From positions 756,930-820,929 of the forward strand of contig NZ_KE383928.1 of the NCBI RefSeq assembly GCF_000422825.1: a stretch of 64,000 nucleotides of DNA, given 5' to 3'. This DNA comes from Nocardioides insulae DSM 17944. Lineage in GTDB: Bacteria; Actinomycetota; Actinomycetes; Propionibacteriales; Nocardioidaceae. The stretch's first letter is position 1. The number at the start of each line of letters is the position of its first letter. Shown in pieces: positions 1 to 64,000 of the stretch. The translations under genes and the position numbers were made by a program. The notes beneath the pieces are model-generated. The model was not told where the DNA came from and did no database searches. It was given only the letters and a program-made list of their open reading frames with translations.

Positions 1-398
1 GCAAGCTCCTCGACGAGGGCCAGGCCGGTGAGAACGTCGGTCTGCTCCTGCGCGGTACCAAGCGCGAGGACGTCGAGCGCGGCATGGTCGTGATCAAGCC
101 GGGGACCACCACCCCGCACACGAACTTCGAGGCCTCGGTCTACATCCTGAGCAAGGAGGAGGGCGGCCGCCACACGCCGTTCTTCAACAACTACCGTCCG
201 CAGTTCTACTTCCGTACCACGGACGTGACCGGCGTCGTGACCCTTCCCGAGGGCACCGAGATGGTCATGCCGGGTGACAACACCGAGATGAGCGCCGAGC
301 TCATCCAGCCTGTCGCCATGGAAGAGGGCGACAAGTTCGCGATCCGTGAGGGTGGCCGCACCGTCGGCGCCGGCCGGATCACCAAGGTCGTCAAGTGA
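1..398 (+). CDS. tuf: elongation factor Tu, C-terminal part (partial at the window edge)
   Basis: EF-Tu is the GTPase that delivers aminoacyl-tRNA to the ribosomal A site. Only about the last 130 residues are present. The reading frame starts at base 3 and is open to the left edge, so the first ATG seen (base 84) is internal. The visible part is the end of domain II and domain III, with the characteristic stretches [35 protein letters not shown] and [21 protein letters not shown] strong UUCG-loop terminator follows 27 bases after the stop. In many bacteria rpsJ follows tuf closely; here about 10 kb intervenes. Identification is certain from sequence alone. Confidence 0.98.
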
Positions 399-425
399 TC
401 TGACGCGGACACCGTCCGCACTGTG

Positions 426-457
426 AAGGGCGCTCCCACTTCGGTGGGGGCGCCCTT
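426..457 (+). terminator. Rho-independent-type terminator of tuf
   Basis: A 14-bp stem (426-439 with 444-457, one G-T wobble) closes on a TTCG tetraloop 27 bases after the tuf stop. Only a short T run follows, as is common in high-GC actinobacteria. Confidence 0.85.
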
Positions 458-598
458 TCGCATTTCCCGGCCGGCACGCCTCCACAGCGGGACCCTCGGG
501 CCTGACCCCCGCTGCGTGCAGGGCCGGTTGTCGCCCGACAACGGCGCCGGAGCATTCCGTGCGGCTGTGCACGCCAGCGGAAAAGTGCCAACGTCGAT

Positions 599-625
599 TG
601 TCGAAGAACGCCGTCGCCGTTCGAC
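599..625 (+). promoter_or_regulatory. candidate ECF42-type promoter of the YCII/sigma pair
   Basis: TGTCGA at 599-604 and CGAC at 622-625 are separated by 17 bases and lie about 50 bases before the YCII gene. From memory, ECF42 sigma factors recognise TGTCGA in the -35 region and a CGAC/CGTC-like -10. The match and the position suggest that the downstream sigma factor drives its own operon. This is a by-eye match, not a scored motif search. Confidence 0.45.
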
Positions 626-672
626 GCATGTTGGAGAGCAGGTCCACCAACAAACCACGAGGAGTGATCGAG

Positions 673-1047
673 ATGCCCCGTTTCATGGGATTCGTGAGGA
701 TGGCGGAAGGCATCGGCACGCCGCCGCAGGCGATGTTCGATGCGATGGAGGCACATATCGGTGAGCGGGCTGCGAAGGGTGTGTTCCTCGACGGCGGCGG
801 CCTGTACGGCACCGAGGACGCCGTGAACTTCGTCGTTCGACAGGGCGAGGTCAGCCGGGTCGACGGACCCTACGCCGAGGCCAAGGAGGTCGTCGGTGGC
901 TGGGCCATCATGAACTACGACACCGTCGAGGAGGCCGTGGCCGACCAGCGCGAGTTCGCCGAACTGCATGCCAAGCACTGGCCTGAGGCGACTGTGATCG
1001 CGACCCTGAGGCAGATCTCGGAGGCGCCGGAGGAGCCGGGCGACTGA
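673..1047 (+). CDS. YCII-related (DGPF-type) protein
   Basis: A 124-residue single-domain protein of the YCII-related family, a ferredoxin-like alpha+beta fold. Its biochemical role in DGPF proteins is not established. The family signature is seen as VDGPYAEAKEVVGGWAIM around residues 57-74 (DGPY in place of DGPF), followed by DTVEEAVADQREFAELHAKHWP. An in-frame start exists at 559, but ATG 673 has a ribosome binding site (ACGAGGAG, about 8 bases upstream) and gives the family's usual length. It lies 22 bases before an ECF42-like sigma factor gene, and this pairing is the hallmark of the ECF42 group. A TGTCGA-type promoter candidate lies upstream at 599. Confidence 0.85.
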   Translation: MPRFMGFVRMAEGIGTPPQAMFDAMEAHIGERAAKGVFLDGGGLYGTEDAVNFVVRQGEVSRVDGPYAEAKEVVGGWAIMNYDTVEEAVADQREFAELHAKHWPEATVIATLRQISEAPEEPGD

Positions 1048-1069
1048 GCGGAATCACTACGCTGGCCGG

Positions 1070-2362
1070 GTGCCGGAAGGGATCAGCGCCGAGGACCCGA
1101 GCGAGGTCGTCCTCGCCGCGTGGCGGGCCGAGTCGGCCCGCCTCGTCGGCGCACTCACCCGGATGACCGGTGACCTGGAACTGGCCGAGGACCTGGCCCA
1201 GGACGCCCTGGTGGCCGCCCTCGAGCAGTGGCCCGCGACCGGCGTCCCGCACAACCCGGCGGCCTGGCTGATGACCACCGCGAAGCGGCGCGGCATCGAC
1301 CACTTCCGACGGGCCGACAATCTCCGAGGCAAGCTCGCCGAGGTCGCGCATGCGCGCCGGGGACAGGAGGCGCAGATGCCCGATCTGGACGATCAGGTCG
1401 ACCACGTCGAGGACGACGTCCTGCGACTGATCTTCTTGTCCTGCCACCCTGCGCTGTCCCCCGACTCCCGAGCCGCCCTGACCCTACGCCTGGTGGGAGG
1501 ACTGACCACCCGCGAGATCGCGCGCGGATTCCTCACCACCGAGGCCGCGATGGGCCAGCGGATCTCGCGAGCCAAACGCACCCTGTCCGAGGCGCACGCC
1601 GAGTTCGAGTTGCCCACCGCGGCGCAGCGGGACAGCCGCCTGGACGATGTCATGGCGGTCATCTACCTGATCTTCAACGAGGGCTACGCCGCCACCGCGG
1701 GGGAGGAGTGGACGCGGCCAGAACTCGCCGCGGAGGCGATCCGGCTCGCTGGGATGCTCTCGGACCTGACCCCGGAGGAGCCGGAGGTGCTCGGGCTGGA
1801 GGCATTGGTGGCGCTCCAGGGGTCGCGGCTGTCCGCCCGCGTCGACGAGCGCGGTGCGCCGGTCCTGCTGGAGGCCCAGGACCGATCGCGCTGGGACCGG
1901 TCTCTGATCCGCAGCGGGACGGCGGCACTACGGCGGGCCGAACGGCTCGCCACTCGCGGGACACCGGTCGGGAAGTACTTCCTCCAGGCCTCGATCGCGG
2001 CTCAGCATGCGCGCGCCGAGCGTGCCGAGGACACGGACTGGCGTCAGATCGCGGCGCTGTACGACGTACTGGCCCGGGCCGCGCCAGGGCCGGTCGTGGA
2101 GGTGAACCGTGCGGTGGCGCACGGACGCGCCTTCGGCCCGGACTCAGGTCTTGCCGTGCTGGCGACGCTGGCCGGGGGCGCGCTGGCCGACTCTCCGTTG
2201 CTGCCCAGCGTGCGAGGCGATCTGCTCGAGCGGGCGGGACGGCACCGGGAAGCGGCCGGGGCCTTCACCGAGGCGGCGGCGCGCACCCGGAACCAGAGCG
2301 AGCGCGCGGTCCTGCGCGGTCGGGCCGAACTGAACCTGGCACGCGCCTCGGAGCATGGGTGA
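1070..2362 (+). CDS. ECF RNA polymerase sigma factor, ECF42-like with long C-terminal extension
   Basis: A 430-residue alternative sigma factor that should direct RNA polymerase to a small target set. Sigma-2 spans about residues 15-85 (RLVGALTRMTGDLELAEDLAQDALVAALEQW, then AAWLMTTAKRRGIDHFRR). Sigma-4 spans about 115-175 (LTLRLVGGLTTREIARGFL and ISRAKRTLSEA). Residues from about 190 form an Ala/Leu/Arg-rich helical, TPR-like extension with the conserved AVIYLIFNEGYAA motif of this subfamily. The start is GTG at 1070, 22 bases after the YCII stop. ECF42 members lack a classic anti-sigma factor, and the C-terminal extension is known to be needed for activity. The physiological signal is unknown. 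Confidence 0.9.
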   Translation: MPEGISAEDPSEVVLAAWRAESARLVGALTRMTGDLELAEDLAQDALVAALEQWPATGVPHNPAAWLMTTAKRRGIDHFRRADNLRGKLAEVAHARRGQEAQMPDLDDQVDHVEDDVLRLIFLSCHPALSPDSRAALTLRLVGGLTTREIARGFLTTEAAMGQRISRAKRTLSEAHAEFELPTAAQRDSRLDDVMAVIYLIFNEGYAATAGEEWTRPELAAEAIRLAGMLSDLTPEEPEVLGLEALVALQGSRLSARVDERGAPVLLEAQDRSRWDRSLIRSGTAALRRAERLATRGTPVGKYFLQASIAAQHARAERAEDTDWRQIAALYDVLARAAPGPVVEVNRAVAHGRAFGPDSGLAVLATLAGGALADSPLLPSVRGDLLERAGRHREAAGAFTEAAARTRNQSERAVLRGRAELNLARASEHG

Positions 2363-2372
2363 GCCTGAACGC

Positions 2373-2409
2373 CGAGCGGCCCGCATGCGGGGTGCATGCG
2401 GGCCGCTCG
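2373..2409. terminator. bidirectional terminator between the sigma factor and MFS genes
   Basis: A perfect 16-bp inverted repeat (2373-2388 with 2394-2409, loop GGGGT) sits between two convergent genes and can terminate both. Confidence 0.85.
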
Positions 2410-2415
2410 GGGTCG

Positions 2416-2470
2416 CGGTGGGCCCAGTCGGTGGGCCGAGCCGGTGGGCTCAGTCGGTGGCGGGCTCGGT
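2416..2470. repeat. short tandem repeat CGGTGGGC(C/T)(C/G)AG(T/C)
   Basis: About four imperfect 13-base copies of a CGGTGGGCNNAGY unit run through the convergent intergenic region into the last codons of the MFS gene. Probably replication slippage in GC-rich DNA. No function is proposed. Confidence 0.5.
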
Positions 2471-3889
2471 GCGCCGCAGCATCACGACGAACGCGAGCGT
2501 GACCAGGCACAGCACGGCGGCGACGAGCCAGATCACGGAGAAGGCCGCCTCGGAGGGAACCGCGGAGCCATTCAGCACCATCGAGCTCAGGATCATTCCG
2601 AACACGACCGTGCCGAGGGAGCCGGCGGAGGTGCGGAGCATGTTGTACATGCCGGTGTTGATGCCCGCAGAGGCGGGATCGCTGCGCTGGAGCAGCATGG
2701 TGGGCAGCATCGACATGGCGATCGCGATGCCGAAGGAGGCCACCATGTTGCCGCCCAGAACGGCCGCGAGGGAGCCGTGCCAGGTCGCCAGCGAGGCGTA
2801 CCCCGCGGCAGCCAGGACCATGCCGATCCCGAGCGCGTTGGCGTGACCGACCCGCGCCGCGAGGCGTGCGGCCACGAATCCGGCGACGGCCGCCGCGATG
2901 GCGGGGGGTGCCAACAGGTAGCCGATCTGGACCGGCTCGAGGGACAGGCCGTAGCCCAGGGTCTCCCGGGGGAGGCCGGCGTAGATCGAGTACATCGTCA
3001 TCAGGCCGAAGAAGACGAAGCCGTCGACGGCTGCGACGACGAACAACGGCGCGGTGAGCCGACGGCTCAGCCGGCGTACGTCCACCAGCGGGTTGGCGAC
3101 ACGCAGTTCGAGCAGGACCCACGCGGCCAGGGCGATGACCCCGCCCACGACCGCCCCGGTGACGGCGCCGCTCCAGCCCTGCTTGGGCTGCTGGGAGAGG
3201 CCGTAGAGCAGGACGGCCAGCCCGATGCCGAGCAGGGCGGCGCCCGGCCAGTCGATGCGGCCGGCCGCGCGGGTGGTGGTCTCCTTGACCAGGAAGATCG
3301 GCACCGCCAAGCAGATCGTCATGAAGATGACCGGGATCCACAGCGTGGTGCGCAGGTCACCGGTCCAGTCCATCACCTGGCCGCTCAGGATGCCGCCGAC
3401 CGAGACGCCGAGGGTCAGGCTGCCGACCAGCAGGCCGATGCCCAGGCCGGCGGAGCTGCCGCCGCGCTCGCGGACGATCGCGAACTCCAGGGGGAGGAAG
3501 ACGGTCAGGGCGCCGATGAGGACCCGACCGAGGATCAGCATGTGGTAGTTCGGGGCCGTCGCGACCAGCACAGCGCCGACGATGGTGATCGCGATGGCGA
3601 CGGCGAGCATCCGGCGATGGCCGGTCTTGTCCCCGAGCTTGGCCAGCACCGGCACGAAGATCGCTGCCGCGAGCAGGTAGGACGAGGTCACCCATCCGAC
3701 CTGGCCGGCCGAGATCTCGAACTCGTGTGTGACGGCAGTGAGGAGCGGCTGCATCCAGCCCTGGAGCATGCCGCTGCAGAACTCGACGAAGATCAGGGCT
3801 CCCACCATTCCCAGGGCGGCGGGAGCGGGTGGGCGAGAGTCGCGTCGGGGGGTCGTGGCACTCGGGCGCACGGACGCCGTACTGGCCAT
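2450..3889 (-). CDS. MFS transporter, DHA2-like (14 TM)
   Basis: A 479-residue inner-membrane major facilitator with about 14 hydrophobic segments, as in the DHA2 drug:H+ antiporter subfamily. Family motifs are LAKLGDKTGHRRMLA between TM2 and TM3 (motif A) and GLGIGLLVGSLTLGVSVGGILSG (motif C-like) around TM5. The ATG at 3889 has an AGGAGG ribosome binding site 8 bases upstream. It lies downstream of, and on the same strand as, a tandem Lrp/AsnC regulator, with 326 bases between them. A copy of an imperfect dyad that also precedes the regulator gene lies at 4180-4192. Efflux of a drug, amino acid or other small metabolite is likely; the substrate is unknown. Confidence 0.85.
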   Translation of the reverse strand: MASTASVRPSATTPRRDSRPPAPAALGMVGALIFVEFCSGMLQGWMQPLLTAVTHEFEISAGQVGWVTSSYLLAAAIFVPVLAKLGDKTGHRRMLAVAIAITIVGAVLVATAPNYHMLILGRVLIGALTVFLPLEFAIVRERGGSSAGLGIGLLVGSLTLGVSVGGILSGQVMDWTGDLRTTLWIPVIFMTICLAVPIFLVKETTTRAAGRIDWPGAALLGIGLAVLLYGLSQQPKQGWSGAVTGAVVGGVIALAAWVLLELRVANPLVDVRRLSRRLTAPLFVVAAVDGFVFFGLMTMYSIYAGLPRETLGYGLSLEPVQIGYLLAPPAIAAAVAGFVAARLAARVGHANALGIGMVLAAAGYASLATWHGSLAAVLGGNMVASFGIAIAMSMLPTMLLQRSDPASAGINTGMYNMLRTSAGSLGTVVFGMILSSMVLNGSAVPSEAAFSVIWLVAAVLCLVTLAFVVMLRRTEPATD

Positions 3890-4215
3890 CGGGGCCTCCT
3901 GGAAGATGAGGTGTGTCGGGGGTCACGGGTGATGCCGGGTCATCCCAGCAGAGCCGGGGTTCCAGCGCGGAATTCGGGAGTCCATTCCAGCTGCTTCTGC
4001 CGGATTCAGCCGCAATGGGACGGTCTGTGCCCAGGATCCGTCTGTCCCGTGCCGCGGGCCGGAGCCTCCTCCGGGCGAAACGGGGCCTGGGCCGAGTCGG
4101 CTCGCGGCGGTACGACGTCCTACCGGTGCCCGTCCGGGGGCCCGCTGCCTCACGGGTCGGGCGCCGGCGTGCACGGAACCTGAGGAGTCTTCGGCGCTTC
4201 CCCCCGGGGCGCCTC
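3890..4215. other. intergenic region upstream of the MFS gene
   Basis: This 326-base region holds the dyad at 4180, an inverted repeat GGAAT (3969-3973) / ATTCC (3984-3988), and three similar heptamers ATCCCAG (3942), GTTCCAG (3959) and ATTCCAG (3984). These could be regulator sites. No convincing ORF was seen. Confidence 0.4.
4180..4192. promoter_or_regulatory. candidate Lrp/AsnC operator, copy 1 (upstream of the MFS gene)
   Basis: CTGAGGAGTCTTC, an imperfect dyad (8 of 11 positions symmetric in GAGGAGTCTTC), lies just downstream of the lrp-like gene on the minus strand and about 290 bases upstream of the MFS start. The exact 13-mer recurs in inverted orientation at 5346-5358, upstream of the regulator gene. 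Confidence 0.4.
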
Positions 4216-5313
4216 CTAGGAGCGCGCCGGGTCGGAGGGGTCGTCGCCGATCAGCCAGGGGAGGGGCGGTGAACCGGTCCAGCTCGGCGGTTCACGCAGG
4301 TCGGTGGAGGCGGTCCTCCTGGCCCGCCCGTGCTGATCCAGGATCCGTCCGACCCGCTTGACGCTGTGCAGGATGACGCAGCGGTCGACCACCTGGCCGG
4401 TCCTGCTCAGCTTGGCGAGCTGGGCCTCGAGTGCGGGAACCTCACCCGGCTCGGGGACCCAGGCCTGGGCCATCAGGTTGGAGGCGCCGTCCACCGAGCC
4501 GACGAACCGGATGTAGGGGTGCTGGGCGATCGCGCGACCGAAGGCGTCGAGCCCGTCGGCCGCGACCCGGAGGAAGAGCCACACGCCGACCGGAGTCTGT
4601 GAGCGCCCGCGGGCGAGGTCGCAGCGGAGCCGGAGCTGGCCGTTCCCGAGCAGCAGGTTGAGGCGCCGGCGTACCGTCGTCTCGCTCAGCCCGGTGAGCT
4701 GGGCGAGTTCGGAGGTGCTGAGCCGACCGTCGCGCCCGAGGGCCGCTGCGATCGCCCAGTCCTGGGTCGTGGGCGGGGTCGCGGGCCGGACGGCGTGCTC
4801 GGGGCTGAGGGCGAGGATGTCCCGCTCCGCCGGTGTCGGGGCACGCCAGTCCGAGCCGTCCGCGAACTGTTTGAACTCGAGTCGGGTGTTGATGCCGAGT
4901 ACGCCGTCCAGGCCGGAGAAGCGGCGCAGGACGTACTCCGACATCTCCGTGGCCGATCGGGTGATGAGGGTGAGGATGAGCTCGCGACCGCCCGTGGTGA
5001 TGTCGATGTTCATGCACTGGGGGTCCTGGGCCAAGGACTCCGCGATCTCGAAGGTGCGTGCGGCGACACAGCGCAGTTCGATCAGGGCGGTCATCCGGCG
5101 GGGGGTCCGGAGGGGATAGGCGGCCACCCACGCCTCCCCGGCCGCGGTGAGGCGCTGCCATCGGCGCGCCGCCGTCGCCGGGTCGATCTGCAGGACGCGA
5201 CCCACGCTCGCCCAGGAGGCGCGCGGATTGACCTGGAGGGCGTTGATCAGGGCGAACGCGTCCTCATCGGATACGCCGGAGCCGTCGAGCAGTGCAGGAG
5301 CCACGCACGCCAC
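4216..5313 (-). CDS. Lrp/AsnC family transcriptional regulator with two tandem units
   Basis: 365 residues, about twice the usual Lrp length. It contains two winged-helix plus ligand-binding (RAM-like) units: an N-terminal HTH at about 15-60 (INALQVNPRASWASVGRVLQ) with its effector region to about 150, and a second HTH at about 185-230 (LSTSELAQLTGLSETTVRRRLNLLL) with its effector region to about 330. The start is GTG 5313 with ACGGAG about 10 bases upstream. The next gene downstream on the strand is an MFS transporter, a common regulator/exporter pair. Matching 13-base dyads lie before this gene (5346) and before the transporter (4180), suggesting autoregulation plus transporter control. The ligand, perhaps an amino acid, is not visible. 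Confidence 0.88.
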   Translation of the reverse strand: MACVAPALLDGSGVSDEDAFALINALQVNPRASWASVGRVLQIDPATAARRWQRLTAAGEAWVAAYPLRTPRRMTALIELRCVAARTFEIAESLAQDPQCMNIDITTGGRELILTLITRSATEMSEYVLRRFSGLDGVLGINTRLEFKQFADGSDWRAPTPAERDILALSPEHAVRPATPPTTQDWAIAAALGRDGRLSTSELAQLTGLSETTVRRRLNLLLGNGQLRLRCDLARGRSQTPVGVWLFLRVAADGLDAFGRAIAQHPYIRFVGSVDGASNLMAQAWVPEPGEVPALEAQLAKLSRTGQVVDRCVILHSVKRVGRILDQHGRARRTASTDLREPPSWTGSPPLPWLIGDDPSDPARS

Positions 5314-5345
5314 CTCCGCTCCGTGTGGTCCGCGAGCCGATCCTA

Positions 5346-5358
5346 GAAGACTCCTCAG
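5346..5358. promoter_or_regulatory. candidate Lrp/AsnC operator, copy 2 (upstream of the regulator)
   Basis: GAAGACTCCTCAG is the exact reverse complement of the 13-mer at 4180-4192. It lies 33 bases upstream of the regulator start, where an autoregulatory site would be expected. Confidence 0.4.
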
Positions 5359-5400
5359 CGCCCCCCCATGGTTCGCGGCGCCGGCCGCGGAGACGACGAC

Positions 5401-5427
5401 GCCCCGGGACGGAGATCGTCCCGGGGC
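5401..5427 (-). terminator. terminator of the GH16-fold gene
   Basis: An 11-bp perfect stem (5401-5411 with 5417-5427, loop GAGAT) lies 22 bases past the stop of the minus-strand gene ending at 5449. Confidence 0.75.
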
Positions 5428-5448
5428 GCCGAAGGGATGTGGGTTCGG

Positions 5449-6249
5449 TCAGCAGGCCTTCGCGTAGCCGACCTTCTTGGGCCGCGGCGCCTTGACGTTG
5501 ACTCCGCCGCGCTTCTCCATCGAGAAGGTGCGCGCGGTGTCGATCTGGAGTCGGGAGTGGTTGGTCGCCCGCCGCTTGGAGCCCTCGAGCGCCACCCGCA
5601 TGGTGAGCGGCGTGTCGGAGTACGCCGCGCGCGTCGTACGCCGGATCGGGTCGGAGTCGACGAACCAGGTGATGTGCTTGCGCGTCACCTGGACGGCGTA
5701 GGTGTGCCACTGGTCGTTGCGCAGTCCGACCCGCTTCTTGGCGGCCCACTGGCTCTTGCCATGACGGGCGTAGAACCGGACGCTCTTGCGCTTGGGCACG
5801 TAGTTCGCCAGCGCGATGTCGCGGGCGCCGCAGTGCCGGGCCGACGTCTTGGCCGGCACGACCTCGACCACGGCGCGGGCGGGCGCCTGGCCACGCTCGT
5901 ACGCGCGTGCCCGCAGCCGCACCGACCAGCGGCCGACCTTCGCCCGGTCGGCACGCAGCGTGACCGCCATCGTGCCGCGGTTGGCGTTCTCCAGGGTCAG
6001 CATGCCGTTCTTGGTGTAGGCCTTGCCGTGCCCCGTCCGCTTCCATTGGCGACTGAGGCCGCCCCGGAAGTGGTCCACGTAGCGGACCGGCGACCAGTTG
6101 TAGTCGTAGAAGGCGAAGTCCTTGCCGCCCACGCGTGGGGACGGTGCGGGCTCGGCCGTGGCGGAACTCGGCAGGGTGGCGAGGCTGAGCCCCAGCACCG
6201 CCGCAGAGCCGATCGCCGCGCTCCGGCGTACAAGTCGTGTTCTGAGCAT
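5449..6249 (-). CDS. secreted concanavalin-A-like (GH16-fold) protein
   Basis: 266 residues with an Arg-rich N-terminus, a hydrophobic core and an ATAEP signal-peptidase region around residue 30. The mature part resembles the jelly-roll of family 16 glycoside hydrolases: YNWSPVRYVDHFRGGLSRQW near 50-70, GMLTLEN near 82, VGRWSVRLRARAYERGQ near 105, and NDQWHTYAVQVTRKHITWFVDSDPIRR near 175-200. The GH16 catalytic motif ExDxxE is not visible; the equivalent region reads RAVVEVVPAK, so it may bind rather than cut polysaccharide. It is a single gene, divergent from the alcohol dehydrogenase gene, with its own terminator. Function is uncertain beyond the fold. Confidence 0.7.
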   Translation of the reverse strand: MLRTRLVRRSAAIGSAAVLGLSLATLPSSATAEPAPSPRVGGKDFAFYDYNWSPVRYVDHFRGGLSRQWKRTGHGKAYTKNGMLTLENANRGTMAVTLRADRAKVGRWSVRLRARAYERGQAPARAVVEVVPAKTSARHCGARDIALANYVPKRKSVRFYARHGKSQWAAKKRVGLRNDQWHTYAVQVTRKHITWFVDSDPIRRTTRAAYSDTPLTMRVALEGSKRRATNHSRLQIDTARTFSMEKRGGVNVKAPRPKKVGYAKAC

Positions 6250-6336
6250 CCGGGCACGCTACACAACTCGAGACCTGTGTCCGAACTGTGGAACCGGCCG
6301 GCGCCGAGGTCCGGACACGACCCGAGCGGGAATGCC

Positions 6337-6365
6337 TTGTCCCGGAGTGCGCCAGAACCTACAGT
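6337..6365 (+). promoter_or_regulatory. candidate sigma-70-type promoter of the alcohol dehydrogenase
   Basis: TTGTCC (6337-6342) and TACAGT (6360-6365) have a 17-base spacer, about 98 bases before the ATG at 6463. Found by eye in the divergent intergenic region. Confidence 0.35.
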
Positions 6366-6462
6366 CCGATCTGTGAGGCCGATCACGGCCCTGCGACGGG
6401 CCGTACGGCCCACCTCGGACCCCATTCACCTTCATCAGTTCATCGGCGGGAGCACACACGGC

Positions 6463-7584
6463 ATGAAGACGCGCGCAGCAATTCTTCGCGAGATCAACAC
6501 CCCCTGGAGCATCGAGGAGATCGAACTCGACCCGCCGAAGCGGGGGGAGGTGCTGGTCAAGATGGCGGCCTCGGGTCTGTGCCACTCCGACGAGCACCTG
6601 GTCACCGGTGACCTGGCCGGAGCCGCCGCCGGGCCGCCGGTCATCGGAGGCCACGAGGGCGCCGGCGTCGTCCAGGAGGTGGGCGAGGGAGTGACCTCCG
6701 TCCAGCCCGGCGACCACGTCGTGTTCGGCTTCATCCCCGCGTGCGGCCGTTGCGCGGCGTGCGTCGAGGGACACTCCAACCTGTGTGACATGGGCGGCGC
6801 CCTGGCCATGGGTGTGCAGGCCGACGGCACCTCCCGACACCACTCCTCCGACGGGCTCGACCTGGGCCTGATGTGCGGGCTGGGCACCTTCGCGGAGCAC
6901 ACCGTCGTCAACGAGGCCTCGGTGGTCAAGATCGACCCGGGCTGGCCGCTGGACAAGGCCTGCCTGCTCGGGTGCGGTGTGGTGACCGGATGGGGGTCGG
7001 CGGTCAACGCCGCCCAGGTCCAGGTGGGTGACTACGTCGCGGTCGTGGGTGCCGGCGGCATCGGCTCCAACGCCATCCAGGGCGCCAGGATGGCCGGGGC
7101 CCGTGCGATCGCGGCGATCGACCCGGTGGAGTTCAAGCGCGAGAAGGCGGTCGAGTTCGGCGCCACGCACACCTACGCCTCGGTCGAGGAGGCGCAGGAG
7201 AAGATCGCGGAGTCCACCTGGGGCCGCGGTTTCGACAAGGTCATCATGACCATGGGGGTCGGCGACGGTGACGTGGTGGGCGAGGCCTTCAAGCTCGGCG
7301 CCAAGCGCTCGCGGATCGTGATCACGCAGATCCACCCGACCAGCGAGCAGAGCCTGGCCATCCCCGGCTCCATCCTCACGCTCTTCGAGAAGCAGATCGT
7401 CGGCTCCCTGTTCGGCTCGGCCAACATCCGCACCGCGATCCCGCGCCTGATGGAGCTCTATCTGCAGGGTCAGTACAACCTGGACGGCCTGGTCACCCAC
7501 ACCTACGACCTCGAGGGCGTCAACAAGGGGTACGACGCGATGCGCAACGGCGAGAACATCCGCGGCGTCATCATCTACGACTGA
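6463..7584 (+). CDS. NDMA-dependent alcohol dehydrogenase (zinc MDR family)
   Basis: 373 residues of the medium-chain dehydrogenase superfamily, oxidising primary alcohols to aldehydes. Catalytic-zinc residues are in GLCHSDEHLV (Cys, about 39) and GGHEGAGVV (His/Glu, about 64). Structural-zinc cysteines are in ACGRCAACVEGHSNLC, about 90-105. The cofactor-binding loop is VVGAGGIGSN, about 194-203. The N-terminus MKTRAAILREINTPWSIEEIELDPP is typical of the NDMA-dependent subfamily. There the bound NAD(H) does not exchange, and reoxidation in vivo is linked to mycofactocin. ATG 6463 was chosen because upstream in-frame sequence is not homologous. A perfect hairpin follows the gene. No mycofactocin genes are in the window. 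Confidence 0.92.
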   Translation: MKTRAAILREINTPWSIEEIELDPPKRGEVLVKMAASGLCHSDEHLVTGDLAGAAAGPPVIGGHEGAGVVQEVGEGVTSVQPGDHVVFGFIPACGRCAACVEGHSNLCDMGGALAMGVQADGTSRHHSSDGLDLGLMCGLGTFAEHTVVNEASVVKIDPGWPLDKACLLGCGVVTGWGSAVNAAQVQVGDYVAVVGAGGIGSNAIQGARMAGARAIAAIDPVEFKREKAVEFGATHTYASVEEAQEKIAESTWGRGFDKVIMTMGVGDGDVVGEAFKLGAKRSRIVITQIHPTSEQSLAIPGSILTLFEKQIVGSLFGSANIRTAIPRLMELYLQGQYNLDGLVTHTYDLEGVNKGYDAMRNGENIRGVIIYD

Positions 7585-7614
7585 GTCCGGCGCAGGCCCG
7601 GACCTGCCCTTCGA

Positions 7615-7651
7615 CACTGGCCCGATCGGCGCTCCGCCGATCGGGCCAGTG
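7615..7651 (+). terminator. terminator of the alcohol dehydrogenase gene
   Basis: A perfect 17-bp stem (7615-7631 with 7635-7651, loop CTC) lies 30 bases after the stop, with no T run. The same structure excludes the upstream start at 7649 for trmB. Confidence 0.8.
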
Positions 7652-7681
7652 CGTTGCCGGGTCACTAGGATCGGAGCCGTC

Positions 7682-8428
7682 ATGACGCAGCCAGATCCCG
7701 GTGCCGCCGGCGGCACCCGCCCCGCCCGCCCGCACCACAAGTTCACCGCCGACGGCCGCCGGATGCGGGAGGTGCTCTCCTACTCCCGCCGGGGGAGCAG
7801 GTTCACCCCCAACCAGCAGGAGGCATGGGACGCGCACCATGAGGGATGGGTGATCCCGGACGAGGCTGTCGAGGCGCCCGACTTCTCCTGGTCGGACTGG
7901 TTCGGTCGGGAGGCGCCGCTGATCGTCGAGATCGGCTCGGGTGTGGGGGAGGCGACCGCCGCCCTGGCCGCGGCCCGGCCCGAGTGCAACGTCTTGGCGC
8001 TGGAGGTGTGGCGCCCCGGGGTGGCAGACACGCTGTGGCGCGTCGCCGAGGCGGGTGCGGACAACGTGCGGATGTGCAGTGTGGATGCGGTCTGGACGAT
8101 GGAACATCTGATCGCGCCGCACAGCATCGAGGAGCTGTGGACCTTCTTCCCCGACCCGTGGCACAAGAAGCGTCACCACAAGCGTCGGCTGGTGGCGCCG
8201 TCCTTCGCCCGGCTCGTCGTGTCCCGGCTGGTGCCGGGTGGCACCTGGCGACTGGCCACCGACTGGGCCGACTACGCCGAGCAGATGGTCGAGGTCCTCG
8301 ACGCCGAGCCCGGACTCACCGGCGGAGTCGTGGACCGGTGGGCCGAGCGACCGGTCACCAAGTTCGAGCGCAAGGGCCTGGCGGCCGACCGCACCATCAC
8401 CGACCTGCGCTACACGACCTCGGCCTGA
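7682..8428 (+). CDS. trmB: tRNA (guanine-N7-)-methyltransferase
   Basis: 248 residues. Methylates N7 of G46 in the variable loop of tRNAs using S-adenosylmethionine, in the cytoplasm. The SAM site is seen as LIVEIGSGVGEATAALA (about 80-96) and VLALEVWRPGVADTLWRV. The family signature LWTFFPDPWHKKRHHKRRLV lies near 150-170 and contains the catalytic Asp region, and LATDWADYAEQM near 195 is also typical. The ATG at 7682 is preceded by GGAG. A longer in-frame start at 7649 falls inside the upstream terminator and is rejected. It is likely transcribed alone. Confidence 0.95.
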   Translation: MTQPDPGAAGGTRPARPHHKFTADGRRMREVLSYSRRGSRFTPNQQEAWDAHHEGWVIPDEAVEAPDFSWSDWFGREAPLIVEIGSGVGEATAALAAARPECNVLALEVWRPGVADTLWRVAEAGADNVRMCSVDAVWTMEHLIAPHSIEELWTFFPDPWHKKRHHKRRLVAPSFARLVVSRLVPGGTWRLATDWADYAEQMVEVLDAEPGLTGGVVDRWAERPVTKFERKGLAADRTITDLRYTTSA

Positions 8429-8595
8429 CCCGACGACGACGTCCTCCGCAGTTCGCCGGAGTCGACCCTGACGGCGCCCGCCCCCCGATCGCCCATGTCA
8501 GGATCTACCCAGATCCGGCGTCGGCAGGTGTCGATCCGGAGATCGGCGCTTCGACCTGTGTACGACTCTGTTCCGAGACAACCCGAGGACGATCC

Positions 8596-9189
8596 ATGCG
8601 CACCCTGATCTACACCGCCTTCGTATCCCTCGACGGCGTCGTCGATTCCCCCGGCGGAGGCCCGACCGAGCCCCACCGGAGCGGAGGCTGGACCCACCGC
8701 GGCATCGAATTCCTACCCGAGGTCTACGAACTGAAGGCCGCGGAGCAGGAGGAGGCAGCGGCGATGCTGCTCGGCCGGACCAGCTACGACGCGTTCAGCA
8801 AGGTGTGGCCCTCGATGGTCGAGGAGTTCGCCGGCTGGAACGCGATGCCCAAGTACGTCGTCTCGACCACCCTCCAGGTGGAGGACCTGGTCGATGGCTG
8901 GGGGGAGATCAGCATCCTGCGAGGTCTCGACGACGTCGCCGCGCTGAAGCAGACCGACGGCGGCCCGATCGTGGTGCAGGGCAGTGCGGCCCTGGCACGC
9001 GGGCTGGCCGACGCCGACCTGATCGACCGCTACCACCTGCTGGTCTTCCCGGTCGTCCTCGGTGCCGGCAAGCGGATGTTCAGCGAGACCGACAAGGACA
9101 AGCACACCCTGGCTCTGCGGGAGAGCCGGGCCTACGCCAACGGCGTGGTCAAGCTGGTCTATGACGTCCAGCACGCCATGACGGAATAG
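8596..9189 (+). CDS. dihydrofolate reductase family protein (RibD C-terminal-like)
   Basis: 197 residues with the RibD_C/DHFR-like fold: MRTLIYTAFVSLDGVVDSPGG at the N-terminus, AAMLLGRTSYDAF (about 53-65), PKYVVSTTL (about 87), GGPIVVQGSAALARGL (about 120) and DRYHLLVFPVVLGAGKRMF (about 140-158), which are the typical NADPH-reductase core motifs. These small standalone proteins are usually annotated as dihydrofolate reductases, but their substrates are mostly unknown. ATG 8596 has GAGGA about 7 bases upstream. It lies 30 bases before a luciferase-like oxidoreductase gene on the same strand. Confidence 0.85.
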   Translation: MRTLIYTAFVSLDGVVDSPGGGPTEPHRSGGWTHRGIEFLPEVYELKAAEQEEAAAMLLGRTSYDAFSKVWPSMVEEFAGWNAMPKYVVSTTLQVEDLVDGWGEISILRGLDDVAALKQTDGGPIVVQGSAALARGLADADLIDRYHLLVFPVVLGAGKRMFSETDKDKHTLALRESRAYANGVVKLVYDVQHAMTE

Positions 9190-9219
9190 CCAGGGCCCGG
9201 CCGGAGGTTGCCGACGGAC

Positions 9220-10050
9220 ATGACCACTACGGATACCTTCGGCACCTACGGCGTCTGGTACGGCGGCCCGCGAGTCGACCCGACCCTCGCCTCGGCCACG
9301 GAGCGACTCGGGTACGGCACCCTGTGGATCGGCGGTTCGCCGCCGGCCGACCTCCGCATCGTCGAGGAGGTGCTCCGGGCCACCGAGCGGATCGTGATCG
9401 CCACCGGGATCGTCAACATCTGGACCGCGGAGCCGGTCGAGGTGGCCGCGTCGTACCGGCGGATCGAGGAGGAGCACCCGGGTCGGTTCGTACTCGGGAT
9501 CGGCTCGGGCCACCAGGAGGCCACGCCGCACCGGGCTCGACCGCTGGCGGCGCTGCGTGACTACCTCGATGTCCTCGATGCCGAGGGGGTGCCGGCGGAC
9601 CGCCGGCTCCTCGCCGCCCTGGGTGACCGGACCCTCGAACTGGCGAAGGAGCGGTCCTTGGGGGCGCATCCCTACCTCACGCTGCCGGACCACACCCGGC
9701 ATGCGCGCGGTGTGCTGGGGGAGGCGTTCCTGGCTCCGGAGCAGAAGATCGTGCTCGCCCCCGACGCGGAGGAGGCCCGGGCGAAGGCGCGCAAGTACCT
9801 CGCGAGGTACTTCGGGCTGAGCAACTACGTGAACGCGTTGATCCGGTTCGGTGTGCCCGCGGCGGACTTCGCCGACGGTGGCTCCGACGCCCTCGTCGAT
9901 GCCTTGGCCGCCAACCCGACCGCCGCCGCGGCGGTCGCCGCCCTGGAGGGGCACCTCCAGGCAGGTGCCGATCACGTTGCCGTGCAGCCCATCGGCTCGG
10001 ACCCGGTGGGCCAGTTGGAGCGGCTCTCCGACGCCCTCCGGCTGGTCTGA
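9220..10050 (+). CDS. LLM-class (F420-type) oxidoreductase
   Basis: 276 residues of the luciferase-like monooxygenase superfamily, a TIM-barrel flavin or coenzyme-F420 oxidoreductase. Visible features are ATERLGYGTLWIGGSPPADL (about 25-45), IVIATGIVNIWTAEP (about 60-75), RFVLGIGSGHQEA (about 90-102) and GADHVAVQPIG near the C-terminus. These fit the actinobacterial F420-dependent TIGR03620-like group. GGAGG at 9203-9207 is 12 bases from ATG 9220; a TTG at 9208 would be too close. The substrate is unknown. It may be co-transcribed with the preceding reductase gene. Confidence 0.82.
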   Translation: MTTTDTFGTYGVWYGGPRVDPTLASATERLGYGTLWIGGSPPADLRIVEEVLRATERIVIATGIVNIWTAEPVEVAASYRRIEEEHPGRFVLGIGSGHQEATPHRARPLAALRDYLDVLDAEGVPADRRLLAALGDRTLELAKERSLGAHPYLTLPDHTRHARGVLGEAFLAPEQKIVLAPDAEEARAKARKYLARYFGLSNYVNALIRFGVPAADFADGGSDALVDALAANPTAAAAVAALEGHLQAGADHVAVQPIGSDPVGQLERLSDALRLV

Positions 10051-10678
10051 TCCGCCGGTCGGGCGACGCGGCGGCTGGGGTACGCCGCCGGCCGGTCGGG
10101 GCCGCACCCTGCGGTGGCTCGACCGCCCGGCGAAGGGCTCCTCGGCCCCGCGGTCCGGGCCCAGCGGAACGCGCGGCCACCATCCCGGCGACCGCGCCGA
10201 CGCTCGGCTCGGCCTCGGGCTTCCGCCCGGATCGCCGTGGCCAGGTCCGCCCCGTGGGGCACCGTCACCACCACGGATCCGACCAGTGCCGAGGGGGAGC
10301 GCCAACGATTTGGACGACACGCCCGGGATCTGCCAAGATGGACAAGTTGCTCCGGCGGGTCTGCCGGGGTGCGGCACACCTTGACTTCTGAATCGCGTCT
10401 CCCTCCCGGGCTGTTTGTCCGCCTGTGGGAAGTGTTCCGAGGTTCAGTGTGCGCCAGCGCCGCCTTCGTGAACGCGAAGGGGAGACCCGATCAGACCTGA
10501 CACACCGTCAGGGCCACGACAACAGGCGAGATCCAGGTCCCGTGTCAGCCGAAACTAGGCGACACGCCCGACCTCGGGGGTCGGAGCCGAGTGGTGGGCA
10601 ACAGGGCGGGACAGACTCAAACCCGAGGACATCCCGGTAAACGCACGCGGCAGCTGACGAGAAGGACGAGAGAGACCT
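10051..10678. other. long intergenic region and leader of the S10 operon
   Basis: 628 bases without a credible gene; ORFs on both strands are low-complexity, Arg/Pro-rich shadows. The second half probably forms the rpsJ leader RNA. Small hairpins include CCTTCG/CGAAGG near 10462-10479, CCTGAC/GTCAGG near 10495-10511, and CCGACC/GGTCGG near 10569. A promoter candidate lies at 10310. The lower G+C of 10380-10680 relative to the preceding DNA fits an untranslated leader. Confidence 0.5.
10310..10339 (+). promoter_or_regulatory. candidate promoter of the S10 ribosomal operon
   Basis: TTGGAC (10310-10315) and CAAGAT (10334-10339) have an 18-base spacer, about 340 bases before rpsJ. This implies a long structured leader. 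Identified by eye. Confidence 0.35.
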
Positions 10679-10987
10679 ATGGCGGGACAGAAGATCCGCA
10701 TCAGGCTCAAGGCCTATGACCACGAGGTGATCGACACCTCGGCGCGCAAGATCGTGGACACCGTCACCCGTACGGGTGCCAAGGTCGCCGGCCCCGTGCC
10801 GCTGCCGACCGAGAAGAACGTGTACTGCGTCATCCGCTCGCCCCACAAGTACAAGGACTCCCGCGAGCACTTCGAGATGCGCACGCACAAGCGCCTCATC
10901 GACATCATCGACCCCACCCCGAAGACCGTCGACTCCCTCATGCGGCTCGACCTGCCGGCCGGTGTCGACATCGAGATCAAGCTCTGA
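10679..10987 (+). CDS. rpsJ: 30S ribosomal protein S10
   Basis: 102 residues, full family length. It is an S10 protein of the 30S head, which also acts as NusE in transcription antitermination and NusG coupling. Signatures are [19 protein letters not shown] at the N-terminus and [20 protein letters not shown] (about 58-77). It is the first gene of the S10 operon; ATG 10679 follows a purine-rich GAAGGACGAGAGAG tract. It is preceded by a leader of about 340 bases and followed after 11 bases by rplC. Confidence 0.98.
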
Positions 10988-10998
10988 GGTCTGAAGTA

Positions 10999-11670
10999 AT
11001 GACGATCGAACGCAACGTGAAGGGGCTGCTGGGCACCAAGCTCGGCATGACCCAGCTGTGGGACGACAACAACCGGATCGTCCCGGTGACCGTGATCGCC
11101 GCGAACACCAACGTGATCACCCAGATCCGCCAGCCCGAGACCGACGGCTACAACGCCATCCAGATCGGCTTCGGCGAGATCGAGGCACGCAAGGTGAACA
11201 AGCCGCAGAGCGGTCAGTTCACCAAGGCCGGCACCACGCCGCGCCGCCACTTGACCGAGATCCGCACCGCTGACGCGGCGAGCTACACCCTGGGCCAGGA
11301 GATCTCCGTCGACACCTTCGCCGCTGGCGAGGTCATCGACGTCTCCGGCACCACCAAGGGCAAGGGCTTCGCCGGCACGATGAAGCGGCACGGCTTCGCC
11401 GGTGTGTCCGCCTCGCACGGCGCGCACCGCAACCACCGCAAGCCCGGCTCGATCGGCGCCTGCGCCACCCCGGGCCGCGTGTTCAAGGGTGTCCGCATGG
11501 CCGGCCGGATGGGTACCGACAACGTCACCACCCAGAACGTCACCGTGCACGCCGTGGACGCCGAGAAGGGCCTGATCCTGCTCAAGGGCGCCGTCCCCGG
11601 CCCCAAGGGTGGCCTCATCCTGCTCCGCAGCGCCGCGAAGCTGAACCCGACTTCTGGCAAGGAGGCCTGA
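10999..11670 (+). CDS. rplC: 50S ribosomal protein L3
   Basis: 223 residues. An early-assembly 23S rRNA-binding protein whose extended loop approaches the peptidyl-transferase centre. Signatures are [13 protein letters not shown] (about 9-21), [14 protein letters not shown] (about 122) and [21 protein letters not shown] (about 138-158). It has its own ATG. The next gene, rplD, starts one base after its stop. Confidence 0.98.
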
Positions 11671-11671
11671 C

Positions 11672-12301
11672 ATGGCTCTCGAGACCGTCAAGGTCGACCT
11701 GCCCGCCGCGATCTTCGGCGCGGACGTCAACGTCCCGCTCATCCACCAGGTCGTCGTCGCGCAGCAGGCCGCCGCCCGTCAGGGCACGCACGCCACCAAG
11801 ACCCGCGGCGAGGTTCGCGGCGGTGGCAAGAAGCCCTACAAGCAGAAGGGCACCGGCCGCGCCCGTCAGGGTTCGACCCGCGCGCCCCAGTTCGCCGGTG
11901 GTGGCGTGGTGCACGGCCCGCAGCCGCGCAGCTACGACCAGCGGACCCCCAAGAAGATGAAGGCCGCCGCCCTGCGCGGTGCCCTCTCCGACCGCGCCCG
12001 CGCCGACCGCGTCCACGTGGTTGCGGGCTTCGGCATCGAGGAGAAGCCGTCGACCAAGGCCGCCCTCGCCGGGCTGGCCGCGCTGACCGACCGCAACAAG
12101 TTCCTCGTCGTGCTCGAGCGCAACGACAGCCTCACCTGGCTCTCGCTGCGCAACGCCGCCGAGGTCCACATCGTGGCCGTCGACCAGCTCAACACCTACG
12201 ACGTGCTGGCTTCCGACGACGTGGTCTTCACCCAGGGCGCCTACGACGCGCTGATCGACCGCTACCGCGGCGCCACGACCAGCGAGGAGGCTGCCCAGTG
12301 A
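11672..12301 (+). CDS. rplD: 50S ribosomal protein L4
   Basis: 209 residues. Lines the polypeptide exit tunnel through the basic extended loop at about residues 45-95 ([16 protein letters not shown], then [13 protein letters not shown]). In some bacteria L4 also represses its own operon. The last four bases overlap the GTG start of rplW, indicating translational coupling. Confidence 0.98.
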
Positions 12302-12600
12302 GCACCCTGCACAAGGACCACCGCGATGTCCTGATCGCCCCCGTGGTGTCGGAGAAGAGCTACGGCCTCCTCGACGCCAACAAGTACACCTTCATCGTCC
12401 GTCCGGACGCGAACAAGACCGAGATCAAGATCGCGGTCGAGAAGGTGTTCAACGTCAAGGTCACCTCGGTCAACACGCTGAACCGCCCGGGCAAGACGCG
12501 CCGTACCCGCAACGGGCTCGGCAAGCGCAAGGACACCAAGCGCGCCATCGTCAGCCTGGCCGACGGCCACCGCATCGACATCTTCTCCGGCACGGCCTGA
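12298..12600 (+). CDS. rplW: 50S ribosomal protein L23
   Basis: 100 residues. Sits at the tunnel exit, where trigger factor and SRP dock. Signatures are [24 protein letters not shown] (about 10-33) and [18 protein letters not shown] (about 52-69). The start is GTG 12298, overlapping the rplD stop. It is 25 bases from rplB. Confidence 0.97.
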
Positions 12601-12625
12601 GGCTGCGGAAAGAAGGACTGAACAC

Positions 12626-13462
<837 letters not shown>

Positions 13463-13467
13463 CCAAG

Positions 13468-13749
13468 ATGCCTCGCAGCCTGAAGAAGGGTCCCTTCGTC
13501 GACGACCACCTGCAGAAGAAGGTGGACGCGGAGAACGAGAAGGGCAGCCACAACGTCATCAAGACCTGGTCGCGCCGGTCGATGATCGTGCCGACGATGA
13601 TCGGGCACACCATCGCCGTCCACGACGGTCGCAAGCATGTCCCGGTGTTCGTGACCGACTCCATGGTCGGCCACAAGCTCGGCGAGTTTGCCCCGACCCG
13701 CACGTTCAAGGGTCACGTGAAGGACGACCGGAAGGGTCGCCGCCGCTGA
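13468..13749 (+). CDS. rpsS: 30S ribosomal protein S19
   Basis: 93 residues, a 30S head protein that contacts S13 and the A-site finger. Signatures are [15 protein letters not shown] and [21 protein letters not shown] (about 32-52). It starts 5 bases after rplB. A 37-base gap to rplV contains a GGAGAGAACG ribosome binding site. Confidence 0.98.
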
Positions 13750-13786
13750 CGCGGGGGCGACCGAGGAACTGGAGAGAACGAGCATT

Positions 13787-14212
13787 ATGAGCGTTACTGA
13801 GCGCCGGCGCACGAGCGCCCGCCGCGAGTCGCTGCTCGGCGACCAGCCGGGTGCCTTCGCGAGTGCCCGCTACGCGCGGATCACCCCGCTGAAGGCCCGC
13901 CGGGTCGTCGACCTGGTCCGAGGCCTCCCCGTCGACGAGGCGCTGTCCCTGTTGCAGTTCGCGCCGCAGGCAGCCTCTGAGACCGTCTACAAGGTGCTGG
14001 AGAGCGCCATCGCCAACGCCGAGACCACTGAGGGTCTCGACCGCGGCGACCTGGTCATCTCCGTCGCCCAGGTCGACGAGGGGCCGACGATGAAGCGGTG
14101 GCGTCCGCGTGCCCAGGGCCGTGCCACCCGCATCAACAAGCGCACCAGCCACATCACGCTGGCGGTCCAGCCGGCTGACGTGGTCGTCGAGAAGAAGGGA
14201 CGGAAGGCCTGA
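13787..14212 (+). CDS. rplV: 50S ribosomal protein L22
   Basis: 141 residues. Its long beta-hairpin (about 95-120, [20 protein letters not shown]) reaches into the exit tunnel where macrolides bind. It has an actinobacterial N-terminal extension ([18 protein letters not shown]) before the conserved [20 protein letters not shown]. The final base of its stop is the first base of the rpsC ATG (TGATG). Confidence 0.97.
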
Positions 14213-15030
14213 TGGGCCAGAAGATCAACCCGAACGGCTTCCGACTCGGCATCTCGACGGACCACAAGTCCCGTTGGTACGCCGACAAGCTGTACAAGGC
14301 CTACGTCGGCGAAGACGTCGCGATCCGCAAGCTGCTCAGCAAGGGCATGGAGCGGGCCGGCATCTCCAAGGTGGAGATCGAGCGCACCCGTGACCGGGTC
14401 CGCGTCGACATCCACACCGCCCGCCCGGGCATCGTCATCGGTCGCCGCGGCGCCGAGGCCGACCGCATCCGTGGCGAGCTGGAGAAGCTCACCGGCAAGC
14501 AGGTCCAGCTGAACATCCTCGAGGTCAAGAACCCCGAGGTCGACGCTCAGCTGGTCGCGCAGGGTGTGGCCGAGCAGCTCGCCGGCCGTGTGCAGTTCCG
14601 TCGCGCGATGAAGAAGGCCCAGCAGTCCACCATGCGTGCCGGCGCCAAGGGCGTCCGCATCCAGGTGTCGGGCCGACTCAACGGCGCGGAGATGTCGCGG
14701 ACCGAGTTCTACCGCGAGGGCCGCGTGCCGCTGCACACCCTCCGGGCCGACATCGACTACGGCTTCTACGAGGCCCGTACGACCTTCGGCCGGATCGGCG
14801 TGAAGGTCTGGATCTACAAGGGTGAGGTGTCCGGCTCGCGTGCCGAGCGCCAGGCCCAGGCTGCAGCCCGCGCCGGTGTCCCCGGCCGCGGTGGCCGCGC
14901 GCGCGGCGACCGCCCGGGCCGTGGCTCGCGTCCGAGCCGTTCCCAGCGGAACGTCGAGGGTGCTCCCGCCATCGAGGCGCCGGCTGCCGCTGAGGCTCCC
15001 GCCGCCGAGACCACTCCCCAGGAGGGCTGA
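14212..15030 (+). CDS. rpsC: 30S ribosomal protein S3
   Basis: 272 residues. Part of the mRNA entry channel and helicase activity of the 30S subunit. Visible are [14 protein letters not shown] at the N-terminus, the KH-domain loop [16 protein letters not shown] (about 79-94) and the C-terminal core [16 protein letters not shown] (about 173-188). It ends in an Arg/Gly-rich then Ala/Pro/Glu-rich tail (from about 218), typical of actinobacteria. Translationally coupled to rplV. Confidence 0.98.
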
Positions 15031-15035
15031 CCGCC

Positions 15036-15455
15036 ATGCTGATGCCCCGTCGCGTCAAGCACCGCAAGCAGCACCACCCCAAGCGCACCGGCGTGGCCAA
15101 GGGTGGCACCAAGCTGGCCTTCGGTGACTACGGCATCCAGGCCCTCGACAGTCACTACGTGACGAACCGCCAGATCGAGGCCGCTCGTATCGCCATGACC
15201 CGCCACATCAAGCGTGGCGGCAAGGTCTGGATCAACATCTACCCGGACCGCCCGCTGACCAAGAAGCCCGCCGAGACCCGGATGGGTTCCGGTAAGGGTT
15301 CGCCCGAGTGGTGGGTCGCCAACGTCAAGGCCGGCCGTGTCATGTTCGAACTGTCCGGTGTCTCGGAGGAAGTCGCCCGCGAGGCCATGCGCCGCGCGAT
15401 GCACAAGCTCCCGATGAAGTGCCGGTTCATCTCGCGAGAGGCGGGTGAATTCTGA
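15036..15455 (+). CDS. rplP: 50S ribosomal protein L16
   Basis: 139 residues. Organises the A-site/peptidyl-transferase region of the 50S subunit. Signatures are [17 protein letters not shown] and [20 protein letters not shown] (about 86-105). ATG 15036 is 5 bases after rpsC. The stop overlaps the rpmC start by one base. Confidence 0.98.
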
Positions 15456-15697
15456 TGAGCGCCCTGAAGGCTCACGAGCTCGACGAGCTCAACGACGTGG
15501 ACCTCGAGGTCAAGCTGCGCGAGGCCAAGGAAGAGCTGTTCAACCTGCGCTTCCAGGCCGCCACCGGTCAGCTGGAGAGCCACGGCCGTCTCCGCACGGT
15601 CAAGAAGGACATCGCCCGGATCTACACCGTGGTGCGTGAGCGCGAGCTCGGCATCCGGACCGCCCCGGGTGCAAGCAACGAGGATGGTGCCGCATGA
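15455..15697 (+). CDS. rpmC: 50S ribosomal protein L29
   Basis: 80 residues. A small helical protein at the tunnel exit beside L23. Signatures are [20 protein letters not shown] and [20 protein letters not shown] (about 27-46). The start overlaps the rplP stop by one base and the end overlaps rpsQ by four (ATGA). Confidence 0.97.
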
Positions 15698-15969
15698 GCG
15701 AGCAGACCGCGCCCGAGAACCGCAACGCCCGCAAGACCATGCAGGGCCTGGTCGTCAGCGACAAGATGGACAAGACCGTCGTCGTCTCCGTCGAGGACCG
15801 CGTCAAGCACGCCCTGTACGGCAAGGTCATGCGCCGTACGAGCAAGCTGAAGGCCCACGACGAGCAGAACGAGTGCGGTATCGGTGACCGGGTCCTCCTG
15901 ATGGAGACCCGTCCGCTGTCGGCCACCAAGCGCTGGCGCGTCATCGAGATCCTCGAGAAGGCGAAGTGA
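15694..15969 (+). CDS. rpsQ: 30S ribosomal protein S17
   Basis: 91 residues. A primary 16S rRNA-binding protein. Signatures are [20 protein letters not shown] (about 17-36) and [20 protein letters not shown] (about 65-84). It is the last gene of the S10 operon. A 184-base gap with a strong hairpin separates it from rplN. Confidence 0.97.
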
Positions 15970-16044
15970 GGTCGCGGCGCCCGGCTACCGCCTCGGCGCC
16001 GCGTCCCTACCTCGCGGCATCGCCGCGGAATTGACCCCTGGGGG

Positions 16045-16075
16045 CAGGCCCAGCGACCATAGATCGCTGGGCCTG
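16045..16075 (+). terminator. hairpin between the S10 and spc operons
   Basis: A perfect 12-bp stem (16045-16056 with 16064-16075), loop CCATAGA, lies in the 184-base rpsQ-rplN gap. It has no T run, so it may be a terminator, an attenuator or an RNA-processing site. Confidence 0.65.
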
Positions 16076-16153
16076 TCGCCCGCAATCCCTATCAGTTCGG
16101 CCAGGCTCACCCGGCAACGCACCGGATGAGAACCGGCTCGACAAGGAGAAACA

Positions 16154-16522
16154 ATGATCCAGCAGGAGTCGCGACTCAAGGTCGCCGACAACACGGGTGC
16201 CAAGGAGATCCTGTGCATCCGCGTTCTCGGTGGCTCGGGTCGTCGCTACGCCGGCATCGGCGACACCATCGTCGCCACCGTGAAGGACGCGATCCCCGGT
16301 GGCAACGTCAAGAAGGGTGACGTCGTCAAGGCCGTCGTCGTGCGCACGGTGAAGGAGCGTCGTCGTCCCGACGGCTCCTACATCCGCTTCGACGAGAACG
16401 CCGCCGTGATTCTCAAGAATGACGGTGAGCCCCGTGGTACCCGCATCTTCGGCCCGGTCGGTCGTGAGCTGCGCGAGAAGAAGTTCATGAGGATCATCTC
16501 GCTGGCTCCGGAGGTGCTGTGA
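16154..16522 (+). CDS. rplN: 50S ribosomal protein L14
   Basis: 122 residues, exact family length. A 50S interface protein contacting L19 and 16S h14. Signatures are [20 protein letters not shown] and AVIVLKND-like [20 protein letters not shown] (about 88-107). It is the first gene of the spc operon; ATG 16154 follows AAGGAGAAAC. Confidence 0.98.
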
Positions 16523-16524
16523 GC

Positions 16525-16881
16525 ATGGCTAAGAGCCTGAACATCAAGAAGGGCGACACCGTCAAGGTGATCGCAGGCAAGGACAAGGGCGCCGAGGGCA
16601 AGGTCATCGCCGTTCTCCGTGAGGAGGAGCGCGTGATCGTCGAAGGTGTCAACCGCATCAAGAAGCACACCAAGGTGGACACGCAGGGTCGTGGCAACAC
16701 CGGTGGGATCATCACCACCGAGGCCCCGATCCACGTCTCCAACGTCATGCTCCTCGAGGGCGACGGCGTGACCCGGGTGGGCTACCGCCGCGAGCAGGTC
16801 CAGAAGCGTCGTCCCGACGGTTCGACCTACCCCGCGGAGCGCAGCGTTCGCATCTCGCGCAAGACCGGCAAGGACATCTGA
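16525..16881 (+). CDS. rplX: 50S ribosomal protein L24
   Basis: 118 residues from ATG 16525 ([10 protein letters not shown]). This start has GGAGG 10 bases upstream and is preferred over GTG 16519, only 4 bases from the same motif. An assembly-initiator protein with the KOW motif [20 protein letters not shown] (about 8-27). The stop overlaps the rplE ATG by one base. Confidence 0.96.
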
Positions 16882-17450
16882 TGACCGAGACCCAGACCGC
16901 GGCCACCATGCCGCGACTCAAGACCAAGTACCGCGAGGAGATCGCTCCCGCGCTGCAGGCCGAGTTCGGTATCGAGAACGTCATGCAGATCCCCGGGCTG
17001 ACCAAGATCGTGGTCAACATGGGTGTCGGCGAGGCGGCCCGCGACTCGAAGCTGATCGAGGGTGCGGTCAAGGACCTCACCGCGATCACCGGCCAGAAGC
17101 CGCTCATCAACCGGGCGAAGAAGTCCATCGCGCAGTTCAAGCTGCGTGAGGGCATGCCGATCGGCGCGCACACCACGCTGCGTGGCGACCGCATGTGGGA
17201 GTTCCTCGACCGGCTCCTGACGCTCGCCCTGCCGCGTATCCGCGACTTCCGCGGCCTGAACGGCAAGCAGTTCGACGGGAACGGCAACTACACCTTCGGT
17301 CTCACCGAGCAGGTCATGTTCCACGAGATCGACCAGGACAAGATCGACCGGGTCCGCGGCATGGACATCACCCTGGTGACCACTGCGACCAACGACGACC
17401 AGGGTCGGGCGCTGCTGAAGGCCCTCGGCTTCCCGTTCAAGGAGAACTGA
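16881..17450 (+). CDS. rplE: 50S ribosomal protein L5
   Basis: 189 residues. Binds 5S rRNA in the central protuberance and contacts P-site tRNA. Signatures are [19 protein letters not shown] (about 34-52) and [21 protein letters not shown] (about 117-137). A short actinobacterial N-terminal extension ([10 protein letters not shown]) is present. rpsN follows one base later. Confidence 0.98.
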
Positions 17451-17451
17451 C

Positions 17452-17637
17452 ATGGCGAAGACCGCGCTCAAGGTCAAGGCCGCCCGCAAGCCGAAGTTCG
17501 CTGTCCGCGGCTACACCCGCTGCCAGCGCTGCGGCCGCCCGAAGGCCGTCTTCCGCAAGTTCGGCCTTTGCCGGATCTGCCTGCGGGAGATGGCACACCG
17601 CGGCGAGCTGCCGGGCGTGACCAAGTCCTCTTGGTGA
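17452..17637 (+). CDS. rpsZ: 30S ribosomal protein S14, zinc-binding (type Z)
   Basis: 61 residues, the short C+ form of S14. Two CxxC pairs (CQRC near 24-27 and CRIC near 40-43) form a zinc ribbon. Zinc-starved bacteria often replace this form with a zinc-free S14 paralogue, not seen in this window. A 91-base gap with no clear hairpin separates it from rpsH. Confidence 0.97.
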
Positions 17638-17728
17638 CCGAAGTTCCTTCCATCAACGTAAACGAGTCGCTACAGGTCGCGCCTGAGATGCAGATGCGAA
17701 ACCGGAGTGGAGAAAGGGCCTCACGGCC

Positions 17729-18136
17729 ATGACGATGACTGACCCGATCGCAGACATGCTTACACGTCTGCGTAACGCCAACCAGGCGTACCACGACGCG
17801 GTGTCCATGCCTTACAGCAAGATCAAGGCCGGCGTCGCGGAGATCCTGCAGCAGGAGGGGTACATCACCTCCTTCGAGGTGCTCGAGCCCGCCGAGGGGC
17901 AGGTCGGCAAGCAGCTGACCATCACCCTCAAGTACGGCCGCAACCGGGAGCGCTCGATCGCCGGCGTACGCCGCATCAGCAAGCCCGGCCTGCGCGTGTA
18001 CGCCAAGGCGACCGGGCTGCCCAAGGTGCTCGGCGGCCTGGGTGTCGCGATCATCTCGACCAGCCAGGGTCTGCTGACCGACCGCCAGGCGAACCAGAAG
18101 GGCGTGGGTGGGGAAGTCCTCGCCTACGTCTGGTGA
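17729..18136 (+). CDS. rpsH: 30S ribosomal protein S8
   Basis: 135 residues. A 16S rRNA-binding assembly protein; in other bacteria it also represses the spc operon. Signatures are [20 protein letters not shown] and the C-terminal [19 protein letters not shown] (about 104-122). ATG 17729 was used; ATG 17735 is two codons later and equally possible. Confidence 0.98.
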
Positions 18137-18163
18137 CCAGAGACCGAGATAGGAGTTAGAAGC

Positions 18164-18703
18164 ATGTCGCGTATTGGCAAGCTCCCCGTCGCGGTCCCGG
18201 CCGGTGTCGACGTCTCGGTCGACGGCGCCGTGGTGACGGTCAAGGGCCCCAAGGGCTCGCTGACCCACACCGTGGCGGAGCCGATCACCGTCGCGCAGAG
18301 CGAGGGCACCCTCCAGGTGAACCGCCCCGACGACCACCGCAACAGCAAGGCCCTGCACGGCCTGACCCGCACCCTGATCAACAACATGGTCGTGGGTGTC
18401 ACCGAGGGCTACGAGAAGAAGCTCGAGATCGTGGGCGTGGGTTACCGCGTCCTGCCCAAGGGCCCGGCCCAGATCGAGCTCCAGCTCGGCTACAGCCACC
18501 CGATCGTCTTCGACGCGCCGGAGGGCATCACCTTCACCACCGACGGTCCGACCAAGCTCGGCGTCGTGGGCATCGACAAGCAGCTGGTCGGCGAGGTCGC
18601 AGCCACGATCCGCAAGCTGCGCAAGCCCGAGCCGTACAAGGGCAAGGGCGTCCGTTACGCCGGCGAGAACATCCGCCGCAAGGTCGGAAAGGCTGGTAAG
18701 TGA
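18164..18703 (+). CDS. rplF: 50S ribosomal protein L6
   Basis: 179 residues. Lies near the factor-binding site of the 50S subunit. Signatures are [17 protein letters not shown] and the C-terminal [16 protein letters not shown] (about 150-165). ATG 18164 follows a GATAGGAGTTAG binding site. The end overlaps the rplR GTG start by four bases. Confidence 0.98.
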
Positions 18704-19089
18704 CGATGGCTGTCTCGCTGTCCAACAACAAGCACACCGCGGCTCGTACCAAGTCGCGCCTGCGTCGCCAGATCCGCGGCCGCAAGAAGATCCTCGGCAC
18801 CGCCGAGCGTCCTCGCCTGGTCGTGACCCGCTCCTCCAAGCACATCACCGTGCAGGTCGTCGACGACCTGGTCGGCAAGACGCTGGCCTCCGCCTCCACC
18901 ATCGAGGCGGACCTGCGCGAGGCCGAGGGTGACAAGACCGCGAAGGCCAAGCGCGTCGGCGAGCTCGTCGCCGAGCGGGCCAAGGCGGCCGGTGTGCAGA
19001 GCGTGGTCTTCGACCGCGCCGGTAACGCCTACACGGGCCGCATCGCGGCCCTCGCCGACGCCGCCCGTGAGGGCGGCCTCGACTTCTGA
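18700..19089 (+). CDS. rplR: 50S ribosomal protein L18
   Basis: 129 residues from GTG 18700, which has GGAAAGG 7 bases upstream and overlaps the rplF stop. ATG 18706 (MAVSLSNNK) is two codons later and cannot be excluded. It binds 5S rRNA. Signatures are [20 protein letters not shown]-type sequence (about 37-56) and the C-terminal [20 protein letters not shown] (about 104-123). Confidence 0.97.
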
Positions 19090-19132
19090 CCGATCGCAAG
19101 ACAAGCAGTAGTAAGAGAAGAGGAAGAGTCTC

Positions 19133-19747
19133 ATGAGCGGAGCCCAGCGCGGACAGCGCGGTGGCGAGCGCCGAGGCAATCGCGACGATCGTCGCGGTGG
19201 CCAGGGCGCTGACAAGACCGCCTACATCGAGCGCGTCGTTGCGATCAACCGTGTCGCCAAGGTCGTGAAGGGTGGACGTCGCTTCAGCTTCACCGCCCTC
19301 GTGGTCGTCGGTGACGGTCAGGGTCTGGTCGGCGTCGGCTACGGCAAGGCGAAGGAAGTTCCGTCGGCGATCGCCAAGGGCGTCGAGGAGGCGAAGAAGG
19401 CATTCTTCCGCGTCCCGCTCGTCCAGGGCACCATCCCGCACCCCGTCCAGGGCGAGAAGGCCGCCGGTGTGGTCATGCTGCGCCCGGCCGCGCCCGGTAC
19501 CGGTGTCATCGCCGGTGGGCCGGTGCGTGCGGTACTGGAGTGCGCCGGCATCCACGACATCCTGAGCAAGTCGCTCGGGTCGTCCAACCAGATCAACATC
19601 GTCCACGCCACTGTCGAGGCGCTGCGGATGATCGAGCAGCCCGAGGCGGTTGCCGCTCGTCGTGGTCTCCCCGTCGAGCAGGTCGCTCCGGCGGCCCTGC
19701 TCAAGGCGCGCGCCGAGGGCGCTGCGGCCCAGGGGGTGAGCAACTGA
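19133..19747 (+). CDS. rpsE: 30S ribosomal protein S5
   Basis: 204 residues. Contributes to decoding accuracy and the mRNA entry site. The dsRBD-like S5 motif is seen at about 26-70 ([37 protein letters not shown]). It has a hydrophilic Gly/Arg/Asp-rich N-terminus and an Ala-rich C-terminus. ATG 19133 follows GAAGAGGAAGAG. The stop overlaps the rpmD ATG by one base. Confidence 0.98.
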
Positions 19748-19929
19748 TGGCTCAGCTCAAGGTCCAGCAGAAGCGCGGCCTGGCGGGTCTGAAGCAGAAC
19801 CAGCGGGACACCCTGCGCACGCTCGGTCTGAAGAAGATCGGCGACGTGGTCGTCAAGGAGGACCGCCCGGAGATCCGGGGCATGGTCAACACCGTCCGTC
19901 ACCTGGTGACGGTCGAGGAGGTCGACTGA
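19747..19929 (+). CDS. rpmD: 50S ribosomal protein L30
   Basis: 60 residues, full length for this small protein: [20 protein letters not shown], then [19 protein letters not shown]. It is coupled to rpsE by a one-base overlap and followed one base later by rplO. Confidence 0.97.
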
Positions 19930-19930
19930 C

Positions 19931-20371
19931 ATGACGCTCAAGCTGCACCACCTGCGTCCTGCTCCGGGTGCCAAGACCGCCAAGACCCGCGTGGGTCGCG
20001 GTGAGGGGTCCAAGGGTAAGACCGCCGGCCGCGGTACCAAGGGCACCAAGGCGCGCTACCAGGTCCCGGTCGGGTTCGAGGGCGGCCAGATGCCGATCCA
20101 CATGCGGCTTCCGAAGCTCAAGGGCTTCAAGAACCCGTTCAAGGTCGAGTTCCAGGTCGTGAACCTGGACAAGATCAACGCACTGTTCCCCGAGGGCGGC
20201 GACGTGACCCCCGAGTCACTGGTTGCCAAGGGTGCGGTCCGCAAGGGCCAGCCCGTCAAGGTCCTCGGCCAGGGCGACCTGTCCGTCAAGGTCGCGGTGA
20301 GCGCGCAGGCGTTCTCCGGTTCGGCCAAGGAGAAGATCGAGGCCGCGGGCGGCTCCGCCACGGTTCTCTGA
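19931..20371 (+). CDS. rplO: 50S ribosomal protein L15
   Basis: 146 residues. A late-assembly 50S protein. Signatures are [38 protein letters not shown] (about 22-39) and [20 protein letters not shown] (about 50-69). It is the last gene before a strong terminator, so secY is probably transcribed separately. Confidence 0.98.
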
Positions 20372-20388
20372 TCCTCACTGGACGTGTG

Positions 20389-20432
20389 AAAGGCGCGGTC
20401 AGACCGCCGAGAGGCGGCCTGACCGCGCCTTT
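20389..20432 (+). terminator. terminator of the spc ribosomal block
   Basis: A 14-bp perfect outer stem (20389-20402 with 20419-20432) with an inner GCCG/CGGC stem begins 17 bases after rplO and is followed by a short T-rich stretch. Confidence 0.85.
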
Positions 20433-20473
20433 GTTCAACCCGACTGTTAGGCTCCCCGGGCATTCCGCTGGGA

Positions 20474-20501
20474 GTTCCCCCCATACGGGGGAACCCCGTA
20501 T
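20474..20501 (+). promoter_or_regulatory. two mutually exclusive hairpins in the secY leader
   Basis: Stem 1 pairs 20474-20481 with 20487-20494 (8 bp, loop CATAC). Stem 2 pairs 20483-20490 with 20494-20501 (8 bp, loop GAA). They share bases and cannot both form. A TAGGCT -10-like hexamer lies at 20448. The structure ends 9 bases before the secY ribosome binding site. Confidence 0.45.
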
Positions 20502-20525
20502 CTGCGTGTGAGGAAGAGGACTTTC

Positions 20526-21823
<1,298 letters not shown>

Positions 21824-21827
<4 letters not shown>

Positions 21828-22393
21828 GGCTGATCATTATGGGCCCCCCAGGTGCCGGCAAGGGCACTCAGGCGGCGTTCATCTCCGAGAAGTTCGAGAT
21901 CCCCGCGATCTCCACGGGAGACATCTTCCGCGCCAACGTCTCCGAGGGCACGCCGCTCGGACTCGAGGCGAAGAAGTTCATGGACGCCGGTGAGTACGTC
22001 CCCGACGAGGTCACCAACGGCATGGTCCGAAACCGGATCGCCGAGCCCGACGCCCAGGGTGGATTCCTGCTCGACGGCTACCCGCGGACCCTCGCGCAGG
22101 TCGAGGAGCTGGACGGCATGCTCGCCGACACCGGAGCCGCACTGGACGCGGTGATCAGCCTGACCGTCGACCGCGACGAGGTCGTCGCCCGACTCCTCCA
22201 GCGTTCCCAGGAGCAGGGCCGCGCCGACGACACCGAGGAGGTCATCCGGCACCGCCAGGAGGTGTACGCCGAGCAGACCGAGCCGCTGATCGCCGTCTAC
22301 TCCCAGCGGGACCTGGTCCACGAGGTCGACGGTCTCGGCGAGATCGACGTGGTGGCCGAGCGCATCCACACCGTGCTCCGCGGGCTGGCCTGA
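21824..22393 (+). CDS. adk: adenylate kinase
   Basis: 189 residues. Interconverts ATP + AMP and 2 ADP in the cytoplasm. The P-loop is [10 protein letters not shown] (residues 7-16), the AMP-binding motif is STGDIFR (about 31-37), and DGYPRTLAQ lies near 83-91. The length and the short LID segment ([13 protein letters not shown]) place it in the short, zinc-free class. It is translationally coupled to secY and lies 5 bases before map. Confidence 0.98.
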
Positions 22394-22398
22394 GCCCG

Positions 22399-23235
22399 AT
22401 GGGTCTGCTCGACCGCGGCGTCCAGCTCAAGACCCCCGAGCAGATCGACCTGATGCGTCGGGCCGGTCTGGTCGTGGGGGAGACCCTCGCGCTGCTGCGT
22501 GACGCGGTGCGTCCCGGCATCACGACGGCAGACCTGGACGCCCTGGCCGAGGACTCGATCCGCTCGCGGGGCGCGACGCCGTCCTTCCAGGGCTACCACG
22601 GGTTCCCCGCCTCGATCTGCGCCTCGGTCAACGAGGTGATCGTGCACGGCATCCCCGGTGACCGGGTGCTGGCCGAGGGCGACGTCATCTCCATCGACTG
22701 CGGCGCCATCGTCGAGGGCTGGCACGGCGACTCCGCCGTGACCGTGCCGGTCGGCGAGGTCAGCGCCGAGGCCACCGAGCTGATCCGGGTCACCGAGGAG
22801 GCCATGTGGCGCGGCATCGCCGGCGCACGCCTCGGCGGCCGGGTCACCGACATCTCACATGCGGTCGAGCAGTACGTCCGCAGCCAGCAGGAGCCGGGCG
22901 CAGCGCCGTACGGCATCGTCGAGGACTACGTCGGTCACGGCATCGGCTCCGAGATGCACCAGCCCCCCAACGTCCCCAACTTCGGCAAGGCGGGTCGCGG
23001 CCCCAAGCTGCAGCGCGGCCTCGCCCTGGCCGTCGAGCCGATGCTCACCCTCGGGGACCAGGAGAACGACATCCTCGAGGACGACTGGACCGTCGTCACC
23101 GCGGACGGCAGCTGGGCCGCCCACTTCGAGCACACCTTCACCCTCACCCCCGACGGGTTCTGGGTCCTCACCGCCCTCGACGGCGGCCGCGCCTTCTGCG
23201 AGCGCCTCGGCCTGCCGTACGGCGGGCGGGACTGA
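22399..23235 (+). CDS. map: type I methionine aminopeptidase
   Basis: 278 residues. A pita-bread-fold metalloprotease that removes the initiator Met from nascent proteins. The five metal ligands are visible: two Asp in SIDCGAIVEGWHGDSAVTV (about 97-115), His in DYVGHGIG (about 176-183), and Glu in LAVEPMLT and in HFEHTFTL. It ends the secY-adk-map unit before a strong terminator. In most genomes infA, rpmJ and rpsM follow; here a siderophore operon follows instead. Confidence 0.97.
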   Translation: MGLLDRGVQLKTPEQIDLMRRAGLVVGETLALLRDAVRPGITTADLDALAEDSIRSRGATPSFQGYHGFPASICASVNEVIVHGIPGDRVLAEGDVISIDCGAIVEGWHGDSAVTVPVGEVSAEATELIRVTEEAMWRGIAGARLGGRVTDISHAVEQYVRSQQEPGAAPYGIVEDYVGHGIGSEMHQPPNVPNFGKAGRGPKLQRGLALAVEPMLTLGDQENDILEDDWTVVTADGSWAAHFEHTFTLTPDGFWVLTALDGGRAFCERLGLPYGGRD

Positions 23236-23263
23236 ACCCGGACGTTTCCCCGGTTCACCGGTG

Positions 23264-23308
23264 AAAGGTGCGTTTCCGGGGCAGTTGAGCCCCCGGAAAC
23301 GCACCTTT
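23264..23308 (+). terminator. terminator after map
   Basis: A perfect 18-bp stem (23264-23281 with 23291-23308), loop of 9, ending in TTTT. This is the strongest terminator in the window and marks the end of the ribosomal/secretion block. Confidence 0.9.
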
Positions 23309-23579
23309 TCCCTGGGCGTTGTGACCCCTGGGGCGGCTGGCGCCGACGCCCTGCCTCCACGACCCGACCCGGTGGGCGTCCCACTGCCGACACCCGCGGG
23401 ATCAGGCGTGCTGGGGGAGTCCAGGTCGAGGCCGCCGCTGCGCCGGGGTCGAGCCGGCGGCCCGTGACCCCTGTCCCCACGGCGGAGCCGATGGCGCCAT
23501 GGTCGCCGAGGGCCTTGGGGCCGCATCGGTGGCGCCGGGGATGGTGTGACTCGGGCCTCACGCACTCCCGGTGGCCTAT

Positions 23580-23598
23580 GTAGGTAAGCCTGCCCTAA
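23580..23598. promoter_or_regulatory. DtxR/IdeR-type iron box upstream of the siderophore biosynthesis operon
   Basis: GTAGGTAAGCCTGCCCTAA matches the consensus TTAGGTTAGSCTAACCTAA at 15 of 19 positions and lies 10 bases before the first ATG. Iron-loaded DtxR/IdeR binding here would repress the operon when iron is plentiful. Confidence 0.75.
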
Positions 23599-23608
23599 GG
23601 TCTTGCTC

Positions 23609-24385
23609 ATGGTTGGTTTGATCTCGGGCGCGACCGCCCTGGTGACCGGTGCCGGTTCAGGCATCGGCCGGGCGGTCGTGCGTCAGTTGGCAAGTCGGGG
23701 TGCAGCGATCGCGCTGCTCGATCAGGACGCCGAGGCGGTCGGGCTCGTCGGCAAGGAGGCGAGCGAGCTCGGTGCGGCCCGCGTCGTCGAACTGGCCGCG
23801 GACGTGAGCGACCGGGTCGCGGTGCAGGACGCGTTCCGTAGCGCCGCCGACGAGCTCGGCCCCCTGGACGCGCTGGCTTGCGCCGCGGGCATCCTCGTCC
23901 CGGGTGGGCTGACGGAGGTGACGCCGGATGAGTGGCAACGGCACTTCGATGTGAACACCACCGGGGTGCTGCACTGCCTCCAGTCGGGCACCCCCCTGTT
24001 GCGCGACGACGCGGCCGTCGTCGTGGTCAGCTCGAACGCCGCACGCGTGCCGCGCACCGGCATGCTCGCCTACGCCGCCTCGAAGGCGGCGACCTCGGCA
24101 CTCACCCGATGCGCCGGGCTCGAACTGGCCGCCCGCGGCATCCGCTGCAACGTCGTCGAGCCGGGCTCGACCGACACGGCGATGCTGCGCGAGCTGTGGC
24201 GCGACCCGGACGGCGGCGCCTCCGCGACCCTGGCCGGGGACCCGGCGTCCTACCGCGTCGGGATCCCGCTCCAGCGCATCGCCGAGCCGGACGACGTCGC
24301 CGCGATGGTCTGCTTCCTGCTCTCCGAGGAGGCGCGGCACGTCACCCTGCAACAGATCTACGTCGACGGAGGTGCCTCCCTGTGA
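23609..24385 (+). CDS. entA: 2,3-dihydro-2,3-dihydroxybenzoate dehydrogenase
   Basis: 258 residues of the short-chain dehydrogenase family. Oxidises 2,3-dihydro-2,3-dihydroxybenzoate to 2,3-dihydroxybenzoate with NAD+, the last step of catechol formation. Visible are the TGAGSGIGRA cofactor loop (about 12-21), the VVSSNAARVP serine region (about 137) and the catalytic AYAASK pair (about 151-156). ATG 23609 with AAGG 8 bases upstream was chosen; TTG 23603 is also in frame. It is the first gene of the operon under the iron box and overlaps the next gene by four bases. Assignment to EntA/DhbA rests on context plus family. Confidence 0.9.
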   Translation: MVGLISGATALVTGAGSGIGRAVVRQLASRGAAIALLDQDAEAVGLVGKEASELGAARVVELAADVSDRVAVQDAFRSAADELGPLDALACAAGILVPGGLTEVTPDEWQRHFDVNTTGVLHCLQSGTPLLRDDAAVVVVSSNAARVPRTGMLAYAASKAATSALTRCAGLELAARGIRCNVVEPGSTDTAMLRELWRDPDGGASATLAGDPASYRVGIPLQRIAEPDDVAAMVCFLLSEEARHVTLQQIYVDGGASL

Positions 24386-25539
24386 CCGAGTTGCTCGCCC
24401 CCCTTCCCCCCGGCGTGCGTACGGCGCCGGTGCTCTTCGCCGGCGATGAGAGTGTGCGAGCGGCCGACGTGCTCCGCACGCTGGCAGGACCGGCCGACCT
24501 AGCCTTCCTCGACGAGGTGGTGGCGGGGCTCGGCCCCGGCGAGCGCGCCGTCGGGGCGCTCGCCTTCGCGCCCGGCGGTCCGGCGGTGATGCACCGCGTC
24601 CGCCCCGACTCAGCCGTCCCCAGCTCCCATGCTCCGGCGGACCAGGCCGGGAACCGGCTCCGCGTGACCGCCCGCCCCACCCCGGGCGAGTACGCCGAGA
24701 TGGTCCTCGCCGCGCTCGACCGGATCGAGCGGGGAGACGTGGCCAAGGTGGTGCTCGGCCGCGGCCTCGACGTGCTGACCGACATCCCGCTCGACCCGCA
24801 CGACGTGGTGGCACGCCTGGTGGCCTCGCGGCCCGGCAAGTACACCTTCGGCCTCCCACTCACCTCCGACCTGTCGGCAGAGGGTCCGGTCCTGGTGGGT
24901 GCCAGCCCCGAACTCCTGGTCCGGCGCCGCGGCCGTGAGGTCACCTGTCACCCCCTTGCCGGTTCGGTGCCGCGGGCTGCCGACCCCGACGAGGACCTGC
25001 GCCGGTCCGAGGAGCTGGCCACCTCGGCCAAGGACCTGGCCGAGCACGCCTTCGTCGTCGATGCGATCCTCGCGGCGCTGGCGCCTGTGTGCGTCGAGGT
25101 GAGCGCCGCCCCGCGTCCCGAACTCGTGGCCACCGACACCCTGTGGCACCTCGCCACGCCGATCCGGGCGCGTCTCGACGGCGCCGCGCCGGGGCCCAGC
25201 GCCCTGCATCTGGCCCACGCGCTGCACCCGACACCCGCCGTCGGCGGGGTCCCGACGGCGGCTGCGACCTCGCTGATCGCCGAACTGGAGGGCGCCTCGC
25301 GCGGCCCGCTCACCGGGGCCGTCGGCTGGGTCGGCCCCGATGGTGACGGCGAGTTCGCGGTCACGATCCGGGCCGGCGTCCTGCACCGGGAACGGCTCCG
25401 GATCTTCGCAGGGGCAGGCATCGTCGCCGGCTCGGATCCGCAGGCGGAGGTGCGCGAGACGGGCGCGAAGCTGGCCACCATGGCCCGCGCGATCGGGCTC
25501 CCGGCCGACCTGGTCGACGCCGGTGAGGTGGCCCGATGA
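24382..25539 (+). CDS. entC: isochorismate synthase
   Basis: 385 residues of the chorismate-binding family. Converts chorismate to isochorismate, the entry step to 2,3-dihydroxybenzoate. Visible are RIERGDVAKVVLGRGLDV (about 115-132), GASPELLVRRRGREVTCHPL (about 173-192), TDTLWHLATPIRARL (about 251-265) and HPTPAVGGVPTAAA (about 282-295), typical of EntC/DhbC. The GTG 24382 start overlaps the entA stop, and the ATGA at its end overlaps entE. Confidence 0.94.
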   Translation: MTELLAPLPPGVRTAPVLFAGDESVRAADVLRTLAGPADLAFLDEVVAGLGPGERAVGALAFAPGGPAVMHRVRPDSAVPSSHAPADQAGNRLRVTARPTPGEYAEMVLAALDRIERGDVAKVVLGRGLDVLTDIPLDPHDVVARLVASRPGKYTFGLPLTSDLSAEGPVLVGASPELLVRRRGREVTCHPLAGSVPRAADPDEDLRRSEELATSAKDLAEHAFVVDAILAALAPVCVEVSAAPRPELVATDTLWHLATPIRARLDGAAPGPSALHLAHALHPTPAVGGVPTAAATSLIAELEGASRGPLTGAVGWVGPDGDGEFAVTIRAGVLHRERLRIFAGAGIVAGSDPQAEVRETGAKLATMARAIGLPADLVDAGEVAR

Positions 25540-27212
25540 GATCCCCGCTTATGAGGGTGCCGTCCTGGCCGGAGGAGTTCCGCGCCAGATACCGCGCCGC
25601 GGGTTGCTGGACCGGGGAGACCTTCGCCGACTTCGTCCGCGACAGATGCGAGAGGTACGCCGAGCGCACCGCCGTGGTCGGCACCGATGCGAACGGCCGC
25701 TCCGTGCGATGGAGCTACGCCGAGCTCGGCCGCCGAGCCTCGGCTGCCGCCGACCGCCTCGCGGCCGCCGGGGTCACCCGCGGTGACCGGGTGGTGGTGA
25801 CCCTGCCCAACATCGTCGAGTACGTCGCCGTGGTGCTGGGCCTGTTCCGGATGGGGGCGCTACCGGTCTTCGGTCTGCCGTCACACCGGGCCCTCGAGCT
25901 CACCCACTTCTGCTCGCTCAGCGACGCCACCGCGCTGGTGGTCGTCGGCGAGTGGGACGGTCACGATTTCCGCGCCATGCACGACGAGGTGTCCGCTCAG
26001 TTGCGCTCCGCAGGGCAGGAACCCCCGGAGCTGATCGACGTGGCCACCTGGCCCTCGGCCCCCGACCCGCCGACCGTCTCCGGCTCCGGCGCTGCCGACG
26101 GTCCCGGCACGGCACACCCCGCCGAGGAGGTCGCCTTCCTGCAACTCTCCGGAGGCACGACCGGAATCTCCAAGCTGATCCCGCGCACCGCAGCCGACTA
26201 CCTCTACTCGGTGCGCGAGTCGGCCTCGATCTGCGGGCTCGGGGAGAGCACGGTGCTGCTGGTGAGCCTTCCGGCCGCGCACAACTTCCCGATGAGTTCG
26301 CCCGGCATCCTCGGCGTCCTGCACAGCGGCGGATCCGTCGTCCTGGCACGGGATCCCAGCCCGCGCACCGCGTTCCGGCTGATCGAGCAGGAACGCTGCA
26401 CGATGGCCTCCCTGGTGCCGCCGCTGGCGCAGGCCTGGATCTCGGCCGCGCGCCGGCGTACCCCGGACCTGTCCAGCCTGGACGTGGTGCAGGTGGGCGG
26501 CGCCCGGCTCTCCGACGCGGTGGCCCCACAGATCCGCGAGGTGCTCGGAGCGAGGTTGCAGCAGGTCTTCGGGATGGCCGAGGGGCTGGTCAACTACACC
26601 CGCCTCGACGAGCCGGACGGACTGGTGCTCACCACCCAGGGCCGGCCGATCAGCGAGTACGACGAGGTCCGGGTCGTGGACGCGGAGGACCGCGAGGTCG
26701 CCGACGGTGAGGAGGGCGCGCTGCTGACCCGCGGGCCGTACACGATCCGCGGTTACTACCGCGCCGAGGCGCCCAACCGGGACAGTTTCACCGCCGACGG
26801 GTTCTACCGCACCGGTGACCTGGTCCGCCGACTCCCCAGCGGCCACCTCGTGGTGACCGGCCGCGACAAGGACCAGATCAACCGCGGCGGGGAGAAGATC
26901 GCCAGTGAGGAGATCGAGGGGCTCGCGCTGAGTCATCCCGATGTCCTCGACGCCATCGCGGTCGGCCTCCCCGACCAGTACCTCGGCGAGCGGATCTGTC
27001 TGGTGGTCCGCCCCGAGCCGGATCGTGAGGTCCCCGACCTGACCACCGTGCTCGGCACCTACCTACGCGCGGCCGGGCTGGCGACGTACAAGATCCCCGA
27101 CCTGATCACCGTGCTCGACGACTTCCCCGAGACCCACGTCGGCAAGAACAGCCGCCGCGACCTGCGCCGCACGCTTGCCGCTCGACTCACCGACCAGGTG
27201 CCCGCGGGGTGA
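25536..27212 (+). CDS. entE: (2,3-dihydroxybenzoyl)adenylate synthase
   Basis: 558 residues. A stand-alone adenylation enzyme that activates 2,3-dihydroxybenzoate with ATP and loads it on the aryl carrier domain of EntB. Visible are LQLSGGTTGISKLIPRT (A3, about 202-218), QVFGMAEGLVNYTRLDEPDG (A5 region, about 343-362), YRTGDLVRRLPSGHLVVTGR (about 425-444) and DQINRGGEKIASEEIE with the nearby invariant C-terminal Lys region (HVGKNSRRDLR). ATG 25536 couples to entC; ATG 25551 is an alternative. A 128-base gap follows. Confidence 0.96.
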   Translation: MRSPLMRVPSWPEEFRARYRAAGCWTGETFADFVRDRCERYAERTAVVGTDANGRSVRWSYAELGRRASAAADRLAAAGVTRGDRVVVTLPNIVEYVAVVLGLFRMGALPVFGLPSHRALELTHFCSLSDATALVVVGEWDGHDFRAMHDEVSAQLRSAGQEPPELIDVATWPSAPDPPTVSGSGAADGPGTAHPAEEVAFLQLSGGTTGISKLIPRTAADYLYSVRESASICGLGESTVLLVSLPAAHNFPMSSPGILGVLHSGGSVVLARDPSPRTAFRLIEQERCTMASLVPPLAQAWISAARRRTPDLSSLDVVQVGGARLSDAVAPQIREVLGARLQQVFGMAEGLVNYTRLDEPDGLVLTTQGRPISEYDEVRVVDAEDREVADGEEGALLTRGPYTIRGYYRAEAPNRDSFTADGFYRTGDLVRRLPSGHLVVTGRDKDQINRGGEKIASEEIEGLALSHPDVLDAIAVGLPDQYLGERICLVVRPEPDREVPDLTTVLGTYLRAAGLATYKIPDLITVLDDFPETHVGKNSRRDLRRTLAARLTDQVPAG

Positions 27213-27224
27213 GCGGCCCGGAGG

Positions 27225-27248
27225 CGCCCGTCACCGGGCGACCGGTGA
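27225..27248 (+). promoter_or_regulatory. overlapping small hairpins in the entE-entB gap
   Basis: CGCCCG/CGGGCG (27225-27230 with 27235-27240) and TCACCGG/CCGGTGA (27231-27237 with 27242-27248) overlap and are mutually exclusive. They lie in the only long gap inside the biosynthesis operon. Possible processing or attenuation site. Confidence 0.3.
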
Positions 27249-27340
27249 ACGGTGCACTCCCCGCTGTTGCACACCCCCTGACCTGCGCCAGACCCGTGCA
27301 GGGTCCGCTTCCGGCCACCACCGATGCGAAGGAGAACCCC

Positions 27341-28285
27341 ATGGCACTACCCACCCTGATCGAGTACGACGCGCCGGTGCCGCCGCGCCGCGCCCTGCCC
27401 GCCAGCAAGGCCGATTGGACGCTGCGCCCCGAGCGGGCGGCGGTGCTGGTGCACGATCTCCAGCGTTACTTCCTGCGTCCCTACAGCCCGGAGTGCCCGG
27501 CCCTGCGGGGGGCGTTGGAGCAGACCGCCCGGGTCCTCGCGGCCGCCAGGGCGGCCGGCGTACCGGTGTTCTACACCGCCCAGGACGGCGACCACTCCGA
27601 CCGTGGCCTGCAGGGCGACCTGTGGGGCGGGGGGATGTCGGCGGCGGCCGAACACACCGAGATCGTCGCAGAGGTGGCTCCCACGGACGCGGACACGGTG
27701 CTGGTCAAGCGCCGCTACAGCGCCTTCGCGAAGAGCGATCTCGCGGAGCGGCTGCGGGCGGCCGGGCGGGACCAGTTGGTCCTCACCGGCGTCTACGCAC
27801 ACATCGGGATCACGGCGACCGCGCTGGACGGGTTCCAACGCGAGGTCCATCCGTTCCTGGTGGCGGACGCCGTCGCCGACTTCGGTGAGGAGCAGCATGC
27901 CCGGGCGATCGATCAGGTCGCCGGTTGCTGCGGCGTGGTGACCCTGGCCGAGGACGTGATCGGTGCCTGGGCGCCCGAGCCGGCACCGGATCAGACCCGA
28001 TCCGAGAACGCCGGCGAGCCGGCTACCTCCGAGCCGGCCGAGATGGCCGGGCCATGGGAGCAGACCGTGCGGAGCGGCCTCGCCGCCGTGCTGAGCGAGG
28101 AGGTCGTGGCCGCCGCGTTCGCCGACCCGTCCGGCGACCTGTTCGAGCTCGGCCTGGACTCGCTGCGGGCCTTCGAGTTCCTCGACGTCCTTGCCGAACA
28201 CGGCGTCGACATCGACTTCGGCGAGTTCACCCGCCGTCCCACCGTCGAGTTCCTGCGCGGACAGGGCGCAGTCGCAGCCGGGTGA
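27341..28285 (+). CDS. entB: bifunctional isochorismatase / aryl carrier protein
   Basis: 314 residues. The N-terminal isochorismatase domain (about 1-205) hydrolyses isochorismate to 2,3-dihydro-2,3-dihydroxybenzoate. It shows the catalytic Asp in VLVHDLQRYFLRPY (about 36-49), Lys in LVKRRYSAF (about 127) and GVYAHIGITATALDG, where the nucleophilic Cys of related hydrolases is absent, as in EntB. A Pro/Glu-rich linker precedes the aryl carrier domain (about 240-310) with the phosphopantetheine serine in ELGLDSLRAFEFL. ATG 27341 has GAAGGAGAA upstream; the in-frame GTG at 27209 lacks homology. The last four bases overlap entF. Confidence 0.95.
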   Translation: MALPTLIEYDAPVPPRRALPASKADWTLRPERAAVLVHDLQRYFLRPYSPECPALRGALEQTARVLAAARAAGVPVFYTAQDGDHSDRGLQGDLWGGGMSAAAEHTEIVAEVAPTDADTVLVKRRYSAFAKSDLAERLRAAGRDQLVLTGVYAHIGITATALDGFQREVHPFLVADAVADFGEEQHARAIDQVAGCCGVVTLAEDVIGAWAPEPAPDQTRSENAGEPATSEPAEMAGPWEQTVRSGLAAVLSEEVVAAAFADPSGDLFELGLDSLRAFEFLDVLAEHGVDIDFGEFTRRPTVEFLRGQGAVAAG

Positions 28286-31200
28286 GCGGTTCCGAACGGG
28301 GCTGGCTGCCGCTCACCAGTGCGCAGCGCGGGCTCTACTTCGCGCATCAGCTGGCACCCGACAACCCGTGCTACACCACCGCGGAGGTGGTGGAGTTCGA
28401 CGGACCGCTCGACGCGGTCCGCCTGGAACGCGCCCTGGCCGCGACCTACCGCGAGCACGAGCAGACCCGGGTCCTGGTCGAGGCCACCCCCGACGGGCCC
28501 CGGCAGTGGGTCCGCGAGGAGGTCCCCTCGCTCCAGGTGCTCGACGTGGCGGGGGAGGTCGAGGCGCAGGAGTGGATGCGGAGCGATCTCGCCCGCCCGA
28601 TGGACCCGGGTGCCGGCGACGTCGTACGAACGGCGGTGTTGAGGCTGCCCGATCGGCGCTGCTGGTGGTACCACGCCGCCCACCACCTCGTGCTGGACGG
28701 TTACGGCGCCCAGCAGCTCCTGCGTCGCGTGGCCGAGCACTACGACGGGGCTCCGTCGGCTCCGACCGGGGTGGGACTGGCCGACGTGGTCGCGGAGGAG
28801 GCCCGGCGCGTCGACGCGGCCGCCGAGACCTTCTGGGAGGAGCGGTTGGCCGCCATGAGCGGGCCCGCCGGAGCGGCTGGCCGGATCGCGACGGCGGCGC
28901 CCGCCGCGCTGAAGCACACCGTGATGCTGGATGACGCCGAGGTGGCGGCGCTCGGTACCGGTGCCCGGCGGCTCGGCGTCGGGTGGAGCGACCTCGCGAT
29001 CGCCGCGATCGGTGGCTACCTGGGTCGGCTGGCGGGTCTGCCCGCGGTCCGGGTCGGGCTGCCCCTGATGAACCGCACCATCCCCGGCGAACCGGCTCTG
29101 CCCAGCTCGCGCACCGTGTGCACGGCGATGAACGTGTTGCCCGCGACGGTGCCGGCCGCCGGCACCGTCGGGGCGGCACTCGAGGCGACCGCCGCCGAGC
29201 AGCAGGCAGTACGGCGGCACCCGTTCCTCCGCCAGGAGGAGCTCGCCCGAAGACTCGCCCGGCGCGACGGCGGCCAACTGTTCGGCGCGCAGGTCAATCT
29301 GATCCCCTTCGACGTGGAGATCACCCTCGGTGGGATGCGCGGCGTGGTCCGCAATCTCACCGCCGGCCCGGTCGAGGACCTCACCGTGTGTCTGCGCGGC
29401 ACCCCCCGCCGGGGCCGGGCCCTGCGGCTGGAACTGGACGCCAACCCGACGCTGTACGACGCCGACGAGGTCGAGTGGCACCTGACCCGGCTGCGGCACT
29501 GGCTGGCGGCGTACGCCGCCGCGGAGCCGGAGACCGACATCGCGGACCTGCCGCTGCTGAGCGTCGAGGAGCGCGCACTGGTGCTGGAGGGTTTCAACGG
29601 CACCGTGCACCCACGGCAGAGCGCGACCCTCGCGGAGCGGTTCCTGGCCCAGGCGGCGAGCACGCCGGACGCGTGCGCACTCGTCTTCCGTGACGAGCAC
29701 CGGTCCTACCGGGAACTGCTGGGCGCGGCCCGCGGCCTCGCCGCCGAACTCGGCGAGCTCGGGGTCCGGCCCGGACAGGTGGTCGGTGTCGCCCTGGAGC
29801 GTGGCTTCCGGCTCTACGAGGCCGTCCATGCGCTGGCCCTGCTGGAGGCCGTCTACCTGCCGCTTGACCCGGATCTGCCGGCCGCCCGGGTCGAGGGGAT
29901 GCTCGAGGACGCCGGCGCGGTCGGTGTCCTCGAAGCCGACGGCTACCGAACCCTCGATCGGGTGGCGGAGGAGCGGCCGGGCACGGCGTACCTCCTGTTC
30001 ACCTCCGGCTCCACCGGGCGGCCCAAGGGTGTGCTGGTCGGGCACGAGGCGATCGACAACCGACTGGCCTGGATGCAGGACCACCTGCCGCTCGGGCCCG
30101 GGGACCGGGTGCTGCACAAGACGCCGATCTCCTTCGACGTCTCGGTGTGGGAGCTGTACTGGCCGCTCCAGGTGGGTGCTGCCGTCGTCATCGCGGAGCC
30201 GGGCGAGCACCGGGACCCGCGCGCTCTGGCCGACCTGATCGTCCGCGAACGGGTCGGCACCCTCCACTTCGTCCCCTCGATGTTGCGCGCCTTCCTCGCC
30301 GACCGGCCAAGCCGGCAGCGTGCCGGGGCCGGCGTCGTACGCACGGTCGTCACCAGCGGAGAGGCGCTCACCGCCGATCTGGTGGCGGGATCCCTGGAGT
30401 GCTTCGGGGTGGCCCCCTGCAACCTGTACGGGCCCACCGAGGCGGCGATCGACGTCACCGTCCACGACTGCGGACCCGACGATGCCCTCGAAGGTGCGGC
30501 CGTGCCGATCGGCCGCCCGGTCTGGAACACCTCCTGTTACGTCCTCGGCCCCGACGGCGGACCCCGGCCGATCGGCACACCCGGCGAGCTCTGGCTCGGC
30601 GGAGTGCAGGTCGCCCAGGGGTACGCCGGCCGACCGGACCTCACCGCCGAGCGCTTCGTGCCCGACCCGTTCAGCGCGGTGCCCGGGGCCCGGATGTACC
30701 GGACCGGCGACCTGGCCGCCTGGCGGTCGGACGGCGAACTGCGTTACCTGGGCCGGATCGACGACCAGGTCAAGATCCGCGGACAACGCGTCGAACTGGG
30801 TGAGATCGAGGCGGTGGTCGCGGGCTGTGAGGGGGTGGACGCCGTCGCGGCCGGGGTCGTCGACGGGCAGCTCGTGCTCTGGTACGTCGCCACGGCGCCC
30901 GGGGATGCCGGGGCCGCCGGGGATGCCGAGGACGCCGGGGTTGCCGAGGAGATCCGGCACCGGCTGATGGCTGTCGCGGGCGAGGGCCTGCCTGCCTCCT
31001 TCCTGCCCAGCCACTGGGTCGCCGTACCCGCGATGCCGCTGGGCACGTCCGGGAAGACCGACCGGCGCCGACTGGCGGAGCAGTACCCGCCGTCGGCGGC
31101 AGTGACGGCGGGCGGTTCCGGGCCCCGCGACCTGCTCGAGCAGCAGGTGGCCGAGACGGTCGCCGAGGTGCTCGAGCTGGACGTGGTCGATCCGGATGCG

Positions 31201-32253
31201 GACTTCTTCAGCGCCGGTGGCGACTCGTTGCGGGTGTTGCGGCTGCTCGGGCTGCTCGAGGAGCGGCTCGGGGTGACCGAGGGCGCGCTCGGCCTGGCCG
31301 ACGTCTTCGCGTACCCCACCGCGGCCGGGCTCGCCGACCTGGTCAGGACCTCGCGACGGGACAGCGGGGCCGGCACCGGGTCCGACACCCGGTCGGACAC
31401 TCGGTCGGACACCCGGTCGGACACTCGGTCGGACACTCGGTCGGACGCCGGCGAGGCACGGCGCGACCTGGCCGAACTGCTGACCCTGCGCACCGGGCAC
31501 GACGGGATGCCCCCGCTGTTCCTGCTGCCACCGGCCGGCGGCCTGGGCTGGTGCTACACCGGCCTGCTGCGCACCCTGCCGGGCACGCAGCCCGTACACG
31601 CGGTCCAGGCCCCCGGGCTGGCCGCGGGTATGCCGGTCCCCGCGGCGGACCTGGAGGAGCTGGCGGCCCGGCAGCTGGCGTCGATCCGAGAGGTGGTCGG
31701 TGACGGCCGGTTCCACGTGGCGGGCTGGTCGGTCGGCGGCATGGCGGCCCATGCGGTGGCCGCCCGCGCTCGCGGCGAGGGCCAGGAGGTCGGTGCGGTC
31801 GTCCTGCTCGACGCCTACCCGTCCGAGCAGTGGTCGCACCTGGAGGAGCCGACCGACCAGGACGCGCTCCTCGGGATCCTGCGCCTCGGCGGCGTCGAGG
31901 GGTTCCTCCCCGAAGGCAGCCGGATCGACCGCGAGCTGGTCGCCGAGACCCTGCGCCGCGCCGGCTCCGCCCTCGCCGAACTGCCCGAACCCGCGCTCAG
32001 CGGTGCGATGGCGAGCGTGATCGAGTCCGCCCGGCTGGTCCGCGGATCGAGTCATCGCGGGCTGCCGGGCGACCTCGACGTCGTGGTGGCCACGGCCCCG
32101 CGCCCGGAGTTCTGGCTGGAGGCCGCGGCATGGAAGGCCCACGTCGAGGGGGAGGTACGCCGCCACGCCGTCGAGGCGACCCATGGCGAGCTGCTGCGCC
32201 GGCCCGCGGTCGATATCATCGGCAGGATGCTGGCCGGACTGCTCGATGGGTGA
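28282..32253 (+). CDS. entF: EntF-like non-ribosomal peptide synthetase (C-A-PCP-TE)
   Basis: 1323 residues. The condensation domain (about 8-430) has the active-site HHLVLDG near 134. The adenylation domain (about 455-960) has FTSGSTGRPKG (573), FDVSVWELYWPL (618) and YGPTEAAIDV (716); its pocket residues read by eye as DVWHVSLIDK, a serine-type code close to E. coli EntF. The carrier domain has GGDSLR near 979. The thioesterase has GWSVGG near 1147 and a likely catalytic His in THGELL near 1300. This should couple 2,3-dihydroxybenzoate to Ser and cyclotrimerise it. The PCP-TE linker carries six RSDT-type repeats (31379-31447). No MbtH-like partner gene lies in the window. Confidence 0.93.
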   Translation: MSGSERGWLPLTSAQRGLYFAHQLAPDNPCYTTAEVVEFDGPLDAVRLERALAATYREHEQTRVLVEATPDGPRQWVREEVPSLQVLDVAGEVEAQEWMRSDLARPMDPGAGDVVRTAVLRLPDRRCWWYHAAHHLVLDGYGAQQLLRRVAEHYDGAPSAPTGVGLADVVAEEARRVDAAAETFWEERLAAMSGPAGAAGRIATAAPAALKHTVMLDDAEVAALGTGARRLGVGWSDLAIAAIGGYLGRLAGLPAVRVGLPLMNRTIPGEPALPSSRTVCTAMNVLPATVPAAGTVGAALEATAAEQQAVRRHPFLRQEELARRLARRDGGQLFGAQVNLIPFDVEITLGGMRGVVRNLTAGPVEDLTVCLRGTPRRGRALRLELDANPTLYDADEVEWHLTRLRHWLAAYAAAEPETDIADLPLLSVEERALVLEGFNGTVHPRQSATLAERFLAQAASTPDACALVFRDEHRSYRELLGAARGLAAELGELGVRPGQVVGVALERGFRLYEAVHALALLEAVYLPLDPDLPAARVEGMLEDAGAVGVLEADGYRTLDRVAEERPGTAYLLFTSGSTGRPKGVLVGHEAIDNRLAWMQDHLPLGPGDRVLHKTPISFDVSVWELYWPLQVGAAVVIAEPGEHRDPRALADLIVRERVGTLHFVPSMLRAFLADRPSRQRAGAGVVRTVVTSGEALTADLVAGSLECFGVAPCNLYGPTEAAIDVTVHDCGPDDALEGAAVPIGRPVWNTSCYVLGPDGGPRPIGTPGELWLGGVQVAQGYAGRPDLTAERFVPDPFSAVPGARMYRTGDLAAWRSDGELRYLGRIDDQVKIRGQRVELGEIEAVVAGCEGVDAVAAGVVDGQLVLWYVATAPGDAGAAGDAEDAGVAEEIRHRLMAVAGEGLPASFLPSHWVAVPAMPLGTSGKTDRRRLAEQYPPSAAVTAGGSGPRDLLEQQVAETVAEVLELDVVDPDADFFSAGGDSLRVLRLLGLLEERLGVTEGALGLADVFAYPTAAGLADLVRTSRRDSGAGTGSDTRSDTRSDTRSDTRSDTRSDAGEARRDLAELLTLRTGHDGMPPLFLLPPAGGLGWCYTGLLRTLPGTQPVHAVQAPGLAAGMPVPAADLEELAARQLASIREVVGDGRFHVAGWSVGGMAAHAVAARARGEGQEVGAVVLLDAYPSEQWSHLEEPTDQDALLGILRLGGVEGFLPEGSRIDRELVAETLRRAGSALAELPEPALSGAMASVIESARLVRGSSHRGLPGDLDVVVATAPRPEFWLEAAAWKAHVEGEVRRHAVEATHGELLRRPAVDIIGRMLAGLLDG
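31379..31447 (+). repeat. 12-base tandem repeat in the PCP-TE linker of entF
   Basis: About six copies of CGGTCGGACACY encode (Arg-Ser-Asp-Thr)n between the carrier and thioesterase domains. Copies differ only at one C/T position. The in-frame unit means copy-number change would alter linker length without a frameshift. Confidence 0.85.
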
Positions 32254-32860
32254 GGCGGTGGCCGTCCGGTTCGCGGCCGATACCGACATCGAGCCGGACA
32301 TCGCGGCGTTGAGCGAGGCCGAACGCTGGCGGCTGGACCGGCTGCGTCGCGAGGACGACCGGCGCTCCTACCTCGCGGCCCACCTGCTGGTGCGCGAGTG
32401 CGTCGCGGAACTGGTCGGCGGCGCGGCCGCCGAGGTCGAGATCCGGCAGCGGTGCGGGCGGTGCGGCAGCGACCGTCACGGCGCACCGTACGTCGTCGGT
32501 TCGGACCTGCGGGTCAGCCTGAGCCACACCCGCGGTCATGTCGCCGCGGTCGCGGCGACGGGGCCGTGCGGCGTCGATGTCGAGGTCGTGCCAGGCGGCC
32601 CGGCTCCGGCTGGCACGCTCACCCCCCGGGAGGCCGAGTGGGTGGGGGAGCAGGCCGCCCCCGGCGTCGCGTTCGCCCGGCTCTGGACCCGCAAGGAGGC
32701 CCTGGTGAAGGCCGGACTGGCCGAACTCGACACCATCGGCGGGCTGTGCGTGCTCACCGGGGACGCACCCGCCGAAGAGATCGGAGGCCTGCGCCTGGCC
32801 GAGTGGGTCGCCCCCGACGGCCGGGTCGTCGGGGCGTGGGCGTCCGATGGCCGACGCTGA
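32246..32860 (+). CDS. entD: 4'-phosphopantetheinyl transferase (EntD/Sfp type)
   Basis: 204 residues. Transfers phosphopantetheine from CoA to the carrier serines of EntB and EntF. Signatures are RVSLSHTRGHVAAVAA (about 90-105), GVDVEVV (about 110-116) with the metal-binding acidic pair, and FARLWTRKEALVKAGL (about 144-159). Cysteines in RQRCGRCGSDRHG (about 70-82) are typical of actinobacterial Sfp-type enzymes. ATG 32246 lies inside the end of entF (8-base overlap), so it is coupled to the synthetase it activates. It is the last gene of the operon. Confidence 0.93.
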   Translation: MGEAVAVRFAADTDIEPDIAALSEAERWRLDRLRREDDRRSYLAAHLLVRECVAELVGGAAAEVEIRQRCGRCGSDRHGAPYVVGSDLRVSLSHTRGHVAAVAATGPCGVDVEVVPGGPAPAGTLTPREAEWVGEQAAPGVAFARLWTRKEALVKAGLAELDTIGGLCVLTGDAPAEEIGGLRLAEWVAPDGRVVGAWASDGRR

Positions 32861-33004
32861 TCGATACCGGCTCGGCGAGGCGACGACGACCGGCGGGCGT
32901 AGGCATGGAGCCTGTCGAGCGAGCCCGGCGCCCTGACGTGCCGGATCGCGGCGGGGAGCAGGCGGGATCGATCAGTGGCTCCTCGGGTGGGTTGAACAGA
33001 CGAG

Positions 33005-33048
33005 AGCGCCGGCGCGGTCAGGGGAAGGGTCCTGTCCGCGCCGGCGCT
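33005..33048. terminator. bidirectional terminator between entD and the TauE/SafE gene
   Basis: A perfect 13-bp outer stem (33005-33017 with 33036-33048) plus an inner AGG/CCT pairing lies between convergent genes. Confidence 0.85.
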
Positions 33049-33076
33049 GCCGGTCATGGTGCGGTCGAGCGCGACG

Positions 33077-34003
33077 TCACTGCGCGGGGGTGGGGGTGGA
33101 GGCGCCCTCGGCCTCCTCGACCAGCTCCCGCTCCTGCGCCCGCTGCTTGCGGTACTCCTGGAGCGAGTACAGCACCGCGCTGACCCACAGGGCGAAGATC
33201 ACGGCGTACGCCGCGGTCTGGACGCCCGAGGAGGCGCCGACCCAGTCGCTCTGGAGCAGCGTGCGGATGTTGGTGATCACGATCAGACCGCCGACGAGGG
33301 AGCCGAGGATCCGCGCGGGCAGGTGACGCACCAGCCAGGCGGCGATCGGCGCGGCGATCATGCCGCCGACCAGGAGGGCGCCGACCCAGGCGTAGTCGAT
33401 GCCTTCGGACCCGATCCCGACGATGAACCCGGCGCTGGCCGCGACCGCGATCAGGAACTCGCTGGTGTCGATCGAACCGATGGTCTTGCGGGGCTCCAGC
33501 CGGCCGCTGGCCAGGATCGCCGGCGTACCGACCGGCCCCCAGCCGCCGCCACCGGTGGAGTCGACGAAGCCGGCCACCAGACCGAGGGGGGCCAGGAAGC
33601 GCTTACGCAGCGGCTTGCCGAGGTGCTGGGTGGGCAGCCCGGCCACCGTGAAGCGGATGAGCACGTAGAGCCCGAGCACGAGCAGGATGATCGCCATCAC
33701 CGGCGCGGCAACCTCGGTGGAGAGCGAGGAGAGGAAGGTGGCGCCGGCGAAGGCGCCGACGGCACCGGGGATCCCGATCTTGGCGACGACACCCCAGTCG
33801 ACGTTGCCGAAGCGCCAGTGGGAGGCGCCGGACACCAGCGTCGTGCCGATCTCGGCCAGGTGAACGGTGGCGGAAGCGGCCGCGGGGTTGGTACCGATCG
33901 CCAGCAGAAGCGTCGTGGAGGTGACGCCGTAGGCCATGCCGAGGCTGCCGTCGACGAGCTGCGCTCCGAGCCCGACCAGCGCCAGGAGGAGGAGATTGCG
34001 CAT
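33077..34003 (-). CDS. TauE/SafE family membrane transporter
   Basis: 308 residues with about eight hydrophobic segments and two family half-repeats: GLGAQLVDGSLGMAYGVTST at the N-terminus and GLVAGFVDSTGGGGWGPVGT in the middle (about 138-157). The family exports sulfite, sulfoacetate or related sulfur anions in some bacteria; the substrate here is not evident. The C-terminus is charged (QEYRKQRAQERELVEEAEG). ATG 34003 follows AAGGACGG. The upstream 34018-34075 stretch is strikingly A+T-rich with a repeated AGACTA. It is a single gene between two terminators, and a link to iron uptake is not shown. Confidence 0.85.
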   Translation of the reverse strand: MRNLLLLALVGLGAQLVDGSLGMAYGVTSTTLLLAIGTNPAAASATVHLAEIGTTLVSGASHWRFGNVDWGVVAKIGIPGAVGAFAGATFLSSLSTEVAAPVMAIILLVLGLYVLIRFTVAGLPTQHLGKPLRKRFLAPLGLVAGFVDSTGGGGWGPVGTPAILASGRLEPRKTIGSIDTSEFLIAVAASAGFIVGIGSEGIDYAWVGALLVGGMIAAPIAAWLVRHLPARILGSLVGGLIVITNIRTLLQSDWVGASSGVQTAAYAVIFALWVSAVLYSLQEYRKQRAQERELVEEAEGASTPTPAQ

Positions 34004-34017
34004 GGGTGTCCGTCCTT

Positions 34018-34075
34018 ATCAAGAGTAATGACCGTGAAGCTCTAAAGACTAGTGAATAAAGAGACTATATGCCTG
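34018..34075 (-). promoter_or_regulatory. A+T-rich promoter/operator region of the TauE/SafE gene
   Basis: A markedly A+T-rich island within GC-rich DNA, upstream of the minus-strand gene. AGACTA occurs twice, at about 34046 and 34062, and TAGT/ACTA half-sites flank a T-rich centre. Likely promoter with a regulator site; the regulator is unknown. Confidence 0.45.
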
Positions 34076-34126
34076 GAAAGAGGCCGGTCAATCACCATGT
34101 CCACGGTGTGTCGCTCGAGCAACGAC

Positions 34127-34160
34127 GACGGCCCTGCCCCCGGGAGGGGACAGGGCCGTC
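34127..34160 (-). terminator. terminator of the beta-propeller surface protein gene
   Basis: A 10-bp perfect stem (34127-34136 with 34151-34160) extended by CCCC/GGGG across one mismatch, loop GGGA, 17 bases past the stop. Confidence 0.85.
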
Positions 34161-34176
34161 GGTGTGGGAACTAGGT

Positions 34177-36849
34177 CTAGCGCTTGACCTTGGCCGTGCG
34201 CTTGGAGACCTTGATCGCCGTCGCGTAGCCGGACTTGGCGCCGGTCACCTTGACGGTGATCCGCTTACCCCGCTGAGCCGTCTTCAGCTTCAGGGTCGCC
34301 TTGCGGGCCTGCTTGATCACCTTGCCGTTGGCGAACCACTGGTAGCTCAGCCTGGTGCCGGCGGTCCAACGACCCGCACGAGCCTTGAGGATCTTGCCGA
34401 CCTTCGCCTTGCCGGTGATCGTGGGCTGCGCTGCCGACAGGGCGCCCTTGGCGACCACGCGGGCCGGCGAGGTGGCCGAGGCGGTCGTGTAGCCCGCCTT
34501 GCGGCCGGTGACGGTGACCGTGAGGCGGCGCCCGGCGTCGGCGGGGGTGGCGGTGTAGGTGCGCTTGACGGCGCCACGGATGGAGGCGCCGTTGCGCTTC
34601 CACTGGTAGCTGAACGTCGTGCCCTTCGTCCAGGCACCGGTCCGGGCGCTGAGCGTCCCGCCGACCTTGACCGCGCCGGTGTACGCCGGGCGCCCGACGG
34701 TCAGCCTCTGCTTGACCGGAGGCACGGTGCCGCCGTCATCGGCCTTCGGGGTCAGCTTGATGATCTGGTTGTTGTCGGCCTTGTTGACCGCGTAGACCGA
34801 ACCCTGGCCGTCCTCGTGGAGGTGGTTGGGCCGGGCCAGCGGCAGGTTGGCCACCCGGTTGCCGTCGACGTCGAGGACCGTGATGGTCGTGCCGCCGAAG
34901 TTGGCGACGTAGAGCAGCCGGTTCACCGGGTCGAAGGCGGAGTTCAGGGTCTGGGCGCCGGTCGCGATCTCCTTGACCGTGGTGCCCTCGGTCATGTCGT
35001 CGTTGAGCTGGGCGATCATCACCTCGTCGCTGACCTGGCTGGCGATGAACAGTCGGTTGGTGACCGCGTCGTACGCCACGCCGGAGGCGCCGCGGCTGTT
35101 GCTCGCGGTGAGGTCGGGCAGGTCGATGAGGTGCTCGTCCAGGGTCGCGGTGTCGATCACGATCGCCTTCTGGCTGGCCGAGCTGACCGAGAACAGCTTG
35201 CCGTTCGCGGCGTCGAGTTCCAGGCTCATCGGCGAGAACGTCGTCCGGGGGTATTCCGCGATGTTCTTGACGAACTCGTACTTCACCCCGTCGGCGTCCA
35301 GGTCGTCGGCCTCGAACACGCCGATGACGCCGTTGCCGGAGTTGCCCTCGCTGGCGGAACTGACGAACACGTAACCGTTGGCCGGGTCGGCGATCACGTC
35401 GCGCGAGTGCGTGATCGTGTTGGCCGGCAGCTGGGAGAGCAGGCTCAGGTCGTCCTGGGAGTAGACCGCGACCGTGTTCTGCCGGGTGTTGGTGACCCAC
35501 ACGGTGCCGTTGGTGTCGTCGACGCCGACGCCGTACTGCGCGAACCGGGCGCCCTCGGGGGCGCCGGTCGGGTCGACCGGGGCGGCGCGCTCGGAGTCGA
35601 GCACCTTCAGGGTGTCGGGGTCGAGCTTGTAGAGGTAGCCGTCCCAGCCGCCGGTCCCACTGAACGCGGCGGTGGCGTAGAGCGCGTCCTGAGTGGCGCT
35701 GTAGGCCGACTGGTACAGGCCCTGCGCGACGTCGCCGGAGCCGGTCTCCACCCGGTCGTACTTCGCCTCGCCGAAGGTTGTCGAGCTCGGGGAGACCTTC
35801 GAGGAGGTCCGGTAGGTCTGCGCGTACGGCTTGGACTGGCTCAGGGTGAGGTCCTGAGTGCCCAGGTACTCGCCGTCCGGCACGGTGACCGCGCCGGTTG
35901 CCACGCCCGAGGCGTCGGCGGTGATGCTCTGGTCGAGCAGGGCGATCTCGTCGCCATCGGCGGGGCTCGGGTCCAGCTCGACGCCCGCGAACTCCGCACC
36001 GGGGGTGAGATTCGAGACGGTGACGGTGCCGCTGCTGCCCACCGCCAGGCCGGCGAAGGCGATCGCCGGCTGGACGCTCACCTGGGCCACGCCGGGGTTC
36101 GCGGCGTCCCCGCCGGTGAGGACGAGTTGGTGCTCGCCCGCCGGGTAGGCGCCGATCGCGAACCGGGTCAGCGTGCCGGTGAGCGCACCCGACTCGTCGG
36201 CGGTGCCGCCGGTGGCCCAGGTGTAGGCCGTGCCGGTGGCACCGTCCTCGACGGTGACGGCCTGGCCGGGGGCGAAGCCGGAACCCGTGACCGACACGGT
36301 GACACCCGAGCTGCGGCCGGTGGCCGTGGTGGCGGTGGCGGTCACGGTCGGTGCCTGTGCCGCGTCCTCGCTCAGCGTGAAGTAGTCGCTGGTCTGGGAG
36401 GTGACTGGCGTGCTGGCCAGGAACCGGAGCCAGTGCTCGCCGGCTGCGGTGCCGGTTCCGCTGGTGCCGTCCGTCGACAGGTCGGCCAGGTCCTCGGGCA
36501 CCGTGATCGAGCCGGACACGGACCCGTCGCCCTGGACCTGCGTGGTGGCGACGACGCCGCCCTCGCCGCCGGCGTACGCGCCGTCGTCGATCTTGACCGA
36601 CAGCTTCTGGTAGGAGCCGGTGTCGTTGTTGTCATCGAAGCCGGTGCCGGCGAAGGACAGGGTCGAACCGTGGCTGGTCTGGACGGCGGAGGTCAGGTGG
36701 ATCTCGCCCTCGCCCGTCGTGGGCCGCGGGTCGGCGGCCTGTGCCGGCGCCATGGTGAGGCAGCCGAGACCTACGGCGACGGCCGTGGCCGCGATGCCGG
36801 CGTGGGCGATCCGGACGCGCCCGGATCGCCGCTGAGTGGAAGTACTCAC
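34177..36849 (-). CDS. iron-box-controlled secreted beta-propeller and Ig-like protein
   Basis: 890 residues. A signal peptide ends near residue 38 (MAPAQA before ADP). Residues about 45-135 carry a KIDDG...HWLRFLAS beta-sandwich module shared with the proteins encoded at 38966 and 41275. Two further Ig-like segments follow. A YncE-like propeller spans about 310-655 (AQYGVGVDDTNGTVWVTNTR, FSPMSLELDAANGKLFSV). Two C-terminal Ig-like repeats contain FSYQWKRNG and LSYQWFANG. GTG 36849 is chosen because AGGAG lies 8 bases upstream; a longer frame to 36954 would run through the iron box. No membrane anchor is visible at the basic C-terminus. A role in surface binding of ferric siderophore or haem is inference. 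Confidence 0.8.
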   Translation of the reverse strand: MSTSTQRRSGRVRIAHAGIAATAVAVGLGCLTMAPAQAADPRPTTGEGEIHLTSAVQTSHGSTLSFAGTGFDDNNDTGSYQKLSVKIDDGAYAGGEGGVVATTQVQGDGSVSGSITVPEDLADLSTDGTSGTGTAAGEHWLRFLASTPVTSQTSDYFTLSEDAAQAPTVTATATTATGRSSGVTVSVTGSGFAPGQAVTVEDGATGTAYTWATGGTADESGALTGTLTRFAIGAYPAGEHQLVLTGGDAANPGVAQVSVQPAIAFAGLAVGSSGTVTVSNLTPGAEFAGVELDPSPADGDEIALLDQSITADASGVATGAVTVPDGEYLGTQDLTLSQSKPYAQTYRTSSKVSPSSTTFGEAKYDRVETGSGDVAQGLYQSAYSATQDALYATAAFSGTGGWDGYLYKLDPDTLKVLDSERAAPVDPTGAPEGARFAQYGVGVDDTNGTVWVTNTRQNTVAVYSQDDLSLLSQLPANTITHSRDVIADPANGYVFVSSASEGNSGNGVIGVFEADDLDADGVKYEFVKNIAEYPRTTFSPMSLELDAANGKLFSVSSASQKAIVIDTATLDEHLIDLPDLTASNSRGASGVAYDAVTNRLFIASQVSDEVMIAQLNDDMTEGTTVKEIATGAQTLNSAFDPVNRLLYVANFGGTTITVLDVDGNRVANLPLARPNHLHEDGQGSVYAVNKADNNQIIKLTPKADDGGTVPPVKQRLTVGRPAYTGAVKVGGTLSARTGAWTKGTTFSYQWKRNGASIRGAVKRTYTATPADAGRRLTVTVTGRKAGYTTASATSPARVVAKGALSAAQPTITGKAKVGKILKARAGRWTAGTRLSYQWFANGKVIKQARKATLKLKTAQRGKRITVKVTGAKSGYATAIKVSKRTAKVKR

Positions 36850-36905
36850 GGACTGTGCTCCTGAAGGATGGAAGTGAGGTCGCGGACCCGAGACGCGACC
36901 GATCA

Positions 36906-36924
36906 TGAGGTGAGGCAAACCTAA
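36906..36924. promoter_or_regulatory. DtxR/IdeR-type iron box upstream of the 890-aa propeller protein
   Basis: On the minus strand TTAGGTTTGCCTCACCTCA matches the 19-base consensus at 16 positions, the best match in the window. It lies 57 bases before the GTG start. Confidence 0.8.
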
Positions 36925-37125
36925 ATTAGAGCAGATGATTCGAGAACTCGCCACGGTGTGTCCTGTTTCACCCCCAGGTCCTGATCGCGGCGGATGGTCG
37001 TCGGGCCGGTGGTCCGGGGAGTGTGGATCGGCGCCGGCGCGGATCGGGCGTGGTCGATCGGTGGGTCCTTAGACTCCGGGTAGGTGTCGGAGGGAGTCGC
37101 CCTCGGCGTTCGGAAGGGAGTTCCC

Positions 37126-37806
37126 GTGGTCGCGCGAGGCGGCGAGAGGGCGCGCGCCACCGTGCGTCGGCTCCAGGACGACGTACGGCGCGGGCGCTGG
37201 CCGGTCGACGGCCAGATCCCCACCGAGGCCGAGCTCGCCGCCGAGTTCGGGGTCGGCCGGAGCACGATCCGTGAGGCCGTCAGCAGGCTGGCGCACCTCG
37301 GCATGCTCGAGCCGGCGCCGGGCCGGGGCACCTTCGTGCGGTCCTTGGTCCCGCTGCGAGGGATCCTCTCCGACTTCGCGGCCGAGCACTCCTGGGCCGA
37401 CATCTTTGCGGTCCGCCGGGGGCTCGAGGCCCAGGCCGCCTACCTGGCCGCTGCGAACATCGACGAGGACGGCGCTGCGCGGCTGCGACTCGCTCATGAG
37501 GCGGATACGCCGGGGGCGGAGGGCGCCCTGTCCGGGAAGGTGCCGGGGCGGTTCCACGCGATCATCGTCGAGCTGAGCCGGAACGAGCTTCTCGCCGAGC
37601 TGCACACCGGCATGATGAGTGCCCTGCAGCGGGGGGTCGCGACGGGTCAGATCGCGCCCAGCCAAGGTGCTGAGCAGCGGCGGGCGGACCATGCCGCGGT
37701 GCTCGCGGCGATCGCTGCGGGCAGGCCGGAGGCGGCGGCGTCCCTGGCCGCGGCCCATGCCGAGGACGACTTCAGGGTCACCGGACCTGGTTCAGCGGGT
37801 TCCTGA
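37126..37806 (+). CDS. GntR family regulator (FadR-like)
   Basis: 226 residues. N-terminal winged helix (about 10-75: QIPTEAELAAEFGVGRSTIREAV, then GMLEPAPGRGTFV) followed by an all-helical FCD-type effector domain (about 85-215) of the FadR subfamily. GTG 37126 has GGAAGGGAG 5 bases upstream and is preferred; GTG 37084 would add 14 residues without a good binding site. It sits between the propeller gene and the uptake operon on the uptake strand, but 164 bases separate it from the binding-protein gene. Whether it regulates iron uptake or an unrelated pathway cannot be told. The effector is unknown. Confidence 0.82.
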   Translation: MVARGGERARATVRRLQDDVRRGRWPVDGQIPTEAELAAEFGVGRSTIREAVSRLAHLGMLEPAPGRGTFVRSLVPLRGILSDFAAEHSWADIFAVRRGLEAQAAYLAAANIDEDGAARLRLAHEADTPGAEGALSGKVPGRFHAIIVELSRNELLAELHTGMMSALQRGVATGQIAPSQGAEQRRADHAAVLAAIAAGRPEAAASLAAAHAEDDFRVTGPGSAGS

Positions 37807-37886
37807 GCCCCGCACCCGGAGGACGGGGCGGGTGTTCCATCGGTGTGAGACGGGCCACCGCCGTGCGGCAATACATCAGACCGCTG

Positions 37887-37905
37887 TTAGGATCCCCTTA
37901 CTCAA
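37887..37905. promoter_or_regulatory. weak iron box with -10-like element upstream of the uptake operon
   Basis: TTAGGATCCCCTTACTCAA matches the DtxR consensus at 13 of 19 positions and contains TAGGAT, a good actinobacterial -10 hexamer. It lies 65 bases before the binding-protein ATG. Weaker than the boxes at 23580 and 36906. Confidence 0.45.
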
Positions 37906-37970
37906 TTGGTTCGTCGCGTGTTCTCGGCACGCCGCGGCCGACCGATCGTCTGAGATGAATGTGCTGACCC

Positions 37971-38969
37971 ATGACTGCTCCCCGTCGCGCCGCCCGAACG
38001 GCGCTCGCCGTGCTCGCCCTGCTCATCCCCCCGGCCCTCGCGGCCTGCGGTGACACCTCCACCTCGGTCGCCGCGGGCGAGACCCGGACCGTGGTCGATG
38101 TGGAGGGGACCGAGATGGAGGTCCCGGTCGATCCGCAGCGGGTGGTCACGCTCAGTGAACCGACCCTCGACGGCGTCCTGGCCCTCGGAGTCACCCCGGT
38201 GGGCACGGTCAGCGGACGCGGCCAGAGCTCGGTGCCGAGTTACCTGGCCGATGAGGCCGGAGAGATCCCGCTGCTCGGCGGTGTCGCCGCGCCCAACTAC
38301 GAGAAGATCGCCAACGCCGACCCCGACCTGATCCTGGTCGACGGCACCTCGATCAACAACAACCCCGAGGCGATCGGCGTGCTGCGCAAGATCGCGCCCA
38401 CCTTCTACACCGGCTACGCCGGGGGCGACTGGCGGGCCAACTTCGAACTCGTGGCGGAGGCGCTCAACGAGAAGGAGCCGGCCACCGCCGTGCTCGCCGA
38501 GTACGACGCCAAGGTCGCCGAGGCGAAGAAGGACCTGACCTCCTACGCCGACGACACCTTCTCGGTCGTGCGTTGGCAGGGTTCCTCGGCCGCGATGATC
38601 CTCAAGGAACTGCCGGCGGGGATGGCGCTGAGCGACCTCGGCCTCCAGCGGCCCGGCCCGCAGGACAAGAGGGGGCGGGGCCACAGCGAGCCCGTCTCGC
38701 TGGAGAACATCGCGACCATCGACGCCGACTACATGTTCTTCGGCACCCTGGGGGGCTCGTCCAACGCAAACCCGGACGCCGGTGGCGCCGCCGACCTGAC
38801 CGGAGCCCAGCAGGCCCTGGCACAGGCCGAGGAGGTGCCGGGGTTCAGCACGCTGGCGGCGTACCGGACCGGTCACATCTACCCGGTGGACGGTTCGCTG
38901 TGGACCTCGACCGGCGGGCCGATCCTGATGTCGCGGATCGTGGACAACGTGACGGGGATCCTGGCGTGA
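37971..38969 (+). CDS. ferric-siderophore ABC transporter substrate-binding lipoprotein
   Basis: 332 residues. A lipoprotein signal has the lipobox LAAC at Cys26. The mature part is a FecB/FepB-type (TroA superfamily) binding protein: VPVDPQRVVTLSEPTLDGVLALGV (about 45-68), NADPDLILVDG (about 110-120), a helical backbone region (about 160-190), and TGHIYPVDGSLWTSTGGPIL near the C-terminus. It captures the ferric catecholate siderophore outside the membrane and passes it to the permeases encoded four and five genes downstream. It is the first gene of a six-gene operon in which every junction overlaps. Ligand assignment follows from the adjacent enterobactin-like operon. Confidence 0.9.
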   Translation: MTAPRRAARTALAVLALLIPPALAACGDTSTSVAAGETRTVVDVEGTEMEVPVDPQRVVTLSEPTLDGVLALGVTPVGTVSGRGQSSVPSYLADEAGEIPLLGGVAAPNYEKIANADPDLILVDGTSINNNPEAIGVLRKIAPTFYTGYAGGDWRANFELVAEALNEKEPATAVLAEYDAKVAEAKKDLTSYADDTFSVVRWQGSSAAMILKELPAGMALSDLGLQRPGPQDKRGRGHSEPVSLENIATIDADYMFFGTLGGSSNANPDAGGAADLTGAQQALAQAEEVPGFSTLAAYRTGHIYPVDGSLWTSTGGPILMSRIVDNVTGILA

Positions 38970-41278
38970 GGCGGCTCCTCGCCCTGCTCCTGGGTGCCGG
39001 GCTGACCCTGCTGCCGGCCACGGTCGCGATCGCGCCCGCCCAGGCGGCCGAACCCACCTGTGCCTCGGGTGCACAGGCCACGGTGACGATCGAGGATCCG
39101 ACGGTCAGCCTCGGCGGGACCCTGCGGATCTCGGGTCGGGGCTGGTGTCACCCCGACGGTGGCGGCAGCGTGGTCGGGGTCAAGATCGACGAGGGCGGAT
39201 TCTCCCGCACCGACGACTCGGTGCACGCGAACAAGACGATCTGGGCGATCGTCGAGGCTCGTGGCGACGGCACCTTCGAGGCCGGGATCGAGCTTCCGGA
39301 TGGCACCGCGCAGAGTTCGACCCCGGCCTTCACCGCGGGCTCCCACACCCTCCGCCTCCTCAGCGGATCGCTGAAGCCGGGGGATGCGGGCCGCACCCTG
39401 CAGTCCGGGAGCTTCGCCGTTCGCGGAGACAGCGACCCGGAGCCCCCCGCCTGGGCCGCCCAGACCCTGACCGGTGGCGGGGCCACCGCCTGGGTCGAGG
39501 ACGCCGTCGAACCCGGTGGTGCCCTCCGCATCCGGGGTTCGGGGTGGCGCAAGAGCAGCGGGTCGGGCGGGTCGACGGTGGTGGTCAAGCTCAACTCCGC
39601 GACCGGCCAGTTCACTCGCTCCGGCACGGGCGTGATCGATGGTGACGCCACGATCTGGGCACGGTTCACCGCGGCGGCGGACGGGTCCTTCGACCGTAGT
39701 CTCGACCTGCCCGGCGGCCTGGGCAGGGGTGACTTCCTCACCGTGTCGCTGTTCAGCGGCAAGTTCGCCGCCGGCGACGTCCAGCGCACCATCACCAGCA
39801 CCCCGCTCGCCGTCGCCGGGGATCGCGGCAGCTCGGCCGGTGGAGGGTCGGACGTCACCTGCGTCCCCACCACGGACAGCCCCAGCGTCTCGATCGAGAC
39901 TCCGACGGTCTCGCTGGGCGGGACCCTGACCATCTCGGGCGCCGGCTGGTGCAACCCCGCCGGCGGGGGCTCCAAGATCGGGGTCAAGATCGACGAGGGC
40001 ACCATCAACCACGTCGACACCTCGCTGCATGCCAACACCAGCATCTGGGCGATCGTGCAGGCCGGGCACCGGGACGGCACCTTCACCGCCCACATCACGC
40101 TGCCGGACGGGACCACCGGCACCTCGCTGCCCGCGATCGGCCGGGGAGCCCACACCCTGCGGCTGCTCTCCGGCTCGCTCGTCGCGGGCGACACCGTGCG
40201 CAGCGTCGAGTCCGGTGAGTTCGTGATCGGTTCCTACCGGCCCACTGCTGCACCGGACCCGCTCCCGGCCGGCGCCCTCACCGCGGGCAGTGCGCACGGC
40301 GTGTCCGCCACGGTCTCCGGTGCCCGGTTGACCGTCCGGGTTCCCCGCGGGGCGGCAGGCGACTGGATCTTCCTGTCCGCGATGGCTCCGGACGGATCGC
40401 CGCGTTACCCGTGGGGCGAGCAGTGGTTCCGCCTCGGTGCGGGTGGCACCTTGGTCACCGGTCTCGGCGGTACGCCGGTCCAGGGGCCGCACCGGTTGGT
40501 GCTGCAGAGCGGTGCCCAGGGGCACGTCGGCGAACTCGTCGGCTGGGCCTCGGTCACCTTCCCGGGCGAGGCGAGTTCGCCGGACGGGACCGGCCCGGAC
40601 GGCGGCTCCGACCCGAACGGTTCCGACCACGATGAGGGTTCCGACCCCAAGGGCGGCGGCGACGACGACGGCTCCGGTGACGAGGACGAGCAGGCGGCCC
40701 CCTCGCCAGGGGGCACGCTCACCCCCGACGCGGACCCGGCGACCGATCCGGCCACGCCCCCCGGCCTCACCGACCCGAAGCCGCCGGTGAGGTCATACGA
40801 CGACCTCGACCCCGTCGACCGGCTCGATTCGTCGCTCGAGGGCACGGTCGTCACCGTGCTGCTCCAGCGCGAGGTCGCCAGCCTGGTGAAGAAGGCGGAG
40901 AAGCCGCCCGAGGGACCGCTGTTCGTGCACGTGTACGCCGAGAAGGAGATCCTGCCCGCCGGCTGGGTGCGCCCCGGTGCGAAGGGGAAGCCGGCGACAC
41001 GGATCACGGTCGACCTCGCGAAGCTCCCGGTCGCGCCGTACCGACTGACCCTCCAGGACGCCGAGGGTGAACTGATCGGCTGGGCCGAGGCCGACCTGAC
41101 CGGCGGCGTCACCGGGACACCGGAGACAGATGCGTCGGCGCCCGTCACGACGGAGCAGATCCGGCAGATCGCCGGCTGGTTCTCGGCCACGGACGGGTGG
41201 ATGCTCGGCCTGGCAGCTGCGCTGCTGACCGGCCTCGGGCTCGGTCTGCTGATGCGACCTCGCGGAGGTGCCCGGTGA
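38966..41278 (+). CDS. membrane-anchored surface protein with three KIDEG-type beta-sandwich modules
   Basis: 770 residues. Signal peptide to about residue 29 (APAQA). Three modules follow at about 39-155, 172-285 and 307-425. The pattern is VSLGGTL.ISG.GW, VKIDEG, IWAIV, DGTF, LPDGT, HTLRLLSGS; modules 1 and 3 are closest to each other and each carry two Cys that could pair. A second beta-rich unit occurs twice (about 438-530 and 610-715), each copy ending in RL.LQ...GELIGWA. The two copies are separated by an Asp/Gly/Ser-rich linker. A TM helix (about 746-765) anchors the C-terminus. It overlaps both neighbours by four bases inside the transporter operon. No known family recognised; likely ligand capture or relay at the surface. 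Confidence 0.8.
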   Translation: MRRLLALLLGAGLTLLPATVAIAPAQAAEPTCASGAQATVTIEDPTVSLGGTLRISGRGWCHPDGGGSVVGVKIDEGGFSRTDDSVHANKTIWAIVEARGDGTFEAGIELPDGTAQSSTPAFTAGSHTLRLLSGSLKPGDAGRTLQSGSFAVRGDSDPEPPAWAAQTLTGGGATAWVEDAVEPGGALRIRGSGWRKSSGSGGSTVVVKLNSATGQFTRSGTGVIDGDATIWARFTAAADGSFDRSLDLPGGLGRGDFLTVSLFSGKFAAGDVQRTITSTPLAVAGDRGSSAGGGSDVTCVPTTDSPSVSIETPTVSLGGTLTISGAGWCNPAGGGSKIGVKIDEGTINHVDTSLHANTSIWAIVQAGHRDGTFTAHITLPDGTTGTSLPAIGRGAHTLRLLSGSLVAGDTVRSVESGEFVIGSYRPTAAPDPLPAGALTAGSAHGVSATVSGARLTVRVPRGAAGDWIFLSAMAPDGSPRYPWGEQWFRLGAGGTLVTGLGGTPVQGPHRLVLQSGAQGHVGELVGWASVTFPGEASSPDGTGPDGGSDPNGSDHDEGSDPKGGGDDDGSGDEDEQAAPSPGGTLTPDADPATDPATPPGLTDPKPPVRSYDDLDPVDRLDSSLEGTVVTVLLQREVASLVKKAEKPPEGPLFVHVYAEKEILPAGWVRPGAKGKPATRITVDLAKLPVAPYRLTLQDAEGELIGWAEADLTGGVTGTPETDASAPVTTEQIRQIAGWFSATDGWMLGLAAALLTGLGLGLLMRPRGGAR

Positions 41279-42195
41279 GGGCCGTGCGGCGGCCCCTGCT
41301 GGCGTACGCCGCCGGACTGGCTGCCGTGCTGCTGACCATCACCGCCCTCGCCGTACCCGCCTCGGCGATCCCCGACGGCGGTGCCAGCCCGGACACTCCC
41401 GGCACCTCGGCCTCGGTCTCCGGCGGCAGCGTCGTCCCGGGCGGGACGATCGGGTTCCGGGTCTCCGGCTTCCCTGCGGGGGAGACCGTCTACATCAAGA
41501 TCGACGACGGTCTCACCTGCTCGAGCAAGTCGGTGCACGGCGCCTGCGTGGTCCACCAGCAGGCCATCCCCGGGGGCGGGACGGTGAGCGGGTCGTTCGT
41601 CCTGCCGACCGACATCAAGCCCGGCCGGCACTGGCTGCGCTTCCTGGCCAGCGAGGAGCTGACCAAGGGCGGGAAGTACGTCGGGACTCAGGGCTACACC
41701 TGTCGCGGCAACACCGACTTCACCGTGGTCGCGGGCGGCTCGGGAGGGACCAGCACCGCCGATGGTTCGGCCGACTCGGGCGACCCGGGCGACCCGGGCA
41801 ACTCGGGTACGTCGACCGACCCCGGCAGCACGGAGGAGTCCGAGTCGACCGGGAGCGACCCGAGCACCACCGACCAGCAGAGTTCACCGACCGGTGACAC
41901 CCCATCGGGCGAGGAGACCGGGGCCGACCCGGGGTCGGTCGGGGGGACGGACCCCGATTCGATCGAGGCCGGCGCCGCACTGACCGTGTCGAAGCCCTCG
42001 AAGAAGGAGCGGGCCCGGCTGGTCTCGGCCGCGGCCGAGCCGGCGGACACCGTCGTACCCGTCGCGGACGACACCGAGGGGCAGGCCGCTGCGGCGGTCG
42101 CCGCGGACCGCTTCCCCTGGATCGGCACCGCCGGACTGCTGCTGGTGGCGGGCATCGTGCTGGGCATCCTCCTCGGTCGGCGGCGTCATGGGTGA
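41275..42195 (+). CDS. membrane-anchored surface protein with one KIDDG-type module
   Basis: 306 residues. Signal peptide to about 31 (VPASA). One beta-sandwich module (about 45-150) reads VVPGGTIGFRVSGF, VYIKIDDG, GTVSGSFVLP, GRHWLRFLASEEL. It is closest to the N-terminal module of the 890-aa propeller protein. A long Ser/Thr/Asp/Gly linker (about 155-250) follows, then a C-terminal TM helix (about 280-300) ending in GRRRHG. GTG 41275 overlaps the previous stop, and the end overlaps the permease start by 8 bases. The organisation recalls corynebacterial haem receptors next to hmuTUV, but the HtaA conserved-region motif was not seen. Function unknown. Confidence 0.78.
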   Translation: MRAVRRPLLAYAAGLAAVLLTITALAVPASAIPDGGASPDTPGTSASVSGGSVVPGGTIGFRVSGFPAGETVYIKIDDGLTCSSKSVHGACVVHQQAIPGGGTVSGSFVLPTDIKPGRHWLRFLASEELTKGGKYVGTQGYTCRGNTDFTVVAGGSGGTSTADGSADSGDPGDPGNSGTSTDPGSTEESESTGSDPSTTDQQSSPTGDTPSGEETGADPGSVGGTDPDSIEAGAALTVSKPSKKERARLVSAAAEPADTVVPVADDTEGQAAAAVAADRFPWIGTAGLLLVAGIVLGILLGRRRHG

Positions 42196-43201
42196 TGGGC
42201 TGACTGCCCGCACCTCCCGCCGCTGGACCGTCCTGGTCGTCGCCGCCGTGATCATGGTGGTGGCGGTGCTGCTGAGCCTGTCGGTGGGTAGCAACCGGCT
42301 GCCGGTGACCGAGGTGTGGGACCTGCTGCTCCACCCGGACGGGTCGACCGAGTCGGCCGCGATCCACGGCCAGCGGCTCCCCCGGACCGCGGTCGCGGTC
42401 GCGGTCGGGGCCGCGCTCGGGCTGGCCGGCGCCCTGATGCAGAGCCTGACCCGCAACCCGCTGGCCGACCCCGGCATCCTGGGGATCAACGCGGGCGCCT
42501 CGCTGACGGTCGTGCTCGCGGTGGCGGTCACCGGGCTCACCGGGATCTGGTTCTACCTCTGGTTCGCCTTCGCCGGGGCCGCGGTCACCTCGGTCGGCGT
42601 CTACCTCCTGGCGGGGACCGGGCGGCACAGCGCCACCCCGGCCCGGCTGGCCCTGGCCGGCGTGGCGGTCAGCGCGGCGCTGGTCGCGATCACCCAGACC
42701 GTGATCCTGGCCGACCAGCAGGCGTTCAACGAGTTCCGGCTCTGGGTGGCAGGCTCGCTGGAAGGGCGTGGCTGGACCGAACTGAGCGCGATCACCCCGT
42801 TCCTGCTCGTCGGACTGGTGATCGCGGTCCTCATCGGCCCCGCCCTGAACGCCCTCGGGCTGGGGGATGAGACCGGCAGGGCCCTCGGCGTGCGCGTGCC
42901 CTGGACCCGCAGCCTCGCCATGGTGGCGGTCACGCTGCTGTGCGGCGCCGCGACCGCCGCGGTCGGGCCCATCGCCTTCGTCGGCCTGGCGGTGCCCATG
43001 CTCACCCGGGCCGCGGTCGGCCACGACCTGCGCTGGATGACCCCGCTCTGCCTGCTGCTCGGCGCCTCCTGGCTCCTGGTCGCGGACACCCTCGCCCGGG
43101 TGGTCACCGCCCAGGAGGTGGCCGCGGGGGTCATCGCCGCGCTGCTCGGCGGGCCGGTCTTCGTCGCCGTCGTACGTCGTCGCAAGGTGCCGGCGCTGTG
43201 A
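42188..43201 (+). CDS. FecCD-family siderophore ABC transporter permease (1)
   Basis: 337 residues with about ten TM segments of the BtuC/FecCD fold. Signatures are RLPRTAVAVAVGAALGLAGALMQ (about 60-82), TRNPLADPGILGINAGAS (about 84-101) and GLGDETGRALGV (about 224-235), the loop that contacts the ATPase. GPIAFVGLAVPMLTR (about 259-273) is also conserved. It pairs with the next gene to form the FepD/FepG-like channel for ferric siderophore import. It overlaps both neighbours. Confidence 0.94.
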   Translation: MGDGLTARTSRRWTVLVVAAVIMVVAVLLSLSVGSNRLPVTEVWDLLLHPDGSTESAAIHGQRLPRTAVAVAVGAALGLAGALMQSLTRNPLADPGILGINAGASLTVVLAVAVTGLTGIWFYLWFAFAGAAVTSVGVYLLAGTGRHSATPARLALAGVAVSAALVAITQTVILADQQAFNEFRLWVAGSLEGRGWTELSAITPFLLVGLVIAVLIGPALNALGLGDETGRALGVRVPWTRSLAMVAVTLLCGAATAAVGPIAFVGLAVPMLTRAAVGHDLRWMTPLCLLLGASWLLVADTLARVVTAQEVAAGVIAALLGGPVFVAVVRRRKVPAL

Positions 43202-44244
43202 GCGCGATCGGGCAGGGGCGACTGGTCACCTGGCGACGCGGTCACCGCTCGGTCAGGTTCTCCCGCCGATCGGCCTGGGTGGCCCTGGCCACCTGCGGGG
43301 TCGTGCTCGTCCTGGCGGTGGTGGGGCTGATGATCGGCGACTACGACGTCTCGGCCGGCCAGGTGCTGGCCGCGCTCGGCGGCGGCGGCACCGACCCGCT
43401 GGCCAGCTACTTCGTCACCGAGATCCGCCTGCCGCGGGTGGTCGCGGCGATCCTGGTCGGGATCGCCCTCGGGGTCGCCGGCAGCCTGTTCCAGATGGTC
43501 TCCGGCAACCCGCTGGGAAGTCCGGACATCCTCGGCTTCACCACCGGGGCGGCCACCGGCGCGCTGATCCAGATCATCGTCGTCGGGGGCGACACCGACG
43601 CGGTCGCACTGGGGGCGCTGGTCGGCGGCCTGCTCACCGCGGCGCTGGTGCAGGTGCTGGTGCGGCCACACGGACTCACCGGCACCCGCCTGGTGCTGGT
43701 CGGCATCGGCGTGGGCAGCACCCTGGGGGCGATCAACACCCTGCTCGTCGCGGAGGCCTCGCTGGTGGCTGCCCAGACCGCGGCCCAGTGGCTGGCCGGC
43801 TCGTTGAACACGGTGCTGTGGCCGCGCACCACGATGCTCGCCGTCGCCGTCGCCGTCCTGTCGGCGTGCGCGGTGACCATCGCTCGCGCGCTGCACCTGC
43901 TCCCGCTGGGCGACGATACCGCCCGGGCGGTCGGCGTACCGGCGCAGCGGATCCGGACGTCGGCGGTGGTGATCGCGGTCGCCATGGTGAGCGTCGCGAC
44001 CGCGGTCACCGGCCCGATCGCGTTCGTGGCCCTGGCCGCGCCGCAGGTCGCGCGCCGGCTGGCAGGCACGCCCACGCCCGGCATCGTGGGGCCCGCCCTG
44101 ACCGGCGCGTTGCTGGTGCTGGGCAGCGACCTGATCGCCCAGCGACTGCTGGCCCCGACCGAACTCGCCGTCGGTGTGGTCACCGGCGCGCTGGGAGGCA
44201 TCTATCTGATCGTGCTGCTCGCGGTCGACTGGAGGAAGAGATGA
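43198..44244 (+). CDS. FecCD-family siderophore ABC transporter permease (2)
   Basis: 348 residues with about nine or ten TM segments. Signatures are RLPRVVAAILVGIALGVAGSLFQ (about 78-100), SGNPLGSPDILGFTTGAATGA (about 102-122), LPLGDDTARAVGV (about 237-249) and GPIAFVALAAPQVARRLAG (about 272-290). A FepG-like partner of the preceding permease. GTG 43198 overlaps the previous stop; the stop overlaps the ATPase ATG. Confidence 0.94.
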   Translation: MSAIGQGRLVTWRRGHRSVRFSRRSAWVALATCGVVLVLAVVGLMIGDYDVSAGQVLAALGGGGTDPLASYFVTEIRLPRVVAAILVGIALGVAGSLFQMVSGNPLGSPDILGFTTGAATGALIQIIVVGGDTDAVALGALVGGLLTAALVQVLVRPHGLTGTRLVLVGIGVGSTLGAINTLLVAEASLVAAQTAAQWLAGSLNTVLWPRTTMLAVAVAVLSACAVTIARALHLLPLGDDTARAVGVPAQRIRTSAVVIAVAMVSVATAVTGPIAFVALAAPQVARRLAGTPTPGIVGPALTGALLVLGSDLIAQRLLAPTELAVGVVTGALGGIYLIVLLAVDWRKR

Positions 44245-45056
44245 GCATGCGGCTGAGGTCCGAGGAACTGCGCGTCGCGTACGCCGGCAGGCCGGTCCTG
44301 CACGGCCTCGACGTCGAGATCCCCGATGGCGTGATGACCGTGATCGTGGGGCCGAACGCCTGCGGCAAGTCCACCCTGTTGCGCACCCTCGCCAGGATGC
44401 TCTCGCCGGAGTCGGGTCGGGTGCTGGTCGACGGCCGCCCCACCGGCGAGTACGGCACCAAGGAGCTCGCCCGGACGCTCGGCCTCCTCCCGCAGTCGCC
44501 GACCGCCCCGGACGGGATGCGGGTGGCCGACCTGGTGGCCAAGGGCCGGTTCCCGCACCAGAGCCTGCTGCGCCAGTGGTCGCGCGCGGACGAGGCCGCC
44601 GTCCGGGCGGCGATGGCCGCGGCCAACGTCACCGACCTGGCCGAGCGTGCCGTCGACGAACTCTCCGGCGGCCAGCGCCAGCGGGTGTGGCTGGCGATGG
44701 CGCTGGCCCAGGAGACGCCGCTGCTCCTGCTGGACGAGCCGACGACGTACCTCGACATCGCCCACCAGCTCGAGGTGCTCGAGCTCGCCCGCCGGCTGGC
44801 GCGCGAGGGACGGACCGTGGTCTGTGTCCTGCACGAGCTCCACCTCGCCTTCCGCTACGCCGACCACCTGATCGTGATGGCCCAGGGCGAGATCGTGGCC
44901 TCCGGCGACCCGCGCGAGATCGTGACCGCCGAGCTGGTCGAGGAGGTCTACGACCTGCCCTGCCAGGTGGTCACGGACCCGCTGAGCGGTACGCCGATGA
45001 TCCTGCCGTTGGTCGGCACCCCCGCCGCCGGTCGACCTACCCCCGGGAGCGGGTGA
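44241..45056 (+). CDS. siderophore ABC transporter ATP-binding protein
   Basis: 271 residues, FepC/FecE-like. Walker A is GPNACGKST (about 36-44), where Ala-Cys replaces the usual Gly-Ser/Ala as in many FepC proteins. Also seen are the Q-loop in LLPQSPTAPDG (about 84), signature LSGGQRQRVWLAMALAQ (about 138-154), Walker B LLLLDEPTTYLD (about 159-170) and the switch His in LHELHLAF. It powers import of the ferric siderophore. ATG 44241 has GGAGGAAGAG upstream. Its last 20 bases overlap the end of a convergent gene. Confidence 0.95.
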   Translation: MSMRLRSEELRVAYAGRPVLHGLDVEIPDGVMTVIVGPNACGKSTLLRTLARMLSPESGRVLVDGRPTGEYGTKELARTLGLLPQSPTAPDGMRVADLVAKGRFPHQSLLRQWSRADEAAVRAAMAAANVTDLAERAVDELSGGQRQRVWLAMALAQETPLLLLDEPTTYLDIAHQLEVLELARRLAREGRTVVCVLHELHLAFRYADHLIVMAQGEIVASGDPREIVTAELVEEVYDLPCQVVTDPLSGTPMILPLVGTPAAGRPTPGSG

Positions 45057-46212
45057 GCCGGAGGATCTGGTCGCTGCCACCGAGGGTGGACACCAGCACC
45101 CCATCGCGCCCGTCGGCACGCACGTGGTGGGCGTGGGTGAGGGGGATCCGGTGCAGCAGTCGACCGCGCGCGGAGAGCACCGACACGGTGGTGTCGGGGG
45201 TGCTGTTCTGGGCGAAGTCGGTCACGTACACGCGTCGGTGCCTCCGCTCGAACGCGACCGAGAGGGCACCCGGGCCGGTCCGGGTCGCCGCGATCCTGCG
45301 GCCGGCGTAATCGGTCACCAGCAGAATGCCGTCGTCCTGGGAGGTGATGTAGAGGCGGCGGGCGCGGGGGTCGACCGCCACGCCGGACGGGCCGGCGCTG
45401 CCGGTGTCGGGCAGATCGAGCTCGACCACCCGGTGCCGCAGGGTCCGGGTGTCGATCGACATCGCGCGAGGGGTGCTCAGGCTGACCGTCCAGATCTTCC
45501 CGGTGGACGGGTCGGAGGCCAGGCTCATCGGGGAGAACTCACTGCGCGGAAGAACGCCGGTCTCGCCGATCTTCTCGAACCGGACACCGTCGCCGTCCTC
45601 GTCGTCTCCCTCGAAGACGCTCACCGAGCCGGTCCCCTCGGTGGTCGGCGCGGCCGAGGTCACGAAGACCCGACCGGTGACGGGGTCGTGCTGGACGTCG
45701 CGGGCACCGGGGACAGTGCCGAGGGGATGGGTGTGCAGCGGCCGGAGGGTGTCCTGGTCGACCACGGAGACGGTGTCATCGCGGCTGTGGGTGAGCCACA
45801 CCGTGCCGTGCTGGTCGTCGACGCCGACGCCGTACGCCGCCAGGGGCAGCTCGGGCGCGGACGGGGCGGCCGGAGGGCTGACCGAGTCGAGCGGGGTGAG
45901 CGTCTCCCGGTCGAGCCGGTGCAGCCGGGAGACGCCACCCCCTGCCGTGGTGGCGTAGACGACTCCCCGCTCGGTGCTGACGGCGGTCTGGTAGAGCCCC
46001 TGGCCGAGTGCTCCCGGAGGCGAGCTCGTCACGATCTCGGTGCCCTGGGTCGCGGGGGCAGCGGACTCGTTGCCGGCTGGCGCGGGCCCGCCGTCCGCCG
46101 CGACGGACGGCGCCATGATCGGCAGCAGGGTCGACCCCGCGAGGACGAGCAGGCCGCGAGGAGGGCGCCGTCGATGCGGCGGTGGGACGGACCGGGTGAG
46201 GGCATGCAGCAC
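45037..46212 (-). CDS. iron-box-controlled secreted beta-propeller protein (short paralogue)
   Basis: 391 residues. N-terminal Arg-rich region and hydrophobic signal (RGLLVLAGSTLLPIMAPSVAADGG, cleavage near residue 38), then a single YncE-like propeller. AAYGVGVDDQHGTVWLTHSR and FSPMSLASDPSTGKIWTVS align directly with the propeller of the 890-aa protein. It has no KIDDG module, Ig repeats or anchor. GTG 46212 (GGGAGG 7 bases upstream) is preferred. The longer frame starting at ATG 46305 would translate through the iron box. It is divergent from the esterase gene and converges with the ATPase gene with a 20-base overlap. E. coli YncE, also a secreted propeller, is iron-repressed. Function unknown. 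Confidence 0.78.
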   Translation of the reverse strand: MLHALTRSVPPPHRRRPPRGLLVLAGSTLLPIMAPSVAADGGPAPAGNESAAPATQGTEIVTSSPPGALGQGLYQTAVSTERGVVYATTAGGGVSRLHRLDRETLTPLDSVSPPAAPSAPELPLAAYGVGVDDQHGTVWLTHSRDDTVSVVDQDTLRPLHTHPLGTVPGARDVQHDPVTGRVFVTSAAPTTEGTGSVSVFEGDDEDGDGVRFEKIGETGVLPRSEFSPMSLASDPSTGKIWTVSLSTPRAMSIDTRTLRHRVVELDLPDTGSAGPSGVAVDPRARRLYITSQDDGILLVTDYAGRRIAATRTGPGALSVAFERRHRRVYVTDFAQNSTPDTTVSVLSARGRLLHRIPLTHAHHVRADGRDGVLVSTLGGSDQILRLTRSRG

Positions 46213-46284
46213 GAAGAGACCTCCCGAGAGATCGAGGTGACCGGACGGAGTCGACGTGACTCCGATTCCACCGCCTCGGACGAA

Positions 46285-46303
46285 CAAGGTTAGGCTTGCC
46301 TTC
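46285..46303. promoter_or_regulatory. DtxR/IdeR-type iron box between the short propeller and esterase genes
   Basis: CAAGGTTAGGCTTGCCTTC matches the consensus at 13 of 19 positions, including the unbroken core GGTTAGGCT, and has an AAGG/CCTT dyad. It lies 73 bases before the propeller start and 128 before the esterase start, so it can serve both. Confidence 0.65.
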
Positions 46304-46430
46304 ATATCAGGCTGTTCCTTCTCGTCTCCCCACCGGGGGCCGCCGAGGGGAGACCCGCTCGCCGCGCACCGCGGTCCGCTGCCGCCGATGCCGGCGTACT
46401 AACGTTCCACCGCCCCTGCCCCGACCCGAG

Positions 46431-47639
46431 ATGACCTCCTCCGCGATGATCCCGCCACGTCCCCGCCCGCCCAAGGTGCCCCGACCCACGCCCGTGCCGC
46501 GGGTCCGGAGCGACCTGATCGACCGACTGGCGCCCGAGGACGTGCCCATGTTCTGGGAGCAGATCGCGCGCACCCTGCCGCTGGTCGAGGAGACCGGCGT
46601 GCCCGGCGAGGCGGTCGTGACCTTCTGCTGGCGCGACCACGACGCGGAGCAGGTACTGCTCTTCGCCAACCGGCTGACCGACGAGACCGACCTCGATGCC
46701 ACCCTGCTGGAACGCAAGGGCGACACCGACCTGTGGCACGCGTCCTTCGCGATGGCCTCGGACTGGCGGGCAAGTTACGCCTTCCTCGTCCAGCGCCCGG
46801 GGGAGCAGGCGCCCTGGGTGGTCGGTGACCAGGTCAGCCTGCGCGGAGCCCTCGACCAGGGCCGGACCGACCCCCGCAACCCCGAGACCTGCCCCGGCAG
46901 GCACGGCGCACTCCGATCCGTCTGCGCACTGCCCGACGCCGCGCCGCAGCCCTGGCTCGCACCGCGTGCGGACGTCGAACGGGGCAGCATGCACGAGGAC
47001 CTCGGCCCCGACGGACGCCGGGTCTGGCTCTACGACCCGGCGGCCTTCACCACGGCCGAGCCGTTGCCGCTGCTCGTCGTGCTCGACGGCGAGGTCTGGG
47101 CCGAGACGCACGACCTGGCCACCACCCTCGACAACCTCCAGGCCGACGGCACCGAGCCGCTGCGGGCCGTCTTCCTCGACGCCGGCGACCGGGACCAGCG
47201 CTGGGCCGAACTCTCCAACGACGGCGCCGGGGTGGAGTACGTCGTCGAGCGACTGGTCCCGTGGGTGGCCGATCGCCGCGGCGTCCGTACCGACCAGGTG
47301 GGTGTGGCGGGTCAGAGTCTCGGCGGACTCACCGCGCTGCGAGCAGGCCTGCTCCGTCCCGACGCCGTGGCGTGGGTGGCCAGCCAGAGCGCCTCCCTGT
47401 GGCAGGACGACCTCGCCGTCGCCGTCGACAAACTGGCCGGCGCCGAGCGGACGCCGCGCATCCACCTCGCCCACGGACTCCAGGAATGGGTGCTCGCCGG
47501 TCCCCACCGCGAACTCGCCGAGCGCCTCCGCGCGGCCGGTGTGGGGGTCACCGAGGCGTCGTACAACGGTGGCCACGACGACGCCTGGTGGCGCGGAGCA
47601 CTGGCCGACGCCGTCCGCTGGGCCGCGGAGCCGATCTGA
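46431..47639 (+). CDS. fes: enterochelin esterase (Fes-like)
   Basis: 402 residues, no signal peptide, cytoplasmic. Hydrolyses the ester backbone of ferric enterobactin-type siderophores to release iron. The N-terminal Fes domain (about 45-190) includes VVTFCWRDHDAEQVLLFAN and ASFAMASDWRASYAFLV. The C-terminal alpha/beta hydrolase (esterase D-like) has PLLVVLDGEVW (about 210), the nucleophile in VGVAGQSLGGLTALRAG (about 286-302) and the catalytic His in NGGHDDAWW (about 380). ATG 46431 was chosen over the longer frame from 46296, which is Arg-rich and crosses the iron box; ATG 46446 is also possible. A serine-lactone esterase fits the predicted cyclic tri-serine product. Confidence 0.93.
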   Translation: MTSSAMIPPRPRPPKVPRPTPVPRVRSDLIDRLAPEDVPMFWEQIARTLPLVEETGVPGEAVVTFCWRDHDAEQVLLFANRLTDETDLDATLLERKGDTDLWHASFAMASDWRASYAFLVQRPGEQAPWVVGDQVSLRGALDQGRTDPRNPETCPGRHGALRSVCALPDAAPQPWLAPRADVERGSMHEDLGPDGRRVWLYDPAAFTTAEPLPLLVVLDGEVWAETHDLATTLDNLQADGTEPLRAVFLDAGDRDQRWAELSNDGAGVEYVVERLVPWVADRRGVRTDQVGVAGQSLGGLTALRAGLLRPDAVAWVASQSASLWQDDLAVAVDKLAGAERTPRIHLAHGLQEWVLAGPHRELAERLRAAGVGVTEASYNGGHDDAWWRGALADAVRWAAEPI

Positions 47640-47694
47640 CGGCTCCGGGCCGGGCCGGGCTGAGGGCTCCGGGTCGGGCTGAGGGCTCGCCGGG
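47640..47694. repeat. direct repeat between fes and the kinase gene
   Basis: The 14-mer CGGGCTGAGGGCTC occurs twice with a 19-base period in the 55-base convergent gap. No hairpin terminator is evident. Confidence 0.5.
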
Positions 47695-49101
47695 TCAGCG
47701 GCTGCCGGCACAGGCCTCGGCGGGAGGGGAGGTGCCGGCGCCGACCCGGACGACGACCACGCGCAGGCACACCCGGCCCTCGGCGGGCCGGACGACCGAG
47801 GTGGCGCGAGTGCGCTGCGACTCCTGGGTGCTCGGGTCCGTCCACTGGTAGGTGTCGTCGGCGAGCGGGGTCTCGGCGGGCGACCAGGTGAACCGGTAGC
47901 CGCGAGGCACGGTCGCCACCGAGATCTCGGGAGCCGGTGGCGGCGCAGGGTCGGCCAGCGGCGAGCCGGGCGTGGTCAGGGCCGAGGAGGGTGTGGTCTC
48001 CTCGGTCGGCTCCTCCGACTCATCACCACCACGGACCACGAGCGTCACCAGGAGCGCCAGCGCGGCGACCACGCCGAGCGCTGCCCAGAGCACTCCGCGC
48101 GACGAGCGGGGGGGCTCCTCGAGGTCGCCGTCCGCGGGGGCGGCCCCCGAACCGGTGACGCTGCCGCTGCCCTGGACGAACGTGCTCGGCTTGAAGACGG
48201 TGGCGTCCTCGGGGTTGTCCTCGGCCGCGGGCGCCGCGAACCCCCGGGACTCCTCCACCGCGAGGGGGGTGCGCGCATACCCCATCGAGCTCTCGATCTG
48301 CTGCAGGGAGCGGGCCAGTTCGAGCGCCGACCGGGGCCGCTGGTCGGGCTGCTTGGCCAGGCACTGCGCCAGCAGTCGCTCCAGCGCCGGCGGTACGTCG
48401 GGCCGCTGGGTCGCGGGTGCGGGCGTGTGCAGGATGCGGGTGGCGAGGGCGCGCGAGGAGTTGTCGCCGTGCGGCACGGAGTACGGCGAGCGGCCGACCA
48501 GCAGGTTCCACAAGGTGGCGCCCAGCGAGTAGACGTCGGAGGCGACCGTGCCGTTGGAACGGCCGTCGATCATCTCCGGCGGGGCCCACGGGTAGGACAT
48601 CCGGACCTCGGTGTCCGCATGGACCTCGGCGATCCGTCCGGCGATGCCGAAGTCGGTGAGCGCGGGCTCCTGGTAGGTCGTCACCAGCACGTTGCTCGGC
48701 TTGATGTCGCGGTGCAGGATGCCCGACCGGTGCGCGGTCTCCACGGCGCTGGCCAGCTTCACGCCGGTGGCCAGGACGTCGACCACCGACATCGGGGCGG
48801 TGCGGACCCTCACCCCGAGGTCGGGGGGAGGGCAGAAGCGCATCACCAGGTAGGGCCGGCCCTCGACCTCGCCGGCGTTGAGGACGTTGACGATGTAGGG
48901 GTGGTCGGCCAGGTGCGCCATCGCGTCGGCCTCGCTGCGGAACAGTTCCTTCTCCCGCGCGGTGAAGGAGATGTCCGGGCGCACGATCTTGATCGCCACC
49001 CGCTGCTTGGGCCACTGCTGCTCATAGAGATGGACGTCCGCGAAACCGCCGGAGCCCAACGGCTGCACGTAGGTGAAGCCGGGGATCTGCGGGGCGGTCA
49101 C
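47695..49101 (-). CDS. membrane serine/threonine protein kinase (PknB-type)
   Basis: 468 residues. Kinase domain at about 1-265: glycine loop PLGSGGFADVHLYEQ (about 14-28), Lys in VAIKIVRPD, HRDIKPSNVL (about 130-139), DFGIAG (about 150-155), APPEMIDG. One TM helix (about 340-362) is followed by a Pro/Glu/Thr-rich stretch and an extracellular beta-rich sensor-like domain (TFTW-type GYRFTWSPAETPLADDTYQW, about 405-424). GTG 49101 overlaps the FHA gene stop (GTGA), giving translational coupling. It probably phosphorylates the FHA protein or the AAA/Ig-repeat system of this locus; this is inferred from position. The extended frame upstream to 49686 is an antisense-like shadow inside the FHA gene. 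Confidence 0.92.
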   Translation of the reverse strand: MTAPQIPGFTYVQPLGSGGFADVHLYEQQWPKQRVAIKIVRPDISFTAREKELFRSEADAMAHLADHPYIVNVLNAGEVEGRPYLVMRFCPPPDLGVRVRTAPMSVVDVLATGVKLASAVETAHRSGILHRDIKPSNVLVTTYQEPALTDFGIAGRIAEVHADTEVRMSYPWAPPEMIDGRSNGTVASDVYSLGATLWNLLVGRSPYSVPHGDNSSRALATRILHTPAPATQRPDVPPALERLLAQCLAKQPDQRPRSALELARSLQQIESSMGYARTPLAVEESRGFAAPAAEDNPEDATVFKPSTFVQGSGSVTGSGAAPADGDLEEPPRSSRGVLWAALGVVAALALLVTLVVRGGDESEEPTEETTPSSALTTPGSPLADPAPPPAPEISVATVPRGYRFTWSPAETPLADDTYQWTDPSTQESQRTRATSVVRPAEGRVCLRVVVVRVGAGTSPPAEACAGSR

Positions 49102-50651
49102 GGATGGCGGTCCTTGCTGTGCGGTGGCGGGGTCGGCGCGCCGTACGCCGGGGGCGCGGGCTGTGGTCCGGGGGGCGGCCCGGTCAGGGGAGGCCCACTG
49201 GGCGGCGGCCCGCCGGGCGCCGGCGACGGCGGCCCCGATGGTACGGCGAGGTCCAGACCGGTGCGGAAGGTGACCGTGTAGTCGTCGCCGAGCAGGAGTC
49301 GGTGGTCGTTTTCGAGGATCACCGTGTCGTAGGGGCGCAGCCGCTCGGGTGCGCGTCCCGGCACGAGCAGGGTGGTGCCGGCGCGGGAGCCGAGGTCGCG
49401 GGCGAGCACCAGCCAGCCGTCCAGGGTGATCTGGACGTGCAGGCGGGACAGGTGGGTGGCCTGATCGGGCAGTCGCACCAGGTGCGGCCAGGCCTCGCCG
49501 TCGGGGAGCGGCCGTGGTTTGCGGCCGAGCACGACGCCGCGGTCGAGGAGCAGTTGTTGGCCGTCGGGCAGGCCCAGGACGCCCAGCGGCGGCCGGGGCA
49601 CCCGGGACGGCGGTTGTTCGGCGACGGGTCCTCCGCAGGTCCGGCACACCGAGGAGTGCGCCGGGGTGTAGTGCCCGTTGTCGCACCGCACCGCCTGGAC
49701 GGTCTCGCCGGTGGCATGGCTCAGGTGGTCCGTGGGCGGTTCGGCGCCGCGCGCCTGGGTGTGCCCGTCATGGTCGTCGGGGTGCCAGGACGGCTCGGGC
49801 AGGGAGGGACCGGTCGATCCCGGTGGCGCCGCCGACCCCGCGATCCCGGCGGCGCCGGGCGGCCCGTCGACCGGTGGCGGTGGATCGGTGGGCGGGGAGG
49901 TCGCGGGCGCGCTGGGCGCGGGACGCGGCCCGGTGCGCACCCGGGTGTGCCCGACCCGACCCTCACCGGACCGGTCGGCGTCGTGCGCCGTACCGGAGTG
50001 GGGGCCGGTCTGGGGGCCGGTGGCTCCGGACTCCGGCGCGGAGCGCGGTGAGCGCTGGGTGTCGTGCCCGGGGTCGTGCTCGGGGTCGAGTACCGGGTGG
50101 GCGGCCGTGTCGTGCACGGTCTCGTGGGTGCCGGCCAGGTCGGGGGCGGTGGCGTGCAGGATGGCGTCGGGGATGCCGTCGATGAGGGCACCGGCGCCCG
50201 CGGCCGGGGCGCCCACGCCCCCGGTGGCGCTCTCCCGACCGCCGCCGGACCCGCCCGCGATGGCCGCTGGGGCAGGACGGGTGAGGGTGATGCGGACGCT
50301 CGCGGCCCCCACGACCCCGGAGGCCAGCGGAAGCTCGCGGGCCCGGTCGTGGGCCCGGTCCAGCACCAGTTCGACGGCCTCACCGCGTTCGGCGAGGCCG
50401 GCGTCGCCGCGGATCACTCGCCCGACGCCGACCGCCTGCCGCGCGTCCAGATCGATCACGACCACCGAGGAGGCGCCCAGCATCGCCGCGAGGTCGGCGA
50501 CCGCCTCGGGATCGGGGATGCGCGGTCCCACCAGGGCGTCCCAGAGCTGTTGCGCCGTACCGGGGTCGGGTGGTGAGTCGGCGAGCAGCCAGCGGCTCCC
50601 GTCGCCGAGCAGCAGCCCGCCGCCCGGCACGTAGCCCGCCCGCATGCTCAT
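49098..50651 (-). CDS. FHA-domain protein with zinc-ribbon motif
   Basis: 517 residues. The N-terminal domain (about 1-130) resembles a phosphatase-like/GTPase-like fold but is not assignable with confidence (LLLGDGSRWLLADSPPD). A long Pro/Gly/Ser-rich disordered linker (about 130-320) follows. Next is a zinc-ribbon-like CDNGHYTPAHSSVCRTCGG (about 325-343). The FHA domain (about 370-470) has VVLGRKPRPLP, THLSRLHVQITLDGW and DLGSRAGTTLLVPG; FHA domains bind phosphothreonine. The tail is Pro-rich. ATG 50651 is used because GGGAAGTGGGG precedes it; ATG 50645 is close. It is coupled to the kinase gene, a likely substrate/adaptor pair. Confidence 0.87.
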   Translation of the reverse strand: MSMRAGYVPGGGLLLGDGSRWLLADSPPDPGTAQQLWDALVGPRIPDPEAVADLAAMLGASSVVVIDLDARQAVGVGRVIRGDAGLAERGEAVELVLDRAHDRARELPLASGVVGAASVRITLTRPAPAAIAGGSGGGRESATGGVGAPAAGAGALIDGIPDAILHATAPDLAGTHETVHDTAAHPVLDPEHDPGHDTQRSPRSAPESGATGPQTGPHSGTAHDADRSGEGRVGHTRVRTGPRPAPSAPATSPPTDPPPPVDGPPGAAGIAGSAAPPGSTGPSLPEPSWHPDDHDGHTQARGAEPPTDHLSHATGETVQAVRCDNGHYTPAHSSVCRTCGGPVAEQPPSRVPRPPLGVLGLPDGQQLLLDRGVVLGRKPRPLPDGEAWPHLVRLPDQATHLSRLHVQITLDGWLVLARDLGSRAGTTLLVPGRAPERLRPYDTVILENDHRLLLGDDYTVTFRTGLDLAVPSGPPSPAPGGPPPSGPPLTGPPPGPQPAPPAYGAPTPPPHSKDRHP

Positions 50652-50968
50652 CCCCACTTCCCCCCGGGTCCGGTCGCCGCCGGTGCTCCCGTCCATCCGA
50701 TCACACTGCCGTCGGACCCGACACCGGCATGGTAGGTGGCCGCGAGTGGGCGCTGGGTGACCGGGCCGCGTCCGACCCACCAGGCGCGCCGTGGGTGGGC
50801 GCGACCTGTCCCGTACGTCGGCAGAGCCGATCGCGGGCGCAGGGCGATCGAGGGTGGTCGATAGCGTGACGTTGGCGGTTGGAGGCGCTGAGCTTTACCC
50901 TCGCCTCGCGTATGCCGTCGCCGAGCGAGCCGCGACGACGACGCCGACGAACTCTGTGAGGTGGGGAC
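50652..50968. other. divergent promoter region between the FHA-kinase unit and the first giant gene
   Basis: 317 bases with no credible gene. It must hold promoters for both directions, but no strong -35/-10 pair stood out. A possible -10 is GATAGCGT near 50859 on the plus strand. Confidence 0.4.
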
Positions 50969-53900
50969 ATGGCGCGCAGCAGCCGCGGTCGCGCCGTGTC
51001 CCTGGCTCCCTATCTCGCGCTGTTGATCGTGGTGGCCGGGCTTTCGTGGGTGGCGGTGCGTGCTGACGGCTATCAGGCCCACGACCCCGAACTCCACGAC
51101 GGCGGGGTGTGGGTGACCAACACCGCCGATGGCTTCTACGGTCGGATGAACAAGCCGATCAACCAGTTGGACAGCGCCATCCCGGCGGAATTGGGCAGCA
51201 CCCCGGATGTGGTGCAGGACGGCGCGGCGGTGGTCGCGGTCGATCCCGGGCAGGGCAGCATCACCGCCATCGACCCCGGCCAGGTCGAGATGGTCCAGGG
51301 CGAACGCGCGGTCCTGCCGGCCGACGCCGCCGTGCAGTTGGCCGGTGGCACGGTGGCGGTGCTGGACCCGGCGAGCGGACAGCTGTGGGCCCAACGGGTG
51401 GACCCGGTCGCACAGCATCCGACGGTGAGCGCACTGGACTCGCAGACGGACCCGACCGCGGAGCTGGGTGGCGATGCCGCCCTGGCAGTGAGCCGGGACG
51501 GTGATGTCGTCGTACTCTCCGCCGCCGAGGACCAGCTCACCGAGCTGTCCGCCGGCGAGAGCGGCCTGCAGCCCGCGGACCCGCAGGACCTCGAGTCGCC
51601 GGTCGGTGCCGGCTCGACGGTCACCACCGTCGGCGACACCGCGGTGGTGCTGGACCGGGAGTCCGGCACCCTGAGCGTGGTCGGTGGTGGCACGAGTCAG
51701 CTGGCGCCGGATGCGGTGCTGCAGCAGCCCGGTCCGGATGCAGGCAGCGTGCTGGTGGCCGAGGGCGACCGTCTGGTCTCGGTCGACCTGGCCTCGGGTG
51801 AGGCCGAGGTCATCGCCGACGGTGCCGCCGGTACGCCGGCCCAGCCGGTGCGCCTGGGGGCGTGTGTGTTCGGGGCCTGGTCCGGGGCGGACGGGTACGT
51901 CGCCCAGCGCTGTGGCGACGAGGACACGGCGATGAACACGCTCGGGGCGGGCAGCAGCGACCTGGTGTTCCGGGTCAATCGGGGCGAGATCGTGCTCAAC
52001 GACCGGTCCAGCGGCCGGGTGTGGGACCTCGACACGGACGCACCGACCCGGATCGACGACTGGGAGTCGTTCAAGAAGAAGACGGTCGACACCGAGGACG
52101 ACAAGCAGCAGGAGGACGAGACCACCTCGGGTGACCGGCGTCCGCCCAAGGCCGAGGACGACCAGTTCGGCGCCCGCCCGGGTCGGACCACCGTGCTCTA
52201 CCCGCTGGACAACGATGCGGCTCCCCAGGGCCGGCTGCTGTCGGTGCAGTCGCTGGACCAGCCCTCGGATCCCGACACCGAACTGACCATCAGCCCGAAC
52301 GGGCAGACCGTCCAGATCCGGCTGCCGCAGGGCGCGACCCGGCCGGTCACGTTCGCCTACCACGTGGACGACGGCCGCGAGGGCGTGTCGGACCAGGCCC
52401 AGGTGACCGTGACGCCGAGACAGGACGGGGAGAACGAGGTCCCCGCCCTCCGGGAGGGCTTCGAACCGGAGACCTGGTCGGTGCCGGCCGGAGGCGTGCT
52501 GGAGATCCCGGTGCTGCCGGACTGGCGCGACTACGACGACGGCGACCCGATCAGCGTGGCCGCGGCGACCGCGGAGCGCGGAGACCGGACCGGTGCCACC
52601 GCGCGCGTCACCGGGAGCGGCCGGATCCGGTTCACCGCTCCCGCTCAGCGCGGTGATTCCACGATCAGCTACCAGGTCAGTGACGGGGTCGGGGAACCGG
52701 TGGAGGAGTCCGTCCGGGTCCGGGTCCAGGATCACCGGGACCGGCAGGCGGTGGCACCCTCGGCGCAGCCGGACGTGGTCAGCGGCGAGGTGGGCAAGCC
52801 GATCCTCATCCGTCCACTGGCCAACGACCATCCCGGCTCCGACCCGACCACCCCCGACGCCGAGCTGGTGCTGGCCGGGCAGGTGGCCTCGCCCGGCGGT
52901 GCCCGGGTGAGCACCGACCTGGTCGAGGGGACGGTGACCCTGCGGGCGAACTCACCACGGACCTACTTCCTCGACTACGACGCGGCGTACGGCAACTCGC
53001 AGTTCTCCCGGGCGAAGATCCGCGTCGACGTACGGCCGGCGCAGAACCCGCCCCGGGACCCGGTGGCGATGCCGGACCAGGTCACCCTGTCCGGTCAGGC
53101 GCCCACGCTGGTGGACGTGCTGGCCAACGACGTCGACGCCGCCGGCCGGGTGCTCACGGTGCAGGGCGCGCAGGCAGCCGACGACGCCGACCTGGACGTC
53201 TCGGTCGTCGAGGGTCGCTGGGTGCGGATCGCCGCCCGGCAGCCCCTGCTGGGCGCCGGCAGCCGGGTCGTGCACTACACCCTGAGCAACGGTGCCAACT
53301 CCGGTGTCACCGGTGATGTGATGGTCAGCCAGCGGCCCCGGCCCGAGGACAACACCCCCGTCACGGAGGTGGACCGGGTGACGGTACGCGCCGGCAGCGC
53401 GGCCGCGATCCCGGTGCTGGACAACGATTTCAGCCCCGCCGGCGACCCGCTGCGGCTGGTCGACGATGTCGCCGAGGCCGAGGCGGGTCAGCTGGTGGTG
53501 CGGCCGCCGGGTGACGAGGAGGTGCCGCTCGGGCAGGCCTATGTCACCGGTCGGGTGGTGAAGTACGTCGCCCCCACCGTGCGCGAGACGACGACGTACA
53601 CGATCGGCTATCAGGCGACCAACTCGGCCGGTGAGGTGGCGCCCGGAAGCGCCGAGGTCACGGTGCTGCCGGCCGAGGACAACCGGCCGCCGGAGCCGCC
53701 GCTGCTGGAGGGTCGGGTGATGGCCGGCGGCGAGGTGACCCTGCGGCTGCCCGGCGCCGAGGTCGACCCGGACGGCGATCCGGTGACGCTGACCTCGATC
53801 TCGGTGCCGCCGAAGCTGGGCCGGATCCTGTCATCCGGCGCCAACTCGCTGGTCTACGAGGCCTTCCCGGGGAGTACCGGCACCGACGAGTTCTCCTACC

Positions 53901-56900
53901 GCGTCGAGGACCCGCAGGGCGCCGAGGCCGAGGGGACGGTCCGGGTCGGTGTGACCGAGCCGGCCGAGGTCCAGGCCCCGCTGGCGGTGGACGACACCGC
54001 CCGGGCCGCACCCGGCCGCAGGATCGTGGTGGACGCGCTGGCCAACGACCACGTCGCCGAGGGTGACCGGGTCAGCATGGAGCTGGTCGACCCGCCGGAG
54101 GGCGTGTCCCTGGACGGCACGACCGGGCCGGTCTCGGTCCGGGTGCCGAACGGCGGCGAGGACGTCAAGGTCGTCTACACGCTGAGCAACGGGGTCTCCA
54201 CCACCCGGGCCACGATCCTGGTGCGGGCGGTGGAGGGGTTCAACAACCCGCCGGTGGTGCCCGACGCCTTCGGCCAGGACGCCGAGGGCGGTGCCGCCGA
54301 GAACACCGTCGTGGTCGACGTGCTCGAGGACGCCGTGGACCCCGACGGTCCCAAGGACGCACTGCAGGTCACCGAGGTGACGGCGCCCGCCGCGCTCGCC
54401 GCGTCGGTCGACGGCGGCTCGGTGACGCTGACCCGGGGCGAGCACCCCACGGTGGTGCCGGTGCGGGTCGAGGACGCCGACGGGGGCGCGACCACCGCGT
54501 CGGTCTACGTGCCGGCCGCCGGGAGCTCCCTGCCCTACGTCGACGGGGCCATCGAACTCGACCCGGGGGAGACGGTGACCGCCGCGCTCGAGGATTACGT
54601 GGTGGACCCTTCCGGCGAAGGGGTCTCGCTCACCCTCAAGGACCGGATCTGGCCCTCGCCCGAGGGGCAGATCAATGCCACCGTGACCGGGGAACGCGAG
54701 TTCGAGGTCTCCGCCGGGGAGCAGTACGCCGGACCGGGGGCGGTCAGCGTCGAGGTGCTCTCGGGGGTCACCGACACCTCGCCCGGGGTCAAGACGGTGC
54801 TCTCGGTGCCGGTCCAGGTGGGCTCCACCAGGCCCGCGCTGCGCTGCCCCTCGTCACCGCTGGAGGTGGCGCAGGGTCAGACGATCGAGATGGACATCAC
54901 CGCGCTGTGCCACACCTGGACCAGCGACCCCGACGAGGCCGACGACCTGGAGTACACCGCCGACTGGGAGGCCGGGGCGGACGGGCTCAGCATCATCGAA
55001 CCCAGGGGCGAGCAGATCAGCGTCGAGGCGGCGCCCGATGCGGAAGCCGGTACCGAGGCCACCCTGGCGGTCAAGACCCGCGGCAGCGAGCCGGGGCTGA
55101 TCCCGGTGGTCGTGGTCGCGGCCCCGTCGCCGTCGCTGGCGCCGGTCAGCGTCGAGGACATGGCGGCCGGTGAGGAACGTCGGGTCGACCTGCTGCCCTA
55201 TCTCACGACCGGTGCCGACAACCCGGACCCGCAGATCCTGAGCATCGAGGCGATGACCGAGCTGGACGTCGACGCCGAGGTCGACGGCACCAGCCTGGTG
55301 CTGCGCGCGGGCGAGGACGTGCACGGCACCGCCCGGTTCGCGGTGACGATGGCCGACGTCGGTGGCAACCCGCCGGCGAACCGGCAGGCGTCGAGCACCC
55401 TCGAGGTCACCATCCTGGACACCCCCGACGCCCCCACCGCGCCGGTGCCGGGGCGGACGGTGCGCAGCCAGGAAGTGGTGCTCTCCTGGCGGGCGCCGGA
55501 GGCCAACGGTGCGCCGATCGACCGCTACCGGGTGACCGGCGATCACGGTGCGGGCACCCGCGAATGCGGCTCGACCGGGTGCACGATCACCGGGCTGACC
55601 AACGGCGTGGACTACACCTTCACCGTGGAGGCGCACAACCGGGTCGGCTGGTCCGACCCGAGTCCGCGATCCGCGGTCGCCACCCCGGACGCCAAGCCGG
55701 GCATCGTCGGCGAGATCCGGCGTACCCGCGTGGGCGATGGCACGATCGCGCTGGCCTGGACCGCACCCACCACCCAGACCTCGGCGATCGAGCGCTACCA
55801 CGTCTCCTGGCCCGGTGGTGAGGGCGCGACCGTCAGCGGCCCGGCGGCGACCATCGGCGGGCTGGACAACGACAAGACCTACGTCTTCACGGTGGTGGCC
55901 GAGAACGCCTTCGACGTCGGGCCGGGGCGCACCTCGGCGCCGTACCAGTCGATCGGTACGCCGCCCGCACCGGGCGCGCCGACGGTCACCGACCAGGAGA
56001 CCGCGGGGGACGCGGGGGCGGTGAGCCTCGCCTGGGGGCCGGTGCTGCCCAACGGGCCCGGCCCGGTGACCTACACCGTGCAGCGCAACGGCGCCCCGCT
56101 GGCGCAGTGCACCAACCAGACGGCCACCACCTGCGACGACACCGGCATCAGCTACGACGGCCAGACCTACCGCTACACCGTGACCGCCTCCAACGCCGGG
56201 GTGCCCGGTACGCCCGGCGGCGCGGCCCGCACCAGCGCCCCCAGCGCCGCGGAGAGCTGGACCGCAGTCGGCAAGCCGGCCGACTGGGGTTCGTGGAGCG
56301 CCAGTGCCCCGAAGGCGGACGGGAAGGCGGTGGTCAGCTACACCGTGCCCAACTCGCGCGGGGCGACGTCGACGGTCAAGGTCACGGTGGGCGGGACGGT
56401 GTACACCTACGAGGAGACCGGCCAGCAGAGCCACAGCTACGACCTGAGCACCGGTTCGGCGCACTCGGTGAGCCTGCAACTGTGCAACGAGCAGACCTGC
56501 GGAGCGGAGACCGGGAGCACGTCGGTCCAGACCTACGACCAGCTGACCAACGCGATCAGATCGGTCACGGCGAACCGTTCCGGCAACTCGGCGAGTTGGA
56601 CGGTCACGGTCGACACCATGGGTCGCAGCGCCTCGCTGCGGATCAGGAGTTCCCAGCGGGACGTCTCGAAGACGCTCTCGGGGACCGGCGTCCAGACCTA
56701 CACCACCTCGGCGGTGGACCTCGGTTACGAGGTCACGGAGAAGGTCACGGTGACCGTGACCGACTCGGGTCGGGGCAGCGACTCGGCGACCGCATCGGTC
56801 ACCACACCGGACCGGCCAGCGAGGAGCGTGCGGGTCAGCCACGGATCCAAGTGCAACGACAGCGGCTCTACGCCGTGCAAGGTCAACTCGCCCGACGGCA

Positions 56901-57130
56901 CCCGCTGCGACGTCGCGGAGTGCCGCCGGATCGGCGTGACCCTGGAGAACTTCAACCTCGAGGACCCGGGCGCGACGTTCCGCTGCACGGCCAACAGCAG
57001 CGCGGGCGGCGGCTTCCAGATCAGGCAGCTCAGCGATGGCTACGCCGAGCCCGGGTGGTACGCCGGCCGGATCGACTGGATCGAGGTCACCTGCGACGGG
57101 GTGAGCAGCGGGAAGTTCGACTGGTATTGA
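50969..57130 (+). CDS. giant membrane-anchored Ig-like/FnIII repeat protein, paralogue 1
   Basis: 2053 residues. A single N-terminal signal-anchor (about 10-30, YLALLIVVAGLSWVAVRADG) implies a large extracellular part. Residues about 40-365 look propeller-like. A charged linker with PPKAEDD (about 392) precedes about ten Ig/cadherin-like repeats marked by LDND or LANDV motifs (near 411, 615, 715, 814, 1020). FnIII domains begin near 1487, 1575 and 1667. A Cys-containing C-terminal domain (about 1950-2053) has CND, CDVAECRRIGV, FRCTANS and VTCDG. ATG 50969 follows GAGGTGGGG. It is divergent from FHA-kinase and followed by its paralogue and a MoxR ATPase. Adhesion or cell-wall role is inferred. 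Confidence 0.88.
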   Translation: MARSSRGRAVSLAPYLALLIVVAGLSWVAVRADGYQAHDPELHDGGVWVTNTADGFYGRMNKPINQLDSAIPAELGSTPDVVQDGAAVVAVDPGQGSITAIDPGQVEMVQGERAVLPADAAVQLAGGTVAVLDPASGQLWAQRVDPVAQHPTVSALDSQTDPTAELGGDAALAVSRDGDVVVLSAAEDQLTELSAGESGLQPADPQDLESPVGAGSTVTTVGDTAVVLDRESGTLSVVGGGTSQLAPDAVLQQPGPDAGSVLVAEGDRLVSVDLASGEAEVIADGAAGTPAQPVRLGACVFGAWSGADGYVAQRCGDEDTAMNTLGAGSSDLVFRVNRGEIVLNDRSSGRVWDLDTDAPTRIDDWESFKKKTVDTEDDKQQEDETTSGDRRPPKAEDDQFGARPGRTTVLYPLDNDAAPQGRLLSVQSLDQPSDPDTELTISPNGQTVQIRLPQGATRPVTFAYHVDDGREGVSDQAQVTVTPRQDGENEVPALREGFEPETWSVPAGGVLEIPVLPDWRDYDDGDPISVAAATAERGDRTGATARVTGSGRIRFTAPAQRGDSTISYQVSDGVGEPVEESVRVRVQDHRDRQAVAPSAQPDVVSGEVGKPILIRPLANDHPGSDPTTPDAELVLAGQVASPGGARVSTDLVEGTVTLRANSPRTYFLDYDAAYGNSQFSRAKIRVDVRPAQNPPRDPVAMPDQVTLSGQAPTLVDVLANDVDAAGRVLTVQGAQAADDADLDVSVVEGRWVRIAARQPLLGAGSRVVHYTLSNGANSGVTGDVMVSQRPRPEDNTPVTEVDRVTVRAGSAAAIPVLDNDFSPAGDPLRLVDDVAEAEAGQLVVRPPGDEEVPLGQAYVTGRVVKYVAPTVRETTTYTIGYQATNSAGEVAPGSAEVTVLPAEDNRPPEPPLLEGRVMAGGEVTLRLPGAEVDPDGDPVTLTSISVPPKLGRILSSGANSLVYEAFPGSTGTDEFSYRVEDPQGAEAEGTVRVGVTEPAEVQAPLAVDDTARAAPGRRIVVDALANDHVAEGDRVSMELVDPPEGVSLDGTTGPVSVRVPNGGEDVKVVYTLSNGVSTTRATILVRAVEGFNNPPVVPDAFGQDAEGGAAENTVVVDVLEDAVDPDGPKDALQVTEVTAPAALAASVDGGSVTLTRGEHPTVVPVRVEDADGGATTASVYVPAAGSSLPYVDGAIELDPGETVTAALEDYVVDPSGEGVSLTLKDRIWPSPEGQINATVTGEREFEVSAGEQYAGPGAVSVEVLSGVTDTSPGVKTVLSVPVQVGSTRPALRCPSSPLEVAQGQTIEMDITALCHTWTSDPDEADDLEYTADWEAGADGLSIIEPRGEQISVEAAPDAEAGTEATLAVKTRGSEPGLIPVVVVAAPSPSLAPVSVEDMAAGEERRVDLLPYLTTGADNPDPQILSIEAMTELDVDAEVDGTSLVLRAGEDVHGTARFAVTMADVGGNPPANRQASSTLEVTILDTPDAPTAPVPGRTVRSQEVVLSWRAPEANGAPIDRYRVTGDHGAGTRECGSTGCTITGLTNGVDYTFTVEAHNRVGWSDPSPRSAVATPDAKPGIVGEIRRTRVGDGTIALAWTAPTTQTSAIERYHVSWPGGEGATVSGPAATIGGLDNDKTYVFTVVAENAFDVGPGRTSAPYQSIGTPPAPGAPTVTDQETAGDAGAVSLAWGPVLPNGPGPVTYTVQRNGAPLAQCTNQTATTCDDTGISYDGQTYRYTVTASNAGVPGTPGGAARTSAPSAAESWTAVGKPADWGSWSASAPKADGKAVVSYTVPNSRGATSTVKVTVGGTVYTYEETGQQSHSYDLSTGSAHSVSLQLCNEQTCGAETGSTSVQTYDQLTNAIRSVTANRSGNSASWTVTVDTMGRSASLRIRSSQRDVSKTLSGTGVQTYTTSAVDLGYEVTEKVTVTVTDSGRGSDSATASVTTPDRPARSVRVSHGSKCNDSGSTPCKVNSPDGTRCDVAECRRIGVTLENFNLEDPGATFRCTANSSAGGGFQIRQLSDGYAEPGWYAGRIDWIEVTCDGVSSGKFDWY

Positions 57131-57247
57131 CCGATCCGCCCAGGTCTCCGGCGGGGGATTGAGCCTCTCCCGATGTGGGTAGGCATGTCTCGGCGAGGGC
57201 GCACCCGGATCGGGCAGGGCTGAGACGAACGACTCGGGAGAGCAGCA
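57131..57247. other. gap between the giant paralogues
   Basis: 117 bases without a clear terminator. A weak promoter candidate TTGAGC (57159) / TAGGCA (57180) has a short 15-base spacer, so read-through from the first giant gene is likely. Confidence 0.3.
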
Positions 57248-60200
57248 GTGGGCAAGGCAGGGACGGCGAGGCGGTATGCCGCGCCGGCGCCGTACCTCGC
57301 GCTGCTGCTGGTCGTGGTCGGCCTCTCCTGGGTGGCGGTGCGGGCCGACGGCTACCAGGCCCACGACCCGGAGTTGCACGACGGCGGGGTCTGGGTGACC
57401 AACCGGGCCGACGGCTTCTACGGCCGGATGAACAAGCCGATCAACCAGCTCGACAGCGCGCTCCCGACCGAGCTGGGCAGCTCGCCCGACGTGGTCCAGG
57501 ACGGTGCCGGTGTGGTGGGCGTGGATCTGGCCCGGCAGCAGGTCGCCACCATCGACCCGGCCGGGGTGGTGGTGGTCGAGGGCGATGTGGCCGCCGTACC
57601 GGCGCAGGCCCGGGTCGGGCTGAGCGGTGGCACCCTCGCTGTCGTCGACCCGGCCGACGGCCGGATATGGGGCACCCTGGCCGATTCGGGTACGGGCATC
57701 CCGGCGGCCAGCACGGTGGACGCGCAGAACGACCCGATCGCCGAACTCGGTGGCGATGCCGACCTCGCGGTCAGCACCGGCGGCACGGCCGTCGTCCTCT
57801 CCGCCGCCGCGGACACCCTCAGCCTGCTGCGCCCCTCAGGGGCCGACCTGGGCGCACCGGAGACCCGGTCGCTGGACCAGGAGATCGGTCCGGGGTCGAG
57901 CGTCACCACGGTGGGCGAGGCCCCCGTCGTCCTCGACGGGGAGTCCGGCACCCTCCTGCTCCCCAGCGGCGCGACCTCGTCGGTCTCCTCCGACGCGGTC
58001 CTGCAACAGCCCGGGCCCGAGGCCGACGAGGTGGTCCTGGCGGACGGCGGCCGACTGGTCACCGTCGACCTCGAGACCGGCGACTCCCGGGATCTCACCG
58101 ACGGCATCGCTGGTACGCCGGCCGAGCCGGTGCGGCTCGGAGCCTGTGTGTTCGGCGCCTGGTCGAGCATGGGCGGCGCCGACGCGTCGGTGGCCCAGCG
58201 CTGCGGTGGGGGCGGCACCGACGTGGCGAGTCTGGGGCCGACCGCCTCGGATCTGGTGTTCCGGGTCAACCGCGGGGAGATCGTGCTCAACGACCGCGCC
58301 ACCGGGTCGGTGTGGGACCTCGACACCGACAGCCCGACCCAGATCGACGACTGGGAGGCGTTCAAGAAGGAGGTCGTCGACTCCGAGGACGCCGAGCAGC
58401 AGCAGGAGCAGGAGTCGGTCGGCGACCGGCGTCCGCCGAAGGCCGAGGACGACCGGTTCGGCGCCCGCCCGGGTCGGCTGACCGTGCTGCACCCGCTGGA
58501 CAACGATGCGGCGCCGCAGGGACGGCTGCTCTCCATCCGCTCCGTCGACACACCGCACGGTGAGGCCGAGGTGACGGTGAGCCCGGACGGCCAGACCGTC
58601 CAGATCCGGCTCCCGGAGGGAACCGCCACCCCGGTCACCTTCACCTACCACGTAGACGACGGCACCCGGGACGTCGCGGCGTCCGCCGAGGTCACCGTCA
58701 CGCCGCGCAGCGATCAGGTCAACGCCCGCCCCACCCGGCGGGAGGGGTACGACGAGGCGGAGCCGGAGCGCTGGGCGGTGCCGGCGGGCGGGGTCCTCGA
58801 TCTCCCGGTGCTGCCGGACTGGCGCGATTACGGCGACGGTGACCCGCTCGGTGTCACGTCCGCAACCGTGTCGGGCGCGGCTAGCCAGGGGGCCGAGGCC
58901 CGGGTGGCCGGTGACGGGCGGATCCGGCTCACCGCTCCGGCCCGTCGGGGCGAGGTCACCGTCGACTACGTCGTCGGCGACGCGGTGGGAGAGAGCGCCC
59001 AGGGGTCGGTCAGTGTCCTGGTGCAGGACGCGACCGCCCGGGAGGCGGTCGCGCCGCGGGCCCAGCCCGATGTGGTGACCGGTGAGGCCGGCGAGCCCAT
59101 CCTGATCCGGCCGCTGGCCAACGACCACCCGGGCTCGGACCCGCTCGACCCGAACGCCGCGCTCACCCTTGCCGGTGAGGTGACTCCGGTCGGCGGCGCG
59201 CAGGTGACCACCGACCGGGTGTCGGGCACCCTGAGCTTCCGGGCCGAGCAGCCGCGCACCTACTTCTTGGAGTACGACGCCGCCTACGGCAACTCGGCCT
59301 TCTCCCGGGCGAGGATCCGGGTCGACGTCCGTCCCGCCGACGATCTGCGGGCGCCGGTGGCGGTGCCGGACCAGGCGTCCCTGGTGGGCCAGTCGCCGCG
59401 GCTGGTCGACGTCCTCGCCAACGACGTCGACCCGGCCGGCCAACTCCTCACCGTGCAGAGCGCCGAGGCGGAGTCCGAGGCGTTGGACGTGACCGTGGTC
59501 GAGGGACGGTGGGTGCGGGTCTCGCTGCGGCAGGACACCTTGGCCCCGAGCCCGCAGACGGTGAGCTACACGATCAGCAACGGCGCCTCCTCCGCCGAGG
59601 GGGAGGTCGTGGTCACCCAACGCCCCGACCAGCTGGATCCCACCCCGGTCACCGAGGCGGACCCGGTCACGGTGCGCGCCGGTGCCTCCGTCTCGGTGCC
59701 GGTGCTCGACAACGACTTCAGCCCGACCGGGGAACCCGTGCAACTGGTCGACGACGTCGCGGGGGCAGAGCCGGGCCAGCTGACCGTGCGCCCGAGCGCG
59801 GAGGACCGGCCCACCCTCGGGAACGCCTACGTCGCCGGGCGGCACGTCCGCTACGTCGCCCCCGGCGATCTCGAGGAGGCCGCGACCGCCACCATCGACT
59901 ACCAGGCATCCGTGTCCTCCGGGGAGTCCGCGCCGGGCACCGTCGAGGTCACCGTGCTACCGGCCGACGACAACCGGGTGCCCGAGCCGCCCGCCCTGGA
60001 GGGCCGGGTCACCGCCGGTGACCGACTCACCCTCCGGCTGCCGGGCGCGGGCGTCGACCCGGACGGCGACCCGGTGACCCTCACCTCGATCAGTACGCCA
60101 CCGCGGCTGGGCCGGGTGCTCAACCATGGTGCGAACTCGCTGGTCTATGAGGCGTTCCCGGACAGTGGCGGCACCGACGAGTTCGGCTACACCGTCGAGG

Positions 60201-63200
60201 ACGAGCAGGGCGGCACGGCCGAGGGCACGGTCCGGGTGGCGGTCGCGCCACCGGCGGAACCGCAGCCGCCCCTGGCCGTCGACGACACCGCCCGGGTCGC
60301 GCCCGGGCGGACCGTGCGGGTCGACGCTGTGGCCAACGACCACGTGGCGGCGGGCGACCGGGTCACGATGGAGCTGGTCGACCCACCGGAGGGCGTCGAA
60401 CTGACCGGTGACACCGGTCCGATCTCGGTCCGGGCACCCGAGGACGGTGGCGATGTGTCCGTCGTCTACACCCTCGGCAACGGCGTCAGCACGACGCGCG
60501 GCACCGTCCTGGTGCGTTCGGTCGAGGGGTACGACAACCCGCCGATCGTCCCCGACGCCTTCGGGCGCGACGAGCAGGGTGCAGCGACCAGCTCCACGGT
60601 CACCGTCGACCTGCTGGCGAACGCCACCGACCCGGACGGCCCCGACGACGCCCTGCGGATCAGCCAGGTCGTCCTGCCCGCGGAGGAGATCTACGACGTC
60701 GACGGCGGCTCGCTCACCCTCCCGCGCGGTGACGAACCGAGTGTCGTGCCCGTCCGGGTGACCGACGCCGACGGCGGTGCCACGACCGCGTCGGTCTACG
60801 TCCCGGCGCGCGACGAGTCGGCGCCGTACGCCCGTGGCAGCATCGAGCTCGACCCGGGACAGACCCGTACGGTCGACATCTCCGAGCACGTGGTCGACCC
60901 TGCCGGCGGCGAGGTCCGGCTCACCCTCGTGGACCGGATCTGGACCTCGCCCGAGGGCCAGCTCGCTGCCCGGACCACCGACGAGCGCACCATCGAGCTC
61001 ACCGCCGGTGAGGACTACCAGGGGCCGGCCGCGGTCAGCTTCGAGGTCACCACCGGACGAGGCGTCGATGACGCCGAGGGCCGCACCGGCATCCTCACCG
61101 TGCCCGTGCAGGTCGGGGAGACCGCCCCGGTGCTGAGGTGTCCCGAGGAACCGATCGGCATCGCCCAGGGACAGAGCATGACCCTCGACGTCTCCGCGGT
61201 CTGCCATACCTGGACCACCGACCCCGAGGACGCCGACGGCCTCGAGTACGCCGCCGACTGGCAGGCGAGCAGCGACGGACTGAGCATCATCGAGCCGCGC
61301 GGCCGGCGGATCAGCGTGGCCGCCGACGGCGACGCCAAGGTCGGCTCCACCGGGCGACTCACCGTCTCGACCGAGCACGGCGCCACGGGCGTCGTCCCGA
61401 TCGTGGTCACCGCCCAGCCGGCGCCCACCCTGGCGCCGGTCTCGGTCGACGACCTCCGCGCGGGCGAGGAGCGCACCCTGGACCTGGCGAATTTCCTCAC
61501 CCCGGGCGTGGACGAGGCCGACCCGCGGATCCTCGAGGTCACCCCGCTCACCACCCTGGACGTCGACGCCCGGGCGGACGGCTCGCGGCTGATCCTGCGG
61601 ACGGGCGACCGCGTCCACGGTCCCGCTCGCTTCCGCGTCGAGATGACCGACGTGGCCGGTGAGGACCCACCGCCCAACCGGCGCGCGACCACGACCGTGC
61701 GTGCGGTGGTCCGCGACCGGCCGGCGACGCCGGCCGCGCCGGTGCCCGGCCGCACCGTGCGTAGCCAGGAGGTCCAGCTGTCCTGGCGGGCACCGGAGTC
61801 GAACGGCTCGCCGATCGACCGCTACCGGGTCACCGGCACCGGGGACGCCGGCACCACGATCTGTGCCACCACCACCTGCACCGTCGACGGACTGACCAAC
61901 GGTCGGTCCTATAGCTTCACCGTGCAGGCGCACAACGCGCTGGGCTGGTCGGAGACGAGTCGCAGCTCGGCGCAGGCCGTTCCCGACGCCAAGCCCGGAC
62001 AGGTCGGTCCGATCCGGTTGCAACGGGTCGGCGAGGGCCAGCTGGTCCTCGCCTGGAACCGTCCGGAGCGGGAGAGCTCGATCGACCACTACCTGGTGAG
62101 CTGGCCCGGCGGCGGTGAGGCAAGACAGGTCACTCGCCCACAGGCTGCCATCGGGGGTCTGGACAACGAGAAGACCTATGCCTTCTCGGTGGTGGCGGTC
62201 AACGATCTCGCGTCCGGTCCGGTGCGTGTCTCGGCGCCCCATCAGTCGGTCGGTACGCCGGCCGCGCCGGCGCGGCCGAGGATCGAGGACCGGCAGACCG
62301 CCGGGGACACCGGCGCGGTCGAGGTCACCTGGAGTGCGGTCCCGCCCAACGGACCCGGCCCGGTCACCTACACGGTGCTGCGCAACGGCACCAGGCTGCC
62401 GCACTGCACCGGGCTGCGGACGCTGAGCTGCGTGGACGCCGGGATGCGCTACGACGGCACCTCCTACCGCTACCAGGTCACCGCCACCAATGCGGGTGTG
62501 CCGGGTGTGACCGGCGGTGCGGCGCGGACAAGCCGACCCAGTGCGGCCTCCTCCTGGGCGGCCGTGGGCAGTCCGGCGGCGTGGCAGAGCTGGAGCGTGA
62601 CCGCGCCGAAGGCCGACAGGCGCGCGAAGCTGACCTACTCCGTGCCCGACTCCCGCGGCGAGGAGTCCACGGTACGGGTGTACGTCGACGGCACTCGGCG
62701 TACGACACTCCCCGATCAGCACGGCACCCCGACCAGGTACTACAGCCTCGGGGTCAACGCTCCCCACCGGATCGCCCTGCAGTTGTGCAACGAGTCGGGC
62801 TGCGGCCCGATCACCCCCACCCAGTCGGTGCAGACCGCCGGACCGCTCGATGCCGGCACGATCCGAGCCACCGGCACCCCGACCGGTACCGACAGCAAGA
62901 TCCGCTGGTCGATCTCCTGGGACTCGGAGGGGGCGCCGACGCGCATCACCGTCAAGGGGATCAACACCTCCCGCAACACGGCGGCCAGCAGCGCCGGCGT
63001 GGGCCCGACGAGCGTCCGTACGGGCGACATGGGCGTAGGGGCGAGCACCGTGGAGAGGCTGCGGATCACGATCCAGGACAGGAGCGAGTACGGTCGCTCG
63101 TCGGTGTCGGCCGTGTTCTCCTCGGCCAGGACCCCGGCGCCGAACCGGACCGTGAATGTCACCCGGGGCAGCCAGTGCAACGACGACCCCAGCTTCGATG

Positions 63201-63499
63201 CGCCCTCGTGTCAGGGGTTCGGGATCCCGAGCGCGTGCACGGACAAGACCTGCGGGCGGATCCAGGTCCATCTCAGCGGGTTCGGTGCCAGCCGGGTGAC
63301 CTGCACCTTCCACTCCGTGGACAGGGCGAACTGGGGGCATTCGGAGAACTTCGCGGGAAACGGCACCTACCAGGCCGACGCGTACTACGGGAAGCCGGAG
63401 AAGGAGCAGTGGATCCGCTGCCAGAAGGCGAACGGGTCCGATGGGATCGAGGAGTCGAACCACCATCCGTGGCCGACCGCCGGATTCGGCGGCGGCTGA
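57248..63499 (+). CDS. giant membrane-anchored Ig-like/FnIII repeat protein, paralogue 2
   Basis: 2083 residues with the same domain order as the preceding protein: signal-anchor (about 11-32), propeller-like region, PPKAEDD linker (about 396), Ig/cadherin-like repeats with LDND/LAND motifs, FnIII domains from about 1492, and a Cys-containing C-terminus from about 1967 (CND, CTDKTCGRIQV, VTCTFHS, IRCQKANG). The first 80 residues are nearly identical to paralogue 1 (VRADGYQAHDPELHDGGVWV), while the C-terminal 200 differ strongly. GTG 57248 follows GGGAG. A head-to-tail gene duplication is evident. It ends 128 bases before a MoxR-type ATPase gene. Confidence 0.88.
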   Translation: MGKAGTARRYAAPAPYLALLLVVVGLSWVAVRADGYQAHDPELHDGGVWVTNRADGFYGRMNKPINQLDSALPTELGSSPDVVQDGAGVVGVDLARQQVATIDPAGVVVVEGDVAAVPAQARVGLSGGTLAVVDPADGRIWGTLADSGTGIPAASTVDAQNDPIAELGGDADLAVSTGGTAVVLSAAADTLSLLRPSGADLGAPETRSLDQEIGPGSSVTTVGEAPVVLDGESGTLLLPSGATSSVSSDAVLQQPGPEADEVVLADGGRLVTVDLETGDSRDLTDGIAGTPAEPVRLGACVFGAWSSMGGADASVAQRCGGGGTDVASLGPTASDLVFRVNRGEIVLNDRATGSVWDLDTDSPTQIDDWEAFKKEVVDSEDAEQQQEQESVGDRRPPKAEDDRFGARPGRLTVLHPLDNDAAPQGRLLSIRSVDTPHGEAEVTVSPDGQTVQIRLPEGTATPVTFTYHVDDGTRDVAASAEVTVTPRSDQVNARPTRREGYDEAEPERWAVPAGGVLDLPVLPDWRDYGDGDPLGVTSATVSGAASQGAEARVAGDGRIRLTAPARRGEVTVDYVVGDAVGESAQGSVSVLVQDATAREAVAPRAQPDVVTGEAGEPILIRPLANDHPGSDPLDPNAALTLAGEVTPVGGAQVTTDRVSGTLSFRAEQPRTYFLEYDAAYGNSAFSRARIRVDVRPADDLRAPVAVPDQASLVGQSPRLVDVLANDVDPAGQLLTVQSAEAESEALDVTVVEGRWVRVSLRQDTLAPSPQTVSYTISNGASSAEGEVVVTQRPDQLDPTPVTEADPVTVRAGASVSVPVLDNDFSPTGEPVQLVDDVAGAEPGQLTVRPSAEDRPTLGNAYVAGRHVRYVAPGDLEEAATATIDYQASVSSGESAPGTVEVTVLPADDNRVPEPPALEGRVTAGDRLTLRLPGAGVDPDGDPVTLTSISTPPRLGRVLNHGANSLVYEAFPDSGGTDEFGYTVEDEQGGTAEGTVRVAVAPPAEPQPPLAVDDTARVAPGRTVRVDAVANDHVAAGDRVTMELVDPPEGVELTGDTGPISVRAPEDGGDVSVVYTLGNGVSTTRGTVLVRSVEGYDNPPIVPDAFGRDEQGAATSSTVTVDLLANATDPDGPDDALRISQVVLPAEEIYDVDGGSLTLPRGDEPSVVPVRVTDADGGATTASVYVPARDESAPYARGSIELDPGQTRTVDISEHVVDPAGGEVRLTLVDRIWTSPEGQLAARTTDERTIELTAGEDYQGPAAVSFEVTTGRGVDDAEGRTGILTVPVQVGETAPVLRCPEEPIGIAQGQSMTLDVSAVCHTWTTDPEDADGLEYAADWQASSDGLSIIEPRGRRISVAADGDAKVGSTGRLTVSTEHGATGVVPIVVTAQPAPTLAPVSVDDLRAGEERTLDLANFLTPGVDEADPRILEVTPLTTLDVDARADGSRLILRTGDRVHGPARFRVEMTDVAGEDPPPNRRATTTVRAVVRDRPATPAAPVPGRTVRSQEVQLSWRAPESNGSPIDRYRVTGTGDAGTTICATTTCTVDGLTNGRSYSFTVQAHNALGWSETSRSSAQAVPDAKPGQVGPIRLQRVGEGQLVLAWNRPERESSIDHYLVSWPGGGEARQVTRPQAAIGGLDNEKTYAFSVVAVNDLASGPVRVSAPHQSVGTPAAPARPRIEDRQTAGDTGAVEVTWSAVPPNGPGPVTYTVLRNGTRLPHCTGLRTLSCVDAGMRYDGTSYRYQVTATNAGVPGVTGGAARTSRPSAASSWAAVGSPAAWQSWSVTAPKADRRAKLTYSVPDSRGEESTVRVYVDGTRRTTLPDQHGTPTRYYSLGVNAPHRIALQLCNESGCGPITPTQSVQTAGPLDAGTIRATGTPTGTDSKIRWSISWDSEGAPTRITVKGINTSRNTAASSAGVGPTSVRTGDMGVGASTVERLRITIQDRSEYGRSSVSAVFSSARTPAPNRTVNVTRGSQCNDDPSFDAPSCQGFGIPSACTDKTCGRIQVHLSGFGASRVTCTFHSVDRANWGHSENFAGNGTYQADAYYGKPEKEQWIRCQKANGSDGIEESNHHPWPTAGFGGG

Positions 63500-63627
63500 G
63501 GGGCATCGCCGACTCGTCGCCGGGCCACCCTGGCGCCGTACCATGGCCGACGGTCGCCCGGCCGGTAAACGGCCAGCAGCAGTGAATCAGCAGCAAGCAG
63601 CAGTGCACAGATGAGAGACAGGACGAG

Positions 63628-64000
63628 ATGACCCTCACCCGCGAGCAGGCCGACTGGTTCAAGCAGACCTTCGACACGCTGACCGCCAACATGGAGCAGG
63701 CGGTGCTCGGCAAGCGGCACGTCGTGCGGCTCGCCCTGACCTGCATGCTCTCCGAGGGCCACATCCTGCTCGAGGACTTCCCCGGCACCGGCAAGACGAT
63801 GCTGGCCCGCACGCTGGCCAACACGGTGCAGGGCAGTCACGCGCGGATCCAGTTCACTCCCGACCTGCTGCCCTCCGATGTCACCGGGGTGACCGTCTAC
63901 GACCAGCACAAGGGCTCCTTCGAATTCCACCCCGGCCCGATCTTCCACACGATCGTGCTGGCCGACGAGATCAACCGGGCCTCGCCGAAGACCCAGTCCG
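63628..64000 (+). CDS. MoxR-family AAA+ ATPase (partial, cut by the window end)
   Basis: The first 124 residues are present. Walker [13 protein letters not shown] (about 49-60) and Walker [19 protein letters not shown] (about 107-124) are those of MoxR/RavA-type AAA+ ATPases. These act as chaperones that mature or insert metal or cofactor in VWA-domain partners, usually encoded with DUF58 and transglutaminase genes just downstream. ATG 63628 has GGACGAG upstream. The preceding 128 bases contain a CAGCAG-rich stretch without a clear terminator, so it may be co-transcribed with the giant genes. The rest lies beyond the window. Confidence 0.93.

Follow-up and report, generated by a model that had tools for sequence, protein, structure and literature searches.

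A tandem pair of FN3-type giant proteins in Nocardioides insulae, from a family whose C-terminal tip appears to be exchanged by recombination

Why should one bacterium carry, side by side, two genes for membrane-anchored proteins of some 2000 residues that are alike over most of their length and part company at the end presumed to face outwards? The pair (genes A and B) lies in the window, the 64,000-nucleotide stretch of contig NZ_KE383928.1 of Nocardioides insulae DSM 17944 that was analysed (Table 1). Two adjoining giants with a shared domain order had been proposed in a preliminary description, and the open reading frames, Pfam matches, hydropathy and an alignment of the cysteines bear this out. 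Both proteins have an N-terminal hydrophobic anchor (Kyte-Doolittle peak at residues 13–31 in B), a propeller-like region, seven Big_9 stretches accompanied by Cadherin_4/5 (Big_9 E 4.2e-53 in the shaft of A), two fn3 stretches and a six-cysteine C-terminus. The AlphaFold model containing the propeller-like region of A is weak (mean pLDDT 57, reaching ~60–87 only at residues ~160–367); its best PDB matches in Foldseek are β-propellers, e.g. 1l0q and BamB, and the top one is a YVTN β-propeller (E 6.9e-8, TM 0.42).

Table 1. Features of the locus, in positions of the window.
Feature	Position	Strand	Details
Ser/Thr protein kinase	47698..49686	-	Pkinase E 7.9e-40; true start probably within the ORF
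FHA-like protein	49101..50780	-	Divergent from A; start codon unsettled; FHA E 0.0019, 19.0 bits against a cut-off of 20.7
Gene A	50969..57130	+	ORF, 2053 aa, ATG; membrane-anchored repeat (FN3-type) protein, upstream copy
A, hydrophobic signal-anchor	51002..51058	+	Residues 12–30; Kyte-Doolittle peak 2.24
A, propeller-like region	51098..52078	+	~residues 44–370, approximate limits; AlphaFold and Foldseek
A, shaft of Ig/cadherin-like repeats	52136..55444	+	~residues 390–1492, approximate limits; Pfam
A, best fn3 stretch	55445..55672	+	Residues 1493–1568; Pfam; contains WSDPS
A, segment matching the part exchanged in relatives	56487..57164	+	~-641 to +37 of the last sense codon; projected from break points of 27 pairs of relatives, with no exchange observed in A itself
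A, six-cysteine tip domain	56819..57127	+	Residues 1951–2053; alignment, cysteine counts
A/B spacer	57131..57247	+	117 bp
Gene B	57248..63499	+	ORF, 2083 aa, GTG; paralogue, downstream copy adjoining moxR
B, six-cysteine tip domain	63140..63496	+	Residues 1965–2083
MoxR AAA-ATPase gene, start	63628..64000, running past the window	+	Pfam AAA_3 E 2.8e-62

Along the alignment (A numbering) identity is 86% at residues 9–88, 48% at 89–250, 68% at 251–400, 66% at 401–960, 75% at 961–1090, 56% at 1091–1490, 63% at 1491–1790, 46% at 1791–1860, 22% at 1861–1950 and 29% at 1951–2053. The profile thus shows a membrane-proximal collar that is conserved, then a body whose identity is moderate and finally a stepwise fall at the C-terminus, with no gradient from near-identity. 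An N-terminus described as almost identical holds for the collar and fails in the stretch directly after it; divergence at the C-terminus is plain from residue 1861 onwards. Uniform identity, the pattern of a recent duplication without specialisation, does not fit a profile varying between 22 and 86%. In body windows dS between A and B is ~0.5–1.1, on which we reject a recent duplication, and also misassembly as the source of the pair; the latter is unlikely because the copies lie within a 946-kb contig and differ throughout. Searched against the rest of the genome, A finds B as its top DNA match (71% over query bases 36–5408), and its other five matches are fragments of 37–75 bp. The two are sisters in a tree of the body (support 100/100; branch lengths 0.26 for A, 0.41 for B).

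The body as a whole (up to A residue 1790) is 63% identical between A and B (63.5% in the pair comparison) and the tip 24%. Pairs in the family with a body identity of 60–70% have a mean tip identity of 33% (SD 6, minimum 22; n = 167 pairs, A/B included), and A/B lies within the range of these pairs. Among the genus sequences compared, neither tip has a close relative (best 36 and 32%), and no tip swap is seen in A/B themselves, the bodies being far diverged; ordinary fast divergence therefore fits this pair too.

Directly downstream of B lie the MoxR gene and then DUF58-like and transglutaminase-like genes (Transglut_core E 5.2e-8), as the preliminary description had it, the DUF58 match (E 0.0014, 18.4 bits) falling under the gathering cut-off of 23.4. 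The FHA-like gene sits between A and the kinase gene, whose product has a single transmembrane helix (ORF residues 532–550) and a C-terminal outer domain; segments similar to the FHA-like protein flank the FN3 gene in many relatives' loci. This arrangement resembles the bifidobacterial PFNA cluster, pkb2-fn3-aaa-atp-duf58-tgm (PMC8430577, PMC6803598, PMC10688814). Compared by features rather than by sequence alignment, the FN3 protein of that cluster matches A and B in size (~2000 aa) and in its transmembrane segment, and it has two fn3 domains at almost identical positions (1494–1671 in B. longum GT15; in A they start at 1493), with a C-terminal region behind them. Also common to both are an fn3 domain with a WSxxS motif, which reads WSDPS in A and WSETS in B, and the vicinity of kinase, MoxR, DUF58(-like) and transglutaminase-like genes. 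Unlike that cluster, the locus has two FN3 copies, and its kinase and FHA-like genes lie on the strand opposite to the run from FN3 to transglutaminase, whereas the bifidobacterial genes point in one direction with pkb2 first; for this split orientation we call it PFNA-like, not PFNA.

What happens at the C-terminus was followed in relatives. From 119 sequences collected, 112 were counted after leaving out seven that were cut or frame-broken (G031, G141 twice, G143 twice, G042 and G114; G031, cut by its contig, enters the body tree only). The sample, one genome per species, is partial: some matched genes (e.g. those of G180, G192 and G196) lie outside it, as do loci L119 (G189) and L158 (G123) and the repeat loci L160 and L161. 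Exchange seen in it is between species. Both map and rpsD surround the cluster in 19 relatives' loci (G030, G089, G096, G012, G022 and G007 among them), so these compared genes occupy the same place, in many Nocardioides inside the secY-to-rpoA string of ribosomal genes. Bodies at least 80% alike are found in 133 pairs, which share genes and so are not independent (4 involve tandem genes), and their tips are under 40% identical in 62, 40–60% in 20 and at least 60% in 51. DNA identity in five non-tandem pairs is mostly 80–97% over the body, drops to minima of 35–49% near the 3' end and is again above 90% within ~300 bp past the gene. When pairs with a body of at least 85% and a tip below 45% were taken (27 pairs, 20 genes), all 27 lose identity ~640 bp ahead of the gene end and regain it just beyond (median break points -641 and +37 bp; identity before, inside and after 82, 49 and 92%). 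The likelihood gain from the break points is 144–320 in these pairs against 4–142 in 41 same-tip controls, which were chosen by tip likeness and come in many cases from one clade.

Synonymous differences climb with the drop, from a pS of 0.19–0.30 in the body to 0.44–0.54 in the tip in six pairs (G007x/G022x to G108a/b), although unlike tips align poorly as codons and pS is raised by that alone. Body and tip trees (24 rows, with G052 as outgroup) reject each other's groupings: with the tip data, the body clade G007/G130/G172 is rejected (p-AU 2e-63), as are six rows taken together from a seven-row body clade (1.4e-4); with the body data, neither the tip pair G116/G172 (2e-40) nor the tip clade G007/G096/G138 (3e-62) is accepted. 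The clades were chosen after pair identities were seen, so the test was not a blind one and its p-values should be read accordingly. In G116/G172 the tip is closer than the body (86 against 79%; pS 0.30 against 0.40), as expected had the tip moved. A search for a donor or silent tip cassette found none: all 15 matches to the tip, spread over 12 genomes, fall at FN3 genes, with a search model that misses distant tips at a second locus. Replacement is accompanied by fast divergence, as indicated by the 20 pairs with intermediate tips, by a tip dN/dS of up to 0.7 in some pairs and by a median DNA identity in same-tip pairs of 77% in the tip against 91% ahead of it. No earlier account of tip exchange was found in the open-licence PMC literature, where, among the papers listed, only the bifidobacterial ones bear on it.

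Across the 112 sequences tip length stays within 150–197 residues, and of the 63 proteins of the A/B clade all but one, 62, have six cysteines within their last 110 aa. Six C-terminal ends gave no Pfam match at its cut-off. The structural model of the tip is weak (mean pLDDT 61, below 50 in part), and its Foldseek matches, mostly FnIII chains at TM ~0.2–0.4, are given no weight here. The kept cysteine frame together with purifying selection within a tip type (median dN/dS over 49 same-tip pairs 0.36 in the tip and 0.14 in the body) points to a folded, putative recognition domain with variable surfaces.

A survey of relatives for one or two copies found adjoining FN3 genes in 3 of the 215 genus genomes, and five genomes from a second family of the order have 2, 3 or 5. 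Tandem copies are thus rare, but have arisen repeatedly, and in all eight genomes compared their tips are unlike. The divergence at the outward end first noticed in A/B recurs in the pairs of G108 (body bins 69–98% identical, last ~90 residues 20%) and G125 (last ~90 residues 30%) and in the five-gene array of G275 (17–41%). The further claim of specialisation, in which duplication drives the tips apart, is unsupported, because non-tandem genes drop alike (95% body and 28% tip in G007x/G022x) and A/B stays within the family range. A better reading is that tips are replaced by recombination throughout the family and that tandem copies are a means to carry more than one.

We regard A and B as paralogous stalks at the cell surface, each ending in a polymorphic tip that would serve recognition and that recombination exchanges; the exchange is seen in relatives and extended to A/B by analogy, and we give this reading a probability of roughly 0.6. 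Each protein would cross the membrane once. Behind a short N-terminus and the anchor would come a membrane-proximal propeller, then a long shaft built of Ig/cadherin-like and FnIII domains, and last the six-cysteine tip. The C-terminal ~200 residues would act as a cassette in the FN3-type family, replaced by recombination between strains or species while the locus is otherwise kept, probably by homologous recombination through the conserved shaft and moxR on either side. Local duplication, here and independently elsewhere, would put two tips on the surface of a single cell, and as many as five in the other family; with A and B, a cell probably presents a recognition end that changes fast in two variants. 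By what is known of such families, the MoxR, DUF58 and transglutaminase proteins probably help to assemble or cross-link the stalk, and the kinase/FHA pair to control it. Only tentatively, and with more doubt than belief, would we extend this to a recombination-driven actinobacterial recognition system, in which a cysteine-framed cassette is swapped across species, some lineages hold a repertoire of 2–5 stalks, and gene conversion may homogenise the shafts, the tips being kept unlike, as markers of identity or partner recognition or as phage-escape variants.

The exchange itself would look the same were the tip an exposed face under attack by phages, predators or secreted toxins, varying to escape, with the stalk serving wall architecture independently of tip sequence. 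All evidence for exchange counts equally here, and the tip is outermost if the N-terminus is the anchor; the dN/dS within tip types and the kept cysteines bespeak constraint, yet are compatible with escape, which we consider unlikely but to be taken seriously. That A and B differ in use through propeller or shaft, the tip being secondary, is improbable. The low identity at residues 89–250 and the longer branch of B speak for it; that region, however, is among the less conserved parts of the body across the 63-protein clade too, and some other tandem pairs are 76–82% identical in the 61–200 bin with tips still unlike.

A C-terminus that is a dispensable, drifting tail under relaxed constraint, of which A/B would merely be an instance, accounts for a tip divergence at the family level for that body distance and for a dN/dS higher in tip than body, same-tip pairs also being faster there. 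Sharp break points with recovery past the gene, the synonymous jump, the mutual rejection of trees, the kept cysteines and the narrow length range disfavour mere drift and make it very unlikely. Least credible is a stalk that delivers a toxin as its variable C-terminus. Polymorphic toxins of the Rhs/CDI type have a conserved N-terminal body and a swapped C-terminal cassette, as do the relatives of A/B; in 107 of the 108 genes for which moxR was located, however, the spacer to it does not exceed 300 bp (median 41), which is too short for an immunity gene, and we set this reading aside. The ends without Pfam match, the single cysteine frame shared in the clade in place of unrelated domains, and the stalk architecture at the surface differ from such toxins as well.

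Pilus tip adhesins and RTX adhesins likewise carry their binding domain distally, on a long shaft of β-sandwich repeats, and differ from A/B in anchoring, neighbours and tip. The bifidobacterial FN3-type giants have been studied as adhesins and cytokine binders, and variation there is attributed to positive selection. TNF-α binding in B. longum needs the C-terminal region together with the fn3 domains, according to PMC10688814; in PMC6803598 the authors report no recombination in Bifidobacterium PFNA genes, in contrast to the tips of the Nocardioides relatives. If the tip is a recombining cassette in wider actinobacteria, it is the place to seek ligands, and binding tests could draw at once on the 112 natural tips. 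Tandem pairs like A/B, in which a single cell has similar shafts ending in two different tips, would then be a natural experiment on the role of the tip.

Variation of the tip in step with the C-terminal part of the neighbouring kinase was considered and rejected: that part is 69–97% identical in eight pairs, and in G030/G089 it is 97% identical beside tips that are 39% alike.

The two genes stand head to tail, separated by a gap of 117 bp, and encode giant FN3-type stalk proteins, A and B. Each has a hydrophobic anchor inside residues 12–31 and behind it a propeller-like region, for which a YVTN propeller is the top PDB match (Foldseek, weak model as query). Pfam identifies seven Big_9 stretches, cadherin-like stretches and two fn3 stretches in each protein; the C-terminal ends give no match at or above the Pfam cut-off, and six cysteines lie in the final ~105 residues of both.

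Positions of the gene pair and of the ribosomal genes on either side (those downstream are given in locus L009)
Feature	Position	Strand	Description
gene A	50969-57130	+	ORF, 2053 aa
gene B	57248-63499	+	ORF, 2083 aa
secY-map	window 20508-23235		upstream side of A/B cluster; Pfam
infA-rpmJ-rpsM-rpsK-rpsD-rpoA	L009:11670-14886		downstream side of cluster; rpsD, rpoA by Pfam

By residue of A, identity to B is 86% (9–88), 48% (89–250), 68% (251–400), 66% (401–960), 75% (961–1090), 56% (1091–1490), 63% (1491–1790), 46% (1791–1860), 22% (1861–1950) and 29% (1951–2053): a conserved collar, then a moderately identical body, then a step down at the end. A body dS of ~0.5–1.1 shows that the two did not duplicate recently. 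They come out as sisters (100/100) in a tree built from 31 bodies, where the gene of genome G031 follows (99/97); no near-identical patch joins A and B, 150-bp windows being 57–82% identical up to base 5400. With the body (A residues 1–1700) at 63.5% and the tip (from A residue 1881) at 24.4%, the pair is within the family range for bodies 60–70% identical (tip mean 33, SD 6, minimum 22; 167 pairs); these are two unlike tips, nothing past the family habit.

That habit includes replacement of the 3′ end with both flanks retained, as shown in relatives. From the genus 119 sequences were gathered, seven dropped and 112 aligned. Among 133 pairs with bodies at least 80% identical, which are not independent since genes recur across them and of which four involve tandem genes, the tip is below 40% in 62, 40–60% in 20 and ≥60% in the remaining 51. 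The 112 tips form 60 clusters at 50% identity, 42 of them single. In five non-tandem pairs body DNA identity is mostly 80–97%, falls to minima of 35–49% near the gene end and is back above 90% within ~300 bp past the gene. Break-points with medians of −641 and +37 bp were found in 27/27 pairs (20 genes) with body ≥85% and tip <45%; identity is 82% before, 49% inside and 92% after the low segment. The gain from fitting this segment is 144–320 log units in these swapped-tip pairs versus 4–142 in 41 same-tip controls, and the last 600 bp are 40–55% versus 64–95% identical. Trees of 24 tips and of 24 bodies each reject groups drawn from the other. In G116/G172 the tip is 86% and the body 79% identical, so that a tip may be younger than its body. 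A tip of A or B may itself have been exchanged in this way.

Faster divergence of the tip acts alongside replacement, because the same-tip controls also have lower identity there (median 77% versus 91% before the tip). Across 49 same-tip pairs, many of them in a single clade, the median dN/dS is 0.36 in the tip versus 0.14 in the body. Synonymous difference is higher in swapped tips, although unlike tips align poorly. The C-terminal part of the kinase is far less variable than the tip (69–97% identical in eight pairs). Exactly six cysteines lie in the last 110 residues of 62/63 proteins whose bodies share ≥40% identity with A (the count takes in both A and B), the remaining one having five; the other 49 proteins have two to six.

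Homologous recombination between strains or species would be the route of replacement. The tip would be a folded recognition surface, and the cell would display both tips. No second tip copy was found in 12 genomes with a search model that misses divergent tips. A toxin reading was rejected: an immunity gene would not fit behind the tip, the spacer to moxR being ≤300 bp in 107/108 genes (median 41). The sole long spacer (1171 bp) is at locus L138 of G006.

A 400-residue query from the N-terminal part of B matches 111/215 genus genomes (E 1e-20). Adjacent pairs occur in three, the window's genome, G108 and G125, and a second gene lies elsewhere in nine (G007, G019, G022, G042, G046, G090, G117, G129, G194); eight candidates were scored per genome, and copies could have been missed. 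The FN3 gene of G141 is split over contigs and that of G143 is frame-broken. One G141 contig (L088:12800-14671, L087) passes from the FN3 start directly into mid-MoxR, either an assembly fault across a tandem pair or a deletion; a fourth adjacent pair in G141 is possible. Several genus genomes have a second, distant FN3-MoxR-DUF58-transglutaminase locus (L062, L063, L065, L067, L069, L099, L101), where tips also look exchanged (G007x/G022x: body 95%, tip 28%). In the order sample 113/293 genomes match; those with adjacent copies, apart from the window's genome, are G320 (2), G321 (2), G328 (3), G350 (2) and G275 (5), all of one other family; copy numbers were unchanged when every candidate was scored in 12 genomes including these five. 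The phylum sample gave 19/398 matches, with adjacent copies in the window's genome only (four candidates scored per genome). Tandem arrays fall into at least five separate tree groups, a count that gene conversion could blur. In G275 (L162, L163, contig C35) five consecutive giant FN3-type genes with unlike C-termini lie 5′ of moxR.

Tandem copies elsewhere also differ at the tip. The G108 pair has body bins of 69–98% and 20% over the final ~90 residues; these are 30% identical in the G125 pair and 96% between G125b and its G127 orthologue. G275 copies 2–5 reach 94% in body bins and 27–41% in the last bins (16–29% in the other arrays). In 24/51 scored windows the two G108 copies resemble one another more than they do either positional orthologue, with a margin of >8 points, and the G125 copies are closer than G125b/G127 by >5 points in nine, both thresholds being our own choice; windows from residue 1961 onward never have the copies closer. 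Patchy gene conversion would be the simplest, not a proven, reading of these windows. At L082 and L084 the G108 and G125 copies alternate patches of >90% DNA identity with stretches of 55–75%, a pattern that suggests conversion sparing the tip.

The genes 3′ of A/B encode MoxR, a DUF58-like product that scores below the Pfam cut-off, and a transglutaminase-like product; upstream, on the opposite strand, are an FHA-like gene (slightly below cut-off) and the gene of a Ser/Thr kinase that has one TM helix. Comparable sets flank the FN3 genes of many relatives, kinase and FHA-like matches being absent at some loci (e.g. G049, G060, G206). The bifidobacterial PFNA cluster (pkb2-fn3-aaa-atp-duf58-tgm) shares these core genes (PMC8430577). 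The B. longum GT15 FN3 protein has fn3 domains at 1494–1671 and requires its C-terminal region along with them for TNF-alpha binding (PMC10688814), and the authors of PMC6803598 describe positive selection on the bifidobacterial genes and no evidence of recombination. Our literature search, among open-licence PMC papers, found no description of tip exchange. Unlike the described PFNA arrangement, the kinase and FHA-like gene lie here on the opposite strand, and the locus is therefore termed PFNA-like.

The FN3 cluster splits the ribosomal spc/alpha string, with secY and map on one side and infA to rpoA on the other; infA, rpmJ, rpsM and rpsK in L009 are named from their sequence. Among 129 loci >8 kb, many of which end before these positions, map is present in 31, secY in 27 and rpsD in 21 (window's own included), and both map and rpsD in 19 relatives' loci. 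The window's genome has ~24 kb of extra genes between map and the kinase, including AMP-ligase, iron-siderophore uptake and esterase genes.
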